From positions 186,001 through 250,000 of the forward strand of contig NZ_CAJHBL010000005.1 in the NCBI RefSeq assembly GCF_904846625.1: a stretch of DNA of 64,000 bases, read 5' to 3'. A program made the translations under genes and the position numbers. The notes below the pieces were generated by a model. The model ran no database searches. It was not told the origin of the DNA and was given only the letters and a program-made list of their open reading frames with translations. The first letter of the stretch is position 1, and the number at the start of each line of letters is the position of its first letter. Below, in pieces: positions 1 to 64,000 of this stretch. This DNA is from Psychrobacter sp. JCM 18900 (GTDB lineage Bacteria > Pseudomonadota > Gammaproteobacteria > Pseudomonadales > Moraxellaceae).

Positions 1-359
1 AGCTCAGCAATCTGTGTGAGTGGAAAACGACCAGCACTGTAGCCGTGTGCCTGAGAGCCAATATCAATGACGCCTTTAGCAGCAGAATCATACATCACGT
101 CTGGCTTGCTCAGCGTTGCTGATGGATAAATCTCAACCTTTAACTGGCCATTAGATTCCGTCTCAATTTTTTTTGCCCATGGCTCAAAGACTTCAACATG
201 CATCGCAGAGGTTGCAGGCCAAAAGTGTGAGAATCTTAAAACGGTGGTTTCAGTTTCAGAGCTTTGCTCATTTGATTGACTAGAACACCCTACCATGCCT
301 AATGCCAAGGCTATCAGTACGGACATGCTCTTCATTTTGACATTGTCTTTGATTTTCAT
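1..359 (-). CDS. TRAP-type substrate-binding lipoprotein (DctP family), 5' part only
   Basis: The translation from position 359 leftwards begins MKIKDNVKMKSMSVLIALAL and continues through a lipobox-like GMVGC, then RFSHFWPATSAMHVEVFEPW and KVEIYPSATLSKPD, which is the N-terminal part of a DctP-type periplasmic binding protein for a tripartite ATP-independent transporter. It is clearly paralogous to the protein at 3117-4163. An AGGAAAG Shine-Dalgarno sequence lies 7 nt upstream of the ATG at 359, which supports this start over the in-frame ATG at 335. The gene runs off the left edge, so about 120 residues are visible. The DctQ and DctM membrane subunits, if present, are outside the window. The ligand is unknown; an organic or aromatic acid is suggested by the neighbouring pcaB-like gene. 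Confidence 0.88.
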   Translation of the reverse strand, partial: MKIKDNVKMKSMSVLIALALGMVGCSSQSNEQSSETETTVLRFSHFWPATSAMHVEVFEPWAKKIETESNGQLKVEIYPSATLSKPDVMYDSAAKGVIDIGSQAHGYSAGRFPLTQIAE

Positions 360-548
360 TTGTATACTTTCCTTGTATATAAACAATACATGAGTCAGCT
401 TGAAGGCGGTCAATGCCAACTGCTCTACCATCCTTGGCGCTGCAGTAATATATTATGAATCTATTAAAGGTAACCTGTCCTTTTAAAGTAAAAAGGCAGA
501 TGGCAGCAAATAATTATCTCAATTTTCTTGATAAATATGATATTATTT

Positions 549-582
549 GTTCTTTATTAGAATTAATGTTCATATTATGAAC
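549..582. promoter_or_regulatory. Double palindromic operator candidate upstream of the first TRAP gene
   Basis: Two 15-bp inverted repeats lie in tandem: GTTC(549-552)-N7-GAAT(560-563), a 4-bp gap, then GTTC(568-571)-N7-GAAC(579-582). The same arrangement, with the imperfect half-site at the other outer position, occurs at 3059-3092 upstream of the paralogous binding-protein gene. An IclR regulator gene lies between the two sites, so it is the likely binder. This is inference from position and symmetry. Confidence 0.5.
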
Positions 583-702
583 TTCAATATACTGTCCTTT
601 TACCATGCTGTCAATAATTTATCTTTTAGAAAATACAATTGTTTTGAGTGAGGAAACAGTCATTTTAATCCTAACTCTTGGCTGCTTAGGTTTACTAAAA
701 GA

Positions 703-749
703 CAAAAAAAAGGTTTCCAATGCAATTTTATATAAAGCATTGGAAACCT
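703..749 (-). terminator. Rho-independent terminator of the IclR gene
   Basis: A perfect 13-bp stem, 711-723 with 737-749 (AGGTTTCCAATGC and its complement), has a 13-nt loop and is followed on the minus strand by a run of T (703-711). It lies 86 bp beyond the stop codon of the IclR gene. On the plus strand only four T follow, so the minus direction is favoured. Confidence 0.8.
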
Positions 750-834
750 TTTCATGATGCCCATTCAATCGTGATTTCTATCTACTCACAATGTCGTATA
801 AACTCAGACAGGTGGCAACATTTAGCTCGGCTGA

Positions 835-1632
835 CTAGATATAATACGTTTGGATTTTTTCAGCGCAATCACGCAATATGGGCAAAAACTCTTTAATAAG
901 CGTCTCTTTTGACACGCGCATGGCATTGGTACTGATATTGATAGCACCGATGAGTTCATCATTTGATTTATAAACAGGCAGTGCAAGGGATCGCAGCCCA
1001 GTATCAAGCTCTTGATCGACAACCACGTATTGCTCGTCATGAGCGGCACTTAACATGTTTTTGAATTGTTCACGATCAATGATACTAAAGGGTGTATACG
1101 CGTTTAGCTCGATTTTGTCGACATAATCTTCACGCTCATCTTCGGGCAGGTTAGCCAAGATAGCACGGCCCATAGAGGTGTAAGCGACAGGAAGCCGAGT
1201 ACCGATAGAGAGCGAAATAGATAGCAGGCGATGCTTTGCAGCAGACCGTGCGATATAAACCACTTCATCATCATCTAGTACGGCAAAGGAACAAGATTCA
1301 CCCGTTTTTTCGGTCACACGTTCGAGATAGAACTGCACGATGTCGTGATGATGCGCACTACTTAGATAGCTCGAGCCAATACTGAGCGTTTTGGGAGAGA
1401 GTTTGAATTGGCGCTTATCCTTATGAACATAGCCTAACGCATGCAGCGTCAGCAGATAGCGCCGCGCTTTTGCTCTGTCCATATTGGTACATTCGGCAAC
1501 TTCACTCAGCGTCATCGTCGAATGGTTGTCATCAAACGCTCGCAGAACACTTAGTCCACCTGCGAGAGACGTCACGAAATCTGGACTATCAAAGGGTATT
1601 TTCTTATCTTGTTTCATAGATATATTATTCAT
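835..1632 (-). CDS. IclR-family regulator, PcaR/PcaU/PobR-like
   Basis: A transcriptional regulator of about 265 residues. The N-terminal winged helix-turn-helix (VTSLAGGLSVLRAF...TLSEVAECTNMDRAKARRYL) is followed by an IclR effector domain with DQELDTGLRSLALPV, a block typical of the PcaR/PcaU/PobR subgroup that senses protocatechuate, beta-ketoadipate or 4-hydroxybenzoate. It is divergent from a pcaB-like gene, with 24 bp between this start and 1657. The start is uncertain: a TTG at 1641, ATG at 1632 and ATG at 1617 are all in frame and none has a good ribosome binding site. ATG 1632 is given here. The shared double palindromes at 549-582 and 3059-3092 are candidate operators for this protein. 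The effector is not shown by the sequence. Confidence 0.85.
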   Translation of the reverse strand: MNNISMKQDKKIPFDSPDFVTSLAGGLSVLRAFDDNHSTMTLSEVAECTNMDRAKARRYLLTLHALGYVHKDKRQFKLSPKTLSIGSSYLSSAHHHDIVQFYLERVTEKTGESCSFAVLDDDEVVYIARSAAKHRLLSISLSIGTRLPVAYTSMGRAILANLPEDEREDYVDKIELNAYTPFSIIDREQFKNMLSAAHDEQYVVVDQELDTGLRSLALPVYKSNDELIGAINISTNAMRVSKETLIKEFLPILRDCAEKIQTYYI

Positions 1633-1656
1633 ACTTATCAAAGTTAGGGATTCTAA

Positions 1657-3021
1657 ATGAAAATCAATCGATTAATCAATCAGCCTTTTGTACATTCTGA
1701 TGTTGCCAATTCGTTTTCTGATCGGGCTTTCGTTCAAGCCATGTTAGATTTTGAGTTAACCGTGCTAGAAGTTCGAGAGAAAAATCAGCTTATCCCAAAA
1801 AACAACTTTCAACAATCCCGGCAAGCGTTAGCCTTAGAATTGTTTGATATTGACGCCATTGGAAAACAAACGTATTTGGGCGGTAACGCTGCTATTCCTT
1901 TCGTGTCACAAGCAAAGTCTTTACTTCCAGCCGATATAAAACCGTTCTTTCATCAAACACTGACCAGTCAGGATGTGATTGATACCGCAATGATGATGAT
2001 GCTCAAACCGTCATTTAAACGCATTTATCAAGATTTGATTGAGGTATTGGAAGCTTGTGAGGTACTGATTCAAACACATCGTGTAACGCCGATGGCAGGC
2101 CGAACGCTACTGCAACAGGCGCTACCTATCACTTTTGGCACCAAAGTATCCCAATGGGCAGCTTCATTGATAGCCATCATACCTAACTTAGCACAATTAG
2201 AGCAGTCAGGATTTTACTTACAATGGGGTGGTCCTGTTGGCGTAAGTAATGAAGAAAACGAACATCATAGTCTGCCGCAGCAGGTAGCGGAGTCACTGGG
2301 CCTATCAGCTCCTCTACTCCCTTGGCACACCAACAGACAACCTATTCATACCATTGCTTCTACATTAGATGCCTGTGCTGGGGCACTAGAAAATATCGTC
2401 GAGGACATTGCTTTGATGTCTCAATCTGAGCTGGGTGAAGTTGCTGAACCGTCCATCGAGGGAATGGGTGGCTCCTCATCGATGCCGCACAAGCGCAACC
2501 CTGTCCTATGCGCTTTGATCAAAACAGCCACGTTGCGAATGCATGGACATATGAGTGTGATTAGCAATAGCACAGCCCAGCCTTTTGAGCGCGCATTAGG
2601 ACAGTGGCATGCTAGCTGGGTTCCTTTGACTGAGGGCACAGCTTTGATGGCAGGTGCTGTATCGTATTTGAAGACACTATTGCAGGGACTACAAGTCTAC
2701 CCTGAGCGTATGGCGGCCAACCTTGATTTAAATAGCGATGCCTATTTAATCAAAGGCCTAGAAAGATATTTTGAGGCAGACAAAGACAAAATCTATCCGT
2801 TAATTAATCAAGCTAGCCAACAAGCCCACAGTCAGCATCAAGGGTTTACAACTACCTTTTTGGCTTTGCTATCAGAGCAATCTATAGGTTTGAGCAATCA
2901 TGATGCGCTCAAAACAGTTTTATCGCCTTTGACCTACTGCGGTGCAGCGCAAAGACAATGTCAAACTATATTACAAGTTATTGAAGATATCACTTCAGAA
3001 ATTGGGTTCTACAAGCAATAA
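1657..3021 (+). CDS. pcaB: 3-carboxy-cis,cis-muconate cycloisomerase-family lyase
   Basis: A 454-residue member of the fumarase/aspartase superfamily. The superfamily signature is at residues 271-282 (GGSSSMPHKRNP) and the TSQDVIDT block is at 103-110, in the forms typical of PcaB. PcaB lactonises 3-carboxymuconate in the protocatechuate branch of the beta-ketoadipate pathway. An AGGG motif about 7 nt upstream of ATG 1657 serves as ribosome binding site. The adjacent IclR regulator is of the PcaR/PcaU type, which supports the call. No other pca gene (pcaHG, pcaC, pcaD) is visible, so the enzyme may serve a pathway whose other genes are elsewhere, or act on another carboxylated substrate. Confidence 0.8.
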   Translation: MKINRLINQPFVHSDVANSFSDRAFVQAMLDFELTVLEVREKNQLIPKNNFQQSRQALALELFDIDAIGKQTYLGGNAAIPFVSQAKSLLPADIKPFFHQTLTSQDVIDTAMMMMLKPSFKRIYQDLIEVLEACEVLIQTHRVTPMAGRTLLQQALPITFGTKVSQWAASLIAIIPNLAQLEQSGFYLQWGGPVGVSNEENEHHSLPQQVAESLGLSAPLLPWHTNRQPIHTIASTLDACAGALENIVEDIALMSQSELGEVAEPSIEGMGGSSSMPHKRNPVLCALIKTATLRMHGHMSVISNSTAQPFERALGQWHASWVPLTEGTALMAGAVSYLKTLLQGLQVYPERMAANLDLNSDAYLIKGLERYFEADKDKIYPLINQASQQAHSQHQGFTTTFLALLSEQSIGLSNHDALKTVLSPLTYCGAAQRQCQTILQVIEDITSEIGFYKQ

Positions 3022-3058
3022 AGCAGATTGACAGAAAAGTAAAAACAAGGTATTTTTA

Positions 3059-3092
3059 ATTCACTATACGAACAAAAGTTCTTATTTAGAAC
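3059..3092. promoter_or_regulatory. Double palindromic operator candidate upstream of the second TRAP gene
   Basis: ATTC(3059-3062)-N7-GAAC(3070-3073), then AAAA, then GTTC(3078-3081)-N7-GAAC(3089-3092). The two 15-bp palindromes are 19 bp apart, exactly as at 549-582. The pair ends 24 bp before the start codon at 3117, so a bound protein would overlap the promoter or early leader of this gene. Confidence 0.5.
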
Positions 3093-3116
3093 AAAACATC
3101 GAAAAAGGATTTTATG

Positions 3117-4163
3117 ATGCGAAAGATACTGCCCCTTAGTTTGACGTTAGCCGCTATGATTGGATTGACTGGCTGCTCGCAGTCGAACGAAACCGCAACG
3201 GCGAGTACTAAAGAAGTCACCACATTACGTTTTTCACATTTTTGGCCAGCAACGGCAGCCACTCATTCGGAAATCTTTGAGCCTTGGTCCAAAAAAGTCG
3301 AAGAGGAATCTGGAGGCCGTATCAAAGTTGAAATATATCCTTCAGCAACTCTTAGCAAACCGGATGCTACTTACGATGCGACTGCCAAAGGTACCGTCGA
3401 TATAGGCTCTCAGCTACAAGGATATACCAATGGCCGCTTTCCCTTGACCCAAGTGGCAGAACTGCCAGGTCTTTCCAACTCAGCGACTCAGATGAACTGC
3501 ATGCTACAGACTCTACATGATGACGGGGTGATATCGAGTGAATACGAAGACACTCATTTGTTATTTATGATGGGTACTGGTCCTGGCGGGATGCATACTA
3601 TTGATAAAGCCATCCGTACACCAGATGACCTAAAAGGGTTGCGTATGCGTCGCCCATCAGCGATTGCTGGAGATATTATTGAATCTGCAGGCGGTACACC
3701 AGTAGGTCTACCTGCCACTGATATCTATACATCTCTTCAACGTGGTGTTTTGGATGGGTTAAGTCTGCCGTGGGATGCGACAGGCTCTTTTAGACTGATT
3801 GAGCTGACCAATACTCATACCAATATTCCTTTTTACAGCTCTGCCATCATGGTCACCATGAATAAAGATAAATACGAGAGCCTTCCTGACGATCTCAAAA
3901 AGGTCATTGATGATAACTCTGGCAAAGTCATGGCTGCGATGGCAGGTAAAGTCTTTGATGCAGAGGACGCAAAATTCATGGCTGAAGCCAAGGCAAAAGG
4001 CGACACTATAATAGACATTCCTGATCCATTAAATGACCCACAATGGAAAGGCCCATTAGAAGCGGGTACTAAAAAATACCTAAACGATGTCGCAGCATTA
4101 GGTCTAGACCCTCAGGCTGTCTATGAAAAAGCCAAAGAAGCTAGTGCGGCTTGTAAGGTTTAG
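3117..4163 (+). CDS. TRAP-type substrate-binding lipoprotein (DctP family)
   Basis: A 348-residue binding protein for a TRAP transporter. The signal sequence MRKILPLSLTLAAMIGLTGC ends in a lipobox (LTGC), so the mature protein should be lipid-anchored; most TRAP binding proteins are soluble and periplasmic. Conserved DctP blocks include RFSHFWPATAATH near the N-terminus and MRRPSAIAGDIIESAGGTPVG in the middle, where the arginine normally contacts the ligand carboxylate. ATG 3117 lies 7 nt from AAGGA; the preceding ATG 3114 is only 4 nt away and is less likely. It is the paralogue of the partial gene at 1-359 and shares its operator. No DctQM genes are adjacent, so it may be an orphan binding protein using the permease of its paralogue. 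Confidence 0.88.
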   Translation: MRKILPLSLTLAAMIGLTGCSQSNETATASTKEVTTLRFSHFWPATAATHSEIFEPWSKKVEEESGGRIKVEIYPSATLSKPDATYDATAKGTVDIGSQLQGYTNGRFPLTQVAELPGLSNSATQMNCMLQTLHDDGVISSEYEDTHLLFMMGTGPGGMHTIDKAIRTPDDLKGLRMRRPSAIAGDIIESAGGTPVGLPATDIYTSLQRGVLDGLSLPWDATGSFRLIELTNTHTNIPFYSSAIMVTMNKDKYESLPDDLKKVIDDNSGKVMAAMAGKVFDAEDAKFMAEAKAKGDTIIDIPDPLNDPQWKGPLEAGTKKYLNDVAALGLDPQAVYEKAKEASAACKV

Positions 4164-4242
4164 TGACCTGTAGTTATTTTTTTGTGTTTAGCATCCCATA
4201 TCTAGCGCCAGATGTTTAACGCTTTGTATGAGTAATCTAACT

Positions 4243-4265
4243 AGAGTCACCCTATTAGGGTCTCT
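4243..4265 (+). terminator. Weak hairpin after the TRAP binding-protein gene
   Basis: AGAG-TC-ACCCT (4243-4253) pairs with AGGGT-CTCT (4257-4265), with a two-base bulge and a 3-nt loop. It has no clear T-tract, so termination is possible but not convincing. Confidence 0.3.
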
Positions 4266-4331
4266 GAATATTATTCAAAATAGTTAAATATAAGGTACTC
4301 TCATCTTAATCGGCATACAAAAGGAATGATC

Positions 4332-5477
4332 ATGACATATCAGTTACCTGACTCTTATATGGCAGCAGTAATTCGCCAGCAAGCAGGACAGTTCCAAATT
4401 GAGCAAGTTAAATCCACTTCTATCAGAGACGATGAGGTGCTGGTACGCGTAGTGGCAACAGGTATGTGTCATACTGATATGGTCGCACGTGATCAAGTTT
4501 TTCCAGTTCCGCATCCAATAGTTCTAGGTCATGAAGGTTCTGGCGTCATTGAATATGTCGGTGACGCAGTCACAAATATCGAGCCAGGCGATCATGTGGT
4601 CATGACCTTTTTAAATTGCAATAAATGCACAGCTTGCTACGAAGGTCATCCTGCTTATTGTGAAAACTTCAATCAGTATAACTTTTCTGGTCAAAGGAAT
4701 GATGGATCGCACGCCTTGATCGCAGACGATGATACTGAGCTAAATGATCGTTTTTTTGGACAGTCATCATTTGGTGAGTATGCCGTGGCAAATGCTCGTA
4801 ATGTCATTAAAGTGCGTAAAGATGCACCACTGGAACTACTTGGTCCGTTAGGCTGCGGCATACAAACTGGTGCTGGTACTGTGATGAACGCGCTCAAAGT
4901 GACTCCTGGTTCTAGCTTTGTGGCCTGGGGCGGTGGTGCTGTAGGTCTATCAGCCATTATGGCAGCCGCGGCCATAGGCGCAACAACCATCATTTCAATC
5001 GATATTGTCCCCTCACGCTTGGAGTTGGCACTTAAATTGGGAGCAACCCATATCATTAACAGTCAAGAAGAAGACACCATCGATCGTATTCAAGAAATTA
5101 CAGGTGGCGGCGCACAGTTTGCAATGGATTCTACTGGTATTGGTAAACTTGTATCAGACATGATGGTGTCTTTATGTCCACGAGGTATTGGTGCACTTGT
5201 TGGAGCATCTAAGCCAGGCACCACAGCGGCACTAGATTTGACAGATATAATGCAAAACTGTAAAAAACTTATTGGTGTGGTTGAAGGTGACAGTGTTCCC
5301 AGTATTTTAATACCAGTTCTAGTAGATCTCTATATGGCGGGCAAATTTCCATTTGATCAGTTAGTAACATTTTATGAGCTCAAAGACATTAATCAGGCAG
5401 CAGAAGATAGTGAGAAAGGCATCACTCTTAAGCCTATCGTTAGAATGCAGTCAGATGATATTTTTACTACAAGTTGA
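4332..5477 (+). CDS. Zinc-dependent alcohol dehydrogenase, aryl-alcohol type
   Basis: A 381-residue medium-chain dehydrogenase that oxidises an alcohol with NAD(P)+. Catalytic zinc ligands are C46, H67 with E68 (GHEGSG) and C175. The structural zinc set is C96, C99, C102 and C110 (FLNCNKCTACYEGHPAYC). The Rossmann motif WGGGAVGLSA follows near residue 200. The overall pattern resembles benzyl/aryl-alcohol dehydrogenases (XylB/AreB). AAGGA abuts the ATG at 4326, so the ATG at 4332, 6 nt further on, is the better start. Its position after the TRAP binding protein and PcaB-like lyase suggests aromatic substrate catabolism, but no specificity can be read from sequence. Confidence 0.85.
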   Translation: MTYQLPDSYMAAVIRQQAGQFQIEQVKSTSIRDDEVLVRVVATGMCHTDMVARDQVFPVPHPIVLGHEGSGVIEYVGDAVTNIEPGDHVVMTFLNCNKCTACYEGHPAYCENFNQYNFSGQRNDGSHALIADDDTELNDRFFGQSSFGEYAVANARNVIKVRKDAPLELLGPLGCGIQTGAGTVMNALKVTPGSSFVAWGGGAVGLSAIMAAAAIGATTIISIDIVPSRLELALKLGATHIINSQEEDTIDRIQEITGGGAQFAMDSTGIGKLVSDMMVSLCPRGIGALVGASKPGTTAALDLTDIMQNCKKLIGVVEGDSVPSILIPVLVDLYMAGKFPFDQLVTFYELKDINQAAEDSEKGITLKPIVRMQSDDIFTTS

Positions 5478-5910
5478 TGAAACAGATTAGATAGTCTTTT
5501 TTTATGATTTAAACGCTTTTACTCCATAACAATGTTGTTCATTCCAGAACACTTGAATTAAACTTGGGATAGATGAGCCAATAACTAGTTCTTAGTGAGC
5601 TGGTTCAGTTATTCATGTTGGTGAAGTATATTTACTTTATATAGGACAAGGTACGGTAAAACGTGCTATTTAGGCTTGGAAAGCTATAGCTGCACCTAAC
5701 ACGGTCTATTCATCATCGGCTTGCTCAGACAGTTGATTAAAAACCTACCCCTACACTAAATATTTGTATTTTTTATCTGTTTCTCAGCGACAGCAATGTA
5801 CGAGCCAGAACATAACTGCTTAGGTGATGATGACCTCACTATCGAGGGACTGAAAATCTGATTATAATGAACGTATAAACTTATCTTTAGATATTAAAAA
5901 TACAAAAGAA
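5478..5910. other. Gene-poor stretch without recognised features
   Basis: I see no convincing open frame, RNA or mobile element between the alcohol dehydrogenase stop codon and the terminator-like repeat at 5911. The DNA looks like decayed sequence, but no parent gene is recognisable. Confidence 0.5.
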
Positions 5911-5956
5911 AGGTTGTCAACGCTATACCAAATATAGCTTTGGTAACCTTTTTTAA
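5901..5956. terminator. Bidirectional terminator within a repeated intergenic cassette
   Basis: AGGTT (5911-5915) pairs with AACCT (5945-5949), with an inner GCTATA/TATAGC stem. An A-rich run precedes it and a T-run follows, so it could work in both directions. Both the hairpin and the roughly 40 bp to its right resemble the sequence at 23676-23770. Confidence 0.65.
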
Positions 5957-5969
5957 TTTGGTTTTTTAC

Positions 5970-6242
5970 TTAGGTGATATTGTTAATATTGGGGTTTGAA
6001 CCCACGCCGCCTTCTGCGCCAATGACCAGTACTGATAAAGTATTTGTATTTGCATCAGCACTATTGTCACTTGCAGCGCCCTCAACGTTTTCAGAAACAG
6101 GTACCTGCAAGTGGTTAAACAGCATCTCCCAAGCAGTGATAATAGCGAGTAGTAATGCAGCCGCCTCAACAAATGATAAAGAAGCTAGCGTGTGCCCAAC
6201 GATACGCTCATCGACCAACTGGTACTCAGCATTGCTGCGAAA
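5970..6242 (-). pseudogene. Probable 3' remnant of a membrane-protein gene
   Basis: An open frame on the minus strand encodes FRSNAEYQLVDERI, then a hydrophobic helix (TLASLSFVEAAALLLAIITA), then a polar tail ending GSNPNINNIT. An in-frame TAA at 6243-6245 precedes it and there is no ATG or ribosome binding site; the only start-like codon is a TTG at 6218. This looks like the C-terminal piece of a lost membrane protein. The family is not recognised. The overlapping plus-strand frame (5974-6246) looks like its shadow. Near-identical 28-bp repeats lie at 5971-5998, inside its 3' end, and at 6423-6450 beyond it. Confidence 0.35.
5971..5998. repeat. 28-bp repeat, copy 1
   Basis: Matches 6423-6450 in the same orientation at 25 of 28 positions (core TTAATATTGGGGTTTG here). 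It directly follows the hairpin cassette at 5901-5956. Confidence 0.6.
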
Positions 6243-6422
6243 TTAGTTCGAACACAGAGCCGCTATCTGTTGCTAAAACAAATTCTTTCAGGTAACGATA
6301 GCAGTACTTTTATCGTAGCCAATATATCGATATTACATGAGCTATTTGAGAGACTGAAATATTCAAAGCCCTTAAAGATAGGCTGCATATGACATATAGA
6401 CCTCTCAGACCTTTAATATTTT

Positions 6423-6450
6423 TAGGTGAGGTTGTCAATATTGGGGTTTG
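6423..6450. repeat. 28-bp repeat, copy 2
   Basis: Direct repeat of 5971-5998 (25 of 28 identical; core TCAATATTGGGGTTTG here). The pair brackets most of a decayed segment of about 450 bp between the alcohol dehydrogenase and paaY. Confidence 0.6.
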
Positions 6451-6476
6451 TTCACAAGCTATGATGGCCTTTGTTA

Positions 6477-7076
6477 TCAAAGTTCTGATTTGATATGATG
6501 TTGGGCATTAAATTGCTTATGTGTTAACCGCTCGCCTGCATCCATGGTTAAAGGCTCAACTTCCTTTAAAGAGTGCAAACAACGTTTGGTAAGATCTATA
6601 TATTGCTGAGTACCATGAGCTTTCCAAGCCAACTCCTTTTCTTCAAGTTCTCTTATCACTTTTGTAGGGCTGCCTAATGCCATGACATTTGGCGGAATGA
6701 TCATCTTCGCTTTAACGGTACTATTAGCACCAATAATGCTATTTTCACCTACTTCTGCTAAATCTAAAATGACACTATTCATTCCGACTAGTGCATTCTT
6801 TCTCACAATGCAGCCGTGTAGAATGGCTGCATGTCCAATATGTCCATACTCTTCAACCACTACTACATGGTTGGGAAAGCCATGTATAATGCAATTATCT
6901 TGTATATTGGCGTTTTTTTTGACACGAATACCACCGAAATCAGCACGTAATGACGCAAGTGGACCAACATACACACCTGCTTCAATTACAACATCGCCAA
7001 TGATCACGGCAGTTGGATGAACATAAGCATCTGGGCTAATAACCGGTATTACACCGTCAATGGCATAGCAAGGCAT
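6477..7076 (-). CDS. paaY: PaaY, hexapeptide-repeat thioesterase of the phenylacetate pathway
   Basis: A 199-residue left-handed beta-helix protein of the gamma-carbonic-anhydrase-like family. Hexapeptide turns run through [36 protein letters not shown] and [14 protein letters not shown]; the histidines of the IIHGF and [10 protein letters not shown] blocks are the expected metal ligands. PaaY hydrolyses dead-end CoA thioesters formed during phenylacetate breakdown. ATG 7076 has AAGGA a few bases upstream and is preferred over the longer frame reaching 7103. It is the last gene of the paa cluster, 51 bp after paaX. No intrinsic terminator is visible downstream. Confidence 0.9.
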
Positions 7077-7127
7077 AGTCGTTTCCTTATCAAGAAATGT
7101 CAAAAAAAGTTTAAAGTCATCATTCGC

Positions 7128-8063
7128 TTAAGTTCCTTCAGCAAACTTTAACCCACCAAAGCGTTTATAAAACTGTGGCCGTGCTGGCGGCATGGTTCCC
7201 TCAGCAGTGCGGGCAATGTTAAGAAAAAACTCTTCTGACGAACTAATAATCATTTGGTACACATTACTGGTCAAATTACGCGCGGTCAGTGCCAGCCAAT
7301 CCGATGGCAATAGTTCTAGAGGTAAATTCGGATCTTTTAATAAGATACGTCGGTACTGGTGAATCAGTAGAATACGAATTTGAAACGCTTGTAGCTGATT
7401 AAACTCACCATCTTCGATGAGGCTCAAAACATTACGAAAGTCGTTAATAAATTTATCATAGCGTTGATGCAGCTGCTCGATGGGCCAGTTAACCTCAATC
7501 ATACGCTTGAGTGTTGGGTATGACTCTTGCCACAATTGCAAGGCTTCGGCACGAAACACTACAACTTCTTCGGTCATATTGAGATTAAATAGTAAGTTTT
7601 GCAGCTGCAGTTCATCACAGCTCGGATAGGCCATGAGATTGGTGGTAATATTGGCAAACCCTAACCACTCCAATTCTTTTTTGAGGAGGGTTTTGTTTCC
7701 AAGATCAACCGAGCTTAATAACACCAAGTCCCATTTTTGATCCCACTCACCCTGATTTAAACCATAAATTTTTTCATGGGCGGCAGCAAAGCGTTCACGG
7801 CTGACTTCGGTAATGCGGTAGTAACTGGTACGCCCGATTTTTTCGGAGCTTAACCAATCATTTTGCACTAAGCGAAACACCGCAGTACGCACCGAGCGTT
7901 CGTTAAAACCGAACACATCCATGAGTTGAATTAGACTGGCTAAACTAATAACCCCTCCTCGTTGAAAGATACAATCACCAAAGATTGACATAATTAACGA
8001 GGTGCCACTTAATACGTCTTCACAGGTAAGCTCATCAATACATTGTTTTAATTTAGCATTCAT
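7128..8063 (-). CDS. paaX: PaaX, phenylacetyl-CoA-responsive repressor
   Basis: A 311-residue PaaX-family regulator. The N-terminal winged helix (TSLIMSIFGDCIFQRGGVISLASLIQLMDVFGFNERSVRTAVFRLVQNDWL) is followed by the alpha/beta central and C-terminal domains of the family. PaaX represses paa promoters until phenylacetyl-CoA binds. It is encoded between paaK and paaY, as in several proteobacteria. ATG 8063 (MNAKLKQC) is chosen; the longer frame to 8090 would start with GTG, and neither start has a strong ribosome binding site. Its likely operators are the TGATAC-N26/27-GTATCA repeats at 17646-17684, 17810-17847 and 20034-20071. Confidence 0.93.
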   Translation of the reverse strand: MNAKLKQCIDELTCEDVLSGTSLIMSIFGDCIFQRGGVISLASLIQLMDVFGFNERSVRTAVFRLVQNDWLSSEKIGRTSYYRITEVSRERFAAAHEKIYGLNQGEWDQKWDLVLLSSVDLGNKTLLKKELEWLGFANITTNLMAYPSCDELQLQNLLFNLNMTEEVVVFRAEALQLWQESYPTLKRMIEVNWPIEQLHQRYDKFINDFRNVLSLIEDGEFNQLQAFQIRILLIHQYRRILLKDPNLPLELLPSDWLALTARNLTSNVYQMIISSSEEFFLNIARTAEGTMPPARPQFYKRFGGLKFAEGT

Positions 8064-8130
8064 ATCATTTATTCGTCGTCTAAAAGGCACGCGATAATAT
8101 CCAAGGGACTATCGTGCGGGGTTAATTGCA

Positions 8131-9432
8131 TTAGGCAGGTACAGCGGCATTGCGTAGGTCAACAACACGTTGAGCTTTACCTTCAGAACGAGGTAACATA
8201 CCTTGTGGTGAGACTTCTACATGAACGCTGATACCCACCATGGTTTTTATTTTTTGTTTAAGTTTATTGGCCAACTGCATCACTTCGATACCACTGGCAT
8301 CACTACGTGACTCAACATGGATACATAGGGTGTCTAAGTGACCGTGCTTGAGGATATGGATCTGATAGTTTGGCAGTAATTTTGGTACTTGTAAAATCTG
8401 TTCTTCGATCTGCGAGGGAAATACATTAACGCCACGAATGATCAGCATATCATCACTACGGCCAACAATCTTTTCCATACGACGCATCGTTCGTACAGAG
8501 CCTGGTAATAAGCGGGTCAGATCTCGGGTACGGTAGCGAATGATAGGCATACCCTCTTTAGTAATGGTGGTAAACACTAATTCGCCCAGCTCGCCGTCTG
8601 GTAGTACTTCCCCGGTCTCAGGGTTGATGATTTCTGGGTAAAAATGGTCTTCCCAAATGGTTGCGCCGTCTTTAGATTCTAAGCATTCCATGGCGACACC
8701 TGGGCCCATGACTTCTGACAGGCCGTATATATCTAGCGCATCAATACCTAAACGCGTTTCGATTTCTTGGCGCATGGCATTCGTCCACGGTTCAGCCCCA
8801 AAAATACCGGTTTTGACAGAGCAGTCTTTGGCTGTACCAAATTTTTTCTCTAATGCTTCAATAATGTTCAAGCAATAAGAAGGGGTAACCATTAATGCGG
8901 TTGGTTCAAAGTCATGGATTAGCTGGGCTTGGCGATCAGTTTGGCCACCTGACATTGGGATAACCGTTGCACCTAATCGTTCAACACCATAGTGCGCTCC
9001 CAAACCACCAGTGAATAGGCCATAACCGTATGATACTTGGATGGTATCTTTGCTAGTAAGACCAGCCGCACGCAGTGAGCGTGCTACAACATCCGACCAA
9101 GTCACGATATCTTGCTTGGTATAACCGACAACGGTAGGTTGGCCAGTAGTACCTGATGATGCATGAACACGGACGATCTGTTCACGTGGGACGCTAAACA
9201 TACCGAACGGGTAATTGTCGCGCAAATCTGATTTGGTGGTGAATGGGAATTTGGCTAAATCTTCTAATGATTGACAGTCTTCGGGGTGGACACCGACTTG
9301 GTCAAATTTCTTCTTATAAACAGGGTTGTTTTCGTATGCGTGTTTGAGTGTTTCTTTCAAACGTTTCAACTGTACGCTACGCAATTCGTCTACTGATGCG
9401 GTTTCGATGTGTTCCATAACGTTATGATTCAT
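8131..9432 (-). CDS. paaK: Phenylacetate-CoA ligase
   Basis: A 433-residue AMP-forming ligase that converts phenylacetate, ATP and CoA to phenylacetyl-CoA, the first committed step. The P-loop-like SSGTTGQPTVVGYT and the YGLSEVMGPGVAMEC block are those of PaaK, and the C-terminal domain carries GRSDDMLIIRGVNVFPSQIEEQ. The start at 9432 (MNHNVMEHIE) has AAGGAG 6 nt upstream; the longer frame reaching 9555 overlaps paaJ and is not used. It lies between paaJ and paaX in the minus-strand operon. Confidence 0.95.
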   Translation of the reverse strand: MNHNVMEHIETASVDELRSVQLKRLKETLKHAYENNPVYKKKFDQVGVHPEDCQSLEDLAKFPFTTKSDLRDNYPFGMFSVPREQIVRVHASSGTTGQPTVVGYTKQDIVTWSDVVARSLRAAGLTSKDTIQVSYGYGLFTGGLGAHYGVERLGATVIPMSGGQTDRQAQLIHDFEPTALMVTPSYCLNIIEALEKKFGTAKDCSVKTGIFGAEPWTNAMRQEIETRLGIDALDIYGLSEVMGPGVAMECLESKDGATIWEDHFYPEIINPETGEVLPDGELGELVFTTITKEGMPIIRYRTRDLTRLLPGSVRTMRRMEKIVGRSDDMLIIRGVNVFPSQIEEQILQVPKLLPNYQIHILKHGHLDTLCIHVESRSDASGIEVMQLANKLKQKIKTMVGISVHVEVSPQGMLPRSEGKAQRVVDLRNAAVPA

Positions 9433-9497
9433 GTAAAACTCCTTTTCGTAGTCATCCTGACTACATTTCCAATTAAAAAGCTCTGTTAAAGCCGTGA

Positions 9498-10703
9498 TTA
9501 GACGTTTTCTATCACCATTGCCACACCTTGACCCACACCCACACACATGGTGCATAACGCATACTTACCGTTACAACGTTTTAATTCTTTCATTGCGGTG
9601 ATGGCCAAACGTGTACCACTCATTCCTAGAGGATGACCTAGCGCAATGGCTCCACCATTTGGATTGATACGTACGTCATCATCGGTAAGACCCAGTTCGC
9701 GAATTACGGCAAGGGATTGCGCGGCGAATGCTTCGTTGAGCTCGATAACATCCATCTGGCTTAATGTTAGTCCGGTTTGCTCAAGTACTTTTAATACTGC
9801 AGGCACAGGGCCAATACCCATATAGCGTGGCTCGACACCAGCACTCGCCATACCAACAATACGCGCTTGCGGCGTTAGATTGTGTGCTTGACCAAAGCGT
9901 TTGCTACCCATTAGCACACAAGCAGCACCGTCATTGATGCCTGATGCGTTACCCGCAGTCACTGAACCGCCCTCCTTGCGAAATGGGGTTTTGAGACTCG
10001 CAAGGGCTTCTAAACTAGCATCTGCACGTGGGTGTTCGTCTTGATCAACAATCACGCTGCCTTTTTTCGTTTTGACTTCAACTGGTAATATCTCTTCGTT
10101 AAAGAGACCCGCCTGTTGGGCAGCGGCCGTTTTCTGTTGGCTGCGTAGCGCGAATAGATCTTGGTCTTCGCGGCTGATTTGATATTTCTCAGCCACGTTT
10201 TCAGCAGTTTCTGGCATGCTATCAACACCATACGCGGCCTTCATTAATGGGTTAATGAAGCGCCAACCGATGGAGGTGTCAAAAATTTCTGGTGCGCGGT
10301 GAAAGGCACTGGTCGGTTTCGATTGTACATAGGGTGCGCGGCTCATGCTCTCGACACCACCAGCCAATACAAACTCGGCCTCACCCGTTTTTACCAAACG
10401 TGAGGCGATGCCAATCGAGTCCATACCAGAAGCACAGAGACGATTAACGGTGATAGCAGGCACGTTATCAGGCAAGCCTGCAAGTAAAGTTGCCATACGC
10501 GCTACATTACGGTTGTCTTCGCCGGCTTGGTTAGCACAGCCAATGATTACTTCATCAACTTTATCCCATGGCAAGTTTGGGTTTTGATCTTTTAGATGTT
10601 GAATAGGCAAAGCTGCCAAATCGTCCGTACGAACACTACTTAAGCCACCGGCATAGCGCCCGATTGGGGTGCGAATAGCGTCATAAATATATACTTGTTG
10701 CAT
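9498..10703 (-). CDS. paaJ: 3-oxoadipyl-CoA/3-oxo-5,6-dehydrosuberyl-CoA thiolase
   Basis: A 401-residue thiolase. The acyl-accepting cysteine is in [12 protein letters not shown] near residue 90; the second active-site histidine is in [14 protein letters not shown] and the second cysteine in [10 protein letters not shown] near the C-terminus. PaaJ cleaves 3-oxo-5,6-dehydrosuberyl-CoA and 3-oxoadipyl-CoA, giving acetyl-CoA and finally succinyl-CoA. AAGGG lies 8 nt before ATG 10703. It sits 30 bp after paaH, in the usual order. A PcaF role in the beta-ketoadipate pathway is chemically the same reaction. Confidence 0.94.
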
Positions 10704-10733
10704 TATAGTTTCCCTTACAATAAATCAATAAGT

Positions 10734-12260
10734 TTAAGCGCTTGCCGTGTGACAGGTGACGGCTTTTTTTACCAAATACAGGCTGGCACGATAACGTTCT
10801 TCACCATAAATACGTTGTAAGTTATTGAGCGTCTTAAGCACGGTGTCGTAGCCAAGCATTTGTGCCCATTCAAACGGACCTTTGGGGTAATTTACGCCGT
10901 ACTTCATGGCCGCATCGATGTCTGCTTCAGAGGCGATGTTGTGTAACACTGCTTCACAGCCTTCGTTAATGAGCATAGCAATGGTACGTAAAACATATAG
11001 ACCAGGATGGTCGGCAGACCAAATAACATGCACGTCAAGTCGGGCAAAGGCTTGCGTCACCAGCTCACGCTCATCATCATTACAGGCCATCGAGGCAGCC
11101 AATACAATAGCGCGGACTTGTGACCAGTCCGCATGCCAGTCCATCAGCATGACTTTGGCATCACCATGGTCAATCTCCACGGATTCACCCAGTGATAAAC
11201 GAATGCTGACATCACCAATTTCGATACTGTTCTGGTCTGCATCTTCAAGAGTCACTGTGAGGCTATCAGCAGCTTGTAAGCGTTCAACCAAACCTTTGGT
11301 ATAAAACCAATCACCACGTACAATAATGGTAGGCAGCGCGGCATCGGTTGCTTCAACGGCGGGTAACGCATAGGCAGGGATTGCTGGCGTTTGGCTATAG
11401 TCATAGAATCCTTGGCCAGATTTACGGCCAAAGCACCCGGCATCGACCAATTCTTTTTGTACCAACGATGGGCGGTAACGTGGCTCATAGAAGAAAGCCT
11501 GGTAGACGCTTTGCGTCACCGAGAAGTTGATATCTTGGCCAATTAAGTCTGTTAGCTCGCATGGCCCCATGGCAAAACGACCTGATTCACGCATGATAAA
11601 GTCAAGCTGCGCAGGTGTGGTCGCGTTTTCTTGCAGTGCGCGAAAGCCTTCAGCATAGTATGGACGCGCCACACGGTTAACGATAAAGCCTGGGGTAGAC
11701 TTGGCGATTACCGGTACCTTTTTCCAAGCACTCATCAAGTTAAACAGGCCATCTGTAATCTCAGTCGCTGTTTGTAAACCGCGAACAATCTCAACAAGTT
11801 TCATCACTGGGGCTGGATTAAAGAAGTGTAAGCCTACTACACGCTCAGGGTTTGGTACTGCTGATGCAATCGCTGTAATCGATATTGATGACGTGTTTGA
11901 TGCAAAAATCGTATCGTTAGCACAAATATCGGCCAATTGGACAAAGATCTGCTGTTTAATATCTTGACGCTCAACAATCGCCTCAACGATTAACTGCACC
12001 GCTGCCATCTCATTAATATCTGTAATAATAGATAAATTCTCTAGGGTGCTATCAAATAGCACTTGGGACATCTTGCCTTTTTGGACCCGTTTGGCAAGTT
12101 GACTTTCCAGACCCACTAAGGCGGCTTGACTTTTGGCAACATCTACATCAAAGAGATAGGTCGTGTGACCGTGCATGGCGGCCAACTGCGCAATGCCAAT
12201 CCCCATCGTGCCTGCCCCAATAACGGCAATGGTTGCGTTTGATAAATCCCTCGTTTCCAT
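10734..12260 (-). CDS. paaH: 3-hydroxyadipyl-CoA dehydrogenase
   Basis: A 508-residue 3-hydroxyacyl-CoA dehydrogenase, longer than the roughly 285-residue short form because of a second C-terminal 3HCDH domain, as is usual for PaaH. The NAD-binding motif is [17 protein letters not shown] near residue 13. The catalytic region has [16 protein letters not shown] and [17 protein letters not shown]. It oxidises 3-hydroxyadipyl-CoA to 3-oxoadipyl-CoA. The start ATG 12260 lies only 2 bp after the paaG stop codon and has AAGGA upstream, so translation is probably coupled. Confidence 0.94.
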
Positions 12261-12262
12261 GA

Positions 12263-13054
12263 TTAACGTCCTTGATAAATTGGGGTGCGTTTTTGCATAA
12301 AAGCTTGGACACCTTCTTTATAGTCAGCTGAGCGACCAGCAAGTCGCTGCAAGTCCCGCTCTAAGATTAGCTGATCTTCTAGGCTGTTGTCCGCGGATAC
12401 ATTGATGGCTTTTTTAATGAGGCTGAGGCCATAGGTCGGTTGGCTGGCCAAGTGTTCGGCCAATTTACTGGCTTCGTTACGTAGCGCGTCATCTTCGATC
12501 ACTTGCCAAATCATGCCCCATGCCATCGCTTGTTCAGCAGATAGCTTATCGCCTAACATGGCTAAGCCCATCGCGCGGGCGTGGCCGACAACGCGTGGTA
12601 GGAACCATGTACCGCCTGAATCAGGTACAAGCCCAAGACGACAAAACGCTTGGATAAATGAGGCTGATTTGGCCGCCAATACCAAGTCACACGCCAAAGC
12701 GATGTTCGCGCCGGCACCGGCAGCCACGCCATTCACCGCACAGATCACAGGCTTTGGCATATCAGTAATCAGCTTAATCAGTGGATTGTAGTAAGTCTCG
12801 ATGGATAGGCCCAAATCTGGCGCATCAGCATTCGGGGCAACTGCGCGATCGCCTAAATCTTGACCTGCACAAAAACCGCGACCTTCAGCAGAGAGCACTA
12901 CAGCGCGAATAGTACTGTCTTTTGACCATGCTTTTAGCACGCTGACCACTTCTTTGTGCATGGTTTCATTAAAGCTATTAAGCTGTTTTGGGCGGTTTAA
13001 AGTAAGATAGCCGACGGCATTTTTTTCTTCGACGAGAATCGTTTGATAGTCCAT
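12263..13054 (-). CDS. paaG: 2-(1,2-epoxy-1,2-dihydrophenyl)acetyl-CoA isomerase
   Basis: A 263-residue crotonase-fold enzyme. The oxyanion-hole regions are [16 protein letters not shown] and [28 protein letters not shown] is characteristic of PaaG. It isomerises the ring epoxide of phenylacetyl-CoA to the oxepin and also moves double bonds later in the route. Its start codon overlaps the paaF stop codon by one base (TAATG), indicating coupled translation. Confidence 0.93.
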
Positions 13055-13824
13055 TACATACCTCTAAAAATTGGTTGACGTTTTTCTAAAAATGCACGGA
13101 TGCCTTCTTGGCGATCTTGGGTGGCGGCAAGCCAAACAAATAGCTGACGTTCTTGCTTAAGTCCTTGGCTCAAGTTCACTTCGTGGATGGTTTTGAGTGA
13201 CTGTTTGATGGCGCGAATGGCCAAAGGGGCTTGCTTGGCGATTTTGGCCGCCAGATCAAGGGTGTATTGTACGGTCAAATCAGTTGGGCAGACTTGGGTG
13301 GTAATTCCATGTTGTTGTGCATTTAATGCACTAATCCTCTCACCTGTCATCGCCCAACGCATGGCAAGCTGCTGACCCACTAGGCGAGCGAGGCGCTGGG
13401 TGCCCCCTGCCCCTGGTAGCATGCCCAAGCCAACTTCAGGCAGCGAAAATTGGGCGTTTTCGCCCGTGACCACGATGTCACCATGCAGTACCAGCTCAAA
13501 ACCGGCACCGAGTGCATAGCCATTAACTGCGATTAATAGCGGCTTGCTAAATTCATCGATTCGCTTCCATAAGGTTGGGCGAATATCAGTTTGTAAGCTA
13601 ACGGTATCGAGTTGAATAAGTTCGTTAAGATCGGCACCCGCAGCGAAGCATTGAGTATTGCCAGTAATGACGACCGCTTTTATATCGGTATCAGCGTCAT
13701 AGGCTTGAAGCCGTTCGACAATTTCTTGCAAAGTGGCGTTATTTAGGGCGTTGCGTTTTTCTGGGCGATTTAGCTCAATCAGTGCAACGCCTTCTTTTGG
13801 ACTGGAGGTTTTAATGTAATTCAT
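13054..13824 (-). CDS. paaF: 2,3-dehydroadipyl-CoA hydratase
   Basis: A 256-residue crotonase-family hydratase with FAAGADLNEL and NGYALGAGFELVLHGDIVV as the two oxyanion-hole segments, and a catalytic glutamate in LPEVGLGMLPGAGGTQRL. It hydrates 2,3-dehydroadipyl-CoA to 3-hydroxyadipyl-CoA. It overlaps paaG by one base. A 96-bp gap separates it from paaE; I see no hairpin there, so it probably still belongs to the same transcript. Confidence 0.93.
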   Translation of the reverse strand: MNYIKTSSPKEGVALIELNRPEKRNALNNATLQEIVERLQAYDADTDIKAVVITGNTQCFAAGADLNELIQLDTVSLQTDIRPTLWKRIDEFSKPLLIAVNGYALGAGFELVLHGDIVVTGENAQFSLPEVGLGMLPGAGGTQRLARLVGQQLAMRWAMTGERISALNAQQHGITTQVCPTDLTVQYTLDLAAKIAKQAPLAIRAIKQSLKTIHEVNLSQGLKQERQLFVWLAATQDRQEGIRAFLEKRQPIFRGM

Positions 13825-13920
13825 CCCTGAATCCTAATAAAAACAATGAAATAGGGGGTTTTGCCAAACCCTACTTTGGATATACAAACGATAAATATCT
13901 AAGGTGTTAACGTCTCTCGA

Positions 13921-14979
13921 TTACGCGTCAAAGCTCAATCGTATGTTGGCTGATACAGGTAATGCTTGGCAGCTGAGTACGTAGCCCTTATCTAACTCTT
14001 CTTGCTCAAGGCTATAGTTAACGGCCATTTCGACCTCACCTTCAATCACTCTGCATTTACAAGTGGCACACACACCGCCTTTACAGGCATAGGGTAAGTC
14101 AGCACCCGCACGTAATGCCGCATCTAAGATGCTGTCATCTTGTTTTGACACTTCAACGATCAGTTCACGTCCGTCCAAAATGATATTGACGCGTTCTTCG
14201 CTGCGTTTTTCGATTTGCTGGGCAGTTGGTTTGTTGACAGTCCCCGTATGGAAACGCTCGGTATGGATGTTGTTGCGATCGATACCAAGGTTTGGCAATA
14301 CGGTCTCAATGGCCTCCATCATTTCTTCTGGGCCACAGGCAAAGCAGTGGTCAACATCAGCACTGATAAGTCGGGCGTCAAACAACTGTTGTAGTTTGTT
14401 CGCATCGATACGGCCATTAAAGATCTCGCTGTCACTCATCTCACGTGAGAAAATATTAACCAGTTGTAGGCGCGTTTTAAAACGGTCTTTAAGGTCCATG
14501 ATTTGCTCAGAGAACATGGTTTGTTTCCATGACCGATTGCCGTATATCAAGGTAAAATTGGCATCTGGTTGGGTACTTAACACCGTTTTGACGATAGATA
14601 AAATTGGGGTAATACCACTACCAGCAGCAAAGCTTAGATAGTTTTGACCACCAGCTTTAGCAGCTTTTTGAAAGAAAACTCCTTGGGGTGGCATAACTTC
14701 TAGAGTATGGCCTACTTTTAGATGTTCGTTTGCCCAAGTAGAAAATTGTCCTTGATCAATCTTCTTGATGGCAATGCTCATGTCTTCTTGCACATCACTA
14801 CAGATTGAGTAGCAACGACGGATTTCGCCATTATCTGTCATGTGACGGATGGTCAAATGTTGACCTGGTTGGTATTTAAAGGCTGCCGCATCTTCCGAAG
14901 CAAGGTCAAATGCAATGCAAATCGCTTGCTCAGTTTGTGGCTGGATAGACTTGATAGTTAGTGGCAAAAATTGACTCAT
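13921..14979 (-). CDS. paaE: Phenylacetyl-CoA epoxidase reductase
   Basis: A 352-residue oxidoreductase with an FAD domain (RCYSICS near residue 55), an NAD(P)-binding domain (FAAGSGITPILSIVKTVL) and a C-terminal plant-type [2Fe-2S] ferredoxin domain (CKGGVCATCKCRVIEG and a fourth cysteine in VLSCQA). It passes electrons from NADPH to the PaaA di-iron centre. Ferredoxin at the C-terminus is the usual domain order for PaaE. It is encoded 72 bp after paaD. Confidence 0.95.
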   Translation of the reverse strand: MSQFLPLTIKSIQPQTEQAICIAFDLASEDAAAFKYQPGQHLTIRHMTDNGEIRRCYSICSDVQEDMSIAIKKIDQGQFSTWANEHLKVGHTLEVMPPQGVFFQKAAKAGGQNYLSFAAGSGITPILSIVKTVLSTQPDANFTLIYGNRSWKQTMFSEQIMDLKDRFKTRLQLVNIFSREMSDSEIFNGRIDANKLQQLFDARLISADVDHCFACGPEEMMEAIETVLPNLGIDRNNIHTERFHTGTVNKPTAQQIEKRSEERVNIILDGRELIVEVSKQDDSILDAALRAGADLPYACKGGVCATCKCRVIEGEVEMAVNYSLEQEELDKGYVLSCQALPVSANIRLSFDA

Positions 14980-15051
14980 GCGAAAATCCTTCTTTCATTT
15001 TGCTTAGTTAGTGAGCTGACTGTCACGTGCGATCTCGCGACTACCCCTATC

Positions 15052-15552
15052 TTAGATGCATTTAAAATAATCAAACGGTTCAAGGCAATCGAGGCACTTA
15101 TACAACGCCTTGCACGCAGTTGAACCAAATTCGCTAATCAGTTGGGTTTTTTGACTGCGACAATGAGGACAGGTCACACCATCAGTTAGCGCCACGTGGC
15201 TACCACAGCTGTGTGAATCGCCTTGCGGCGGTGCAATGCCATATTCTTGCAGCTTTTGCTTACCTGCCTCACTCATCCAGTCGGTCGTCCAAGCTTCAGA
15301 CAAGTCAATCACCACCTTTACAGGGGTCAGCCCACGTTCGGTAAACGTATTGGTAATCTCATCTTTTAGCATATCGGTTGCTGGACAGCCGCTATAGGTT
15401 GGTGTTAAACGCACCACAATTTCGTTATCTGCGTTGATATCAACGCCCCGAATCATGCCTAAGTCAAGCACGGTCAAAACAGGTACTTCTGGATCATGAA
15501 CCTCATTAAGAGCTTTCCAACAGGCATCTGTGACTTGTGGAATTAACCGCAT
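15052..15552 (-). CDS. paaD: PaaD, epoxidase maturation or accessory protein
   Basis: A 166-residue protein with an N-terminal MIP18/SufT-like domain (ALNEVHDPEVPVLTVLDLGMI and YSGCPATDML) and a C-terminal cysteine-rich zinc-ribbon-like tail (CPHC near residue 133, then CLDC and a final C165). PaaD is required for active phenylacetyl-CoA epoxidase and probably helps assemble a metal centre. It lies between paaC and paaE in the standard order. Confidence 0.94.
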   Translation of the reverse strand: MRLIPQVTDACWKALNEVHDPEVPVLTVLDLGMIRGVDINADNEIVVRLTPTYSGCPATDMLKDEITNTFTERGLTPVKVVIDLSEAWTTDWMSEAGKQKLQEYGIAPPQGDSHSCGSHVALTDGVTCPHCRSQKTQLISEFGSTACKALYKCLDCLEPFDYFKCI

Positions 15553-15576
15553 ACTATGACTCCTTGTCGTGTATGT

Positions 15577-16332
15577 TTACCAATTCATATTTGGGTAAGT
15601 ACGTTGCATGTACTGTAATTCTGCCAAAATATAACCCAAGTGTTCGGTATGAGCGCCTTGCTTCGCACCACGGCGGTATGCGCCAATCTCAGGCAAAGTT
15701 AAGTTCAAATGTGCCAATCCACTTTCAATCTGCGCTAACCATTCAGCTTTTAGAAGATCGAGTTTCGGTAAGACGCCATTATCAACTAAGGCTTGTTCGT
15801 CAGTGGTGAGTTCAAACAATTCAGCAGTAAAGCGCCATAGGTTGTTCAGCGCTTGTTGCGTTTTGTGGTGTGCCTCATCGGTGCCTAGGCTTAAGCGTTC
15901 CATCCATGCATGTGAGAAACGTAAGTGATATTTTGCTTCTTTTAATGACTTGACACCAAAGGCTGCAATATCTACGTGGCTGCTTTGGCTTAACGCGTCA
16001 AGTAATAATACATGGTAATGATCCATCAACCATTGACGTACCATCGTTTGGGCAAAATCTACATTGGGCTGTTCACATAGCAATAGGTTGCGATATTCAC
16101 GTTCGGTACGTAAAAAAGCCAAGTTGTCTTCATCACGGCCCAAGTCTTCGATTTGTCCAGCTAGACTCAGCACCGTACGGGATTGACCCAATAAGTCTAA
16201 ACCGATATTGGACAAAGCAATATCAAGCTCAAGCTCAGGGGCATGTCCACACCATTCAGACAATCGGTGCGATAGAATCAATTGGCTATCACCAACATGA
16301 AGTAAGAATTGTGTTAACGCTTGGTTATTCAT
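15577..16332 (-). CDS. paaC: Phenylacetyl-CoA epoxidase structural subunit PaaC
   Basis: A 251-residue, mostly helical ferritin-like protein that lacks the full di-iron ligand set and supports PaaA. Recognisable blocks are HRLSEWCGHAPELELDIALSNIGLDLLGQSR and KEAKYHLRFSHAWMERLSLGTDEAH. PaaA and PaaC form the heterodimer core of the epoxidase. Spacing to paaB is 15 bp and to paaD 24 bp. Confidence 0.94.
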   Translation of the reverse strand: MNNQALTQFLLHVGDSQLILSHRLSEWCGHAPELELDIALSNIGLDLLGQSRTVLSLAGQIEDLGRDEDNLAFLRTEREYRNLLLCEQPNVDFAQTMVRQWLMDHYHVLLLDALSQSSHVDIAAFGVKSLKEAKYHLRFSHAWMERLSLGTDEAHHKTQQALNNLWRFTAELFELTTDEQALVDNGVLPKLDLLKAEWLAQIESGLAHLNLTLPEIGAYRRGAKQGAHTEHLGYILAELQYMQRTYPNMNW

Positions 16333-16347
16333 CGATTATCTCCTATC

Positions 16348-16638
16348 TTAAATATGCTCAATACCGTCTGGAATTTGATAGAAGGTAGGATGACGATATA
16401 CCTTGTCGAGTGATGGCTCAAAAAACTCTGGCTTTTCCTCAGGTTGCGATGAGGTAATCAGCTCTGACTTCACTATCCAAATGCTCACACCTTCATTACG
16501 ACGAGTGTAGACATCACGTGCGTTTTGCAGAGCAATTTCATCATCTGGCGCGCGCAAGCTACCAACATGACGATGACTTAAACCTTGTTTGCTACGGATA
16601 AAAACTTCGTAAAGTGACCAGTTGTTTTTGCTTTCCAT
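16348..16638 (-). CDS. paaB: Phenylacetyl-CoA epoxidase subunit PaaB
   Basis: A 96-residue protein, normal for PaaB, with the family blocks WSLYEVFIRSKQGLSHRHVGSLRA and NEGVSIWIVKSELI. It is a small bridging subunit in the PaaABCE complex. It lies 23 bp after paaA. Confidence 0.95.
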   Translation of the reverse strand: MESKNNWSLYEVFIRSKQGLSHRHVGSLRAPDDEIALQNARDVYTRRNEGVSIWIVKSELITSSQPEEKPEFFEPSLDKVYRHPTFYQIPDGIEHI

Positions 16639-16661
16639 GGCTAATTTTCCTTTAAAAAATA

Positions 16662-17600
16662 TTAAGCGGCTTTTTGAGTATTGGCGTGTTGTTTCTGTGC
16701 ATAGACAGCAGCAGAATCACGAACCCATTTACCCTCTTCCCAAGCTTTACGTCGGGCTTCGATACGCTCATGATTACACGGGCCTTTACCAGCAATCACG
16801 GCAAAGAGTTCATCCCAGTTGATTTCACCGAATTCATAGTTGCCCGTTTCTTCGTTAAACGTCAAATCTTTGTCAGGAATAGTTAAACCAAGTTGTAACA
16901 CCTGTGAGACGGTATTATTCACGAATTTTTGGCGCAACTCATCGTTACTAAATAGTTTGATTTTCCAATCCATGCTAAGAGCACTGTTGGGTGAATTATC
17001 ATCATTTGGACCGAACATCATCAGCACTGGCCACCAGAAGCGATCGACTGCATCTTGTGCCATGGCTTTTTGTTCAGGTGTACCATTCGCCAATACCATC
17101 ATGGCTTCGAAGCCTTGGCGTTGGTGGAAACTTTCTTCTTTACAGATACGAACCATGGCGCGAGCATATGGACCATATGACGTCCGGCAAAGCGCCACTT
17201 GGTTAACGATAGCGGCGCCGTCAACCAACCAGCCAATAGCAGCGATGTCAGCCCACGTTAGAGTTGGGTAGTTAAATATTGATGAGTATTTCATGCGGCC
17301 GGCAACGAGTTTGTCCATCATATCGTCACGATCTGCGCCTAGGGTTTCAGCTGCACTGTATAGATACAATCCATGACCTGCCTCATCTTGAACTTTGGCC
17401 AACAATACGGCTTTACGCTTGAGTGTTGGTGCACGCGTAATCCAATTACCCTCAGGTAACATACCAACCACTTCTGAATGCGCATGCTGACCAATCTGGC
17501 GTATGAGCGTTTTACGATAAGCATCTGGCATCCAATCTTTTGGCTCAATTGAAATGTCCTTTTCAATTTTGCTGTCAAATAATTCTACTTGCGTGTTCAT
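16662..17600 (-). CDS. paaA: Phenylacetyl-CoA epoxidase catalytic subunit PaaA
   Basis: A 312-residue ferritin-like di-iron monooxygenase that inserts oxygen into the ring of phenylacetyl-CoA. Di-iron ligand regions are visible as [17 protein letters not shown] and [14 protein letters not shown] 17600 ([11 protein letters not shown]) has GAGG 6 nt upstream and is preferred over the frame extension to 17621. It is the first gene of the minus-strand paa operon and is preceded by a promoter (TTGATT-N17-TAGATT) overlapped by an inverted-repeat operator. Confidence 0.95.
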
Positions 17601-17636
17601 TTGATACCTCGTCCTTAACAAGTGTTTGTGTTAACT

Positions 17637-17665
17637 AATCTAAAGCGATACTATTTTAAAATCAA
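17637..17665 (-). promoter_or_regulatory. Candidate sigma-70 promoter of the paa operon
   Basis: On the minus strand, TTGATT (17660-17665) and TAGATT (17637-17642) are separated by exactly 17 bp. The left half-site (17646-17651) of the inverted repeat at 17646-17684 falls within the spacer, which suits a repressor. Confidence 0.5.
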
Positions 17666-17684
17666 CATCTATTTTCATGTATCG
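17646..17684. promoter_or_regulatory. Probable PaaX operator at the paaA promoter
   Basis: CGATAC (17646-17651) and GTATCG (17679-17684) form an inverted repeat with a 27-bp spacer. A long spacer of this size between short inverted half-sites recalls the PaaX site described in E. coli (TGATTC-N27-GAATCA, from memory). Two related sites lie at 17810-17847 and 20034-20071. Confidence 0.6.
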
Positions 17685-17809
17685 TTTTATTTTTTAGCTG
17701 TATTATTAATAAGATGTTGTTTTATATAGATATTTATAATAATAAATTTTTAAAAAAATATTAATAATTATAAACATGCTTGACTTTTCAGCGATTTAAA
17801 TACAGATTA

Positions 17810-17847
17810 TGACACGTTAAGTTTTTATTTTTATCTATAATGTATCG
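17810..17847. promoter_or_regulatory. Probable PaaX operator at the paaZ promoter
   Basis: TGACAC (17810-17815) and GTATCG (17842-17847) are inverted with a 26-bp spacer. A TATAAT at 17836-17841 directly abuts the right half-site, so binding would cover the -35 region and start point of paaZ. The left half-site differs by one base from TGATAC. Confidence 0.5.
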
Positions 17848-17863
17848 TAAAAGGAGTTGTTAT

Positions 17864-19915
17864 ATGTCAGACATTAAAACGTTAAGCTCACTCGTCCTCA
17901 GTAAAGCCTACGTTGCACAAAGCGATTTTCGCACTGTGCATCATGCGGTTACCGGCGAACCAATTTATCAAGTCAGTAGCGCTGGTATCGATACCAAAAA
18001 AGTAGTTGAATACGCTAAAGAATATGGCTCAGCGCTTGCAAACTGGACATTCCACCAACGCGCTAATGCACTGAAATTGGTCGCACAATATCTACTTCAA
18101 CGTAAAGAAGATTTTTATGCATTGGCCACGGCAACTGGTGCGACACGCAAAGATGCCTGGGTCGATGTTGAAGGAGGTATCGGTACCTTATTTGCATATT
18201 CGAGCCTCGTGCGCCGTGAGCTCAGCGATGAGACTGCCTTAGTTGAAGATGCTTGGATTCCTCTATCAAAAAATGGTACGTTTGGCGCTCAGCATATCTT
18301 GAGCCCGAAAACGGGCGTGGCCATTCATATTGATGCGTTTAACTTCCCTATCTGGGGCATGTTAGAAAAAGTCGCACCGACTCTATTAGCTGGTGTCCCT
18401 TGTATCGTCAAGCCTGCAACCGAAGGCGCTGAGCTGACTCATGCCGTGGTAGCCGCGATTCATGAAAGCGGTCTATTGCCAGAGGGTTCATTGCAGCTGA
18501 TATGTGGACAAACCTATGACTTGTTTGACCATCTAAATCCCCAAGACACCATTACCTTCACAGGTTCTGCAGTAACGGGTCAAAAACTACGAGCCCATCC
18601 ACACTTGAACGCCCATTCAATTCCTTTCACCATGGAAGCCGATTCGGTGAACAGTGCCATTTTAAGCCCAGCTGCCAACGATGAAACTATCGATTTGTTT
18701 GTACGCGAAGTCTTCCGCGAAATTACTATCAAAGCTGGACAAAAATGTACTGCGATTCGTCGCGCGTTTGTTCCTGCCGCCTTGCTAGAAACAGCGCAAA
18801 CTCGCCTAGTTGAAAAACTACAAAAAGTCGTGGTCGGTGACCCAAACCGTGAAAACGTGACCATGGGTACATTAGCTAGCGTGAAGCAAAAACTTGACGT
18901 CGCAGAAAAAGTCGAGCAACTGAGCCAAGAAGCCGAAGTGGTATTCGGTAGTCACTTACGTGAAGATTTCACTTTACAAGTAGACGACGCAGAAAAATCA
19001 GCCTGTTACCCACCAACCGTGTTGGTCTGTAATAACCCAAGCCAAGCCGAAAATATCCATCGCATCGAAGCATTTGGTCCAGTTGTCACCCTAATGCCAT
19101 ACGGCGACCTAGATGAACTTGGTGCACTTGTAGCACGTGGTGAAGGTAGCTTAGTTGCCTCTATCGTGCGCAATGCAGACGAAAACATCGAAGCCTTATT
19201 GAAAAAAATTGCCCCTTGGCATGGCCGTGTACATATCCTAGATAGCGAAAGTGCTCGTGAAAGTACGGGTCATGGTTCACCTCTCCCATTACTTGTACAC
19301 GGTGGCCCAGGCCGTGCCGGTGGTGGTGAAGAACTTGGTGGTCTGCGAGCCGTTAAACACTACATGCAACGTACTGCCATCCAAGGCTCGCCCAATGCCT
19401 TGACCCAAGTCGGTCACAGCTGGACAGCTGGTGCACAAGTGTTCGAAGATCGTGTCCATCCGTTCAAAAAATCATTCGATGAACTTCGTATTGGAGAGCG
19501 TCTATTGACCGCACGTCGTACAGTGACTGAGGCAGATATCGTTAACTTTGGCTGCTTAAGTGGTGACCACTTTTACGCTCATATGGACAAAATTGCGGCG
19601 GCAGATTCGTTCTTTGGTGAGCGTGTCGCCCATGGTTACTTTATCGTATCAGCGGCCGCTGGCTTGTTTGTTGACGCATCACCTGGTCCAGTCATCGCTA
19701 ACTACGGTATGGAAAACCTACGCTTCGTTGAGCCTGTCAAGATTGGTGACACCATTCAAGTTGAATTAACTTGTAAACAAAAGACGCCAAAGGCACAACG
19801 CGACCCAGCGGAAAAAGCTCATGGCGTTGTAGTATGGGACATCAAAGTTAAGAACCAACGCAACGACTTGGTCGCAACTTACGACATCTTGACCTTAGTT
19901 GAGCGTAAGGCTTGA
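17864..19915 (+). CDS. paaZ: PaaZ, bifunctional oxepin-CoA hydrolase and aldehyde dehydrogenase
   Basis: A 683-residue two-domain enzyme. The N-terminal aldehyde dehydrogenase domain spans about residues 1-520, with the nucleophile in GQKCTAIRRAF. The C-terminal MaoC-like (R)-hydratase domain spans about residues 535-680, with GCLSGDHFYAHMDK and ERVAHGYFIVSAAAG. It hydrolytically opens oxepin-CoA and oxidises the resulting semialdehyde to 3-oxo-5,6-dehydrosuberyl-CoA. ATG 17864 follows AAGGAG by 7 nt, so it is chosen over the upstream ATG 17840. It is divergent from paaA and followed by a strong terminator. Confidence 0.95.
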   Translation: MSDIKTLSSLVLSKAYVAQSDFRTVHHAVTGEPIYQVSSAGIDTKKVVEYAKEYGSALANWTFHQRANALKLVAQYLLQRKEDFYALATATGATRKDAWVDVEGGIGTLFAYSSLVRRELSDETALVEDAWIPLSKNGTFGAQHILSPKTGVAIHIDAFNFPIWGMLEKVAPTLLAGVPCIVKPATEGAELTHAVVAAIHESGLLPEGSLQLICGQTYDLFDHLNPQDTITFTGSAVTGQKLRAHPHLNAHSIPFTMEADSVNSAILSPAANDETIDLFVREVFREITIKAGQKCTAIRRAFVPAALLETAQTRLVEKLQKVVVGDPNRENVTMGTLASVKQKLDVAEKVEQLSQEAEVVFGSHLREDFTLQVDDAEKSACYPPTVLVCNNPSQAENIHRIEAFGPVVTLMPYGDLDELGALVARGEGSLVASIVRNADENIEALLKKIAPWHGRVHILDSESARESTGHGSPLPLLVHGGPGRAGGGEELGGLRAVKHYMQRTAIQGSPNALTQVGHSWTAGAQVFEDRVHPFKKSFDELRIGERLLTARRTVTEADIVNFGCLSGDHFYAHMDKIAAADSFFGERVAHGYFIVSAAAGLFVDASPGPVIANYGMENLRFVEPVKIGDTIQVELTCKQKTPKAQRDPAEKAHGVVVWDIKVKNQRNDLVATYDILTLVERKA

Positions 19916-19930
19916 TACCTATATGGATCT

Positions 19931-19963
19931 GCAAAAAAGGAGTCGTCATGACTCCTTTTTTGC
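19931..19963 (+). terminator. Rho-independent terminator of paaZ
   Basis: GCAAAAAAGGAGTC (19931-19944) pairs perfectly with GACTCCTTTTTTGC (19950-19963), with a 5-nt loop. It starts 16 bp after the stop codon, so the transporter at 20155 needs its own promoter. Confidence 0.9.
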
Positions 19964-20033
19964 AACTAAAGCAAACTTTATTAATAAAACATATTGACGT
20001 CAGGTTGTAGAATAGCTAAATTATAAAACCAAG

Positions 20034-20071
20034 TGATACATAATTTTATTTTTAATAAATAAAAAGTATCA
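20034..20071. promoter_or_regulatory. Probable PaaX operator upstream of the MHS transporter
   Basis: TGATAC (20034-20039) and GTATCA (20066-20071) form a perfect inverted repeat with a 26-bp spacer, matching the sites in the paaA/paaZ intergenic region. It lies 84 bp before the start codon of the transporter. Confidence 0.55.
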
Positions 20072-20154
20072 TTAATTTATATTAGATAATGTTTGGCTAG
20101 GATAGCTAAGCTGTCGAGTCGTTTCTAGGACAATATATAGACAAGGAGTCACTA

Positions 20155-21477
20155 ATGACAACCACCACCGCAATGGCTGAAAACGCCTCGCTTGCTATAC
20201 ATCAGGATAAAAAAGTACTCACTGCCACCCTAGTTGGTACTGCGATTGAATGGTATGATTTTTTCATCTATGCACAAGCCGCAAGTCTCATATTTGCTCC
20301 CCTGTTTTTCGCTGAAGTCAGCAAATCAAACCCTATGCTCGCCCAAATCATCGCTTTTGCGACCGTTGGTATCTCATTTCTATTTCGCCCATTAGGCGCA
20401 ATCGTATGTGGTCGCTTGGGTGACAAGTACGGTCGCAAGATGGTATTGGTAACGACCCTGATTTTGATGGGTGCGTCAACGACCTTAATAGGCTTCTTGC
20501 CGACTTATGCGCAGATTGGTGTATTAGCACCCTTGGCTTTGGTATTTTTACGTATTATCCAAGGCTTTTCTGCAGGTGGTGAATGGGGCGGTGCGGCATT
20601 GTTATCTGTCGAGCATGCACCCCTTGATAAACGCTCACTATTTGGGGCTTACCCACAGATTGGCGTGCCCATCGGTATGATTTTAGCGACTGGTGTCCTG
20701 CTGCTCTTAAATTTGATTTTGGGTAAAGAAGCCTACCTCGAGTGGGGTTGGCGCATTCCATTTATATTATCGATTGCATTAATCATCGTGGGCACCTTTA
20801 TCCGTCGTTCGGTTAAAGAGTCACCAGTGTTTGAAGCCATGCATCGTCGTAAAGCAGAAGCCTCTGCACCATTGTCATTGTTATTCAAAGATCACACACC
20901 AACAGTTCTTAAAGCGGCTTTAATCTTTATGGGAGTGAATGCAGGTGGTTATATTCTCATCGCTTTTATGGTGGGTTACGGTCAAAAAGCCTTAGGACTT
21001 AGCCCTACTTTAACCATGCTAATCGTAGTGGCGGCTGCTTTCTCTTGGTTAGTATCAACCCTTTGGGGCGGCATGTTAGGTGATAAGATTGGTCGTCTAA
21101 AGATTTTTAAATTAGGCTATATCTTATTGTCGTTATGGTCGATTCCAATGTGGTTTTTGATTGATACCAAATCTCCCATTTTATTTATGCTAGCACTAGT
21201 GGTTTGGGCTATTCCCCTAGGTTTTACTTATGGTCCATTATCAGCCCTATTTGCTGAAATGTTCCCTGCAAAAGTACGTTTTTCAGGGGTGTCCATCAGC
21301 TATGCATTAGGTTCCATTATTGGTGGTGCGTTCGCTCCGATGATTGCGCAATGGATTATGGCAACTTATCAACAGTCATGGATGATTGGGTTGTATATTA
21401 CTATCGTCTCATTAATTTCACTATTCACACTTTACACGATTAAAAAAGACCCACAAGGCGTTGATCTATCTCTCTAA
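20155..21477 (+). CDS. MFS transporter, metabolite:H+ symporter type; probable phenylacetate importer
   Basis: A 440-residue major facilitator with about 12 membrane segments. GTAIEWYDFFIYAQAASLIF near the N-terminus, RPLGAIVCGRLGDKYGRK and GGEWGGAALL are hallmarks of the metabolite:H+ symporter group (KgtP/ShiA-like). It moves a carboxylate with protons across the inner membrane. The gene follows paaZ after a terminator, and its promoter carries the same inverted repeat as the paa promoters, so phenylacetate or a related aromatic acid is the likely substrate. The proposed substrate is inference. AAGGAG lies 7 nt before ATG 20155. Confidence 0.88.
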   Translation: MTTTTAMAENASLAIHQDKKVLTATLVGTAIEWYDFFIYAQAASLIFAPLFFAEVSKSNPMLAQIIAFATVGISFLFRPLGAIVCGRLGDKYGRKMVLVTTLILMGASTTLIGFLPTYAQIGVLAPLALVFLRIIQGFSAGGEWGGAALLSVEHAPLDKRSLFGAYPQIGVPIGMILATGVLLLLNLILGKEAYLEWGWRIPFILSIALIIVGTFIRRSVKESPVFEAMHRRKAEASAPLSLLFKDHTPTVLKAALIFMGVNAGGYILIAFMVGYGQKALGLSPTLTMLIVVAAAFSWLVSTLWGGMLGDKIGRLKIFKLGYILLSLWSIPMWFLIDTKSPILFMLALVVWAIPLGFTYGPLSALFAEMFPAKVRFSGVSISYALGSIIGGAFAPMIAQWIMATYQQSWMIGLYITIVSLISLFTLYTIKKDPQGVDLSL

Positions 21478-21495
21478 ATAAATTTAGAGAGATAG
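21466..21495. repeat. Perfect inverted repeat across the transporter stop codon
   Basis: CTATCTCTCTAAAT (21466-21479) and its exact complement (21482-21495) are separated by 2 bp and include the TAA stop. No T-run follows, so it is more likely an mRNA-protecting hairpin or a Rho-dependent 3' end than an intrinsic terminator. Confidence 0.5.
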
Positions 21496-22220
21496 TGGAA
21501 AATGTCACCATGTAAATGGTATAAAAATTTTATCAGCATACGAAAAAAAATCAGCCCCACCTTACCTTTAACGGTTAAAAAGCTGACTAACTATTGAAAT
21601 ACCGAAGTGTCGTGATTGAAAAATACCAAACGCAAGCCCTCAATCAGCAGGTTTAAGCCTAAAACGAACAAACTGACTTGAGGGCGAGTGTTTGACTTTA
21701 GCTTGCGTTTTAAAGGTTTGTTTTTAGTAGCTTAAAGATACCTATTAGTGTCTTTATAATCTCAAATATATTATCTTGCTTTGTCTATCTCCCTCTTTCA
21801 TTTCCTCAACATACTTTCTGATACAAAACCTTAATTCAAGCTATAACCTATTAGAAGGCACATACACCAATGCAGTGGCATCCAAAATGTCAGGTCACAT
21901 TCCCATATGCCATGGATTTATTTTACTGTGATGAGTCGAAAAATCCATGCATGCTATTCTTTGTATAGCATAGAAGGCTGAGGCATGAAATTCACTTTCC
22001 CTAAGCCTTGTTATCAATACCGCGGTTTGGTCAATAAGAATTTTGGCAGCATTAATTATGATAAACAACTACTTTCAAGATAACATTGAAAGTGTTTCTT
22101 GAGTTAAGCCTCTACCTCTACTATAACTAGCTATATATAATCGTTTTAAAGCAGTCGATTAACTAACGATATCTTTTGACTTGATAAAGTTTAACATTGG
22201 TGGTTAAAAATAATTCTATT
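21496..22220. other. Gene-poor stretch with one structured inverted repeat
   Basis: No convincing gene is present. The main feature is the long imperfect hairpin at 21628-21710. A 32-codon frame at 21984-22082 has a poorly spaced GAGG and no recognisable product. The DNA before 22221 looks like the upstream region of a decayed ABM gene. Confidence 0.5.
21628..21710. repeat. Long imperfect hairpin of unknown role
   Basis: The outer arms AAACGCAAGC (21628-21637) and GCTTGCGTTT (21701-21710) match exactly. The inner arms GCCCTCAATCAG (21636-21647) and CTGACTTGAGGGC (21673-21685) match with one bulged base. It has no T-tract. It could be a structured RNA, a degenerate mini-element or an insertion-sequence end. 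Confidence 0.5.
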
Positions 22221-22416
22221 ATGGCTAGATTAACCATCGTTGCTAATATCATGGCCAAACCAAATCGAAACGGTCAAAACAGAATTGATAAAACTTATTG
22301 GTGTTACTCGCACTAAAAAAGTGTGTATCAATTACGACTTACATCAAGATAATAAAAATCCTGCTCATTTTATATTCTACGAAAATTGGGCGTCATACAC
22401 TCAATATTATGCTTGA
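22221..22416 (+). pseudogene. Antibiotic biosynthesis monooxygenase (ABM) domain remnant, frameshifted and truncated
   Basis: Translation from ATG 22221 gives MARLTIVANIMAKPN, the usual N-terminus of a YgiN/ABM-fold monooxygenase. The reading then has to shift frame, near 22262, to continue as QIETVKTELIKLIGVTRTKK and CINYDLHQDNKNPAHFIFYE, both conserved ABM blocks, and it ends at a TGA (22414-22416) shortly after the NWASY segment. About 65 codons remain of a usual 95-100, so the last beta-strand is missing as well. The total of 196 nt is not a multiple of three, consistent with a one-base insertion. The gene is inactive unless the frame is an assembly error. Confidence 0.7.
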
Positions 22417-22451
22417 GTACCTATACACATCAATAAATACAGGAGATTCAA

Positions 22452-23537
22452 ATGAAATATGCAAAGTCACTACTGGCTATAAGTGCTGCACTGATATTAG
22501 GCACAGCTCATGCCAACAATATTGAAGTCGTTGCGCAAATAGATGATACTCGCCCTGGTAATATCACGGTAACTCAACAAGGACGAACATTTTTGTCCAT
22601 GCAGCCCCTAGACAACCCTGAATACCGTGTGGTTGAATTGATGAGTGATGGCTCAACTAAACCTTTTCCAAACGTAGACTGGGCTGACGGTCCAGATAAA
22701 GGAGATGTTGGATTTGCTTCAGTTATTGGTATCGAAAGCACTCCAGATGGAGTGGTTTGGATTCTAGATATGGGTAGCAAAAATTCGCCTGCTCAAATCG
22801 TAGCTTGGGATACCTTAAATAACAGACTCTTCAAACGCATTGAGATCGATAGTGATGCTACTGTAGACAATTCGTTCTTACAAGATTTTGTTATCGATAC
22901 TAAGCGCAATAAAATATACATAGCTGATACTAGTCTCGGCAATTTGTCAGGAGCACCTGCGCCTGCCTTTGTAGTTGTTGACTTAGGCACAGGTAACTCT
23001 CGCCGTGTTCTTCAAGCAAATAAAGCACTTTTAGCACCTGAGCATGACCTTATTATTGATGGGTCATTAATGGCAACTAAGCGTGAAAATGGTAATTCTG
23101 ATGCAATTTACCTAAGTTTAAACCCAATCACTATGGATGCCCAAAATGAATGGGTATATTTCGGCACAGTGAATGGTAGTGTAATTTACCGCTTGCCTGC
23201 CTCATCACTTGCCAATGATAATTTGACAGATAGCCAACTGAGTAAAACCATAGAGTTTTATGGTGAAAAACGTCCTAGTGATGGGATGATTATGGCGGAT
23301 AATGGAGATATCTACGTTGGAGATATTGAAAAAAATGCCATCAGTATCGTGACTAAAGATGGCTTTAAGACCTTTGCTCAAGATGACAATCTACTATCAT
23401 GGGCTGATGGGTTTTCAATTCAAAATGGCTACTTATACATCACTCAAAACTCACTACATCTTAACCCTGCGTTAAATCAAGGTGAAGAGGGCTCTGTGAA
23501 GCCATACCATATCTTACGCATAAAGTTGAATCAATAA
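22452..23537 (+). CDS. Secreted beta-propeller protein, major royal jelly/yellow-like
   Basis: A 361-residue exported protein. The signal peptide ends near AHA-NN (residues 20-23). The mature part has repeated blade-like strands such as SVIGIESTPDGVVWILDMGS, FVIDTKRNKIYIADTS and SDGMIMADNGDIYVGDIEKN, a pattern seen in the MRJP/yellow and SMP-30-like six-bladed propellers. These bind small ligands or act as lactonases; no catalytic assignment is possible here. AGGAG lies 7 nt before ATG 22452. A G8 run follows the stop codon at about 23540. It is flanked by a decayed ABM gene and convergent with maeA. Confidence 0.75.
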   Translation: MKYAKSLLAISAALILGTAHANNIEVVAQIDDTRPGNITVTQQGRTFLSMQPLDNPEYRVVELMSDGSTKPFPNVDWADGPDKGDVGFASVIGIESTPDGVVWILDMGSKNSPAQIVAWDTLNNRLFKRIEIDSDATVDNSFLQDFVIDTKRNKIYIADTSLGNLSGAPAPAFVVVDLGTGNSRRVLQANKALLAPEHDLIIDGSLMATKRENGNSDAIYLSLNPITMDAQNEWVYFGTVNGSVIYRLPASSLANDNLTDSQLSKTIEFYGEKRPSDGMIMADNGDIYVGDIEKNAISIVTKDGFKTFAQDDNLLSWADGFSIQNGYLYITQNSLHLNPALNQGEEGSVKPYHILRIKLNQ

Positions 23538-23675
23538 TTGGGGGGGGTACTTCTAACTTCAACGGCTAATCAATACCTTTTTCTTTAAGCAGATGCATGC
23601 TTGAATACTTAAGCTTAGCTATACTGAAGGAATGGTAGAAGTAAACTTGATAAACTAATGAACTTTGATAGAAAC

Positions 23676-23726
23676 AAAAAAGGTTGCCGACACTATATAT
23701 AATATAGCGCTAGCAACCTTTTTTTA
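23676..23726. terminator. Bidirectional terminator between the propeller gene and maeA
   Basis: AGGTTGC (23681-23687) pairs with GCAACCT (23713-23719), with an inner CTATAT/ATATAG stem, an A-run before and a T-run after. The hairpin and the following 45 bp resemble the cassette at 5901-5998. Confidence 0.8.
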
Positions 23727-23786
23727 TTTAGTACTTTACTTAGATAATGTACCTAATATTAGGAATTTTCATACCTAACTTCTAAC

Positions 23787-25469
23787 CTAGAAAGAAGTCC
23801 GGCGATAGTTACGATATTCAGGTAACCAAAAGTTCGCTTTTAATCGGCGTTGTAAATTCTCCGATGTGATAGGTAGTGCTAGCTTATCTTGAGCCGCTTG
23901 CAATGCCACTGCATACGCTATTTTTTCACTGATCTCTCTGATAACTTTGATCGGCGGTAAGATGGCACCAGGTGCTTTTTCGTATTCCATTGATATATCT
24001 GCAAGGGCTTGGCTTGCTGCCGTTAGCATATTATCGCTGATACCTGTCGCACGTGCTGCTAAAACACCTAGACCAATACCAGGGAAAATATAGCTGTTAT
24101 TACACTGAGAAACCTCAAAAGACTGACCGTTATAAGTGGTATGAGGAAACGGACTACCCGTCGCCACAATTGCCTTACCTTTACTCCAATTCATGACTTC
24201 TTGCGGCGTTGCTTCCACACGAGACGTTGGATTTGAAAGTGGTAGTACAATTGGGTGTTCAGTATTAGCACATAGCGACTCGATCACTTCTTGGGTGAAC
24301 AGACCTTTTTGTCCGCTAACACCAAATAATACGGTGATTTTTGCTTGTTTAACCACTTGCGCTAAACCAAGCTTCTTACTTTTATCCCAGCTGGCAATAG
24401 CTGATTCCTTTTGTACTAATGGTTCTTGGAATTTTTGCAGCTCTGTCATGCCATCTGTTAGCAAGCCATAACGGTCAACCATGAATACTTGACTACGAGC
24501 TTGCTCTTCAGTCAATCCTTCACGCTGCATTTGGCGAATAATATGCTCAGCAATACCGCAACCTGCAGATCCTGCGCCTAAAAATGCGATATTCTGTTGG
24601 CTAAGTTTTTGACCTTTATTTAGACACGCTGCAATCAGAGTACCAACCGATACCGCAGCAGTCCCTTGAATATCATCATTAAAGCAGCATAGCTGATCAC
24701 GATATTTATTCAATAACGGGGTCGCGTTTTCCTGAGCAAAATCTTCAAATTGCAATAACACCTCTGGCCAACGGCGCTTAACAGCTTGAATAAATAAATC
24801 CACAAATTCATTATATTCATCGCCAGAGATGCGCGGATTTCTCCAGCCCATATACATAGGATCATCAAGCAACTGTTGGTTATTGGTGCCGACATCCAGC
24901 AAAATAGGTAGACAGTAAGCTGGGCTAATACCACCACACGCCGTGTATAAAGACAACTTACCGATTGGAATTCCCATACCGCCAATGCCCTGATCCCCTA
25001 GGCCCAATATACGTTCACCGTCAGTAACAACGATCACTTTGACGTTTTGTTTGGTGGCATTTTGTAGCATATCGTCGATTTTGTGACGCTCAGGATATGA
25101 GATAAACAAACCACGTTTACGACGATAAATTTGCGAGAATTTTTCACACGCCTGACCAACGGTTGGGGTATAAATGAGCGGCATGACTTCTTCGATATGC
25201 TGCTCAATTAAATGATGAAATAAGGTTTCATTGGTATCTTGGATGTTACGCAAGTAAATATGCTTATCCATAGCATCAGTGAATGAGCTAAGTTGATGAT
25301 AAGCACGTAATGATTGCTCCTCAATCGTTTCAATATTATGAGGTAATAGCCCCGTTAAATTAAAGCTACTACGTTCTTCTGATGAAAAAGCACTACCTTT
25401 ATTCAATAAAGGTGTCTCTAAAAGAGCGGGTCCAGCAACAGGAATATATAAAGGACGCTTGTTTGACAT
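23787..25469 (-). CDS. maeA: NAD-dependent malic enzyme
   Basis: A 560-residue malate dehydrogenase (oxaloacetate-decarboxylating), the usual length for the MaeA/SfcA class. It converts malate to pyruvate and CO2 with NAD+. Recognisable blocks are [40 protein letters not shown] (dinucleotide and metal region), [17 protein letters not shown] and [15 protein letters not shown]. It lies downstream of the lactate genes but is separated from them by a terminator at 25638-25667, so it is probably its own unit. It supplies pyruvate when growth is on acids that enter through the TCA cycle, including the products of the paa route. Confidence 0.93.
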
Positions 25470-25637
25470 AATGTAATCTTCTTATTAAAGGCATATGAGT
25501 GAAAGCCATACTGAGTGAAAGCTATGCTAGTGCTGCATTATACATAGCATCGACTGGTATTTAACAATAGATAACAAAATCATTTTGAATAAATGTGCTT
25601 CTGAACTCGAGGCTGCTGATACATTTACCGAGAAATA

Positions 25638-25667
25638 ATAAAAAAGCACTACCAATCGGCAGTGCTT
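25638..25667 (-). terminator. Terminator of the lactate operon
   Basis: AAGCACT (25644-25650) and AGTGCTT (25661-25667) form the stem, with CC/GG pairs closing part of the loop. On the minus strand it is followed by TTTTTTATTATT. It lies about 90 bp beyond the dld stop codon. Confidence 0.75.
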
Positions 25668-25758
25668 CTGAGGATGTATTGAACAATTTATAATAGACAA
25701 ACACTGAACTATTTAGCTACTGATAAATAATCAGCCCAATGCCAATTTTAAATATCAG

Positions 25759-27567
25759 TTATAAACAACACGAGCAATTGCGTTTGGTTTTCGACATTTT
25801 ACCAATACCCGGATTAAAGGTATTGGTTGGGTCTAAGCTTGCATAAAAGTTCTGCAAATCAGGTTCCGCTTCGTATAAGTGTCCGACATTATGCTCAGCA
25901 GGATACTTGGCTCCGCGTGCGCTCAGTAGCTCTAACATCATCTTTTTAACAAGATGGGCATCACTACCCTTCTTCAGAATATAATCTTGATGAAATACAT
26001 AACAAAAGAAGTGCCCGTAATAGAGTTTCTTCTCCAAATGCTGTTCAATTTCTTCAGGTAGCGTTTCGAGCCATTCTAATTCGTTACGTGGTATGGCAAT
26101 ATCTAATGCCAATATCTCGCCGACGTCTTTTTCATGTATGACTTCATACCTTAGTGCGGCACCTGCAGCGGCAAAGCGATGTAAAAAGGCGCTTTCTGAT
26201 TCTTCTTGACTACATTCAAAATAGTTACCCGTATTTGAAGCGTCGAAAAACACCTTCAGAAAATCCTGTGCTTCAGCTATACCTTCATCACTCATTTTTA
26301 AGATGAGATGATGCTCATATTGGTCGCGATACTCTAGCATTCGCTTCGGTAAATGCTTTGGAAATATATTGGCGACGAACTGCATGACTTTGTCAGTGAA
26401 ATGCTTTGGCATCCATGGCCATTTATGGAATTTTGCATCCATAGCGCCTTTGATAGAAAATAGTCTAGGTAAGGCGTTGGTACCGAGATGCTTAATACTC
26501 AGGAACGTGTCTTTTCCGTATTTAGCAGATACATCAAATATATCACGATGCATATACTCACCCACTTCAGGGATATTATCGAAGTTTGATAATATCTGTC
26601 TTCTGAGCTGTGCAAGCTCACTCACACTATTGGTACCTATGTAGAAGGTTTTCTCTCTTGCAGCGGTTGGATAGGTATCAAGACGTACTGCAAATACCGC
26701 TAGCTTGCCAGCGCAGCCGCTTGCTTCATACAGTCTTCGCTTATCCGCATTAAAACGACTTGGCGTGCTTGCATCAACATCTTTTACTCTGGCGATGTAC
26801 TCTTTGTCAGATGCGAGCTTGCCAGTGTCAGATAATGCTCTTTTATCAAAATTACCTGTTTGCAGGTTAGTGAGTATTTCTTCTGGGGTATCTCCTAACT
26901 CTACATCTAGGTGATTAACCAGCACTAGCTGACCGTGCTTGTCTATTTGGGCAAACAATGCCAGCTCGGTATAAGCAGGACCTCTTTTAACCAGAGCCCC
27001 ACCAGAATTATTAGAGACACCGCCAATAATTGACGCACCCAACGTCGATGAACCGATGACCGAGTGAGGCGCTCTATTTACGGCTTTAAGCTGACTTTGC
27101 AACTGGTGCAACGTGGCGCCAGGTAAGCTAATCACTTGCTCGTTATCATTCACCAAATACAACTGATTCATTGCAAGGGTGTTAATCACAACCACTGGTC
27201 TATCATAGTCGTTACCGCTCGGGGTTGAGCCTTCCGTCAGTCCCGTTTTTGCTGCTTGCATGATAATAATGCAGTCGCCTTCCACACATATTTCTAGACT
27301 ACGCCAAATCTCCAGCAGCGTTTGCGGAAACAAAACAGCCAAAGCACTGCCGCCGCCAGAACGCCACCCCATTCTATAGTGTTCGTTTTTTTCTGGATCA
27401 GCCTGTACATTGCCGGCTCCCAGTAAATGGGTTAGCTTGTCTAACACTTGCTCAGGATGGAGTGTGTCTTGGTCTTGATGCGCTATATTTGATGAGGAAA
27501 GGTTTGATGAAGCTCTATTTAATGACGGCATATGACGCTCTTTATTTAGTGATTGTGTGTCACTCAT
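25759..27567 (-). CDS. dld: Quinone-dependent D-lactate dehydrogenase
   Basis: A 602-residue FAD enzyme that oxidises D-lactate to pyruvate and feeds electrons to quinone. The FAD-binding type-4 domain includes MQAAKTGLTEGSTPSGNDYD and IGSSTLGASIIGGVSNNSGG; the C-terminal half has the Dld membrane-binding and cap regions, with HNVGHLYEAEPDLQNFYASL near the end. About 35 N-terminal residues precede the conserved part, so an internal start at 27531 (MPSLNRASS) is possible. The start at 27567 overlaps the lactate permease stop codon (ATGA), which indicates coupled translation. Confidence 0.92.
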   Translation of the reverse strand: MSDTQSLNKERHMPSLNRASSNLSSSNIAHQDQDTLHPEQVLDKLTHLLGAGNVQADPEKNEHYRMGWRSGGGSALAVLFPQTLLEIWRSLEICVEGDCIIIMQAAKTGLTEGSTPSGNDYDRPVVVINTLAMNQLYLVNDNEQVISLPGATLHQLQSQLKAVNRAPHSVIGSSTLGASIIGGVSNNSGGALVKRGPAYTELALFAQIDKHGQLVLVNHLDVELGDTPEEILTNLQTGNFDKRALSDTGKLASDKEYIARVKDVDASTPSRFNADKRRLYEASGCAGKLAVFAVRLDTYPTAAREKTFYIGTNSVSELAQLRRQILSNFDNIPEVGEYMHRDIFDVSAKYGKDTFLSIKHLGTNALPRLFSIKGAMDAKFHKWPWMPKHFTDKVMQFVANIFPKHLPKRMLEYRDQYEHHLILKMSDEGIAEAQDFLKVFFDASNTGNYFECSQEESESAFLHRFAAAGAALRYEVIHEKDVGEILALDIAIPRNELEWLETLPEEIEQHLEKKLYYGHFFCYVFHQDYILKKGSDAHLVKKMMLELLSARGAKYPAEHNVGHLYEAEPDLQNFYASLDPTNTFNPGIGKMSKTKRNCSCCL

Positions 27568-29276
27568 GATGCTAAAGGCCCTTGAAAACCAAAGAGGTAA
27601 ATGGCAGCCATGACGATAATCCCGCAGAACAACACATAATAGATGGTAGGTAAAATAGTACGTCTAAGTGTGGCGCCCTCCATACCGAGTAGGCCCACCG
27701 TTGCCGATGCAGCCACCACATTATGTACTGCAATCATATTACCAGCAGCGGCACCAACTGCTTGAGCCGCGATGATTAGAGAAGGTGAAATATGTAAGCT
27801 CATGGCGGCTTCGTATTGGAATTGACTGAACATCATGTTGGATACGGTATTAGAGCCCGCGATAAAAGCACCTAACGCACCAATGGTTGCACTGATTAAG
27901 GGGAAAACACTACCAAAAGTACCCGCAAACAACTCTGCGCTGGCGACAGGCATACTCGCCACATCTGATAAGTTTACGCCTGAATTAATAAAAATTCTAA
28001 CCATTGGAATCGTAAAAATAAGGACAAATCCGGCCCCTAGTACAGTTTTACCTGATTCTTTAAAGGCATTGTTTAGTGCATTGACAGGTTTGTTCGTTTG
28101 AAAGGCCGCAGCAACCAAGGCGCTGATTAATAACAAGCCGCCTGGTAAGTATAAAGGACTAAAACTGGCACTGATATCTGCCTCACTTAAAATCGAGGTT
28201 AGGTCTACTGTCGCGCTGTTCAGCAAAGACTGAAAGCCTGTTAATACTCTAGAACACACCAATAAAAGGGCAACTAACAAATAAGGGAACCATGCCATGA
28301 CCGTGGACATCTTTTTATCACTCAACGCAGGAGTGATATCTTCTTTGCTGACTACTAGCTTACCAAGCCATTCACTTGGCCAGCTTTTTTTCGGTTCAAA
28401 ATCCCATGTGGTTTTTGGTACTAAAAATCCACGTTTTGCCGCATTAACAACGATAGTGATACTGACCAAACCGCCGACCAAGGATGGAAACTCTGGCCCT
28501 AAAAAGACACCTGTTAGGGTATAAGGGACTGTGAATGCTAAACCCGCAAAAATAGCAAATGGCCAAATAGCGAAGCCTTCTCTCCAGCTTTTGTTTTTCC
28601 CAAAAAAGCGCGTGAGCATCATCACCATAAAAAGTGGCATAAATGTACCAATGACACCGTGCATAATGGCTACTTGGCTGGTAATCAATTGTAAAAAGTC
28701 GCCCCACTCTAGTCCTTGTTGTGCCAGTTGGGCGCTAATGGCTACTGTATCTAACCCCTTATTTACTCCAATAACGATAGGCGTACCGACTGCACCAAAT
28801 GACACAGGCGTACTTTGTATCATCATCCCCATCAACACAGCACCCAGCGCTGGAAATCCTATCGCGACGAGTAAAGGTGCTGCAATAGCGGCAGCTGTAC
28901 CAAAACCAGCAGCCCCCTCAAGAAAGCAGCCAAAGCACCATGCAATAATAATGGCTTGCACCCGCCTATCTGGCGATACATTGGTAAACCCAGCACGGAT
29001 AACGGCGATGGCGCCAGTATGCTTCAACGTATTCAGTAAAAAAATAGCCCCAAATACGATCCACAATACTGAGACGGTAATGACCATCCCTTGAATGATC
29101 GATGAAGACACGCGATTAAGCGTCATATCCCATACAAAGAGGGCAAGCGTGGCAGTAACCGCCAGAACGATTGGCATGGTTCTTTTGGCTGACCATTGCA
29201 AGCCTATCAAAAAAATACCACAGAGAACGATTGGCAGTAATGCCAACAGTCCATATATTGTTTGATTCAAAATCAT
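27564..29276 (-). CDS. lldP: L-lactate permease (LctP family)
   Basis: A 570-residue inner-membrane lactate:H+ symporter with many hydrophobic segments. Family blocks are AWCFGCFLEGAAGFGTAAAIAAPLL, MIQSTPVSFGAVGTPI and GAFIAGSNTVSNMMFSQFQ. It imports L- or D-lactate and glycolate. It is the first gene of a two-gene operon with dld and is divergent from a LysR regulator 260 bp away. AAAGGA lies very close to ATG 29276. Confidence 0.93.
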   Translation of the reverse strand: MILNQTIYGLLALLPIVLCGIFLIGLQWSAKRTMPIVLAVTATLALFVWDMTLNRVSSSIIQGMVITVSVLWIVFGAIFLLNTLKHTGAIAVIRAGFTNVSPDRRVQAIIIAWCFGCFLEGAAGFGTAAAIAAPLLVAIGFPALGAVLMGMMIQSTPVSFGAVGTPIVIGVNKGLDTVAISAQLAQQGLEWGDFLQLITSQVAIMHGVIGTFMPLFMVMMLTRFFGKNKSWREGFAIWPFAIFAGLAFTVPYTLTGVFLGPEFPSLVGGLVSITIVVNAAKRGFLVPKTTWDFEPKKSWPSEWLGKLVVSKEDITPALSDKKMSTVMAWFPYLLVALLLVCSRVLTGFQSLLNSATVDLTSILSEADISASFSPLYLPGGLLLISALVAAAFQTNKPVNALNNAFKESGKTVLGAGFVLIFTIPMVRIFINSGVNLSDVASMPVASAELFAGTFGSVFPLISATIGALGAFIAGSNTVSNMMFSQFQYEAAMSLHISPSLIIAAQAVGAAAGNMIAVHNVVAASATVGLLGMEGATLRRTILPTIYYVLFCGIIVMAAIYLFGFQGPLAS

Positions 29277-29536
29277 AGTCCTTTTTTTATCGTGTAATCT
29301 TCCTTGAACAACTTCATTTAAGCATTTGTTTTTATAACTTCACGCTGTCGGTCAGACGAAGCCGAAAACAATCTCTGTCAGCGACATGATTAATAGAATG
29401 ATTAAATGGTCAAATGCTCAAAATTCCCTAAAATATTCTACGCCTTGTCGATACATTGATATATTGCATCAAAGGACAATGTTATTTTCTTTTTTTGCTA
29501 TAATCTAAAACGTATTGTACCAATTGGGGAACAAGT

Positions 29537-30442
29537 ATGGGCAAAGCTGACGATATGGTTTTATTCGTCCAGGTGGTTGATGAAGGGTCATTTTCTCGGG
29601 TCGCTGAAAAGCTGTCATTAACGAATTCAGTGGTAAGTAAACGCATTGCAAGATTAGAAGAAAGCTTAAATGCACAGCTGCTTTATAGGACAACCAGAAA
29701 GTTAAGCTTAACCGATGCAGGAAGGACGCTTTATAACAAAGCTAAAATCGCTAAATTTGCCTTTCAGGAAGCTGAAAATGCCGTTACAGGCTATGGTGAG
29801 GACATGAAAGGCAACATACGTATAACCATGCCAGCGGTCTCTGCAAATCTAATATTGAGCGAATCCATTGCCGAATTCTGTAAACAACACCCAGAAATAT
29901 CAGTAGATTTACAGATTACCAATCGATTGGTTGATTTGATAGAAGAAGGATTTGATCTGGCGATAAGGACAGCAGAGCTTGAAGACTCATCACTCATTGC
30001 AAGACGTCTTATAGATAGCCAGTGGGTCATATGTGCAACACCAGACTATTTAGAACGACACGGTACACCTCAAACCCCTGAACAATTACGGAGTCATGAG
30101 TGTTTGGTCTATAAGTTTGATCATACGGCAAATGGTATATGGCCGCTATATATAGATGGCACGGAGCAACTGCTTCCTGTACAGGGTCGGTTTCATAGCA
30201 ATCATCTTAATGCGATTAAACAAGCGACTCTCAGCGACCTAGGTATCGCCTTTTTACCACAAGCACTTGTTTATGAAGAAATGCAGCAAAACACGCTCAT
30301 TCAGATTTTGCAGCGCTTTACACGAAAGAAAATGGGGATGTATGCGGTTTACCCCAAGGCACGGCAACCGGACCAAAAGTTGAAACTGCTTGTAGCGCAT
30401 CTGCGAGAATCATTACATCAAAAACAGGCTTACTACTGCTAA
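29537..30442 (+). CDS. LysR-family regulator, divergent from lactate permease
   Basis: A 301-residue LysR protein of the CrgA/DsdC-like group. The N-terminal helix-turn-helix is GSFSRVAEKLSLTNSVVSKRIARLEESL and is followed by a periplasmic-binding-protein-like effector domain (GNIRITMPAVSANLI...). A TATAAT-like -10 lies about 35 bp upstream of the ATG. It probably controls the lldP-dld operon, although the usual lactate regulator elsewhere is a GntR protein (LldR). Confidence 0.88.
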   Translation: MGKADDMVLFVQVVDEGSFSRVAEKLSLTNSVVSKRIARLEESLNAQLLYRTTRKLSLTDAGRTLYNKAKIAKFAFQEAENAVTGYGEDMKGNIRITMPAVSANLILSESIAEFCKQHPEISVDLQITNRLVDLIEEGFDLAIRTAELEDSSLIARRLIDSQWVICATPDYLERHGTPQTPEQLRSHECLVYKFDHTANGIWPLYIDGTEQLLPVQGRFHSNHLNAIKQATLSDLGIAFLPQALVYEEMQQNTLIQILQRFTRKKMGMYAVYPKARQPDQKLKLLVAHLRESLHQKQAYYC

Positions 30443-30460
30443 GTAATAAGCCTGTTTTTC
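30421..30460 (+). terminator. Terminator overlapping the LysR 3' end
   Basis: AAAACAGGCTTA (30421-30432) pairs with TAAGCCTGTTTT (30447-30458), followed by T. The left arm lies inside the last codons of the LysR gene. Confidence 0.85.
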
Positions 30461-30524
30461 ATATGAATAAGCAAAGATGGATAAGAGTGTTTGACGATAA
30501 AGGCTGACCAATCTAAATAAAATT

Positions 30525-31589
30525 CTATAATCCATTGACTGTGTAGCGTACGATAACTTCATTATCGAGTACTACATTGGTTGACCAAATGAATTCAGCA
30601 TCTGCTTTTTCATTATCAAAAATATCTACGAAATTGGTATAAGCTGATTTGTTGTCTACTCCAATGGTTTGATTACTATAAGTGGTAGCGTTCGGCCAAC
30701 TAGAGTCATCAAAGTCTGCTTGTTGCCAGTTGGTAGGCAATTCCCAGTGCAGACCATAATCTGCCGAACTATCTTGCACATTGCCAGTGGTCACACAATT
30801 AATAGATAGGCGCTCGCTACCTGACTCACTAACACAGGACAAGTCTCTAATCGGCGCGGTATAAAAGGTCTGTGCTTTCCAGTTTTCATCGGTCTTGGCG
30901 ATGATGTTGTTATCTTCATCTTTGATCACAGCGACTAGACCACCATCTCCTGCATGAAATTCTGAGCCATTATTACTCTCTGAACCAATGCCTAAGTTTT
31001 CTTCCCAATCTACCAAATGCATAGCAACGGTAAACGGTGCTTTTGCTTTGAAACGTACAATGTTTGAATTGAACTGAGTAAACGGTACATTGTCACGTCC
31101 GACGGCTACGCCATTTACGTACATCTCAAAATAATTATCTGCAAAGACGTAAGCGGTATACACTTCGCCATCTGCATCTATTTCAATGATGTCTGAGCCA
31201 TCGAGTTGATCTAACGCTTCACTGGCGGTGCGATAGTCGTTGCCCATACAAGGGTTGTTTAAGTCGGATGCCACTGGGAAGTCTGTATTGAGTAAATTGG
31301 TCGCTGCTGGTACTGTCCACGATTTACCGTCAGTTGACTGAATACTACCGATGTTGGTTTGGCGACCACGGTCACATTCATAGGCGTTTGTCACGTCAGT
31401 CTGAGCAACACCTTGGGTTAAGCTAGCGGTACCAGTATAGCTGCTGGCATCTACACTACTATTTACTGATGCTGTCGTTTGCTCATTGGCATCGGTAGCT
31501 GCTGAGTCTATTTGAGTTTGGCTACACGCCGCTAGCAATACAGCAGATATTGTCGTGGTTAGCAAAGCAGGTATTAAAATAGGTTTCAT
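30525..31589 (-). CDS. Lipoprotein of unknown function next to a YHYH-domain protein
   Basis: A 354-residue lipoprotein. The signal sequence MKPILIPALLTTTISAVLLA ends before AC (lipobox LAAC). It is followed by a Ser/Thr-rich linker to about residue 60 and a globular part with four or more cysteines (YECDRGRQ, NPCMGNDY, DLSCVSES, INCVTTG). The stretch VFADNYFEMYVNGVAVGRD followed by RFKAKAPFTVAMHLVDWEEN resembles a jelly-roll carbohydrate-binding fold, but the family is not recognised. It follows the SHD1-like/YHYH gene by 81 bp on the same strand. A Fur-box-like sequence lies in that gap. Confidence 0.6.
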   Translation of the reverse strand: MKPILIPALLTTTISAVLLAACSQTQIDSAATDANEQTTASVNSSVDASSYTGTASLTQGVAQTDVTNAYECDRGRQTNIGSIQSTDGKSWTVPAATNLLNTDFPVASDLNNPCMGNDYRTASEALDQLDGSDIIEIDADGEVYTAYVFADNYFEMYVNGVAVGRDNVPFTQFNSNIVRFKAKAPFTVAMHLVDWEENLGIGSESNNGSEFHAGDGGLVAVIKDEDNNIIAKTDENWKAQTFYTAPIRDLSCVSESGSERLSINCVTTGNVQDSSADYGLHWELPTNWQQADFDDSSWPNATTYSNQTIGVDNKSAYTNFVDIFDNEKADAEFIWSTNVVLDNEVIVRYTVNGL

Positions 31590-31645
31590 TAGGATTCCTT
31601 AGCATTATATAAGATGGTCTAAAACTCAGCTTATTTGTCTCTATA

Positions 31646-31664
31646 ACTGATCATTATCATTAGA
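31646..31664. promoter_or_regulatory. Fur-box-like sequence upstream of the lipoprotein gene
   Basis: On the minus strand the sequence TCTAATGATAATGATCAGT matches the 19-bp Fur consensus (GATAATGATAATCATTATC) at 13 positions, 57-75 bp before the lipoprotein start. It lies just past the stop codon of the upstream gene. This suggests iron control but is not proof. Confidence 0.35.
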
Positions 31665-31670
31665 TTTACA

Positions 31671-33209
31671 TTATTTTTTCTGTGTATCATCAGAGCGTTT
31701 ATAAGTCTGTACAGTCGTACCCTCTGGATCAATAAACTCAAAAGTATAAGTATCTTTAGTCGCTTCAGTAGCACCCCAACCATAGTTAAGTTTATGCTCT
31801 TGACCGTCATGGGTATACGTTAGACTATATTGAGTCGGGCTTATAATTTTGTAATCTGTGATCTCAGCTCCGCGCAAAGGCGTTAGCGCTGGACGAACGC
31901 CGTGCGTATGCGCTTGTGGTGCAATCTCATTTTCTGGCGCTGTCGTATCTGGGTTTATAGTGACCTTACCGCGCAAACCGGCAATTAAATACGGAAACTC
32001 TGAAGTAGCATGGTATTCATAACTACCGTCTTCATTGAATTTGCCTAAATATTCATCAAGCTCATCATCCGTTTCACCATAGACAGGAAAGCCGTCTAGT
32101 GCATAAGCAATGGGCTTACCTTCACCAACTTGTGACTGTAGATGGGTTGGTGCAAGATGATAGTGGTAATCATCAACGCGTCCAGAATGCCCGCCCCAAT
32201 TGTCTAACTCTCCGAATGCTTTGGCGTCCTCATCCCGATTGTTTAATGGGTTGAATATAGGAATGCCATTGGCTGCAATAGCGATAGCCCCTTTCATAAA
32301 ATTATCTTTGGCCATTAGAGGCTCATCGGCAAGCTCAGGCTGTAAAGGAATGACCCAACTGTTCTCATTGGTATAATCCTGGTCGATAGGTACTTGCTGT
32401 TGCCAACTGGTGATACCTGTCATCATTTTGTGGCTTGGGATACCATTTGATTCGACATACAGATATTTATCATCATGATGAGTACTGACGTTATCGAATG
32501 AGCCAAATACTGACGTCATAAAATCAATATCATTGGCTGGTACTGACAAATGAGCAACCGCCTCTTTCGTCTTTTCACCGATATTTTGGGCCGTCTCAGT
32601 ACTGCTACAAGCCACAAGCAAAGCAGCTGAACCCAATACACCAAAAACTGAATAAGCTACTTTTGAGGTTCGGTTTTTTTTGCGGCGTATATTCAAAACA
32701 TAGAACAAAACTAAACCACTCGCTAAGATCAAGCCACCCAACAGGTAGAAGAATAAGACAGAGCGTGTGTCACTGTTATCCGTCATGACAGACGTTGCCG
32801 CATCAGCTTTATTTAGTGCCGTTCCATTATCGTTAGAGGTAACAGTAGTATCGCTTGGATTTTGGATAGCCGTTAATTGATTACTACTTACTAGATTGTC
32901 AATCATTGCTAGCTGATTGATCGCTTGAATATGGGCGTTTTTTTCCAAAATATAGGTTTGATCATTGGCTGAAAAGTCCGACAAATCAAAAGAGAGCAAC
33001 TGATGGTGACTGTCGGTCAGATAAACCATGTCGTTTTCTAATTTAATGAAATCCGCAGCGACACTAGGCTGGCCGGTGATCTGCCATTCTTTGGCAGGCA
33101 GAGTATGTGCACTAGGATCATGGGCGTAGGCAGAGGTCAGTGATGAAACTTGTATGGCAGTGACCATAGCAAGCAAGCTGAAAGCTCGAGCCGTTTTTAT
33201 AAGGCTCAT
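31671..33209 (-). CDS. Membrane protein with N-terminal SHD1-like and C-terminal YHYH domains
   Basis: A 512-residue protein with an unusual architecture. A signal peptide (to about residue 29) is followed by an SHD1-like domain (residues 39-90: EWQ...AADFIKLENDMVYLTD...LSDFSANDQTYI), a membrane segment at about 151-172, a basic stretch RRKKNRTSK, and a second hydrophobic segment ending in a lipobox-like LLVAC at 198-201. The YHYH domain follows, with DDYHYHLAPTHLQ at 346-358. The basic stretch between the two helices fits a cytoplasmic loop with both domains outside. It looks like an SHD1 membrane protein fused in frame to a YHYH lipoprotein. The function of the YHYH family is not established. 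Confidence 0.75.
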   Translation of the reverse strand: MSLIKTARAFSLLAMVTAIQVSSLTSAYAHDPSAHTLPAKEWQITGQPSVAADFIKLENDMVYLTDSHHQLLSFDLSDFSANDQTYILEKNAHIQAINQLAMIDNLVSSNQLTAIQNPSDTTVTSNDNGTALNKADAATSVMTDNSDTRSVLFFYLLGGLILASGLVLFYVLNIRRKKNRTSKVAYSVFGVLGSAALLVACSSTETAQNIGEKTKEAVAHLSVPANDIDFMTSVFGSFDNVSTHHDDKYLYVESNGIPSHKMMTGITSWQQQVPIDQDYTNENSWVIPLQPELADEPLMAKDNFMKGAIAIAANGIPIFNPLNNRDEDAKAFGELDNWGGHSGRVDDYHYHLAPTHLQSQVGEGKPIAYALDGFPVYGETDDELDEYLGKFNEDGSYEYHATSEFPYLIAGLRGKVTINPDTTAPENEIAPQAHTHGVRPALTPLRGAEITDYKIISPTQYSLTYTHDGQEHKLNYGWGATEATKDTYTFEFIDPEGTTVQTYKRSDDTQKK

Positions 33210-33526
33210 AACACGCTCTCGTTTGGATTGATATTTGAAAGTTAGTAATGGTCAGATGGATATGCGTATACGCACCTGTCTAAATGTCGTGGCTACTTGT
33301 CGTTACTCACTCAAAAAATTATGATTACAAAATAATAGATCTATTATATTGAGAAGATAATATCAATTTTTACTTTAGATAAGCTTTAATAAATGTTAAG
33401 CCATATTGCGTTTTTTACTAAGGAAATTACATAGACTATACCTTCACCTGATCTACTATCATCAATCGTGATGCAACGTACGGCGATAACTAGCAGTGTT
33501 CTTATATAAGAAAGCGTCGTGCAAAA
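33210..33526. other. Intergenic region with a short palindrome
   Basis: This 317-bp gap precedes the YHYH gene. It contains a 12-bp perfect palindrome (TGCGTATACGCA, 33263-33274) about 55 bp before the start codon, a possible operator. Nothing else stands out. Confidence 0.4.
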
Positions 33527-34504
33527 TCAAAAACGCATCCCACTGTCTTCTAAACACTGCAACGGATTTTTATCAGACGCACAAGGTTGGATTTTTTTGA
33601 GTTCATCAAGCGATAGATATTCAAAATAATTGGTCAGTGCAACACGAGCATCGGGGTCATCTATAAAATAGCCGTCATCATATATTTTATTTTTCCAGCT
33701 TGGATTTACTCGATACAAATAAGACTTATAATCTATATTGGCTAATGCCTCGTCAGGGAGCTGATCAAAAGGGCCATCGTAATAGTTATTTTTATAAACA
33801 TTATTGGCATTAACGCCTACTAATATGGCAAATTTTTCCATAGGCAAGTACACAAATTGAGTCCTAGCACCCACTTTGAGCACCTCGCTAAAAGGATAGT
33901 AAGACTCATCATCTCTGGATAAAGGATTAATATAATAAAAGTTATTGGTAGTAGGATGAAATGCCAAATAGAGTGTGACTCCCGAATCATCCATCATGGG
34001 TAGGTTGACTTCAAAACCTTGACTCTCAAGCGTCTTTACAAAATCAGCATCCGGCTCTATCTGATTAATCTCAAGGTTTTTTTTAATATTTTTGAAAGTT
34101 AACTGATATAAGTTAGGTTGATGCTCTTTCAGGCTAAATATATCTGATGACTTATATAGTTTATGATGCGTTTTAAACTCACCTCGTTCTTTGCCGGCTA
34201 TGTCATAAAAATATATAAAGGATAAGCTGCCTTGCTGTCTTAACTTATGACCCACCAACATATTGCCTTTTATTAAGTTGCCCTGATGGTAAAAGTTAAA
34301 ATAATAATAGCCCTCTGAAGGGTAAATAGTGAGGGTATCGTCAGTCTGTGATAACACGTATGCAAAAACGTCATCTACATTATCAATATCAAGCTCAGTA
34401 TCCTGATACAGCTCATTGATCATTTTCTCGTTAGTATTTAGGGCATTGGCTTGAGCAGAATACAAAAAAAGCAGACTCACCAGTAGGTAACAAAAGGTTT
34501 TCAT
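33527..34504 (-). CDS. Exported protein of unknown function
   Basis: A 325-residue protein with a Sec signal peptide (MKTFCYLLVSLLFLYSAQANA, cleavage probably after ANA). The mature part is acidic and rich in Tyr, Asp and Asn, without membrane segments. It has two cysteines close to the C-terminus (QPCASDKNPLQCLED), which could form a disulfide. I do not recognise the family. The gene has its own upstream gap and is preceded on the same strand by the 180-residue exported protein, from which a terminator separates it. Confidence 0.6.
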   Translation of the reverse strand: MKTFCYLLVSLLFLYSAQANALNTNEKMINELYQDTELDIDNVDDVFAYVLSQTDDTLTIYPSEGYYYFNFYHQGNLIKGNMLVGHKLRQQGSLSFIYFYDIAGKERGEFKTHHKLYKSSDIFSLKEHQPNLYQLTFKNIKKNLEINQIEPDADFVKTLESQGFEVNLPMMDDSGVTLYLAFHPTTNNFYYINPLSRDDESYYPFSEVLKVGARTQFVYLPMEKFAILVGVNANNVYKNNYYDGPFDQLPDEALANIDYKSYLYRVNPSWKNKIYDDGYFIDDPDARVALTNYFEYLSLDELKKIQPCASDKNPLQCLEDSGMRF

Positions 34505-34533
34505 GAATACTCTCCAAAATGTGGCTTAGTACA

Positions 34534-34565
34534 TAAAAAATGACAGCTAAATTTTTAACTGTCAC
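34534..34565 (-). terminator. Terminator of the 34605-35147 gene
   Basis: On the minus strand TGACAGTTAA and TTAGCTGTCA form a stem with a short A/T loop and one mismatch, followed by TTTTTT. It lies about 40 bp beyond the stop codon of the 34605-35147 gene. Confidence 0.75.
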
Positions 34566-34604
34566 TTTGTTCTACTCCTAGATAGCACATATAGCATTGT
34601 TCAA

Positions 34605-35147
34605 TTATTTTGCTAGTTTCATGGACTCAAGTTCAACGTTTTCGTCATTGATCCCTACTTTAGTAGTAATACAGTTATGTTTTTTTATAGTTTTACCAAA
34701 TAGATGACCTGCGCTTTGCGCCAGCTCTTCTTCACCACTCGTAAATTCACGTGCTTTAAAAATCTTAAATGATTTTTTGGTCCAATGTGACTCAGACTTG
34801 CCCCAGCGATGTCCTTGCGATTTAGTCTCTGTCATTTGGCTTTCCATAAAGGCGCCACAAACATCACCATAGCTTTTTTCAATCATGTTATTTTCTTCAG
34901 CAAATTTAGTAAGAGCTACTTGCGAGGCGGTTTCCTCCATCGGTGCACTCACTTTAACGGTACTACGTTTACGCTTATGCTTAGGTTCTCTATTCGTTGT
35001 GCTCCAGTTGTGGTTTCTGATACTCACGTCACTATTCTCAGTTAAAGTAATACCATTTTTGGCACCTGCCATATCATCGGCGGCATGGCTGAGCCCTACT
35101 AAAGACATGCTCAGTGTCAGAATCGTTATTTGCTTATAAATATTCAT
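34605..35147 (-). CDS. Small exported protein of unknown function
   Basis: A 180-residue protein with a signal peptide (MNIYKQITILTLSMSLVGLS ending HA). The mature part is basic, with KHKRKRSTVK near residue 55 and a KSESHWTKKSFKIFKAREF stretch near 120. Two cysteines are at VCGAF and HNCITT. AAGGA lies 8 nt before ATG 35147; the in-frame ATG 9 bp upstream overlaps this ribosome binding site and is rejected. It lies downstream of the two tandem RWPWQ genes on the same strand. The family is not recognised. Confidence 0.6.
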   Translation of the reverse strand: MNIYKQITILTLSMSLVGLSHAADDMAGAKNGITLTENSDVSIRNHNWSTTNREPKHKRKRSTVKVSAPMEETASQVALTKFAEENNMIEKSYGDVCGAFMESQMTETKSQGHRWGKSESHWTKKSFKIFKAREFTSGEEELAQSAGHLFGKTIKKHNCITTKVGINDENVELESMKLAK

Positions 35148-35274
35148 AATATACATCCTTGTGTAAAAGTATTTAATATCAATAAATCACTATGAACAGC
35201 TGAAACTACTGTAAGCAGCTACGTTAAATTTACCTTCAAATGATCCATATGACGGACTATCTGCCCGAGTCTCT

Positions 35275-35580
35275 TTAGGGTCTTGATTGACTCTTAAAGT
35301 CTTCGATAGCTTCAAGAGCTTTGTCTTTTCTCCTTTGCCAAGGCCATCTGAAACCTTGTTCTTTATCAATTTCAACATCATTTGAATTATTGATGGCACT
35401 TGATTTATTATCTGTCGGTACTTTTTCTTTTTGCTGCATACTTGAGGATGTAGCGTCCTTGACACTCATCATTGAGGTTTCAGAGATACGTAAGTTTTGG
35501 GAGTCAACGTCTTCAGCATAAGCGATAGCAGCTAACAGTAAAATGCAGATACTGGTTAAGATGGCTTTCCATAATTTCAT
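35275..35580 (-). CDS. Small secreted RWPWQ-motif protein, downstream paralogue
   Basis: A 101-residue protein with a signal peptide (MKLWKAILTSICILLLAAIA ending YA) and a mature part sharing EDVDSQNLRISETSMMSV, an acidic DVEIDKEQ block and RWPWQRRKDK with the gene at 35607-35903. The tail differs. In the next frame the DNA stays open to 35190 with a plausible C-terminus (KETRADSPSYGSFEGKFNVA...SCS), so a frameshift may have cut this copy short. AAAGGAC lies 7 nt before ATG 35580. The function is unknown. Confidence 0.65.
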   Translation of the reverse strand: MKLWKAILTSICILLLAAIAYAEDVDSQNLRISETSMMSVKDATSSSMQQKEKVPTDNKSSAINNSNDVEIDKEQGFRWPWQRRKDKALEAIEDFKSQSRP

Positions 35581-35606
35581 CGTGGTAGTCCTTTATAGTT
35601 AATGAA

Positions 35607-35903
35607 CTAACAGCACTTTGGACGCTCAGGTGTCGCTACTTCTTTGTTCTTCTTCTGCCAAGGCCAGCGCCACGTTCTTTCTTTGTCCACTTCTACATCG
35701 CTGCCGTCTTGAATGGCGTTCGATTTTTCGCCCATATGATCATTATCATTGTGCATTTTCATGGTTGCTGGTGCTGCTTCATTGACGCTCATCATTGAGG
35801 TTTCAGAGATACGTAAGTTTTGAGTATTAACGTCTTCAGCATAAGCGATGGTGGCTAACGGTAAGATACAGATGCTGGCAAGTACAGCTTTTGCTAATTT
35901 CAT
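35607..35903 (-). CDS. Small secreted RWPWQ-motif protein, upstream paralogue
   Basis: A 98-residue protein with a signal peptide (MKLAKAVLASICILPLATIA ending YA). The mature part has EDVNTQNLRISETSMMSV, an acidic DVEVDKERTW block, RWPWQKKNKE and a C-terminal KCC. It is a tandem duplicate of the gene at 35275-35580, 26 bp away, with near-identical DNA over the start of the mature region. A basic Trp-Pro-Trp core next to a charged segment is reminiscent of cationic peptides, but no activity can be assigned. AAAGGAC lies 7 nt before ATG 35903. Confidence 0.65.
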   Translation of the reverse strand: MKLAKAVLASICILPLATIAYAEDVNTQNLRISETSMMSVNEAAPATMKMHNDNDHMGEKSNAIQDGSDVEVDKERTWRWPWQKKNKEVATPERPKCC

Positions 35904-36372
35904 AGTTATCGTCCTTTATGGTTGCTTAACTCCGATACGTGAGATTAAAAATCCATATAGCCAATTAATTTAATTAGATAAACTAACCAAATTAATTAGT
36001 ATAACTAGGTATAGCAGAAATATTCATCATTTTCTATGAATATATTTCATATGATAAATATAAATAGCCTACCTAAAGCTAGCTAAAAAAACGATACGAT
36101 AATCTTTTCCATTAATAATCATTCACTTTTTACCTATCAATAGTACTTGTATCAATGCCTTTTTATCTTGCTATAAATCAGACCATTGCTATTAGCTGCT
36201 CAAATGACACAATTTATAAATTGTAGATTTTTAATAAATAACAAGGACAATCTCACTAAGTAAAATATATTACAATTGTAGCGATAACGTTAAGACTGAA
36301 ATTTTGTTTTGCAATTTAATATAGCTTTAACTATGATTACTTTCTTACGGGAAGCTAACGATAGGTAACAAT
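35904..36372. other. AT-rich divergent promoter region with two palindromes
   Basis: This 469-bp gap separates the minus-strand secreted genes from a plus-strand lipoprotein gene. It holds a 16-bp perfect palindrome ACAATTTATAAATTGT (36209-36224) and a shorter one, TACAATTGTA (36271-36280), sharing the ACAATT arm. Repeated TTAATTAG tracts lie near 35963-36002. No gene is visible. Confidence 0.5.
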
Positions 36373-37299
36373 ATGCAAATTAATAAATTATATACGGGCC
36401 TCGCATTGGCCAGTGCCCTAGTACTTACAGGATGTGGCGGAGATAGTGACGGTCAGTACGTCGCAAGCAATGGAGACGATGGTGGTCCTATCGTTAATAA
36501 TGAACTGAGCTATACAGTCTTTGACTCTTTTACCGATGTGAACGATGGAGAGTACAAAAATGCATGGGGTAAGCTCGCTTATAGACTTAGCAATAGCGGC
36601 TTAATGCAGACAATATCTACTATTGTAGGAAGCTCACCTACTGCATATCAGGATAGCGTAGGTGATGTCTCTGAATTAGAGTTTTACGCTGGCCAAAATT
36701 TGTTCATTGCGGTTCCTGAGGATTTTGATAGTCAGTTTTATAACATTAGCTTTGTTGATAGTGATACGTTCAAGCTAAATATTCGTTCAGGAAATGCTTC
36801 CGTCAATTCAACTTATGACATTATAACCCTTGACCTTGAAGGCGTAGGCAAACAGCCATTCAATGCTAAAACAGGTATTGACACTGAGTTATCTTCTTTT
36901 CCTAGCAGTGTTAACCCTGTTTTTCCGAGCGGCTCTCAATGTTATATATTCCTAGAGACACCTAATCAAAATTTCTATACCTTTTCTGAAGACGAAGATG
37001 AAGGTAGCATGACTATAGATGAGTGGATTGCTAACGAGAAAACGTATAACACTGTCAACAATCTTGTCAAAGAAAACATCGGAATCGACAACGAGCTACC
37101 AGCTGCTCGGTATACTGATGAAGATGGCGAGATCGTGGCAGCTGTCAGATACAACGGCTTGATATATGATGCTTTCTATAATCAAAGCGGAGTCCAAGAA
37201 AATTTCAATACTAACCCTGACATCGAAGAAGTTTATTGTAGTCTGTACAATGACGTCGCGGCTAATTTCTTAGAAACACAAATCAAAGCCAACTACTAA
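36373..37299 (+). CDS. Acidic lipoprotein of unknown function
   Basis: A 308-residue lipoprotein. The signal MQINKLYTGLALASALVLTG ends at a lipobox (LTGC) and is followed by a Gly/Asp-rich linker. The mature protein is strongly acidic, with YTFSEDEDEGSMTIDEW near residue 210, and has two further cysteines (SQCYIF and VYCSLY) that may pair. I do not recognise the family. An AGG sits 9 nt before the ATG. A terminator follows, so the gene is monocistronic. Confidence 0.6.
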   Translation: MQINKLYTGLALASALVLTGCGGDSDGQYVASNGDDGGPIVNNELSYTVFDSFTDVNDGEYKNAWGKLAYRLSNSGLMQTISTIVGSSPTAYQDSVGDVSELEFYAGQNLFIAVPEDFDSQFYNISFVDSDTFKLNIRSGNASVNSTYDIITLDLEGVGKQPFNAKTGIDTELSSFPSSVNPVFPSGSQCYIFLETPNQNFYTFSEDEDEGSMTIDEWIANEKTYNTVNNLVKENIGIDNELPAARYTDEDGEIVAAVRYNGLIYDAFYNQSGVQENFNTNPDIEEVYCSLYNDVAANFLETQIKANY

Positions 37300-37351
37300 A
37301 AATAGTTTTTGCCAAAAAACTATCATGAGTTTTGCTTATAAAATAGAATAA

Positions 37352-37382
37352 AAAATAGCGCCTACAATGGGCGCTTTTTTTA
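37352..37382 (+). terminator. Terminator of the acidic lipoprotein gene
   Basis: AGCGCC (37357-37362) pairs with GGCGCT (37370-37375) around a 7-nt loop and is followed by seven or more T. Confidence 0.85.
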
Positions 37383-37664
37383 TATTTGATCACTAAAATC
37401 AAACTCAAGCAAAGGGAAAGTCACTGGCTAATCACTTGATCATAAAAGTACTCAATAGCTTATAAGCGTTCTATATGTTGGTCTTTATATAGAGTCTGAC
37501 ATCGCTGAATTTTTAGCACTATATAAACCTTGACCCGAATTAAGACAGTATTAACTTTCCTTGACCTGAATATGCCTACTTTCAAAAGATATCATACGAT
37601 ACAGTTAGTAAATCAAGGATGATCATGCCCTCGCTGCTATAGTCAAAGCATATATAACGAGCTG
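37383..37664. repeat. Intergenic region with a 13-bp direct repeat
   Basis: CCTTGACCCGAAT (37528-37540) and CCTTGACCTGAAT (37559-37571) are direct repeats 31 bp apart, with one mismatch. The region lies beyond the 3' end of the AraC gene, so a role in promoter control is unclear. Confidence 0.35.
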
Positions 37665-38726
37665 TTAGTCACTTAGATAACATTCTTTATATGCTCTTGG
37701 CGTCATCCCAAACCAACTCTTAAAAGCACCGAAAAACTGACTATTAGAATGATAACCAAGTAAAAATGCCGTATCTGTAGCTGATAACCTCTGCTCTATT
37801 AAGTATTTATAAGCTAACTTTTTTCGAACTTCCAATAGCAACGTTTTAAAAGAAGTACCCTCTTCTCTTAGACGCCTTTGCAAGCTACTAACACTCATAT
37901 TGAGCACCTGAGCAACTTGCTCACGAGTCGGCTCATGCAGACCCATGATTGTTATGAGTATATGCTGACAACGTTGTGTATAGCTGGTATCGGTGAAGTT
38001 CTTATCAAGCATATGATGCAAAGGGTTGATAAAAAATGTACTTCCTACAGTGTTTTTTGTGTGTTCCGATGAGTAGTAACTGTGATCAGCCCTATCGATT
38101 CGATACGTTAAACTATTGACTGTTTTAGACATTTCTGCTGAAACACCTAAGAACTGTTTATATAGCTCAAACCCTTGGGAAGATTGCCGATGCGCCAGAG
38201 TAAGTTCTACAGGTTTGAGTGAGCTAAATGTCGAGATAATTTTATAAACGGAAAAAATAATGCCATCAATTTGATGTTTATTAACCTGTTCAGGCACGCT
38301 TGGATTGAACTCAAGACGGATTAAATCTTTTCTCTCAAATAAATGAACCTCGATTGATTCAGTCATGACTTTGAAGTAACGCGAAATCAAACGGCAGAGA
38401 ACAATAAGAGGAATATCAATATTGGCATTTATTAGAGGAGTGATACATTGGCTTATTCCCTTATAAAAAGGAAGAGACTCAATCTCGATATAGTTGAAAA
38501 CTTTTAGCCCTATATAATCATCTTGGAAGAAATAGGTAGCCAAATTGAACTCATTCGTGACGACAGCTAGTGGCATTCTATCGCCTTCAAAATCATCGAG
38601 ATCACTAAATTGTGACATGATTTTGGGTATATCAGATGAGCGATTTATCTGTATTAGATACGTTGCTACGGCTTTTCTATAACAGAGCGCTGTCAGCTTA
38701 TGAACCGTATATTCATTGAGTTCCAT
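37665..38726 (-). CDS. AraC-family regulator of an alcohol oxidation module
   Basis: A 353-residue regulator. The N-terminal half matches the arabinose-binding-like ligand domain of the OruR/ArgR-type AraC group, and the C-terminal 95 residues carry two helix-turn-helix motifs (EPTREQVAQVLNMSVSSLQRRLREEG and SATDTAFLLGYHSNSQFFGAFKSWFGMTPRAYKE). It is divergent from the GMC dehydrogenase gene, with 239 bp between the starts, and probably activates the dehydrogenase pair at 38966-42258. The inducer, perhaps an alcohol, is not known. Confidence 0.85.
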   Translation of the reverse strand: MELNEYTVHKLTALCYRKAVATYLIQINRSSDIPKIMSQFSDLDDFEGDRMPLAVVTNEFNLATYFFQDDYIGLKVFNYIEIESLPFYKGISQCITPLINANIDIPLIVLCRLISRYFKVMTESIEVHLFERKDLIRLEFNPSVPEQVNKHQIDGIIFSVYKIISTFSSLKPVELTLAHRQSSQGFELYKQFLGVSAEMSKTVNSLTYRIDRADHSYYSSEHTKNTVGSTFFINPLHHMLDKNFTDTSYTQRCQHILITIMGLHEPTREQVAQVLNMSVSSLQRRLREEGTSFKTLLLEVRKKLAYKYLIEQRLSATDTAFLLGYHSNSQFFGAFKSWFGMTPRAYKECYLSD

Positions 38727-38965
38727 AGATTTACTCTGTGTTGAATTTGACTTGATTTAAAACTGCCGTTCACTTTTTGGAGTGTATTTAGCATCACGGT
38801 TAAAACACTTCTAAGTGATAGTAGGTTATACAAAAGTACATGAATGAGAAATATTGATCAGTTTTATCAGTGTTTTGACTGTTTGACCCGTTAGACTATA
38901 TATCTAACTTTAGCAAAAAAAGCCTAGTAGTAGCTAGGATAATCCAAGGAAGGAGTTAACTAATC

Positions 38966-40684
38966 ATGGAATTTGATTATATTATCGTTGGTGGTGGATC
39001 TGCAGGATCCGTGTTGGCAAGTCGATTAAGTGAAGATCCTCAAGTCACAGTGTGCCTTTTAGAGTCAGGGGGTGATGGCAAAGATCTAGTAGTACGTTTA
39101 CCTGCGGCAGTTATTGCCCAAATGAGAGACAAGCCAATTAAGATAAACAACTGGTGTCTCAGTACTGTGCCCCAAAAGCACCTAAACAATCGTATTGGAT
39201 ATCAGCCTCGTGGCAAGTGCTTAGGTGGCTCATCAGCTATTAATGCGATGGTTTATACCCGTGGTAGTGCAAAAGATTATGACCGTTGGGCTGATGAGGG
39301 CTGTGACGGTTGGGATTACGATTCACTCTTACCATATTTCAAAAAGGCAGAAAACAATGTCCGCGGTGCAAATCATTTTCATGGTGACAGTGGACCGTTA
39401 AACGTTGCCGACCCTCTTAGCCCTCGGCCTATTACTAATGCTTTTGTCGATGCATGCATTGCGAATGGCTTAGATAGAAATGACGACTTCAATGGTGATA
39501 AGCAGGATGGAGCTGGCCTTTACCAATTAACTCATTTCCATGGTGAAAAACAAGGGCAGCGTTGTTCAGCTGCTGCCGCCTACCTACACCCTGTAGAAGA
39601 CAGACCCAACCTAACTATTATTACAGGTGCCATTGCTTCTCACGTTCTTATAGAGAACGGAGTAGCATCAGGAATGGTTTACCTCAAAGATAATCAAGAA
39701 AATACTATTAAGGCCAATGCAGAAGTCATTCTGTGTGCTGGTGCTTTCGGCTCTCCAAAGATTTTGATGCTATCAGGCATTGGTCCTAAAGAAGAGTTAG
39801 AAAAGCACGGTATTCGTGTTGTCTATGACTCTCCTAATGTTGGTGAAAATCTCCAAGATCACCTTGATGTTGTGTTTGACTATGAGGTAAACACAAAAGA
39901 CGTATTTGGCGTAGGTTTTGCTGGCGGCATCAGCCTTATGAAAGGAGCTCGTGATTGGAGAAAAGATGGGACTGGACTGCTATCAACCAATTTTGCTGAA
40001 GGGGCTGCTTTTTTTAGTGCCACAAATGCCACACCTAAAGACTGGCCAGATACTCAGCTTCACTTTGTTATTTCTAGAGTCATCGATCATGGCCGTCAAG
40101 TTAAGTGGGGATATGCGGTATCTATTCATAGCTGTTATCTCAGACCTGAAAGCCGTGGCACCGTAAAGCTCGCGTCCTCTGACCCAAATGCCGCGCCACT
40201 AATTGATCCCAACTATTTAGACCATCCAAAAGATGTGGAAATGATGGTGGCAGGTGCTCAACGTACGCGCGAAATCATGCAAGAACAACCTATTGCCAAA
40301 TATATTACTAAAGACTATGCAGCTTCCGCACTGGATAAAGACGGCTTGTTAGGTTATATCCGCAACAAGTCAGACACTATATATCATCCGGTAGGCACGT
40401 GTAGGATGGGCTCAGATGCTGAATCCGTGGTGGATCTAGATCTTAAAGTAAGAGGTGTAATCGGACTACGTGTTGTGGACGCCTCTATTATGCCTCACCT
40501 TAATAGTGCAAATACTAACGCTCCGACGATAGCCATTGCAGAAAAAATCGCTCAGGAAATAAAGATGGAGCGTTTTCATCTAAGCCACGGTAGCACAAGT
40601 ATTGAAACCAAAGATTCCGTTAAATTAAATGAAAACATGCCCGACATGGTAGTGGCTAAGGGCCATGTAAGCGTTGCGTATTGA
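38966..40684 (+). CDS. GMC-family alcohol dehydrogenase (AlkJ/choline dehydrogenase-like)
   Basis: A 572-residue FAD-dependent GMC oxidoreductase. The ADP-binding motif [20 protein letters not shown] is at the N-terminus, [14 protein letters not shown] is the GMC signature, and the catalytic His is in [10 protein letters not shown] with the Asn in [14 protein letters not shown] near the C-terminus. Such enzymes oxidise medium-chain or other primary alcohols to aldehydes and pass electrons to quinone. The following aldehyde dehydrogenase would complete the oxidation. GGAG lies 10 nt before ATG 38966. About 30 residues after the core are not conserved in the family. Confidence 0.88.
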
Positions 40685-40738
40685 ATTGATAGTGACTACT
40701 GCAATAGTACTACCAGATTAATATCTCAATTACGCAAA

Positions 40739-40775
40739 ATCCTAGGAGTATGATTATATGCCATCCTCCTAGGAT
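40739..40775 (+). promoter_or_regulatory. Hairpin between the GMC and aldehyde dehydrogenase genes
   Basis: ATCCTAGGAG (40739-40748) and CTCCTAGGAT (40766-40775) form a perfect 10-bp stem with a 17-nt loop, followed by a weak AATTTTAT. It could attenuate read-through or stabilise the first gene's mRNA. Confidence 0.45.
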
Positions 40776-40806
40776 AATTTTATAAAATATTTCAAGGATG
40801 AAAACG

Positions 40807-42258
40807 ATGGATAGCACTCAAATTGATAACAGCTCTTCAGTAAGTAGCTCACCCGCAATCATTACCAACAAGAAAGATCTACAAGCCCAGTTTTTGAGAC
40901 TGCAAAAACTGAGTCGCAAAGGACCTATAACTGACTGGGATACTAGAAAATCTCAACTTGAAACTCTTGAAACCTTATTAAGTAAAAATAAGGATAAACT
41001 TACTAGTGCCATCAATGCAGATTTTGGTCAACGTAGTGAAGGTGAAACTAAGTTTGCCGAATTATTTTCAAGTTTTACAAGCATTAGTCATGCAAAGAAA
41101 CATGGTGAGTCTTGGATGAAAGCTCGAAAGGCGCCTGTTTCAGCTGTTTACTTGCCAGCTCGTAATGAAATAGAACCACAACCATTGGGCGTAGTGGGTA
41201 TCATGGTCCCTTGGAACTATCCACTATATTTAGCAATTGGTCCAATGATAGATGCTATTACAGCGGGAAACCGTATTATGGTCAAAATGAGTGAAGCTGC
41301 GCCAAAATTTGCTCAGGCATTTGCTGAAGCGATTGAAAAACATTTCTCACCAGAGATGGTAAATGTTGTTGTAGGTGATGTTGATATCGCGGTGGCTTTT
41401 AGTGAGCTTCCTTTCGATCATTTGATTTATACCGGCTCTACAGAAGTAGGCAAAAAAGTCATGGCAGCAGCGGCTCCGAATCTAACGCCAGTTACTCTTG
41501 AGCTTGGTGGTAAATCTCCGGTGATTGTACTAGATGATGCCAACTTAGAAAGTGCCGTAAATAGAATTATGACGGGTAAAGCGCTAAATGCTGGACAAAC
41601 TTGTATAGCACCTGACTATGTACTGTTAAATCGCAAGTATCATGAGCAGTTTACTAGTCTAGCCAAGAAATGGATGCAAAAGCATTACCCAAAAATCACG
41701 ACAAACAAGGACTATACCCATATTATCAATAGTGCTCAGTTTGTTAGAGTTCAAAAGTATCTAGACGAAATACCGAAAGAGAAAGTTCACCATACAACTG
41801 AAGTGAAACCAGATATCAACTCACGCTTAATGCCTCCTATTATCGTAACTGAACCTACATTAGATAGTGCATTAATGCAAAATGAAATATTTGCACCAGT
41901 ACTACCACTCATACATTATGAAGAGTTAGATGAAGCTATCTCATTTATCAATGAACGCCCTAGACCATTAGCGTTATATATATTCGGAAATTCAGAAAAG
42001 AATATTAAGCGTATTCGTTCCCATACGGTATCTGGCGGTGTCTGTATTAATGAGATTGTATTACATGCCCTGCAGCATGAATTGCCTTTTGGCGGGGTTG
42101 GACATTCCGGTATAGGAGCTTACCACGGTAAGATTGGCTTTGAACGCTTTAGTCATATGAAACCTATTTTAGTCCAGCCCAAAATAAATGCTATGAATTT
42201 ATTACAACCTCCATATGGAGTTGTCTTTAATAAATTTATGTCTATGTTTATCAAATAG
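40807..42258 (+). CDS. Aldehyde dehydrogenase, coniferyl-aldehyde dehydrogenase type
   Basis: A 483-residue class 3-like aldehyde dehydrogenase. The blocks GVVGIMVPWNYPLYLAIGP, LELGGKSPVIVLDDANLESA and the nucleophile in NAGQTCIAPDYVL are clear, and the C-terminal membrane-type tail matches the CalB/coniferyl-aldehyde group. It oxidises aldehydes to acids. AAGGA overlaps the ATG at 40798, so ATG 40807, 8 nt downstream of it, is chosen. It is paired with the GMC alcohol dehydrogenase 122 bp upstream. Confidence 0.88.
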   Translation: MDSTQIDNSSSVSSSPAIITNKKDLQAQFLRLQKLSRKGPITDWDTRKSQLETLETLLSKNKDKLTSAINADFGQRSEGETKFAELFSSFTSISHAKKHGESWMKARKAPVSAVYLPARNEIEPQPLGVVGIMVPWNYPLYLAIGPMIDAITAGNRIMVKMSEAAPKFAQAFAEAIEKHFSPEMVNVVVGDVDIAVAFSELPFDHLIYTGSTEVGKKVMAAAAPNLTPVTLELGGKSPVIVLDDANLESAVNRIMTGKALNAGQTCIAPDYVLLNRKYHEQFTSLAKKWMQKHYPKITTNKDYTHIINSAQFVRVQKYLDEIPKEKVHHTTEVKPDINSRLMPPIIVTEPTLDSALMQNEIFAPVLPLIHYEELDEAISFINERPRPLALYIFGNSEKNIKRIRSHTVSGGVCINEIVLHALQHELPFGGVGHSGIGAYHGKIGFERFSHMKPILVQPKINAMNLLQPPYGVVFNKFMSMFIK

Positions 42259-42374
42259 ATACCTGAACTCACATGTATCTTTTAATAATAATTACTGCTA
42301 ATATCTCAAAGAACCATTAATGCATCTCGCTTCGATGGATTTACAGACGTTATAAGTTTATGTCGATGCACATA

Positions 42375-42414
42375 AAAAAATCACCCTAACTTGAATGTTT
42401 AGGATGATTTTTTT
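42375..42414. terminator. Bidirectional terminator between aldehyde dehydrogenase and GST genes
   Basis: AAAAAATCA-C-CCTAA pairs with TTAGG-A-TGATTTTTT, with one mismatch in the stem. A- and T-runs on the two sides allow use by both convergent genes. Confidence 0.8.
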
Positions 42415-42475
42415 GGTTTGAGATACTCTTTTAAAGTGCATTGTATTATAGTCTTACCGCTGTCGTCACTCATTT

Positions 42476-43222
42476 TTAACTCAACCAATCAGTAACTGCT
42501 TGTTTAAAACTAGGGCGTGCCATAATTATATTTTTCCAGCGCTCAAAGTGTGCATACTGCGCAAAAGGATAGCCTGCTCTACCTAAAACAACCAATTGCG
42601 GAATCCAAGTAATATCCGCCAATGAAAAGGTGTCGCCAACTAGCCAATCATGATCTTTGAGACGCACGTCCATTTTTGCAAAACAGTCGTCAAGAACTGC
42701 GGTTGCCTTATCAATATCCTCTTGACTAAAACCATGTGTGCTACGATGCTCATGAAACGCTAACAGTGCTTTGTCGTAAGTTTGGTTTTTGCGGTATTCT
42801 ATTAGCTCTTCTTCGCTAAGACCCGTGGCACCTAATTTATAATACATATAAGTTTTTATGGACAGATGATTATCTTTTGCCATATGCATCCAATCATACA
42901 TGGCCTGCATTTCAGCTTCACTATCAGGACGCAACGAATTGGGTTTATAGGTGGTGTCTAAATAATCAATGATATCGGTCGAATCAATAATAACCACACC
43001 CTCATCTACCAAGGTTGGTACCACACCATTAGGATTGATTCCTAGATATTCCTTGCTACGCTGTTCACCTTTGGATAGATCAATAAGATGGCTTGTCCAC
43101 TCTAGCTGCTTCTCCGCTAATGCAATCCTTACGCGCATGGCACAGTTGGAAAATGGCGCGTGATACAAGTGTAAACCTTCGAATTTGGTAACGGGTTTAT
43201 TTCTAGGCGTAATAACAGGCAT
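42476..43222 (-). CDS. Glutathione S-transferase family protein
   Basis: A 248-residue GST. The thioredoxin-like N-terminal domain has LYHAPFSNCAMRVRIALAEK (the SNCA cysteine/serine active site) and the conserved NPNGVVPTLVDEGVVIIDSTDIIDYLD. The helical C-terminal domain carries WLVGDTFSLADITWIPQL. ATG 43222 has AAGGA 8 nt upstream, which is better than the longer frame to 43246. It conjugates or reduces electrophiles with glutathione; the substrate is unknown. It lies 74 bp after an NmrA-like gene on the same strand. Confidence 0.85.
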   Translation of the reverse strand: MPVITPRNKPVTKFEGLHLYHAPFSNCAMRVRIALAEKQLEWTSHLIDLSKGEQRSKEYLGINPNGVVPTLVDEGVVIIDSTDIIDYLDTTYKPNSLRPDSEAEMQAMYDWMHMAKDNHLSIKTYMYYKLGATGLSEEELIEYRKNQTYDKALLAFHEHRSTHGFSQEDIDKATAVLDDCFAKMDVRLKDHDWLVGDTFSLADITWIPQLVVLGRAGYPFAQYAHFERWKNIIMARPSFKQAVTDWLS

Positions 43223-43296
43223 AATAGTCTTCCTTACATTTTGCATTACATCAAAGAGCGTTCAAATAATATCTAGTTTGAGTATGCGCGGTCTTA

Positions 43297-44145
43297 TTAA
43301 TTATTAAAGTACTCAGTCCAACTCATATGTTCGCGCCCCACTACCTTGGCAAAATCGCTTTGGTTGTGCATAGCATCTATTGCTATCTGCTCATAAATAC
43401 CAGCGATCACTGTACCGATAAACTCGCCTAGTTCATCAATACGGTCTTGTTTGAACGCCTCCACGGTCATATAGCGATAACTAAGCGTTGTACCAAACCT
43501 GTCATTCAAGTACTGAGTGAGCTGCTGCTGGGTAATGGATTCACCATTTAAATTATAAGTATTGGCATCGTGCTTAGCATTGATTAGCATTTGGCTATAA
43601 GCGACCGCCAATTCTTCATGAGTGGTATAGCCACACTTGCCCTCACCTGCACAGTTAGCAATCTTACCCTGCACCTTATAGCTATCGATATAATCCACAT
43701 CAGGCTCGATATAGATACCATTACGGCCTATCACCCAATTGAGACCACTATCTTTGATATCTTGTTCTGTTTGCTGATTACTCTTCACAATCGGCGCAAA
43801 CGCAGTTTGAGTACTAGAACCCTGAATACTGGTATACACGATTTTTTTCACACTATGTTTTTTCGCAGACTCAATGACATTGCGGTGCTGATCAATACGC
43901 TTAGCAGTCTCATCCATACTAGACACCAGTAAAACGCTATCTATACCTTGTAATGAGTTCTCAAGCTGTTGTACATCATCATAATCACCTGCTCTGACCT
44001 CGATGCCATACTGCTTAGTCAAAAACTCAGCTTTGGCAGGAGTGCGTGCCAGCGCCACGATGTCTGTTTCGGCATGCGCCTGTAGTAGGTTCTCAATAAT
44101 GGCAGACCCTAGTTTTCCATTAGCGGCTGTAACTGCGATTTTCAT
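43297..44145 (-). CDS. NmrA-like NAD(P)-binding protein, QorB type
   Basis: A 282-residue atypical short-chain dehydrogenase. The Rossmann start is IAVTAANGKLGSAIIENLL, with LARTPAKAEFL after it and the middle block KIVYTSIQGSS. Length and blocks fit the quinone oxidoreductase QorB/NmrA group, which binds NADPH and may reduce quinones or sense redox state. It is close to a GST and an ABM-like lipoprotein, which suggests a role in electrophile or quinone stress. Confidence 0.82.
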   Translation of the reverse strand: MKIAVTAANGKLGSAIIENLLQAHAETDIVALARTPAKAEFLTKQYGIEVRAGDYDDVQQLENSLQGIDSVLLVSSMDETAKRIDQHRNVIESAKKHSVKKIVYTSIQGSSTQTAFAPIVKSNQQTEQDIKDSGLNWVIGRNGIYIEPDVDYIDSYKVQGKIANCAGEGKCGYTTHEELAVAYSQMLINAKHDANTYNLNGESITQQQLTQYLNDRFGTTLSYRYMTVEAFKQDRIDELGEFIGTVIAGIYEQIAIDAMHNQSDFAKVVGREHMSWTEYFNN

Positions 44146-44182
44146 AGTGCACCTCTTTGATTCGCTTAACTAGAATGAAAGT

Positions 44183-44212
44183 CGATTAGGGTCTATCTAT
44201 TGACCCTAATCG
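44183..44212 (-). terminator. Hairpin after the ABM-like lipoprotein gene
   Basis: A perfect 11-bp stem (CGATTAGGGTC, 44183-44193, with 44202-44212) has an 8-nt loop. The T content after it on the minus strand is low, so it may be a weak terminator. Confidence 0.5.
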
Positions 44213-44255
44213 AGCTACTGGTTTGCAACTGATTGAAATTGCTGTTTATTTCAAA

Positions 44256-44738
44256 CTAATCTACTAAGGTATAACGATTCATTGCCATCGTCTTTAAATC
44301 TATACTGCCCATAAATTCAGCTGCCATAGGTGTTTTAGTAAAACTTGTCATGGAAGCATCCGCATCCGCTAACGTTTCCCAATGCACCACAACCACCCAT
44401 TCGCCGTTTTCGCCCATTGCTGACTCACGAGACACAAAGCCCTTTTGTTTTGCCACATGATTGACTTCAACGCTGTGATCAAGAACGGCAAAGTCATCGT
44501 AGGAAATACTTGGTTTAAGTTTGAAAGAGGCAATCTCAATCACTTTGGCGTTTGATACTACGTCAGCACCTTGATGATGGCTATTATACTGTGTATGCTT
44601 TTGAGCTTGATGAGCAGGTTGTAAGTTGTTGCAAGCGGTCAATGCAAATGTACTAATAACAACAGTGGTTAATAAAGCAGCTTTTGAATAGATTGATGAT
44701 TTAAAATTTGTTTTAAATAGGGTCTGTTGAACATTCAA
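44256..44738 (-). CDS. ABM-like lipoprotein with its 5' end inside a mini-element
   Basis: A 160-codon frame. A lipoprotein signal (KAALLTTVVISTFALTAC) is followed by an ABM/dimeric ferredoxin-like domain (KVIEIASFKLKPSISYDDFA ... WVVVVHWETLADADASM). No ATG exists in frame before the lipobox. The only usable start is a TTG at 44738, which lies in the terminal repeat of the MITE-like element, and an in-frame TAA sits just upstream. The native start may have been lost, so expression is doubtful. ABM proteins act on quinones or similar compounds, but the role here is unknown. Confidence 0.55.
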   Translation of the reverse strand: MNVQQTLFKTNFKSSIYSKAALLTTVVISTFALTACNNLQPAHQAQKHTQYNSHHQGADVVSNAKVIEIASFKLKPSISYDDFAVLDHSVEVNHVAKQKGFVSRESAMGENGEWVVVVHWETLADADASMTSFTKTPMAAEFMGSIDLKTMAMNRYTLVD

Positions 44739-44990
44739 ATATTAGGGCTGCTGATTGCTAAAATTGCACCAAATTAGGCGCAAGCCGACGATAATGTCGA
44801 GACCTTAACTAGGATTGCAACAACGTTTGGGGTGATTTTAGCATCAGCCTTTCAGGGCAGTACTATTTTCTGCCAATATATGGCGAAATTATTTAACCTA
44901 GAATGACTAGGCGTCAAAAATTTCACTGCATATTGTCTAAAAAATAGTGACTGCCAGCACCACATTTGAATGTTCAACAGACCCTATTTA
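44714..44990. mobile_element. MITE-like element with 27-bp terminal inverted repeats
   Basis: Positions 44714-44740 and 44964-44990 are perfect inverted repeats of 27 bp, with core GGGTCTGTTGAACATTCAAA. The core element is 44720-44984 (265 bp), flanked on both sides by TA, which fits a TA target duplication as made by IS630/Tc1-type transposases. It has no gene inside. It separates the ABM-like lipoprotein gene from the outer-membrane barrel gene. Confidence 0.75.
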
Positions 44991-45039
44991 GATACAGATG
45001 AAATATCGAGACTAAGATAAGTTGATAAATTAAAAAACC

Positions 45040-45783
45040 TTAAAACTGATAGCGTAAGCCTAGGTTAAATTCATGAGCAGAGGCGTCGTTGATCTCAAAG
45101 CCATCGCTGAAGCCGTCTTGCCCTGTTTGTACGTCGCCACCAAAATCGATGTATTGATACTCTCCATATAGATGGGTGCTTGGGGTCAATGCATAGCTTG
45201 CACCTGCTCCGATATTCCATGTAAATTCGCTAGAGTCGCCATCAGCGTAGTTGTCATAATAGCCATCTGCTTTGCCATCAAATGCGTCAAATCCTGCTAC
45301 GCCAGTTCCGCCCAAACGAGCAGAATAGTCATTTTTTGAAAGTCCAATACCTGCCTTAGCGTAAGGGGTAAATGAGGCACTAATAGGGAAATCATAAAAC
45401 CCTTCAAGAGTCATCGTTAAGCTTTCAAACTCACCATCTAAAATGTATTGCTCGCCATCACGAGCGCCCGTACCGTAACGTGAGTCATCAATATCAAAGC
45501 TACGTTTTGCCAATCGACCTTCTATACGTAGGTTCTGGTTAAACTGATAACCCAACCCTATACCGCCGACCATACTATTATCAGCTTCAAATGAACTTGG
45601 GAAATCGTCATCGGTTGCAATGTTATTACCATAGGCTTTTGAATCAGTGTCCGCAATGCTATAGCCTAGTTGTGCTGTGCCATATAGACCTTCTGTCATA
45701 TCTGCCATGGCAACTGTAGGTAGTGCAAATAAGCCCAAAACAGCAAAGGTAGATAATGCTTTTGCATTGGTTAAAGATGTCAT
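45040..45783 (-). CDS. Outer-membrane beta-barrel protein (OmpA/OprF-N-like fold)
   Basis: A 247-residue protein with a signal peptide (to about MADM, residue 29) and repeated amphipathic strands such as YGTAQLGYSIADTD, GGIGLGYQFNQNLRIEGR, SLTMTLEGFYDFPISASFTP and AHEFNLGLRYQF. The C-terminal Phe is the outer-membrane insertion signal. It is a small eight-strand-type barrel; it may act as a pore or adhesin, but no function is assigned. AGGGA lies 8 nt before ATG 45783. It is divergent from the LysR gene at 45984. Confidence 0.82.
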   Translation of the reverse strand: MTSLTNAKALSTFAVLGLFALPTVAMADMTEGLYGTAQLGYSIADTDSKAYGNNIATDDDFPSSFEADNSMVGGIGLGYQFNQNLRIEGRLAKRSFDIDDSRYGTGARDGEQYILDGEFESLTMTLEGFYDFPISASFTPYAKAGIGLSKNDYSARLGGTGVAGFDAFDGKADGYYDNYADGDSSEFTWNIGAGASYALTPSTHLYGEYQYIDFGGDVQTGQDGFSDGFEINDASAHEFNLGLRYQF

Positions 45784-45983
45784 AAGTGTTCCCTAATTAA
45801 GAATGTATTCAAAGCCAATGGTTAATGACTGCTTTATTAAAGACGTACTATTTAATAAAGCAGTATTTAATTAAACACTGTTTAAGACTTAGGGTTTTTG
45901 GAATATTAAATTCTTGCAACCCGATGACAACCATCATATGCTACCAACTCATGAATAAAAACAGAGGTTTGTTTATACTTATT

Positions 45984-46889
45984 ATGAAAGATTTCGATTA
46001 TTTAGCGTTAAGTGGACAGCACTTGTTGGTATTCACCACCTTGCACGAGGTCGGCACAGTGACTAAAACTGCCGAACAACTGGATCTGACACAATCGACC
46101 ATTAGCCATAGTTTGCAAAAACTAAGGCTAATATTTGACGATGAGTTGTTTGTGCGTTCAGGTAGAAGCGTGATGCCGACCCAAAAAAGTGAATATTTAT
46201 ATCAAGAAATTAAGCCGTTATTAGTTCGACTAGATGAGTTAACGCAGACCCAAGAGTTTGAGCCAAATCTGGCTCATTTTGATTACACGATTTTGGCAAA
46301 TGATTATCAGGTGGGTGTATTTTTAACACAGGCAATGCAACAAATTAGCGCACAAGTGGCCTCATTTCGCTTGAATATATTGCCTTCTCGCAAGCCTAAT
46401 ATTGAGCAACTTCGGCAACATAATGTTGATGTGGCGTTTTCCCCCTTTGCCCCTGATCACAATGACATTATGAGCGTACGCTTATTTGACGACGTGGCAC
46501 GGTGCTATTACGATCCTGCGTACCGCTCACCTCCAGTAACCGAGCAAGATTTTGATAACGCTCGCTACGTGGGGCTAAGCTTTACCAAAGGCGCGTCTGC
46601 TAGTCAAACGGATAAACGCATTATCCAAGCGATAGATGCCAATACCATCATACGCACCAATAGCTTTGCGACGATGGCAACGTTCATTAAAGGGTCAGAG
46701 TTAATGGCGATTGTCCCCAGTAAATTGAATACGTTGGGATTTGAGCATTTAGACAGCGTGGCATTACCTTATCAACCCACACCGATTACCATGCGGATGC
46801 TGTGGCACAAAAAATATCAAAAAGACCCTAAGCATCAGTGGTTTAGGGAACAGATTGTCGCGTCTACTGATATTTTTAGAACGCCCTAG
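45984..46889 (+). CDS. LysR-family regulator
   Basis: A 301-residue LysR protein. The helix-turn-helix is HEVGTVTKTAEQLDLTQSTISHSLQKLRLIF, followed by the usual effector-binding domain. ATG 45984 (MKDFDYLALSGQHLLVF) gives the normal N-terminus; the 53 codons upstream in the same frame look non-coding. It is divergent from the outer-membrane barrel gene and may regulate it. The effector is unknown. Confidence 0.82.
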   Translation: MKDFDYLALSGQHLLVFTTLHEVGTVTKTAEQLDLTQSTISHSLQKLRLIFDDELFVRSGRSVMPTQKSEYLYQEIKPLLVRLDELTQTQEFEPNLAHFDYTILANDYQVGVFLTQAMQQISAQVASFRLNILPSRKPNIEQLRQHNVDVAFSPFAPDHNDIMSVRLFDDVARCYYDPAYRSPPVTEQDFDNARYVGLSFTKGASASQTDKRIIQAIDANTIIRTNSFATMATFIKGSELMAIVPSKLNTLGFEHLDSVALPYQPTPITMRMLWHKKYQKDPKHQWFREQIVASTDIFRTP

Positions 46890-47242
46890 AGTCTGTTGAG
46901 TACTATTACATCACTGCTTATGTCATTCTTCACGTCGATAGAATTTTGACATCAGCAGTCATTAAAAATGTCGTTATGATATTAAATTAGCCTTCAGTTA
47001 TCATAAAATCATTAGGTATGAAGCTAGCAATACAGTCAGCAAGTTATTGAATTATTTAATAATATAATAAGTCAAGTAGTATGAAATTATTTGATACTTG
47101 CATAGCGATATTTTTGGGTTTTCTTTAATGTTTTTATAAAAATGAAGGTTGAATAATAAGGTAAAACCATCTAATAATAGATCTATGAGTTCTAGACATT
47201 TATCTAGCGGCTTATATCCACTACTATTAGGAAATAAATACA
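46890..47242. other. Intergenic region without clear features
   Basis: AT-rich 353-bp gap. TAGAGTCTGTTGA (46887-46899) is 12 of 13 identical to the end of the mini-element at 44718, a possible relic, but no matching second end was found. The rest shows no gene or hairpin that I can support. Confidence 0.35.
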
Positions 47243-48139
47243 ATGACGTATAAAAATGTAACTGTCGCTGGAAGCGGCATCCTAGGCTATCAAATTGCTT
47301 TTCAGGCCGCATTTCATGGTTTTAATGTCAGTGTCTATGACATCAATGATGAGGTTTTAGAAAAAGCAAAGTCAAAATTTCAATTGATGTGCAAGGCTTT
47401 TAGAAAGGATCTGAGGGCAACTCAAGAGCAGTTGGATAAGGCTTTTGATAATCTAAGCTATACCTCAGATTTAGCAGAAGCGGTCAAAGATGCTGACCTA
47501 ATGATTGAAGCCATACCCGAAATTCCTGAAATTAAAATCGAATTTTATGAAAAACTTGCCAAACTAGCGCCAGAGAAAACCATCTTTGCCACCAATACCT
47601 CTACCTTACTTCCTAGTCAGTTTGCAGAGTCAACGGGACGACCTGCGCAGTTTTTAGCGCTACACTTTGCCAATAAAATTTGGATGCATAATGTCGCCGA
47701 AATCATGGGGCATCCTGGCACAGATCCTAAAGTATTTGATGAGGTTGTTGCTTTTGCTACTGCCATCGGTATGGTGGCAATGCCGCTGGATAAGGAGCAA
47801 CCCGGCTATATCATGAACAGTTTGTTAGCGCCTTTTATAGATGCAGCTTTGCAATTGGTTGCAAAAGAGGTTGCCGATCCACATACGATAGATAAAACGT
47901 GGATGATAGTAACTGGCGCGCCGTCAGGTCCCTTTGCCATATTGGACACTATCGGTATCAACACTGCATACAACATCACAAAACTATCTGCTGAAAAAAC
48001 TCAAAATCCTGTGAGGTTCAAGGCTGCTCAATATTTAAAAGAGCAATTAATCGATCAAAACAAACTAGGATTCGCGACTGGTGAAGGTTTCTACACTTAT
48101 CCAAACCCAGCCTTTATGCAACCTGAATTTTTAAAATAA
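47243..48139 (+). CDS. 3-hydroxyacyl-CoA dehydrogenase, short form
   Basis: A 298-residue NAD-dependent 3-hydroxyacyl/3-hydroxybutyryl-CoA dehydrogenase. The NAD motif is TVAGSGILGYQIAFQAAFHG; the catalytic region includes FATNTSTLLPSQFAESTGRP, ALHFANKIWMHNVAEIMGHP and QPGYIMNSLLAPFIDAA. The usual HFFNP is replaced by HFANK, a variant seen in a subgroup of these enzymes. It oxidises a hydroxyacyl-CoA; the pathway is not clear because no thiolase or hydratase is adjacent. A terminator-like hairpin follows. Confidence 0.85.
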   Translation: MTYKNVTVAGSGILGYQIAFQAAFHGFNVSVYDINDEVLEKAKSKFQLMCKAFRKDLRATQEQLDKAFDNLSYTSDLAEAVKDADLMIEAIPEIPEIKIEFYEKLAKLAPEKTIFATNTSTLLPSQFAESTGRPAQFLALHFANKIWMHNVAEIMGHPGTDPKVFDEVVAFATAIGMVAMPLDKEQPGYIMNSLLAPFIDAALQLVAKEVADPHTIDKTWMIVTGAPSGPFAILDTIGINTAYNITKLSAEKTQNPVRFKAAQYLKEQLIDQNKLGFATGEGFYTYPNPAFMQPEFLK

Positions 48140-48171
48140 TAGATAGCTTTCAAACTGGCTCTAAAACACAA

Positions 48172-48212
48172 AAGGCCATTCAAGCTTTATATTGCATCGC
48201 TTGAATGGCCTT
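48172..48212 (+). terminator. Hairpin after the 3-hydroxyacyl-CoA dehydrogenase gene
   Basis: AAGGCCATTCAAGC (48172-48185) pairs perfectly with 48199-48212, with a 13-nt loop. Only two T follow, so it may also protect the transcript end. Confidence 0.65.
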
Positions 48213-48303
48213 GTCAGTCGCGCATTTTATTTAACTAAATATCTTAATATTAGGATTTACTTTCGGCGATAACTATTCAAACCTATCTAAGTTATGTTGT
48301 TCA

Positions 48304-48549
48304 CTAAAGAGAAAAGTCATATTTCGTCAATGCCACTATCTCAATTGGCACTGCATACTTCCAAGGCATACCGCCCGTACAATAGAACTGGCCATCTTCA
48401 AAAGCCACAATGCGAGATGTGAAGTCATTACCTACCTGATCTTCTAGAGCATTCTCATCACTCTCATCACTTACAGCACACCATATATTTTTATGACCGT
48501 CCTCAAGCATTGAACGAGTTAGTTCGCTTCCAACAATTACCGTATCCAT
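48304..48549 (-). CDS. Small protein of unknown function, paralogue 1
   Basis: An 81-residue protein (MDTVIVGSELTRSMLEDGHK...). It shares with the gene at 48805-49056 the pattern GSELT..(ML/IL)E, WCAVS.(E/V)SD, IVAF..(Q)F.C..G..W.YAV and VALT..D..L. Two conserved tryptophans and two cysteines are kept. AGGAG lies 7 nt before ATG 48549; the frame extension to 48573 is not needed. No signal peptide or membrane segment is seen. The family is not recognised. Confidence 0.6.
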   Translation of the reverse strand: MDTVIVGSELTRSMLEDGHKNIWCAVSDESDENALEDQVGNDFTSRIVAFEDGQFYCTGGMPWKYAVPIEIVALTKYDFSL

Positions 48550-48804
48550 GTTGTTACTCCTATTCAATGACAATGATTAGTAAGCTAAACAAGCGGTTTT
48601 ATAACAGCAATCACTTGATCATCTTCGAACCTGTTTTATCTATCGTTGCAGAATATTGGTGGTTAGACAGATGAGCTTATAAATAGATAGTACAGATGTA
48701 TTGTCAGCTAGAACAAGAAGTTGTAGACAGATGGTAGATTTTCATGCATAGGCTGTAAAACTAATCTGTATGTAGAACGTAACAGTCATTATATTGATAA
48801 TGAG

Positions 48805-49056
48805 TTATAGCCCTACATCATCATGAGTAAGTGCCACTCTCTTTACTGAGACAGCGTACTCCCATAGATCACCTTTATCACAAACGAACTGGTCATTATT
48901 AAAGGCTACAATAGGAACCAATAATTCGTAGTAACCATTATCTATGGTTGCTACAGCATAATCATCACTAACGTTGCTGACAGCACACCATACATAGTTG
49001 CTGACATTTTCCAAGATTGCTTTGGTTAACTCACTGCCTTGTAATTCAGCAATCAT
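48805..49056 (-). CDS. Small protein of unknown function, paralogue 2
   Basis: An 83-residue cytosolic-type protein (MIAELQGSELTKAILENVSN...) about 45% identical by eye to the gene at 48304-48549, including the WCAVS and WEYAV blocks. The two genes are tandem on the minus strand with a 255-bp gap. A GAG-rich ribosome binding site precedes ATG 49056. They could be a lineage-specific family, perhaps of phage or toxin-antitoxin origin, but nothing in the sequence proves this. Confidence 0.55.
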   Translation of the reverse strand: MIAELQGSELTKAILENVSNYVWCAVSNVSDDYAVATIDNGYYELLVPIVAFNNDQFVCDKGDLWEYAVSVKRVALTHDDVGL

Positions 49057-49420
49057 CTTCAGGCTCCAGTATCTATCAAGTTAATCTATTACTTTATAGA
49101 TAAATTCGGTTTTTGCAATATATCTGTATAACTCATAAGTTCTCGAAATACGCTTAACTCACTTCGAGCAGATTTTTTATAGTTATAATTTATACTCAAA
49201 CTATTCAAAGATATTTTTCATCTTATGCTCGATATACTGTCTTTTCGGTATGATAAATAGGCTTTCATTTGTGCTATAAAAGACTGCTTAATCGATGCTC
49301 GTTAACGCTTTACTAACATCTAAGAAATTGACAGCGGGGGGCAGCTTATACTACCCTTTATCACTCATTCACTTTATTAATCTTACTTCTTAAATAGTAA
49401 GATCGTTCCGGAGTAATCCC
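49057..49420. other. Intergenic region upstream of pqqA
   Basis: This 364-bp region must hold the pqq promoter. CTCGAA (49142-49147) and TTCGAG (49163-49168) form a hairpin followed by TTTTTT, of unclear use. I cannot place the promoter with confidence. Confidence 0.4.
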
Positions 49421-49495
49421 ATGCAGTGGACCAAACCAGCTTTTCAAGACATTCGTATCGGTTTCGAAGTGACTATGTATTTCGAAGCACGCTAA
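49421..49495 (+). CDS. pqqA: PQQ precursor peptide
   Basis: A 24-residue peptide with sequence start [17 protein letters not shown] and the E16-x3-Y20 pair that PqqE cross-links to form the PQQ skeleton. The IGFEVTMY block is the family hallmark. GGAG lies 7 nt before the ATG. It is followed by a terminator or attenuator before pqqB, which would give more PqqA than enzyme, as is common in pqq operons. Confidence 0.97.
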
Positions 49496-49518
49496 AACTC
49501 ATTAGCACTCAATCCATT

Positions 49519-49553
49519 AAAAGCCCTAGATGATTAGGGCTTTTATTTTTTTG
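49519..49553 (+). terminator. Terminator/attenuator between pqqA and pqqB
   Basis: AAAAGCCCTA (49519-49528) pairs with TAGGGCTTTT (49535-49544), with a 6-nt loop, followed by ATTTTTTT. Since pqqB has no obvious promoter of its own, partial termination is the likely mode. Confidence 0.85.
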
Positions 49554-49566
49554 GAAATATTGATTT

Positions 49567-50478
49567 ATGTATATTCACGTTTTAGGCTCAGCTGCTGGTG
49601 GCGGTTTCCCGCAGTGGAACTGTAACTGCGATAATTGCCACGGTGTGCGTCAAGGCACGATTCAGGCAAAAACCCGCACCCAATCTTCGATAGCCATATC
49701 AGAAAATGGTGTGGATTGGATCTTATTCAACGCATCCCCTGATATCCGCCAACAATTATTTGAGTTCAAGGCGGCACAGCCAGCACGTCAATTGAGAGAT
49801 ACAGGTATCACCAATGTAGTCTTAATGGACAGTCAACTTGACCATACGACGGGGCTATTGACCCTGCGTGAAGGTTGTCCAATTCCTGTTTGGTGTACTG
49901 ACATGGTCTATCAAGATCTAACAACAGGATTTCCTCTCTTTAACATGTTGAAGCACTGGAATGGCGGCTTGCAATATAATCAAATTGATCCAGAAAAGAC
50001 GTTTAAGATTGAAGGATTTGACAATTTAGAATTGACGCCTTTAGTGATTAGAAGCTCTGCACCGCCCTACTCTCCGCACCGCAACGACCCGCATGATGGC
50101 GACAATATTGCCCTGATTGTAAAAGACTTAAAAACACAAAAACAACTCTTTTATGCGCCAGGTCTCGGTAAAATTGACGAGCAAGTGATGCAGATTATGA
50201 AAAGCTCTGATTGCGTAATGATTGACGGTACGCTCTGGACTGACAATGAAATGCAAGAATGCGGCGTCGGTACGAAGACCGGCCAAGACATGGGGCATTT
50301 ACATATTAGTGGTGAAGATGGCTCGCTGCATTATCTAGATCAGCTCGATAATGCTCGTAAGGTGCTGATCCATATCAATAACACCAACCCGATATTGAAT
50401 GAACAGTCTGAACAGGCTGCGACATTAAAACAACATGGTGTTGAAGTAGCATTTGATGGTATGCAGATTGAGCTTTAA
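49567..50478 (+). CDS. pqqB: PqqB, PQQ biosynthesis hydroxylase
   Basis: A 303-residue metallo-beta-lactamase-fold protein of normal length. [18 protein letters not shown] is the typical N-terminus; [16 protein letters not shown] and [17 protein letters not shown] carry metal-binding residues. PqqB hydroxylates the tyrosine-derived ring of the cross-linked intermediate. GGA lies 11 nt before ATG 49567, and the gene is the first after the attenuator. Confidence 0.96.
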
Positions 50479-50520
50479 GACAAACGGTAAGGCAAAGATA
50501 GCAATCGTAAGGTGAGAACA

Positions 50521-51279
50521 ATGCAAGAAGAAAACACAGCGCTAAGCCCAGAAGCGTTTGAACAAGCGATTATGGCTAAGGGTCAGTATTATCATATTTA
50601 CCATCCTTTTCATATCATGATGCATGAAGGCAAAGCGACCCAGCAGCAAATCCAAGCGTGGGTCGCTAATCGATTTTATTATCAGATCAATATCCCATTG
50701 AAAGACGCGGCCATTATGGCAAACTGTCCTGATCAACGCGTGCGTCAAGAGTGGATCCAGCGCATGATTGATCAAGATGGCGTCTATCCTGATGGGGGTG
50801 GTCGCGAAGCGTGGCTCGGTCTGGCAGAAGCGGTTGGTTTGACCCGTGAGCAGGTGATCTCTGAAGAGCTAGTCCTACCAGGTGTACGTTTTGCCGTCGA
50901 TGCTTATGTGAACTTTGCACGGCGTACCTCATGGCGAGAAGCGGCGAGTAGCTCACTTACAGAGTTGTTTGCCCCGCAGATTCACCAGTCGCGTTTAGAG
51001 TCCTGGCCCAAGCACTACCCTTGGATAAAAGAGCAAGGCTATACCTATTTCCGCTCACGCTTGAGTCAAGCGCGCCGCGATGTTGAGCATGGTCTGACCA
51101 TCACACTCGACTCATTCAAAACGGCCGAGCAACAAGAGCGTATGCTAGAGATCCTACAGTTTAAGCTCGATATCTTATGGACGATCTTGGATGCCTTAAG
51201 CTTGGCCTATGTGCATAATCAAGCCCCTTATCAAAGCGTTACCACTGACAATGTCTGGCATAAAGGATTGTTCAAATGA
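50521..51279 (+). CDS. pqqC: PqqC, pyrroloquinoline-quinone synthase
   Basis: A 252-residue cofactorless oxidase that carries out the last ring closure and oxidation. [36 protein letters not shown] and [20 protein letters not shown] are hallmark blocks with the active-site His, Arg and Tyr residues. ATG 50521 has AAGGTGAG just upstream; the in-frame GTG at 50512 lies within that site and is rejected. It overlaps pqqD by 4 bp. Confidence 0.96.
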
Positions 51280-51572
51280 GTATACCTGCTAGTTTACCTA
51301 AGCTGGATCAATCCATCGTACCGGTATGGCGTCACGGTTATCGTTTTCAGTTTGAGCCTGCGCAAAACGCGTATGTCTTACTGTACCCTGAGGGTATGAT
51401 TAAGCTCAATGACAGTGCCAGCATCATTGGGCAACATATTGATGGTCAAGCGTCCATTGCTGATATTATCCAAAAGGTGCAAGCTATGTTTGGCGATATT
51501 CCCGAAATCGAGCAAGACATCATCGAATATATGCTGGTCGCCCAGCGTGAACATTGGATTGATTTAGTATGA
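51276..51572 (+). CDS. pqqD: PqqD, PqqA-binding chaperone
   Basis: A 98-residue RiPP recognition protein that presents PqqA to PqqE. The blocks [26 protein letters not shown] and [14 protein letters not shown] are typical. Four-base overlaps with both pqqC and pqqE show tight coupling. Confidence 0.96.
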
Positions 51573-52741
51573 CTGTGCCAGTCGGGCTACCGCTATGGCT
51601 GCTTGCTGAGCTGACCTATCGCTGCCCCTTACAATGCCCTTACTGCTCAAACCCCATTGATTATGCTCAGTATAAAGAGGAGCTAACGACGCAAGAATGG
51701 TTTGATGTATTTGATCAGGCGCGGCAAATGGGCGCGGTGCAGCTTGGTTTTTCTGGCGGTGAACCACTGGTTCGTCAAGACCTAGAAGAACTGGTCGCTT
51801 ATGCGCACAATCAAGGCTTTTATACCAATTTAATCACGTCGGGTATGGGATTGACTGAAGCTCGGATTGCGCGTTTAAAAGAAGCAGGTCTTCAGCATAT
51901 TCAAATTAGCTTTCAAGCCAGTGATCCAACGGTCAACAATGCCTTGGCAGGTTCAAAACATGCCTTTGAGCAAAAGTATGAGATGTCACGTCTGGTCAAA
52001 CAGTACGACTACCCGATGGTACTTAACTTTGTCATTCATCGGCAAAACATCGATCAGATTGACCAGATTATTGACCTCTGCTTAGAGCTTGAAGCCGACA
52101 CGGTCGAGCTGGCTATTTGTCAGTTTTATGGTTGGGCGTTTGAGAACATAGAGGGTTTACTACCAACCAAAGCGCAAGTGGTCCGAGCTGAACGCATTAC
52201 CAATGAATACCGTAAGCAGATTGAAGAACGTGGTATCAAGTGCAAACTTATTTTTGTGGTGCCTGATTATTATGAAGAACGTCCAAAGCCCTGTATGGAT
52301 GGCTGGGGCAAGATTTTCTTAACAGTGGCACCAGACGGTACAGCCCTGCCTTGCCATGCTGCAAGACAGATGCCAATACAGTTTCCTAATGTACGACATA
52401 CACCACTGTCGGATATTTGGTATGAATCTGCGAGCTTCAATCAGTTTCGCGGTGACGATTGGATGCCCGATATGTGCCAAAGCTGCCCAGATAAAGAGCG
52501 CGATTATGGCGGCTGCCGTTGCCAAGCGTTTATGCTAACTGGGGATGCCAAAAACGCCGATCCTGTCTGTGGCAAATCGCCTTATCACTACCTGATTGAG
52601 GAGGCACGTATCAACAGCGAGACGCCTGTACCTTTTGAAGAACTGCGCTTTCGCAATCCAAAAAATTCTAAGTCACTGAGCAATAAACAGCTGAATAAAG
52701 ACAAACTGATTCCTACTCGTATGGTGACAGGTGAAATATGA
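51569..52741 (+). CDS. pqqE: PqqE, radical SAM PqqA peptide cyclase
   Basis: A 390-residue radical SAM/SPASM enzyme that joins Glu and Tyr of PqqA. The CxxxCxxC cluster is at C19, C23 and C26 ([12 protein letters not shown]). The SPASM cysteines are in [38 protein letters not shown] and [10 protein letters not shown]. It overlaps pqqD and the dipeptidase gene by 4 bp each. Confidence 0.97.
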
Positions 52742-53793
52742 ATGCTAATACTAAGCCTGTGATATTTGATGGACATAACGATCTATTGACTCGCCTTTGG
52801 CTAAGTTCAGCTGCCGATCCGGTACATGATTTCATTTATGGTACGTTACCGGGACATTTGGATTTACAACGCTGCCAAGAAGCGAATTGGATGGGCGGAT
52901 TATTTTCTATATTTTTACCACCCTATGCTTATGTGAAAAACAACCATCCTGACAAATTAGCCAACCCATCACATTCAGATTTTACTCCACAAGAAATCGT
53001 CGATATCTGCTGTGAGCAATTGAAACTGGCTCAGCAACTAGAGGCAAGATCTGACGGTCAGATTCAGATTTGCACCTCGTTAGAACAAATTCAGGCCTGT
53101 CAGCAGAATAAGCAACTGGCCATTGTATTGCATTTGGAAGGTGCTGAGTTTTTAGCCATACAGCCTGACCTGCTGGATGTTTTTTATGAGGCAGGCCTCA
53201 GAAGCATTGGCCCACTATGGAATAGAAAGAGTCTCTTCGGTGATGGCTTGAATGCCTCCTTTCCGCACTCTCCAGATACAGGATCTGGTCTGACCGCTCA
53301 AGGCAAAGACCTCATTCTTAAATGCAGTGAAAAGCATATGCTGATCGATGTGTCGCATATGAATGAACGCGCTTTTTGGGATACGATAGAGATTGCCTGC
53401 CAGCCTATTGTTGCGACACACTCCAATTCGCATGCTCTCTGTCAGCAAGCACGGAACTTAACCGATCAGCAGCTGGCTGCTATTAAACAAAGCGATGGTT
53501 TGGTTGGGGTGAATTTCGATGTGGCGTTCCTTCGTGCAGATGGGCAACGTAATACGCAAACCTCACTTGATGTGATTGTCGACCATCTCGATTATCTGAT
53601 CGACCATCTAGGCGAAGATCACGTTGGGTTTGGTTCTGATTTCGATGGTTGCCTACTACCTGATGAGTTATCTGATATCAGTCAAATCTCTATGTTGATT
53701 GAGCGAATGCAGCAACGCCATTTCTCTGATCAACTTATTGAAAAGGTAACGTCAAAAAACTGGTTTACGGTGCTTGATAAGGTATGGCAATAG
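52738..53793 (+). CDS. Membrane-dipeptidase-family zinc peptidase in the pqq operon
   Basis: A 351-residue renal-dipeptidase (M19)-like enzyme. Metal ligands are H13 and D15 in [12 protein letters not shown], the Glu in LHLEGAEF, and the histidines in [10 protein letters not shown] and [25 protein letters not shown] is the C-terminal signature. It hydrolyses dipeptides, often with an L-D or dehydro residue. Its 4-bp overlap with pqqE makes it part of the operon. No PqqF or PqqG protease is present, so it may free or finish trimming the cross-linked Glu-Tyr from PqqA. This is inference from position. Confidence 0.88.
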
Positions 53794-53872
53794 TCATAAT
53801 AATCAAGCAATTACTGTCTAGTGACTGTTGTTTTGCTCGTCTGATTAAATAGGGTAACCATTAATTTTTGTT

Positions 53873-54787
53873 TTACCTTAACACCTGCTCTACCCGTTCA
53901 ATCAAGTATTCTTTGACCGCATTAAACAGTGGATCGATTAAGCGCCGTTCTGGACAAATCAAATATAGTGGATAGTTGGCCACTTGCCAGCCGTCCAACT
54001 CTACCTCAACCAGTCTCCCTGCCTTTAAATCGCCGGCGATATCTAACTGAGACTTTAATGCGATGCCTTTACCCGCGACTGCCCAGCGGCGTACAACGTC
54101 ACCGTCTTTACTTCTGCGATTGCCATCCACGGCCACACGTTTAGTCTTTCCAGCTTTCTCAAAAGTCCACTCGCTCAAATACTTTTCATCATGACCCAAA
54201 CGTAAGCAATTATGCTGCGATAAATCTTCCGGCATTTTTGGGATACTAATATCCTTATCAATTTTGCTCAAATACTCCTTTGACGCACATAATATAGGAC
54301 GATTATTCAACACTATGGGTAATGCGACCAGTGATGAGTCTTTGGGTGCGCCGTAACGTAGTGCCAAATCAATCTGCTGACCGTACAAGTCCACATAGCT
54401 GTCAGACATATGTAGCTGCACCGTCACTTTTGGGTGAATGTCTATAAAATCGTCCAACCAAGGCAAAATTAGGTTTCGACCCAAATCTGATGATGCCGAC
54501 AGCCGAATTGTACCCGTCAGCTCAGCATCATTGTCATGTAGTCCTGCATAAGCATTGTCTAAGATAGCCACCGCATCTCGGCAATGCTTTAAATATTGTT
54601 CACCCTTGCTAGTTAAACGCAGCCTACGAGTAGAGCGAACAAACAACACCGTCTCAATTTCCGCTTCTAATCGCTTGACCGCTGCACTCACAACGGCAGG
54701 CGATAGATCTAAGTGCCGAGCACAGGCAGATAGGCTACCCAAGCGAGCGGTCTCAATAAAAATACGTAGATCCTGCAAATTTTTCAT
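53873..54787 (-). CDS. LysR-family regulator
   Basis: A 304-residue LysR protein. The helix-turn-helix is GSLSACARHLDLSPAVVSAAVKRLEAEI. ATG 54787 is 7 nt from GAAGG and is chosen over upstream TTG and ATG codons. It is divergent from a 2-oxoglutarate oxygenase gene 175 bp away, its likely target. It ends convergent with the pqq operon, with no clear terminator between them. Confidence 0.85.
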   Translation of the reverse strand: MKNLQDLRIFIETARLGSLSACARHLDLSPAVVSAAVKRLEAEIETVLFVRSTRRLRLTSKGEQYLKHCRDAVAILDNAYAGLHDNDAELTGTIRLSASSDLGRNLILPWLDDFIDIHPKVTVQLHMSDSYVDLYGQQIDLALRYGAPKDSSLVALPIVLNNRPILCASKEYLSKIDKDISIPKMPEDLSQHNCLRLGHDEKYLSEWTFEKAGKTKRVAVDGNRRSKDGDVVRRWAVAGKGIALKSQLDIAGDLKAGRLVEVELDGWQVANYPLYLICPERRLIDPLFNAVKEYLIERVEQVLR

Positions 54788-54962
54788 CGTCATGCCTTCG
54801 TTCAATTAACGTCTAACTTAGCAACAACCATCGCTTGCTGCTGCTAGCCTCATTATTATATAAAAATTATTGAAACTGTTTCTCTAAACCTGCTGATTAT
54901 CAAAATCATTAATTATAGTAGCATGCACCTATAAGATTTACTCACACATTTGGAGATACACG

Positions 54963-55937
54963 ATGGATACTATAATACGGCCTACGAGCACACAGGATAC
55001 TCAACACCATAGCCACCATGATGGAGATAATCAACAAAGCGCACTACAGCAAGCACGCAACTTACCACTACCTTCAAAATCAGACATGCTTAGACGTGCA
55101 CCATCGGTAGAGCATTTTTGGCATCAAAACAGCCAGTTACTAGAGCAAGCATGGGCAGAGTGGGAAACCACTGAGCATGACTTGCCTGTACTCGATGATG
55201 CATTATTTGATCCAACTTTACGTGATGCAGTGACGCAAGCATGGCGCACTCCTTCTACGGAGACGGCTGTTAAAAATTTATGGCAAGAGATACTACCTGA
55301 CGTATATCAGGGGCAATTCTTTGACCCAGCACAACTATCAACACTGCGCCGTTATCTGCAAGCAATCGCAGACGCTAACATTCCTGTACGTCCTCCTTAC
55401 GGTATCGCATTGAACAGTAATGGGGCCATGCTAGATGCGCGCTCGCTAGGCTATCTGGCCACCCCTAATTTTCAGGCGTTTTATCATAGAGTCATGAATC
55501 AATATATGCGCCCTATCGCTCGGTTATTATTTGCCAATGTTTATGGCTATGACACTCAGACCTTTGGGTTCTCGATTCAATACCAGCCGACAGGCGACAC
55601 ATCGCTACAACTTCATACCGATGCTTCAGCGGTGACTATGAATATTAACCTAAATCTGCCAGGCGAAGACTTTACTGGATCAGAAGTTGACTTTGTCGAT
55701 CGCCATTTAGGGCAAACCAAACGTGCCATTTTTAAACCTGGCATGGCGATTATTCATAGAGGCTCGGTGCCACACGCCGCACATCCAATCACTAGTGGCA
55801 AACGTACCAATATGGTGCTTTGGCTGTATGGCGATAATATGCAAGTACCACGAGGAGTTGGGCTTAATAGTCATATTGATGCCAATCAACGTTGGACTGC
55901 TACGCACAGTCAGCCTGATAATTTCGCGCCGTTTTAA
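54963..55937 (+). CDS. 2-oxoglutarate/Fe(II)-dependent oxygenase
   Basis: A 324-residue protein. The C-terminal half has the double-stranded beta-helix metal site H218-x-D220 (LQLHTDAS) and H271 or H274 followed by R281 (VPHAAHPITSGKRTN), the Arg being the 2-oxoglutarate ligand. The N-terminal 20 residues are His/Asp-rich. Such enzymes hydroxylate small molecules or proteins. The substrate is unknown. GGAG lies 8 nt before the ATG. It is divergent from a LysR gene, which suggests substrate-induced expression. Confidence 0.78.
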   Translation: MDTIIRPTSTQDTQHHSHHDGDNQQSALQQARNLPLPSKSDMLRRAPSVEHFWHQNSQLLEQAWAEWETTEHDLPVLDDALFDPTLRDAVTQAWRTPSTETAVKNLWQEILPDVYQGQFFDPAQLSTLRRYLQAIADANIPVRPPYGIALNSNGAMLDARSLGYLATPNFQAFYHRVMNQYMRPIARLLFANVYGYDTQTFGFSIQYQPTGDTSLQLHTDASAVTMNINLNLPGEDFTGSEVDFVDRHLGQTKRAIFKPGMAIIHRGSVPHAAHPITSGKRTNMVLWLYGDNMQVPRGVGLNSHIDANQRWTATHSQPDNFAPF

Positions 55938-56241
55938 GATGAGCTTATGCGTTTAATGGATTTATCAATTGATAAAGTACCTTCATTATACGTCCTAATA
56001 TAGCTAATAAATAACCTTTAAACAGATTAGAAACGCCATATTCTCAAAATAATATTGAAAGTGTTTTCTCTTGTAGCTAGTGGTTCTAATGTATGAACTT
56101 TACTATTATGAGTCATCGCTAGGACGGGCTAATCATTCAACTTATCTATGCACGAATAAGGATTGAGTGGCACCGTTTGTTAAATCCGTTTGTATTACCA
56201 GCTGACTAAAAAAATGAAACTTACTTTACTTAAGGACAATC
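55938..56241. other. Intergenic region without clear features
   Basis: A 304-bp gap between the oxygenase and nitroreductase genes. A stretch near 56042-56065 (ATATTGAAAGTGTTTTCTC) resembles one near 22080-22100, but no gene, strong hairpin or repeat family can be supported. Confidence 0.4.
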
Positions 56242-56898
56242 ATGAAAACCATTAATGAAGCGCTAAACTGGCGTTACAGTACCAAAGTATTTGATGCCAA
56301 TAAAAAGATATCTGCTGAAGATTTTGTGCAGATCAAAGACATGCTACAAATGAGTCCATCAAGCACCAATATTCAACCATGGAGCTTTGTCATTGCAGAT
56401 GATGACGCAGGCAAAGCACGCATTGCCAAAAGCACGCAAGGCGCCTTTCATTTTAATACACCTAAAGTCCTAGATGCCTCACACGTGGTGGTTTTCTGTA
56501 CTCGTATTCATGCCGACGATGAATACATGCAGGCGGTGTTAGAAAAAGAAGATCAAGATGGTCGCTATGCGCAGTCAGAACTCAAAGCACAGATGCATCA
56601 AGGTCGCCAATTGTTCTTAGATATGCATCGATTCGATACCAAAGATGAGCCACATTGGCTTGCCAAACAGGTATATCTCAACATGGGCGGGGTACTATTG
56701 GGCAGCGCGCTTTTGGGTATTGATACCGTCCCTATGGAAGGGGTTGATTTACAGGCGCTTGATACGGAGTTCGACTTACGTAGCAAAGGATATTCTGCTG
56801 TGGCAGTGGTATCGTTTGGCTACCGCAGCGATGATGACTTTAATGCCAAAATACCTAAATCACGCTTGAGTGAAGAAACTATTTTTATTAAGGCTTAA
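56242..56898 (+). CDS. NAD(P)H-dependent nitroreductase (NfsB type)
   Basis: A 218-residue flavoprotein of the oxygen-insensitive nitroreductase family, normal for NfsB. The FMN site includes NWRYSTKVFD (Arg and Ser at the N-terminus) and MSPSSTNIQPWSFVIADD. The C-terminal SKGYSAVAVVSFGYRSDDD completes it. It reduces nitro compounds, quinones or flavin. AAGGA lies 6 nt before the ATG. It is monocistronic as far as can be seen. Confidence 0.9.
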   Translation: MKTINEALNWRYSTKVFDANKKISAEDFVQIKDMLQMSPSSTNIQPWSFVIADDDAGKARIAKSTQGAFHFNTPKVLDASHVVVFCTRIHADDEYMQAVLEKEDQDGRYAQSELKAQMHQGRQLFLDMHRFDTKDEPHWLAKQVYLNMGGVLLGSALLGIDTVPMEGVDLQALDTEFDLRSKGYSAVAVVSFGYRSDDDFNAKIPKSRLSEETIFIKA

Positions 56899-57066
56899 GC
56901 AATCATTAGGGTCTAAACATTATCAAATGGTCAATAAGCATAATTTTAACGTTGCTATTGGCCGTTTGAGTTTCTGCTATAGATTTTCTGACGTTTTTTG
57001 ATAATATTTCTTATTAATTTACTGTGTTGCTTTTAAAATAAACATAAATAATAACTGGAGCCGACG

Positions 57067-57456
57067 ATGAATTTGGCAAACAATAAAAAGAATGCTATCG
57101 CGTTCTATCAGACCGCTTACGAGGGTAATCCACAAAGAGCCGTCGCTGATTATGTGGGCGATGATTATATTCAACACAATCCCGCCGTAGCCAATGGTAA
57201 ATCAGGATTTATTGAATACTTTGAACGGATGCAAGCACAGTATCCGAATAAGTCAATTGAGTTTGTACGTTGTATCGCTGAAGATGACTTAGTCTCATTG
57301 CATACCCATCAAGTCTGGCATAATGAAGATAAAACCATCGATGAATTCGTGACGATGGATTTCTTTCGATTTGATGATAGTGGGAAAATTGTCGAGCATT
57401 GGGATTCTATCCAACAAATACCAAAAGATTCTGCTAATGATCAAACCATGTATTAG
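57067..57456 (+). CDS. SnoaL-like (NTF2-fold) protein
   Basis: A 129-residue SnoaL/polyketide-cyclase-like protein. The blocks DYVGDDYIQHNPAVANGKSG, LVSLHTHQVW and VTMDFFRFDDSGKIVEHWDS are those of the predicted SnoaL-like aldol-condensation group. These small barrels bind hydrophobic ligands; the role is unknown. TGGAG lies 7 nt before the ATG. It is convergent with a LysR gene. Confidence 0.82.
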   Translation: MNLANNKKNAIAFYQTAYEGNPQRAVADYVGDDYIQHNPAVANGKSGFIEYFERMQAQYPNKSIEFVRCIAEDDLVSLHTHQVWHNEDKTIDEFVTMDFFRFDDSGKIVEHWDSIQQIPKDSANDQTMY

Positions 57457-57626
57457 TTCATATATATAGAGAGGTGACAACCCCTTTTATGCGTAATCAG
57501 ACTGTGCATAATCTACGCCTTTAATCCTTAATCATAGTAGTAATAGAGACCTATTGGCTAACGTTAACATTGGAGCCGTCGTAAGATATTTCCTATCTAT
57601 TAATATCCTAGTTTATGAGTTTCTTG

Positions 57627-58520
57627 CTACCAATAAGGCGAACGCTTTATTTCTTCGGCAAGAAAATCAATAAACTTTCTTTGTAGTGGTGTCACCTGCT
57701 TTCGATTGGCATAAACTACATAAACACCCAAGGTCTTGGGTTTCCATTCAGGCAATAACTCAATAAGTTGTCCAGATGCAATCAAAGATTTGACTGCGCC
57801 AGATGGCTGTAAGCTGATCCCGTGTCCGCGCAACGTGGCAGAGAGCAAGACTTCAGAGATATTGGCGCTGATATTGCCAGAGATAGGAACAGACTCTGGA
57901 CCATTTGGCCCATCAAACACCCATGCCGACCGTCCAAAATACGCAAACGATAGACAGTTGTGATGTACAAGCGACTGTACGTCTGTAGGTCTGCTACGCC
58001 TTTGTAAATATTCAGGTGCAGCGCATACGATAGAGTGGCACTCACCGATACGTCTGGCAACGACATTTGGCTCCAAGTCATTGGTGATACGAATCGCCAA
58101 GTCAATACGGGCATCAACTAAATTGACCGAATCATCAGTGGTAAGAATATCAATTGCTGTTTGCGGCCAGTGAGAAACAAAGCGACCAACCACATCCATC
58201 AAAAGGCTATCAATCAGCGAAAAGCCGGCAGTGATTCGCAGCTGACCTTTTAGCTCCAAAGTGTTTTGATTGCGTATCTGATCCAACGAGTCAGTCAATC
58301 CAAGCAACTGATATGCTACCTCAAGCGTCTGCTCACCAGGTGCAGTGAGGCTCAGACTTCTAGTCGTGCGATGTAATAAGCGCACATCCATCCAGCTCTC
58401 AAGCTCTGTCAGATAGCGCGTTACCTTAGCTCTAGACATGTCTAAATTGTCCGCGGCACGGCTCAAGCTACCTTGTTCAACGATAGTAACAAACACCTGC
58501 AACGCGGTCAGCCTATCCAT
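57627..58520 (-). CDS. LysR-family regulator
   Basis: A 297-residue LysR protein of the CrgA-like group. The helix-turn-helix is GSLSRAADNLDMSRAKVTRYLTELESWM, and the effector domain starts at GQLRITAGFSLIDSLLMDVV. AAGGA lies 7 nt before ATG 58520. It is divergent from an exported metallo-beta-lactamase-fold protein 147 bp away, its probable target. Confidence 0.87.
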   Translation of the reverse strand: MDRLTALQVFVTIVEQGSLSRAADNLDMSRAKVTRYLTELESWMDVRLLHRTTRSLSLTAPGEQTLEVAYQLLGLTDSLDQIRNQNTLELKGQLRITAGFSLIDSLLMDVVGRFVSHWPQTAIDILTTDDSVNLVDARIDLAIRITNDLEPNVVARRIGECHSIVCAAPEYLQRRSRPTDVQSLVHHNCLSFAYFGRSAWVFDGPNGPESVPISGNISANISEVLLSATLRGHGISLQPSGAVKSLIASGQLIELLPEWKPKTLGVYVVYANRKQVTPLQRKFIDFLAEEIKRSPYW

Positions 58521-58667
58521 CTCTTCATCCTTATTTGCGCGAAAACTGAAACAGTAAATGCCAAATTATAGCGTATTTAAACGAAATACAATCGAATAGA
58601 ATAGCCACTAACAACGAATACCACCATTAACGTGGTCTATTTACTCAAACGAAAATATAGGTGAATT

Positions 58668-59543
58668 ATGAAAAAATTAATGACAGCTTCTATGGCGGCC
58701 AGTGTGCTACTGCTTGCAACCCAAGTAAACGCAGCCGATCTACAACTGCAAGCATATAGACCTGATCAAAATGCTATTTTCCCAGTGACCTCTGTGCTGG
58801 CAAGTGGCCAGAAAGATGCTATCTTGTTCGATGCACAGTTTAGTGTCAAAGACGGTGAGGCATTGGTTGATATGATCAAAAAAAGCAATAAAGACCTAAA
58901 AATGATTTATATCACGGCAGGCGATCCAGATTACTATTTCGGTCTTCAGCCTTTAGTCAAGGCCTTCCCTAATGTGAAGGTTATGTCTAGCCCTTCTATT
59001 ATTGAACACATTGAGGCGACTAAAGATGCAAAATTAAAGCATTGGGGCCCAATCCTTGGTAAACATGCGCCTACCAAGATCACAGTACCGCAAACACTTG
59101 ATCAGTCCACATTGACCTTAGAAGGTCACAAAATCGAAATCAAAGAGATGGGAACCCATCAAGCATATATGTGGGTACCAGAGTCAAAAACCGTTTTCGG
59201 CGGTGTGTCAGTAACATCAGGTATGCATGTGTGGACTGCTGATACCCAAACTAAAGAAGCTCGTAGCGAGTGGATGCAATCATTGGAACACATGAAGCAA
59301 TTAAAGCCAAACCTTGTGATACCAGGTCACTATTCAGGCAACCTACTCAAAAAAGACTATGCTGTTGATTTTACCCTCAGTTATCTAAAAACCTTTGAGA
59401 AAGCACTGGATGAGGCAAAAAAGCAAGACTCCAAGAAATCAGAAAAAGTGATTTCTACCATGGAAGTAGCTTATCCCGCGTTATCTGGGGATACTAGTTT
59501 ACAAATAGGCAGTAAAGTAAATACAGGTGAAATGAAGTGGTAA
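58668..59543 (+). CDS. Exported metallo-beta-lactamase-fold protein with a degenerate metal site
   Basis: A 291-residue protein with a signal peptide (MKKLMTASMAASVLLLATQV ending NA). The fold is recognisable from SVLASGQKDAILFDAQF, YITAGDPDYYFGLQPLVKAFP and LVIPGHYSG. The usual T-H-x-H-x-D-H motif is replaced by T83-A-G-D-P-D88-Y: all three histidines are lost and only the Asp is kept. The protein may therefore bind metal poorly or act without it. GNAT and LysR genes flank it. Confidence 0.78.
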   Translation: MKKLMTASMAASVLLLATQVNAADLQLQAYRPDQNAIFPVTSVLASGQKDAILFDAQFSVKDGEALVDMIKKSNKDLKMIYITAGDPDYYFGLQPLVKAFPNVKVMSSPSIIEHIEATKDAKLKHWGPILGKHAPTKITVPQTLDQSTLTLEGHKIEIKEMGTHQAYMWVPESKTVFGGVSVTSGMHVWTADTQTKEARSEWMQSLEHMKQLKPNLVIPGHYSGNLLKKDYAVDFTLSYLKTFEKALDEAKKQDSKKSEKVISTMEVAYPALSGDTSLQIGSKVNTGEMKW

Positions 59544-59676
59544 ATACGGACTATTAGATAAAAAGAATTATACTTTGCTAAGTCTGTTAGCGAAATACGA
59601 GTGTCAAAATGCTGGCGTATGAATGCTTGGTCAATCAGCATACGCTAGCACTTTTAATGATAAATGAGAGTAACTA

Positions 59677-60291
59677 ATGACAATACAGTATCGTCGTGCT
59701 ACGCCTGAAGACTTTACAGCCATTGTCGACCTTTTTGTCGTCAATATGAATTTGAGTGTATTTACTACTGCAACAGATAAGCAGGTTCTAAAGCAACTGG
59801 CTACCCTATTTCTTGCGAAAGACTGTCATCATGCTACTTTTATACAAGTTGCAGAATATGATGACGTCATTTGTGGTGTGGTGATAGGGGTCACTAAACA
59901 AGATTCATACAAGGCATTACGATTCGATGATAAGACTATTATTGAACAGATAGAACACAAGCTGGGTCTATCTGAACAAGGACAACAGGTATTAATTGAT
60001 TTACAGAAAAAAGAGACAGCTAGTACGAAACGAAAGACAGTCAATTTTGATAGCGAATTACAGTTCTTCTGTGTAGACCCAAACTATCGTCGTCACCGTA
60101 TCGGAGCGGAGCTAATTCAGGCATTTGAGACTTATCTCGTGGCACAGGGCGTAACCACGTATGCACTACATACAGACACCCTGTGCACTTATCAGTACTA
60201 CGATAATAATGGCTATCAGCGTGTTGATGAGTATCCCAACCATCTAAACCCGCAGATAATGCACTATACCTATGTCAAATCTTTATCTTAA
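59677..60291 (+). CDS. GNAT-family N-acetyltransferase
   Basis: A 204-residue acetyltransferase. The acetyl-CoA motif A is FFCVDPNYRRHRIGAELIQAFE near residue 130, followed by GVTTYALHTDTLCTYQYYDNNGYQRVDEY, the usual motif B. The N-terminus IQYRRATPEDFTAIVDLF is standard for the family. The acceptor is unknown. GAG sits 7 nt before ATG 59677. It is convergent with dddP, with 20 bp between the stop codons. Confidence 0.85.
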   Translation: MTIQYRRATPEDFTAIVDLFVVNMNLSVFTTATDKQVLKQLATLFLAKDCHHATFIQVAEYDDVICGVVIGVTKQDSYKALRFDDKTIIEQIEHKLGLSEQGQQVLIDLQKKETASTKRKTVNFDSELQFFCVDPNYRRHRIGAELIQAFETYLVAQGVTTYALHTDTLCTYQYYDNNGYQRVDEYPNHLNPQIMHYTYVKSLS

Positions 60292-60311
60292 CAAGCTTGT
60301 ATAGACTATCT

Positions 60312-61661
60312 TTAATTAGCCAATAAAGCAGCTTCGAAAGGATAGTTAGTAAGGTTTTCAAACCCAGTGTCTGTAATAATGATTTGATCTTCAAGTTTGA
60401 CACCATTTTTACCACCAACTCGACCTACATACGCTTCAACGCAGAGTGCCATGCCCGGCTCCAACACACCACTATAGCCATGGCATTCAAGGTCTTCGGG
60501 GTAACGAATAGACGGATACTCATCACAAAGACCAACGCCATGCATCATCACACCATATCTTTGCGCTCTATATTCTTCAGGCAGTAACAAACCAGATTTT
60601 GTCACCTCTTCAAATGTCATTCCTGGTTTTAATATAGTCATGTTGTGTTGGATATGTTCATAAGCTACCTGATAGAGATGCTTTTGCTCTGCACTTGGCA
60701 AGCTCTCTCCAATCATCCAAGTTCGAGACAAGTCTGCACACATTCCATAAGGGCCAATCAGATCTGTATCGAATGCAAGTAACTCGCCTTCCTTCACAAC
60801 TCGAGGGCCACTTTCTTGAAACCAAGGATTGGTTCTCGGCCCTGAAGAAAGAATTCGACATTCTATCCACTCACCACCTCGACGAATATTTTCCGCATGA
60901 AGAATAGACCATATGTCATTCTCAGTGATACCGGGTACTGTTGCTTCTTGCATGCACTTCATCGCAACCTCTGTTGAGGCAATTGAACATCGCATGGCAT
61001 TAATTTCATCTTCGTTCTTAATAGATCGAGCAAACTCCATCACTTCCTGACCATCAAAAACATCGATTCCTAACTGTTTTATCTTATTGAAACCAGCAAT
61101 TTCAATTTTATCGATAGCCAATCTTTTATTGTCTCCAGCATGCTCCTGTAAAATAGATTGAATTTCTGAAGCAAACCTAGAGGCATGTTCGTCAGTTCTA
61201 TCACCGGTTTCAAAGTAGAAGAAAGAAGCGCCTCCTCTGACTTCTTTGATCAAAGGAAGGTGTGCTGATAAGTGCTCACAATTGTGAAAATCCCATAAAA
61301 TAAGATGTCCTGATGCAGATACAAAACAGGCTCTAGAGTGATTGTGGGTTACCCATACCTGCATATTTGTGGAGTCAGTCGCATATCGAATATTAAGAGG
61401 ATCAAATAATAAGATGCCGCCAAGATCTCTTTTCTGTAGTTCTTTTACGATTCTTTGGAGGCGGTATTCGCGCATTCGTGTAAGGTTAGGAGGTGTCAAC
61501 CCCAGCTCAGCCCACTCATTGAAAGCAAGATCTGTTGGACCTATCTCGACACGGTCATTATCGTTCAGAGAGCCGTCAGCTTTAAACGCGCCACCTCGAC
61601 GCCGTGAAGGATCGATTTTTCGATTTGAAGATGTGACTGAAAATGTGGTTATATTGCTCAT
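60312..61661 (-). CDS. dddP: DddP-type dimethylsulfoniopropionate (DMSP) lyase
   Basis: A 449-residue M24-peptidase-like protein. RKIDPSRRRGG, NDNDRVEIGPTDLAFNEWAE and FDPLNIRYATDSTNMQVW match the N-terminal domain of DddP as I recall it from Roseovarius and Ruegeria. The metal and catalytic residues D298, D300, D310, H374, E409 and E424 lie at a constant offset of +3 from those described for Ruegeria DddP (D295, D297, D307, H371, E406, E421), and the proposed catalytic base is at D380. DddP cleaves DMSP to acrylate and dimethyl sulfide. A creatinase or prolidase function is less likely. A LysR/EamA pair lies just upstream. Confidence 0.88.
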   Translation of the reverse strand: MSNITTFSVTSSNRKIDPSRRRGGAFKADGSLNDNDRVEIGPTDLAFNEWAELGLTPPNLTRMREYRLQRIVKELQKRDLGGILLFDPLNIRYATDSTNMQVWVTHNHSRACFVSASGHLILWDFHNCEHLSAHLPLIKEVRGGASFFYFETGDRTDEHASRFASEIQSILQEHAGDNKRLAIDKIEIAGFNKIKQLGIDVFDGQEVMEFARSIKNEDEINAMRCSIASTEVAMKCMQEATVPGITENDIWSILHAENIRRGGEWIECRILSSGPRTNPWFQESGPRVVKEGELLAFDTDLIGPYGMCADLSRTWMIGESLPSAEQKHLYQVAYEHIQHNMTILKPGMTFEEVTKSGLLLPEEYRAQRYGVMMHGVGLCDEYPSIRYPEDLECHGYSGVLEPGMALCVEAYVGRVGGKNGVKLEDQIIITDTGFENLTNYPFEAALLAN

Positions 61662-61858
61662 TATTTGGCCTGCCTATAGTAATAACTTCAACAAACAAGA
61701 GCTCTCTTAAAGACTAAAGCCTTGCCTGAATGGTTGTATCTATAGTAATTTGCCACAAAAAATGAGTATGAAAAAACGATTTAAACACACGAATTCATGA
61801 CATAAATTCATGCGAATATTATTATAGATTCTTTCTCCGCTCTCTCTATTGTAAAACG

Positions 61859-62728
61859 CTATAGAGCTGTTCTTTTATATTTGACAGACTCTCGTGTGGC
61901 GAGCCAAATGAGAGGGATAATAATCAATGCTGAACCTATCAATAAGCTGATATCTGGTATCTCATGGAACCACACGATGCCGATGAACACTGCTCCTAAC
62001 AGACCCGTATATTCTGCACTGGAGATTTTATGTGCTTCCACCGCTCGGTAGACCAGTACGCAGATACCCGCATAGATCAAAATAAACAAATTCGAGCCTG
62101 CTGCTATCCATAGCGCGTACCAACTCAAAGGGGCATTTTCCCAAATAGCCAAACCAAGCCCCAACGGTATTCCGACTAAATTGGTCAAAAACAGTGTTTG
62201 TGCAACGGTATGATTCGAAGGCAATTTACGAACCAATAGATTGTTTGTCGCCATGGTTAAGGCCACGATCAGCGCAAATATAGCACCCATATTAATTTGT
62301 GTTGGTTTTACCACGACAAGAATACCTATAAAGCCTAGTATTGCCACAATGATGCTTGGTGCTGTGAGTCTGTCTTTATAGAACAGAAACCCTAAAGGCA
62401 ACATCAGTAAAGGCGCAGTATAAAAAATCGCATTGACCGTTGCTAGCGGTAGCGCTTGGATAGACAACACCATAAATACCGCGCCAAATAACCAAATATG
62501 CCCACGTACAAAATGCCATTTTACGTTACTAAGTAGCTTGGCTTTTTGGTTGAATAAACAAAACGGTAGCAGCATCAAGACAGCTGTTAGCTGACGCAAT
62601 AGCACAAACTGATAGACCGCTGCGCCATCTGGCAACTCTTTTATCAGCGCATCTGAAAGGACTGCAATCATGTTTCCTGCAACCAACAGTATCATTGCAA
62701 ACCCAACACTCATCTTCGGCATTATCAT
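61859..62728 (-). CDS. EamA-family transporter
   Basis: A 289-residue drug/metabolite transporter with about ten membrane segments in two EamA repeats (MILLVAGNMIAVLSDALIKE...; ALIVALTMATNNLLVRKLPS...). The basic C-terminus (ATRESVKYKR) fits a cytoplasmic tail. It exports or imports small metabolites. AGGT lies 6 nt before ATG 62728, preferred to ATG 62752, which has no ribosome binding site. It is divergent from a LysR gene and upstream of dddP on the same strand, so a link to DMSP products is possible but unproven. Confidence 0.82.
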   Translation of the reverse strand: MIMPKMSVGFAMILLVAGNMIAVLSDALIKELPDGAAVYQFVLLRQLTAVLMLLPFCLFNQKAKLLSNVKWHFVRGHIWLFGAVFMVLSIQALPLATVNAIFYTAPLLMLPLGFLFYKDRLTAPSIIVAILGFIGILVVVKPTQINMGAIFALIVALTMATNNLLVRKLPSNHTVAQTLFLTNLVGIPLGLGLAIWENAPLSWYALWIAAGSNLFILIYAGICVLVYRAVEAHKISSAEYTGLLGAVFIGIVWFHEIPDISLLIGSALIIIPLIWLATRESVKYKRTAL

Positions 62729-62859
62729 GCTTATACCTATCTCAAAATACATAAAATTTTAAATTAAGCCATTTAATCTAATGGTCAGGTAAATAGTATA
62801 TTCGCGTATACTCATGACGTATAATGATATAAAAATGTTTAGTATTAGTTGAACTCATA

Positions 62860-63750
62860 ATGAAACTTCCCCCATTACGTGCCATACAATGCTTTGAATC
62901 TGTAGCAAGGCTCAATAGTTTTTCTAAGGCGGCAGAAAGCCTCAATGTAACGCAAAGTGCCGTGAGTCATCAGGTTCGAACGCTTGAAGAATATCTTGGT
63001 GAAGCGTTGTTTTATAGGCAGGGCCGAACCCTTTCTTTAACAGATATAGGTACTCGCTATTTCACAGAGGTGAATCAATCGCTGAAGGCTCTGTCCAATA
63101 CCAGTCAAGCCATTCGCCATGATAAGCCTGGCCATATTCGCCTAGCGCTGTATAGTTCAGTGGCTGTCAATTGGTTGATTCCGCGGTTAGAAAACTTCCG
63201 CGAACAGCACCCAGAGATTGAGCTGACCTTAAATATGGTGACAGACCAAGACGACTATAATGAGCAATGTTCGGATTGCTTTATTACCGTCAATCCACCA
63301 AAACGTAACGTAGTCAGCAAGCTTTTATTCGCTGAGAAGCTATTCCCTGTCTGTGGCCAAAAGCTTTGGGCAGAAATAAAGGATCAGCCATTGCCTGAGG
63401 CGTTATGGCAACACCCTATACTGTCCGTAAAGTATTCTGACAAAAGTGAAAGTACGGCTAATGATTGGCTAAAATGGTGTAAAGCAGGCGGGTTTGAGCT
63501 GCCAAGCGAGGTAAAGATTAATCAATTTAGCCATGTACTGCTTGCCGCACAGGCTGCACGTTATAACTTAGGTATTACGCTTACCGACAACTATATGATG
63601 CTAGAACAAACACATCAGCAAAATCTTGTCAAAATCCCACTGCATGAATTACTCACTGGCGACAGTTTCTATTTCTTTTATAATGACTTAAAGTCAAATC
63701 AACCAGACATCATTAAATTGAGTCGTTGGTTAGAGTCACAATGTCTTTAA
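62860..63750 (+). CDS. LysR-family regulator (GcvA-like)
   Basis: A 296-residue LysR protein starting MKLPPLRAIQCFESVARLNS, the typical GcvA/TrpI group N-terminus, with helix-turn-helix FSKAAESLNVTQSAVSHQVRTLEEYLGEALF. It is divergent from the EamA transporter gene and probably controls it, and perhaps dddP behind it. The effector is unknown. Confidence 0.87.
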   Translation: MKLPPLRAIQCFESVARLNSFSKAAESLNVTQSAVSHQVRTLEEYLGEALFYRQGRTLSLTDIGTRYFTEVNQSLKALSNTSQAIRHDKPGHIRLALYSSVAVNWLIPRLENFREQHPEIELTLNMVTDQDDYNEQCSDCFITVNPPKRNVVSKLLFAEKLFPVCGQKLWAEIKDQPLPEALWQHPILSVKYSDKSESTANDWLKWCKAGGFELPSEVKINQFSHVLLAAQAARYNLGITLTDNYMMLEQTHQQNLVKIPLHELLTGDSFYFFYNDLKSNQPDIIKLSRWLESQCL

Positions 63751-63871
63751 AAGTGTTTTAAATAGCATTTTAAATAAGTGTTTCTAAAGACCATCATTAA
63801 CGAGTATTACCTATAATTGCGACCATAAACACTGTGAAAGTATCAACCCCCTACGATAAAGAGCAAGACCT

Positions 63872-64000
63872 ATGCAAATAATCCTCAATCAAATGGATAT
63901 TACCGATTATCAAGTATCAGTAAATGCTGCTGCGATATTAAAATCAATCCATGATCATCAAGTTTGTGATGGCTTTATGATTTTTCCAGAACTTGCTTTG
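63872..64000 (+). CDS. nadE: Glutamine-dependent NAD+ synthetase, N-terminal part
   Basis: A 43-codon frame that is open at the right edge and encodes MQIILNQMDITDYQVSVNAA, AAILKSIHDHQVCDGFMIFP and then ELAL. The LNQ start and FPELAL are the first blocks of the nitrilase-like glutaminase domain fused to NadE, with the catalytic Glu in FPEL. A stand-alone carbon-nitrogen hydrolase cannot be excluded from this fragment. Confidence 0.65.
   Translation, partial: MQIILNQMDITDYQVSVNAAAILKSIHDHQVCDGFMIFPELAL

Follow-up and report, generated by a model that had tools for sequence, protein, structure and literature searches.

The window, a 64-kb stretch of DNA from Psychrobacter sp. JCM 18900, contains a paa gene cluster. 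The first gene of the paa operon, paaA (positions 16662-17600, minus strand; TIGR02156, E value 3.4e-154), is divergent from paaZ (17864-19915, plus strand; TIGR02278, 1.5e-286), and paaZ is followed by a transporter gene of the major facilitator superfamily (MFS) (20155-21477, plus strand; TIGR00883, 1.2e-116; PF00083 and PF07690). As the transporter reached 390.1 bits over the full TIGR00883 profile, under the cut-off of 443.45, and is an MFS protein by Pfam, it is called only MHS-like (metabolite:H+ symporter) here. The repressor gene paaX (7128-8063, minus strand; TIGR02277, 1.4e-77) follows paaK in the same orientation and is the sole PF07848 match in the genome. Its product exceeded the cut-offs of PF07848, PF20803 and PF08223, covering the N-terminal winged-helix, middle and C-terminal domains of PaaX, and matched the fold of E. 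coli PaaX (8a39; E value 1e-27, TM score 0.92). With 261 bits over the whole profile it remained under the cut-off of the equivalog TIGR02277 (264.55), which was also narrowly missed by two of the 30 genomes searched, both Acinetobacter (263.0 and 261.3). We therefore do not apply the NCBI equivalog label and assign the protein to the PaaX family by Pfam and fold. A paaY gene is present at 6477-7103 on the minus strand (TIGR02287, 4e-79, below its cut-off).

Three long-spacer inverted repeats are predicted as PaaX operators: CGATAC-N27-GTATCG at paaA (17646-17684), the imperfect TGACAC-N26-GTATCG at paaZ (17810-17847), and TGATAC-N26-GTATCA at the transporter gene (20034-20071). All three had been located, with these spacers, in a preliminary description of the DNA, which gave TGATAC/GTATCA as their shared half-site. 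This holds for the transporter site, but the paaA site differs in both outer bases, and the paaZ site has two mismatches rather than one. The core common to all three is GA(T/C)AC...GTATC. At the paaA and paaZ promoters the repeats thus consist of 6-bp half-sites with a spacer of about 27 bp, as stated earlier for E. coli, where PaaX acts at the promoters Pa, Pz and Px and the operator is given as TGATTC(N27)GAATCA in the accessible text of PMC9493321. The E. coli half-site TGATTC was not found at these sites, which have GATAC or GACAC instead. That difference had been pointed out correctly, but it is no peculiarity of this genome, since GATAC or GACAC is the usual half-site outside Enterobacterales.

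The sequence TGATAC-N26/N27-GTATCA occurs exactly once in the window (20034-20071), with 0.01 occurrences expected. If up to two mismatches were allowed at N26, six sites were found versus 2.87 expected, and six or more occurred in 5 of 100 shuffles, so the raw pattern is insufficient for the two weaker sites. A half-site matrix was therefore useful that had been trained on Acinetobacter paa promoters alone, with the window excluded; its paaZ training sites came from 9 of 22 loci because of a shorter search stretch, and a later search found all 22. With this matrix the three sites took ranks 1 to 3 in the window (paaA 21.2, paaZ 18.2 and transporter 17.0 bits), and the next match had 2.8 bits. 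Among 60 first-order Markov sequences no match scored above 19.1 and four sequences exceeded 17.0, so that a lone match of about 17.0 bits is not significant. The third-best match in these sequences never exceeded 10.8, and wrong spacers (33-36) on the real window DNA gave top values of at most 15.8, 15.3 and 12.4. Chance repeats in AT-rich intergenic DNA, which the frequent two-mismatch matches and the four high-scoring random sequences might suggest, are contradicted by the joint occurrence of three such matches, never seen in the 60 random sequences, and by the conservation described below; their probability is negligible.

The inferred paaA promoter (17637-17665, minus strand) was read by eye and consists of a -35 hexamer TTGATT (17665-17660), a 17-bp spacer and a -10 hexamer TAGATT (17642-17637). 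Its counterpart in the Acinetobacter locus L003 is TTGATT-N17-TAATTT. The paaA operator had been placed in the -10/-35 spacer; one half-site does lie there, but the -35 hexamer is within the repeat and the other half-site is upstream. The paaZ operator had been described as next to a TATAAT, which is present at 17836-17841, but a counterpart is missing in Psychrobacter G023 and in three of the four Acinetobacter loci compared (L003, L010, L021), while the fourth (L014) has it at another distance. All five sequences have TTGAC(T/A) at the position of 17780, with a -10 region abutting the left half-site. The likelier paaZ promoter, judged from these alignments, is therefore TTGACT (17780-17785) with a -10 region at about 17803-17809 (17780-17809, plus strand), adjoining the operator.

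The transporter promoter TTGACG-N17-TAAATT (19994-20022, plus strand) had 9 of 12 matches in the promoter scan. Both hexamers are invariant in the alignment of four Psychrobacter species and alike in Acinetobacter. Between paaZ and the transporter gene an intrinsic terminator (19930-19964, plus strand) with a 15-bp stem was spotted by eye and then folded (-22.9 kcal/mol, z -8.8); it was missed by the pattern scan, and the stem-loop is present in all four Psychrobacter genomes. Because this strong terminator separates the transporter gene from paaZ, the gene needs its own promoter and operator. Consensus matches alone are no evidence for promoters or terminators: scanning of 16500-22600 gave 11 promoters versus 15.2 expected, which is fewer than in shuffles, and 6 terminators versus 4.9 expected, and neither the paaA promoter nor the paaZ promoter at 17780 was listed.

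A paaX gene was found in 4 of 105 Psychrobacter genomes, and exactly these four have the full-length transporter (98-100% identity). All three sites recur in them; the paaZ site of G023, TGATAT-N27-GTATCG, was missed by the search pattern and read by eye. At the transporter the spacers are N26, N26, N25 and N26, and the half-sites are invariant. As the four sequences are close relatives, conservation within Psychrobacter alone is weak. Beyond the genus, 60 of 60 loci with divergent paaA and paaZ had a long-spacer repeat of the GATAC or GATTC form at paaA, an equivalent of the paaZ site was present in 22 of 22 Acinetobacter loci, and conservation of the half-sites in related promoters was thus borne out. 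Of the non-divergent paaZ loci, 14 had paaA, and in five of these no GATAC-type site was found. From the three top matrix ranks together with the conservation in four Psychrobacter genomes and in 60 of 60 loci, it follows that the sites are very probably PaaX operators.

The transporter repeat could instead act as an RNA hairpin, an attenuator or stability element, as the RNA of 20030-20075 has a folding energy of -9.2 kcal/mol (z -4.5). However, the other two sites fold like shuffles (z -1.3 and -1.4; matched by 21 and 20 of 200 shuffles), the paaA repeat spans a promoter, and the half-sites are what the loci have in common. A hairpin in place of a DNA operator is accordingly very improbable.

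Control of the transporter gene by PaaX, which had been proposed with the paa regulon, has independent support from comparison of other loci. Where a TIGR00893-like MFS gene follows paaZ in Acinetobacter (17 loci), GA(T/C)A(C/T)-N26/27-GTATC was always present, 12-37 bp before the first in-frame ATG of that gene; in the five Acinetobacter loci lacking the gene, the 1.2 kb behind paaZ contained no such repeat. Exact GATAC-N26-GTATC was found upstream of four of five paa-linked MHS relatives, with no site found for L247, versus 1 of 14 unlinked relatives, for which about 9 kb on each side was available (a shorter stretch on one side in L239 and L249). The terminator-promoter-operator segment behind paaZ resembles that of Acinetobacter (6 of the 17 loci compared), with a different transporter gene. 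The Psychrobacter transporter was also considered as an ortholog of the family's paa-linked MHS genes; this was rejected, as it was placed on another branch of a tree with long branches and with 9 of 21 inner branches open. The separate branches are read as two recruitments.

The Psychrobacter PaaX nests inside Acinetobacter PaaX on the tree, and with paaX in only 4 of 105 genomes the cluster looks acquired. The transporter site might then be a relic that arrived within the Acinetobacter-like segment and is irrelevant to the present transporter. Yet flanks and leader have diverged among the four genomes and the half-sites have not; the half-sites are also kept in G049 in spite of a spacer one base shorter, and Acinetobacter MHS genes of another branch carry their own exact sites, all of which makes a relic very unlikely. 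A functional operator at the transporter gene is preferred. Import of phenylacetate or of a precursor by the transporter would fit its regulation and gene neighbourhood, which are the only features to speak for such a substrate.

The half-site type was compared with the PaaX recognition helix. For this count, PaaX was taken from 30 of the 60 divergent loci, and from the class and order samples came stretches in which paaA and a PaaX match occurred together, or pairs of stretches assigned to one genome. Both half-sites had to be among GATAC, GATTC and GACAC. By this rule no site was found in 16 of 67 PaaX/paaA pairs, some of which carry distant PaaX-family proteins; duplicate PaaX (3 of 70 rows) were removed and the misses kept. 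One list of sites, for which at most five candidates were scored per genome, is a lower bound. In several of the left-out stretches, which lacked paaA, other paa genes have GATAC-type sites.

A GATTC site was found with Phe at one recognition-helix position in 18 of 18 cases, versus 1 of 33 with Ser, Ala or Leu. E. coli PaaX has Phe at this position (56 of the 8a39 chain, counted from the alignment), whereas the Psychrobacter protein has Ser57. A strict specificity switch at this position was weakened by two observations. In 15 of 36 Enterobacterales-type loci TGATAC stands at the left half-site of the paaZ operator, with TGATTC also held by 6 of the 15, and PaaX sampled from this group has Phe in 17 of 17; moreover, A. 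stercoris, whose PaaX has Ser, has one GATTC half-site. On the midpoint-rooted PaaX tree (51 rows, tested column kept, several long branches), GATTC-containing sites need three changes: in Enterobacterales, in Zobellella (mixed site) and in A. stercoris (one half-site). As there are at most about two joint changes of residue and site, the link between this residue and the half-site type is suggestive only. A wing residue (Arg in Enterobacterales, Thr79 here) was rejected as determinant because Leu-type PaaX with GATAC-type sites also carry Arg there. The co-variation of site type with PaaX sequence also argues against another regulator on these repeats, such as the TetR-type PaaR, which governs paa genes elsewhere according to the available part of PMC9493321. 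PaaX is encoded in the cluster, and the Thermus PaaR consensus given in the same text, CNAACGNNCGTTNG, is a different, compact motif; such a regulator is thus very unlikely.

We consider it highly probable that the three repeats are operators of the cluster-encoded PaaX, controlling paa catabolism and the adjoining transporter; both binding and effector we infer. PaaX, a winged-helix repressor whose gene lies in one cluster with its three sites, would in the absence of phenylacetyl-CoA sit at each of the three promoters on two GATAC-type half-sites, separated by about three helical turns. At paaA one half-site would lie in the -35/-10 spacer and the other upstream, while at paaZ and the transporter gene the operator would be just downstream of the -10. 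Phenylacetate, once taken up, would be activated by PaaK to phenylacetyl-CoA, which would free the DNA of PaaX; transcription of the catabolic operon, paaZ and the transporter gene would then set in together. Autoregulation of the circuit is probable, as paaX follows paaK in the same orientation.

This is a known regulator with a variant operator and an enlarged regulon. It shares with the E. coli regulon, as described in the available text of PMC9493321, a GntR-type PaaX, the inverted repeat with a 27-bp spacer and the divergent paaZ/paaA promoters. Unlike E. coli, the Psychrobacter paaA half-site is GATAC and not GATTC, paaX is behind paaK and not behind its own Px promoter, and a transporter is added. 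In Pseudomonas the catabolon is likewise controlled by PaaX, a similar PaaX sequence being reported for Pseudomonas sp. Y2 (PMC9493321, in part), but uptake by the phenylacetate permease PaaL is sigma-54 dependent in P. putida CA-3 (PMC3224230, accessible portion), whereas the Psychrobacter transporter gene has a sigma-70-like promoter and a predicted PaaX site. The Acinetobacter locus is alike in its GATAC-type operators at paaA, at paaZ and behind paaZ (17 of 22 loci) and differs in having a TIGR00893-like MFS gene behind paaZ, not an MHS-like one. In A. baumannii a paaX deletion was studied, and a connection of the Acinetobacter paa operon with stress responses and virulence has been described (PMC9239106, accessible portion); in that portion no PaaX motif for Acinetobacter was found, and the word "motif" does not occur.

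A wider reading, to which we give slightly less than even weight, has two parts. The segment of paaZ, terminator, promoter and PaaX operator might be a regulatory socket for unrelated transporters. On three or more occasions in Moraxellaceae a transporter gene would have been plugged in there or have gained a PaaX site of its own: for a TIGR00893-like MFS protein in Acinetobacter, for one MHS branch in other Moraxellaceae and for another in Psychrobacter. Jointly with this, whether one recognition-helix position holds Phe, as in Enterobacterales and Zobellella, or Leu, Ser or Ala, as elsewhere, might set GATTC versus GATAC. As the transporter genes would be swapped behind a kept segment, control of uptake would be conserved and the transporter would not.

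The analysis yields a usable code for PaaX operators outside Enterobacterales, Acinetobacter included, and names candidate transporters for phenylacetate uptake. It points to one residue as a possible determinant of half-site reading by PaaX, and it suggests that regulatory sites may outlast the transporter they served.

The genome that contains the window comprises 3.28 Mb in 18 contigs. Within its paa cluster, paaA and the genes downstream lie on the minus strand and close with paaK, paaX and paaY; on the plus strand, divergently from paaA, paaZ is followed by a gene for a transporter of the metabolite:H+ symporter (MHS)-like type of the MFS superfamily. PaaZ is 100% identical to that of the retrieved Psychrobacter locus L002. 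The paaX gene (7128-8063), the sole PF07848 match in the genome, starts about 70 bp past paaK on the same strand and is therefore probably a member of the operon that PaaX represses. A major royal jelly protein-like gene (PF03022) is located downstream of the transporter at 22452-23537. Genes for a pcaB-like lyase, a TRAP DctP protein and an NDMA-dependent-type alcohol dehydrogenase occur consecutively at 1657-5477; except for DctP (TRAP_S1), their family matches were below the cut-off.

The preliminary description had assigned three repeats of the form TGATAC-N26/27-GTATCA to PaaX. Long-spacer repeats were present at all three positions, namely CGATAC-N27-GTATCG at paaA (17646-17684), TGACAC-N26-GTATCG at paaZ (17810-17847) and TGATAC-N26-GTATCA at the transporter (20034-20071), but the exact motif occurred at the transporter alone. 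As the motif with two mismatches allowed was barely above chance expectation in the window, a half-site matrix of 14 columns was built from the paaA sites of 22 Acinetobacter loci and the paaZ sites of 9 of these 22 (36 different half-sites, window excluded). In the matrix scan of the window the three sites took ranks 1 to 3 (21.2, 18.2 and 17.0 bits), and rank 4 reached 2.8 bits. Among 60 first-order Markov sequences the top hit scored up to 19.1 bits and exceeded 17.0 bits in 4, and the third-best hit was always 10.8 bits or less. With wrong spacers, the window itself gave top three hits of no more than 15.8, 15.3 and 12.4 bits. A single matrix hit of this size could be explained by chance; three hits in three relevant promoters are not chance. 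In the transporter operator the spacer is a near-palindrome too, and the transcript of 20034-20071 could therefore fold into a long AU hairpin (z -4.5), which was not seen at the other two sites.

The gap between paaZ and the transporter contains a terminator with a 15-bp stem (-22.9 kcal/mol, z -8.8), so the transporter gene probably depends on a separate promoter and separate regulation. A putative promoter, TTGACG-N17-TAAATT, lies 3' of the terminator, with the operator 11 bp past the -10. In E. coli, phenylacetyl-CoA releases PaaX, which acts by competition with RNA polymerase at the promoters Px and Pz and in another mode at Pa (PMC9493321). By analogy, PaaX would occlude initiation at paaZ and at the transporter, where the -10 is closely followed by the operator. 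The paaA site had been placed in the -10/-35 spacer; one half-site does lie in the core promoter, but the other lies upstream. Measured from centre to centre, the half-sites are separated by about 32-34 bp, or about three helical turns, which puts both on one face of the DNA.

A paaX gene was found in 4 of 105 Psychrobacter genomes. The same four carry the full-length transporter (98-100% identity); of the others, one has a transporter fragment and four have relatives of about 40% identity. All three sites were kept in all four genomes. The paaA spacer was always N27, the paaZ site had N26 in three and read TGATAT-N27-GTATCG by eye in the fourth (G023), and the transporter spacers were N26, N26, N25 and N26. 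When the four were aligned, the transporter half-sites were invariant and the leader and flanks variable. Since these genomes are close relatives, the comparison was widened to other genera. In the Psychrobacter genome G084, which gave no paaX match, there is a 5'-truncated orphan copy of the transporter gene (L129 / L253; residues 152-440, 98% identical), perhaps a remnant of a lost paa locus; it has no PaaX-type site.

The wider sample consisted of the best 80 paaZ loci, 60 with divergent paaA/paaZ and 20 otherwise. Conservation of the half-sites in related paa promoters, proposed earlier as a test, was borne out: a long-spacer repeat with a spacer of 27 or 28 preceded paaA in 60 of the 60 divergent loci. 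Among these 60, the repeat was GATTC/GATTC in all 36 Enterobacterales-type loci (35 titled Enterobacterales and one record titled Chryseobacterium), GATAC/GATAC in Psychrobacter L002 and 21 of the 22 Acinetobacter loci, GATAC/GATTC in one Acinetobacter locus and GACAC/GATTC in Zobellella. Fourteen non-divergent loci had paaA in the stretch, preceded by an exact GATAC repeat in 6, GACAC/GATAC in 3 and none in 5. The Acinetobacter paaZ site was GAAAC or GAATC-N26/27-GTATC in 22 of 22 loci and directly follows the -10 region. In further Gammaproteobacteria sampled, the repeat, where present, was again GATAC or GACAC. The E. coli operator is given as TGATTC(N27)GAATCA in PMC9493321, which bears out the half-site difference claimed earlier. 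On these counts GATAC is the form of wide distribution, and GATTC, as in E. coli, looks lineage-specific. GATAC-like repeats with spacer 29 (13-21 bits) were also seen within the paa operon region of four loci (L011, L012, L013 and L025, at about 2915-2990); this spacer is outside the usual range, and they are possibly a coincidence.

The AlphaFold2 model of PaaX from an 11-sequence alignment (mean pLDDT 90.2) matched E. coli W PaaX 8a39 with a TM of 0.92. Helix 55-67 is the recognition helix, and residue 57 near its start is Ser here and Phe56 in E. coli by alignment. For 67 non-redundant PaaX proteins the paaA promoter could be paired with the protein; a site with both half-sites among GATAC, GATTC and GACAC was found for 51 of them and none for 16. 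Phe was found in 18 with a site (17 GATTC/GATTC, one GACAC/GATTC). Ser, Ala or Leu was found in 33, 32 of them paired solely with GATAC or GACAC half-sites and one with a single GATTC half-site. Of the 36 Enterobacterales-type loci among the best 80, 15 have TGATAC at the position of the left paaZ half-site, which counts against a strict residue-57/half-site code; 6 of these 15 additionally hold TGATTC in the stretch. In the PaaX tree, Acinetobacter, Psychrobacter and Zobellella were adjacent to Enterobacterales, and Psychrobacter nested inside Acinetobacter, which suggests that the Psychrobacter paa cluster derived from Acinetobacter. With this nesting and so few paaX carriers in the genus, the cluster (6477-21477) looks horizontally acquired.

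A different MFS transporter stood behind paaZ in 17 of the 22 Acinetobacter loci among the best 80. The two scanned were TIGR00893-like and weakly similar to the aromatic-acid permeases HpaX and MhpT. GA(T/C)A(C/T)-N26/27-GTATC was present 12-37 bp before the first in-frame ATG in all 17 loci with this type of gene, and was absent from the 1.2 kb behind paaZ in the 5 loci lacking it; in one of these, L014, neither a lax match (GACAT..GAATC) nor a more distant hit of 12.2 bits was counted. A second, lax GATTC..GTATC match beginning in the terminator palindrome occurred in 9 of the 17. The MHS comparison covered all 19 relatives at E <1e-100 among the matches listed, from sampled Moraxellaceae outside Psychrobacter (299 genomes overall). 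Five of the 19 are no more than about 3 kb away from paa genes, and 4 of these have an exact GATAC-N26-GTATC that begins 167-225 bp upstream of the matched start; of the 14 without a paa gene in the stretch, 1 has the exact repeat (Fisher's exact probability 0.006 by our own arithmetic, ignoring shared ancestry). The five paa-linked genes formed one branch (100/99), which also takes in the single site-bearing gene among those not linked to paa; the Psychrobacter transporter was on a separate branch. These two independent sequence tests support PaaX control of the transporters. In L236 (genome G229, also of the Moraxellaceae) the exact repeat (8720-8755) lies upstream of an MHS transporter whose surroundings, out to about 9 kb, hold no paa gene; this transporter is possibly a distant PaaX target. 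In L247 (genome G167) the paaZ-adjacent MHS transporter has no exact PaaX-type site (9976-10162), and a GATAC-N27-GTATC repeat lies between paaZ and paaA.

The window's segment of terminator, promoter and operator behind paaZ was globally aligned with its counterpart in six of these 17 Acinetobacter loci. The alignments scored 103-130, against a maximum of 95-103 among the 200 shuffles made for each locus. Every real score exceeded its own shuffles, narrowly in L004 (103 vs 100), whose printed alignment had the operators out of register, and much of the score was due to the common terminator palindrome. The segment is probably one inherited regulatory unit with different transporters behind it.

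The GATAC motif may already be recorded in curated regulon databases such as RegPrecise or in subscription papers. In the open-access literature no paper was found that pairs TGATAC with PaaX, or PaaX with Psychrobacter. The word "motif" was absent from the sections covered of two A. baumannii papers on PaaX (PMC9239106, PMC10878099), and those of a 2026 survey of the pathway did not mention Psychrobacter (PMC13186573). The reading of a paa regulon that includes the transporter was right in the main, and the sites are real. The system is of a known kind, with a variant operator and with a transporter added to the regulon. The conserved control over exchangeable transporters is the more interesting part of the finding.
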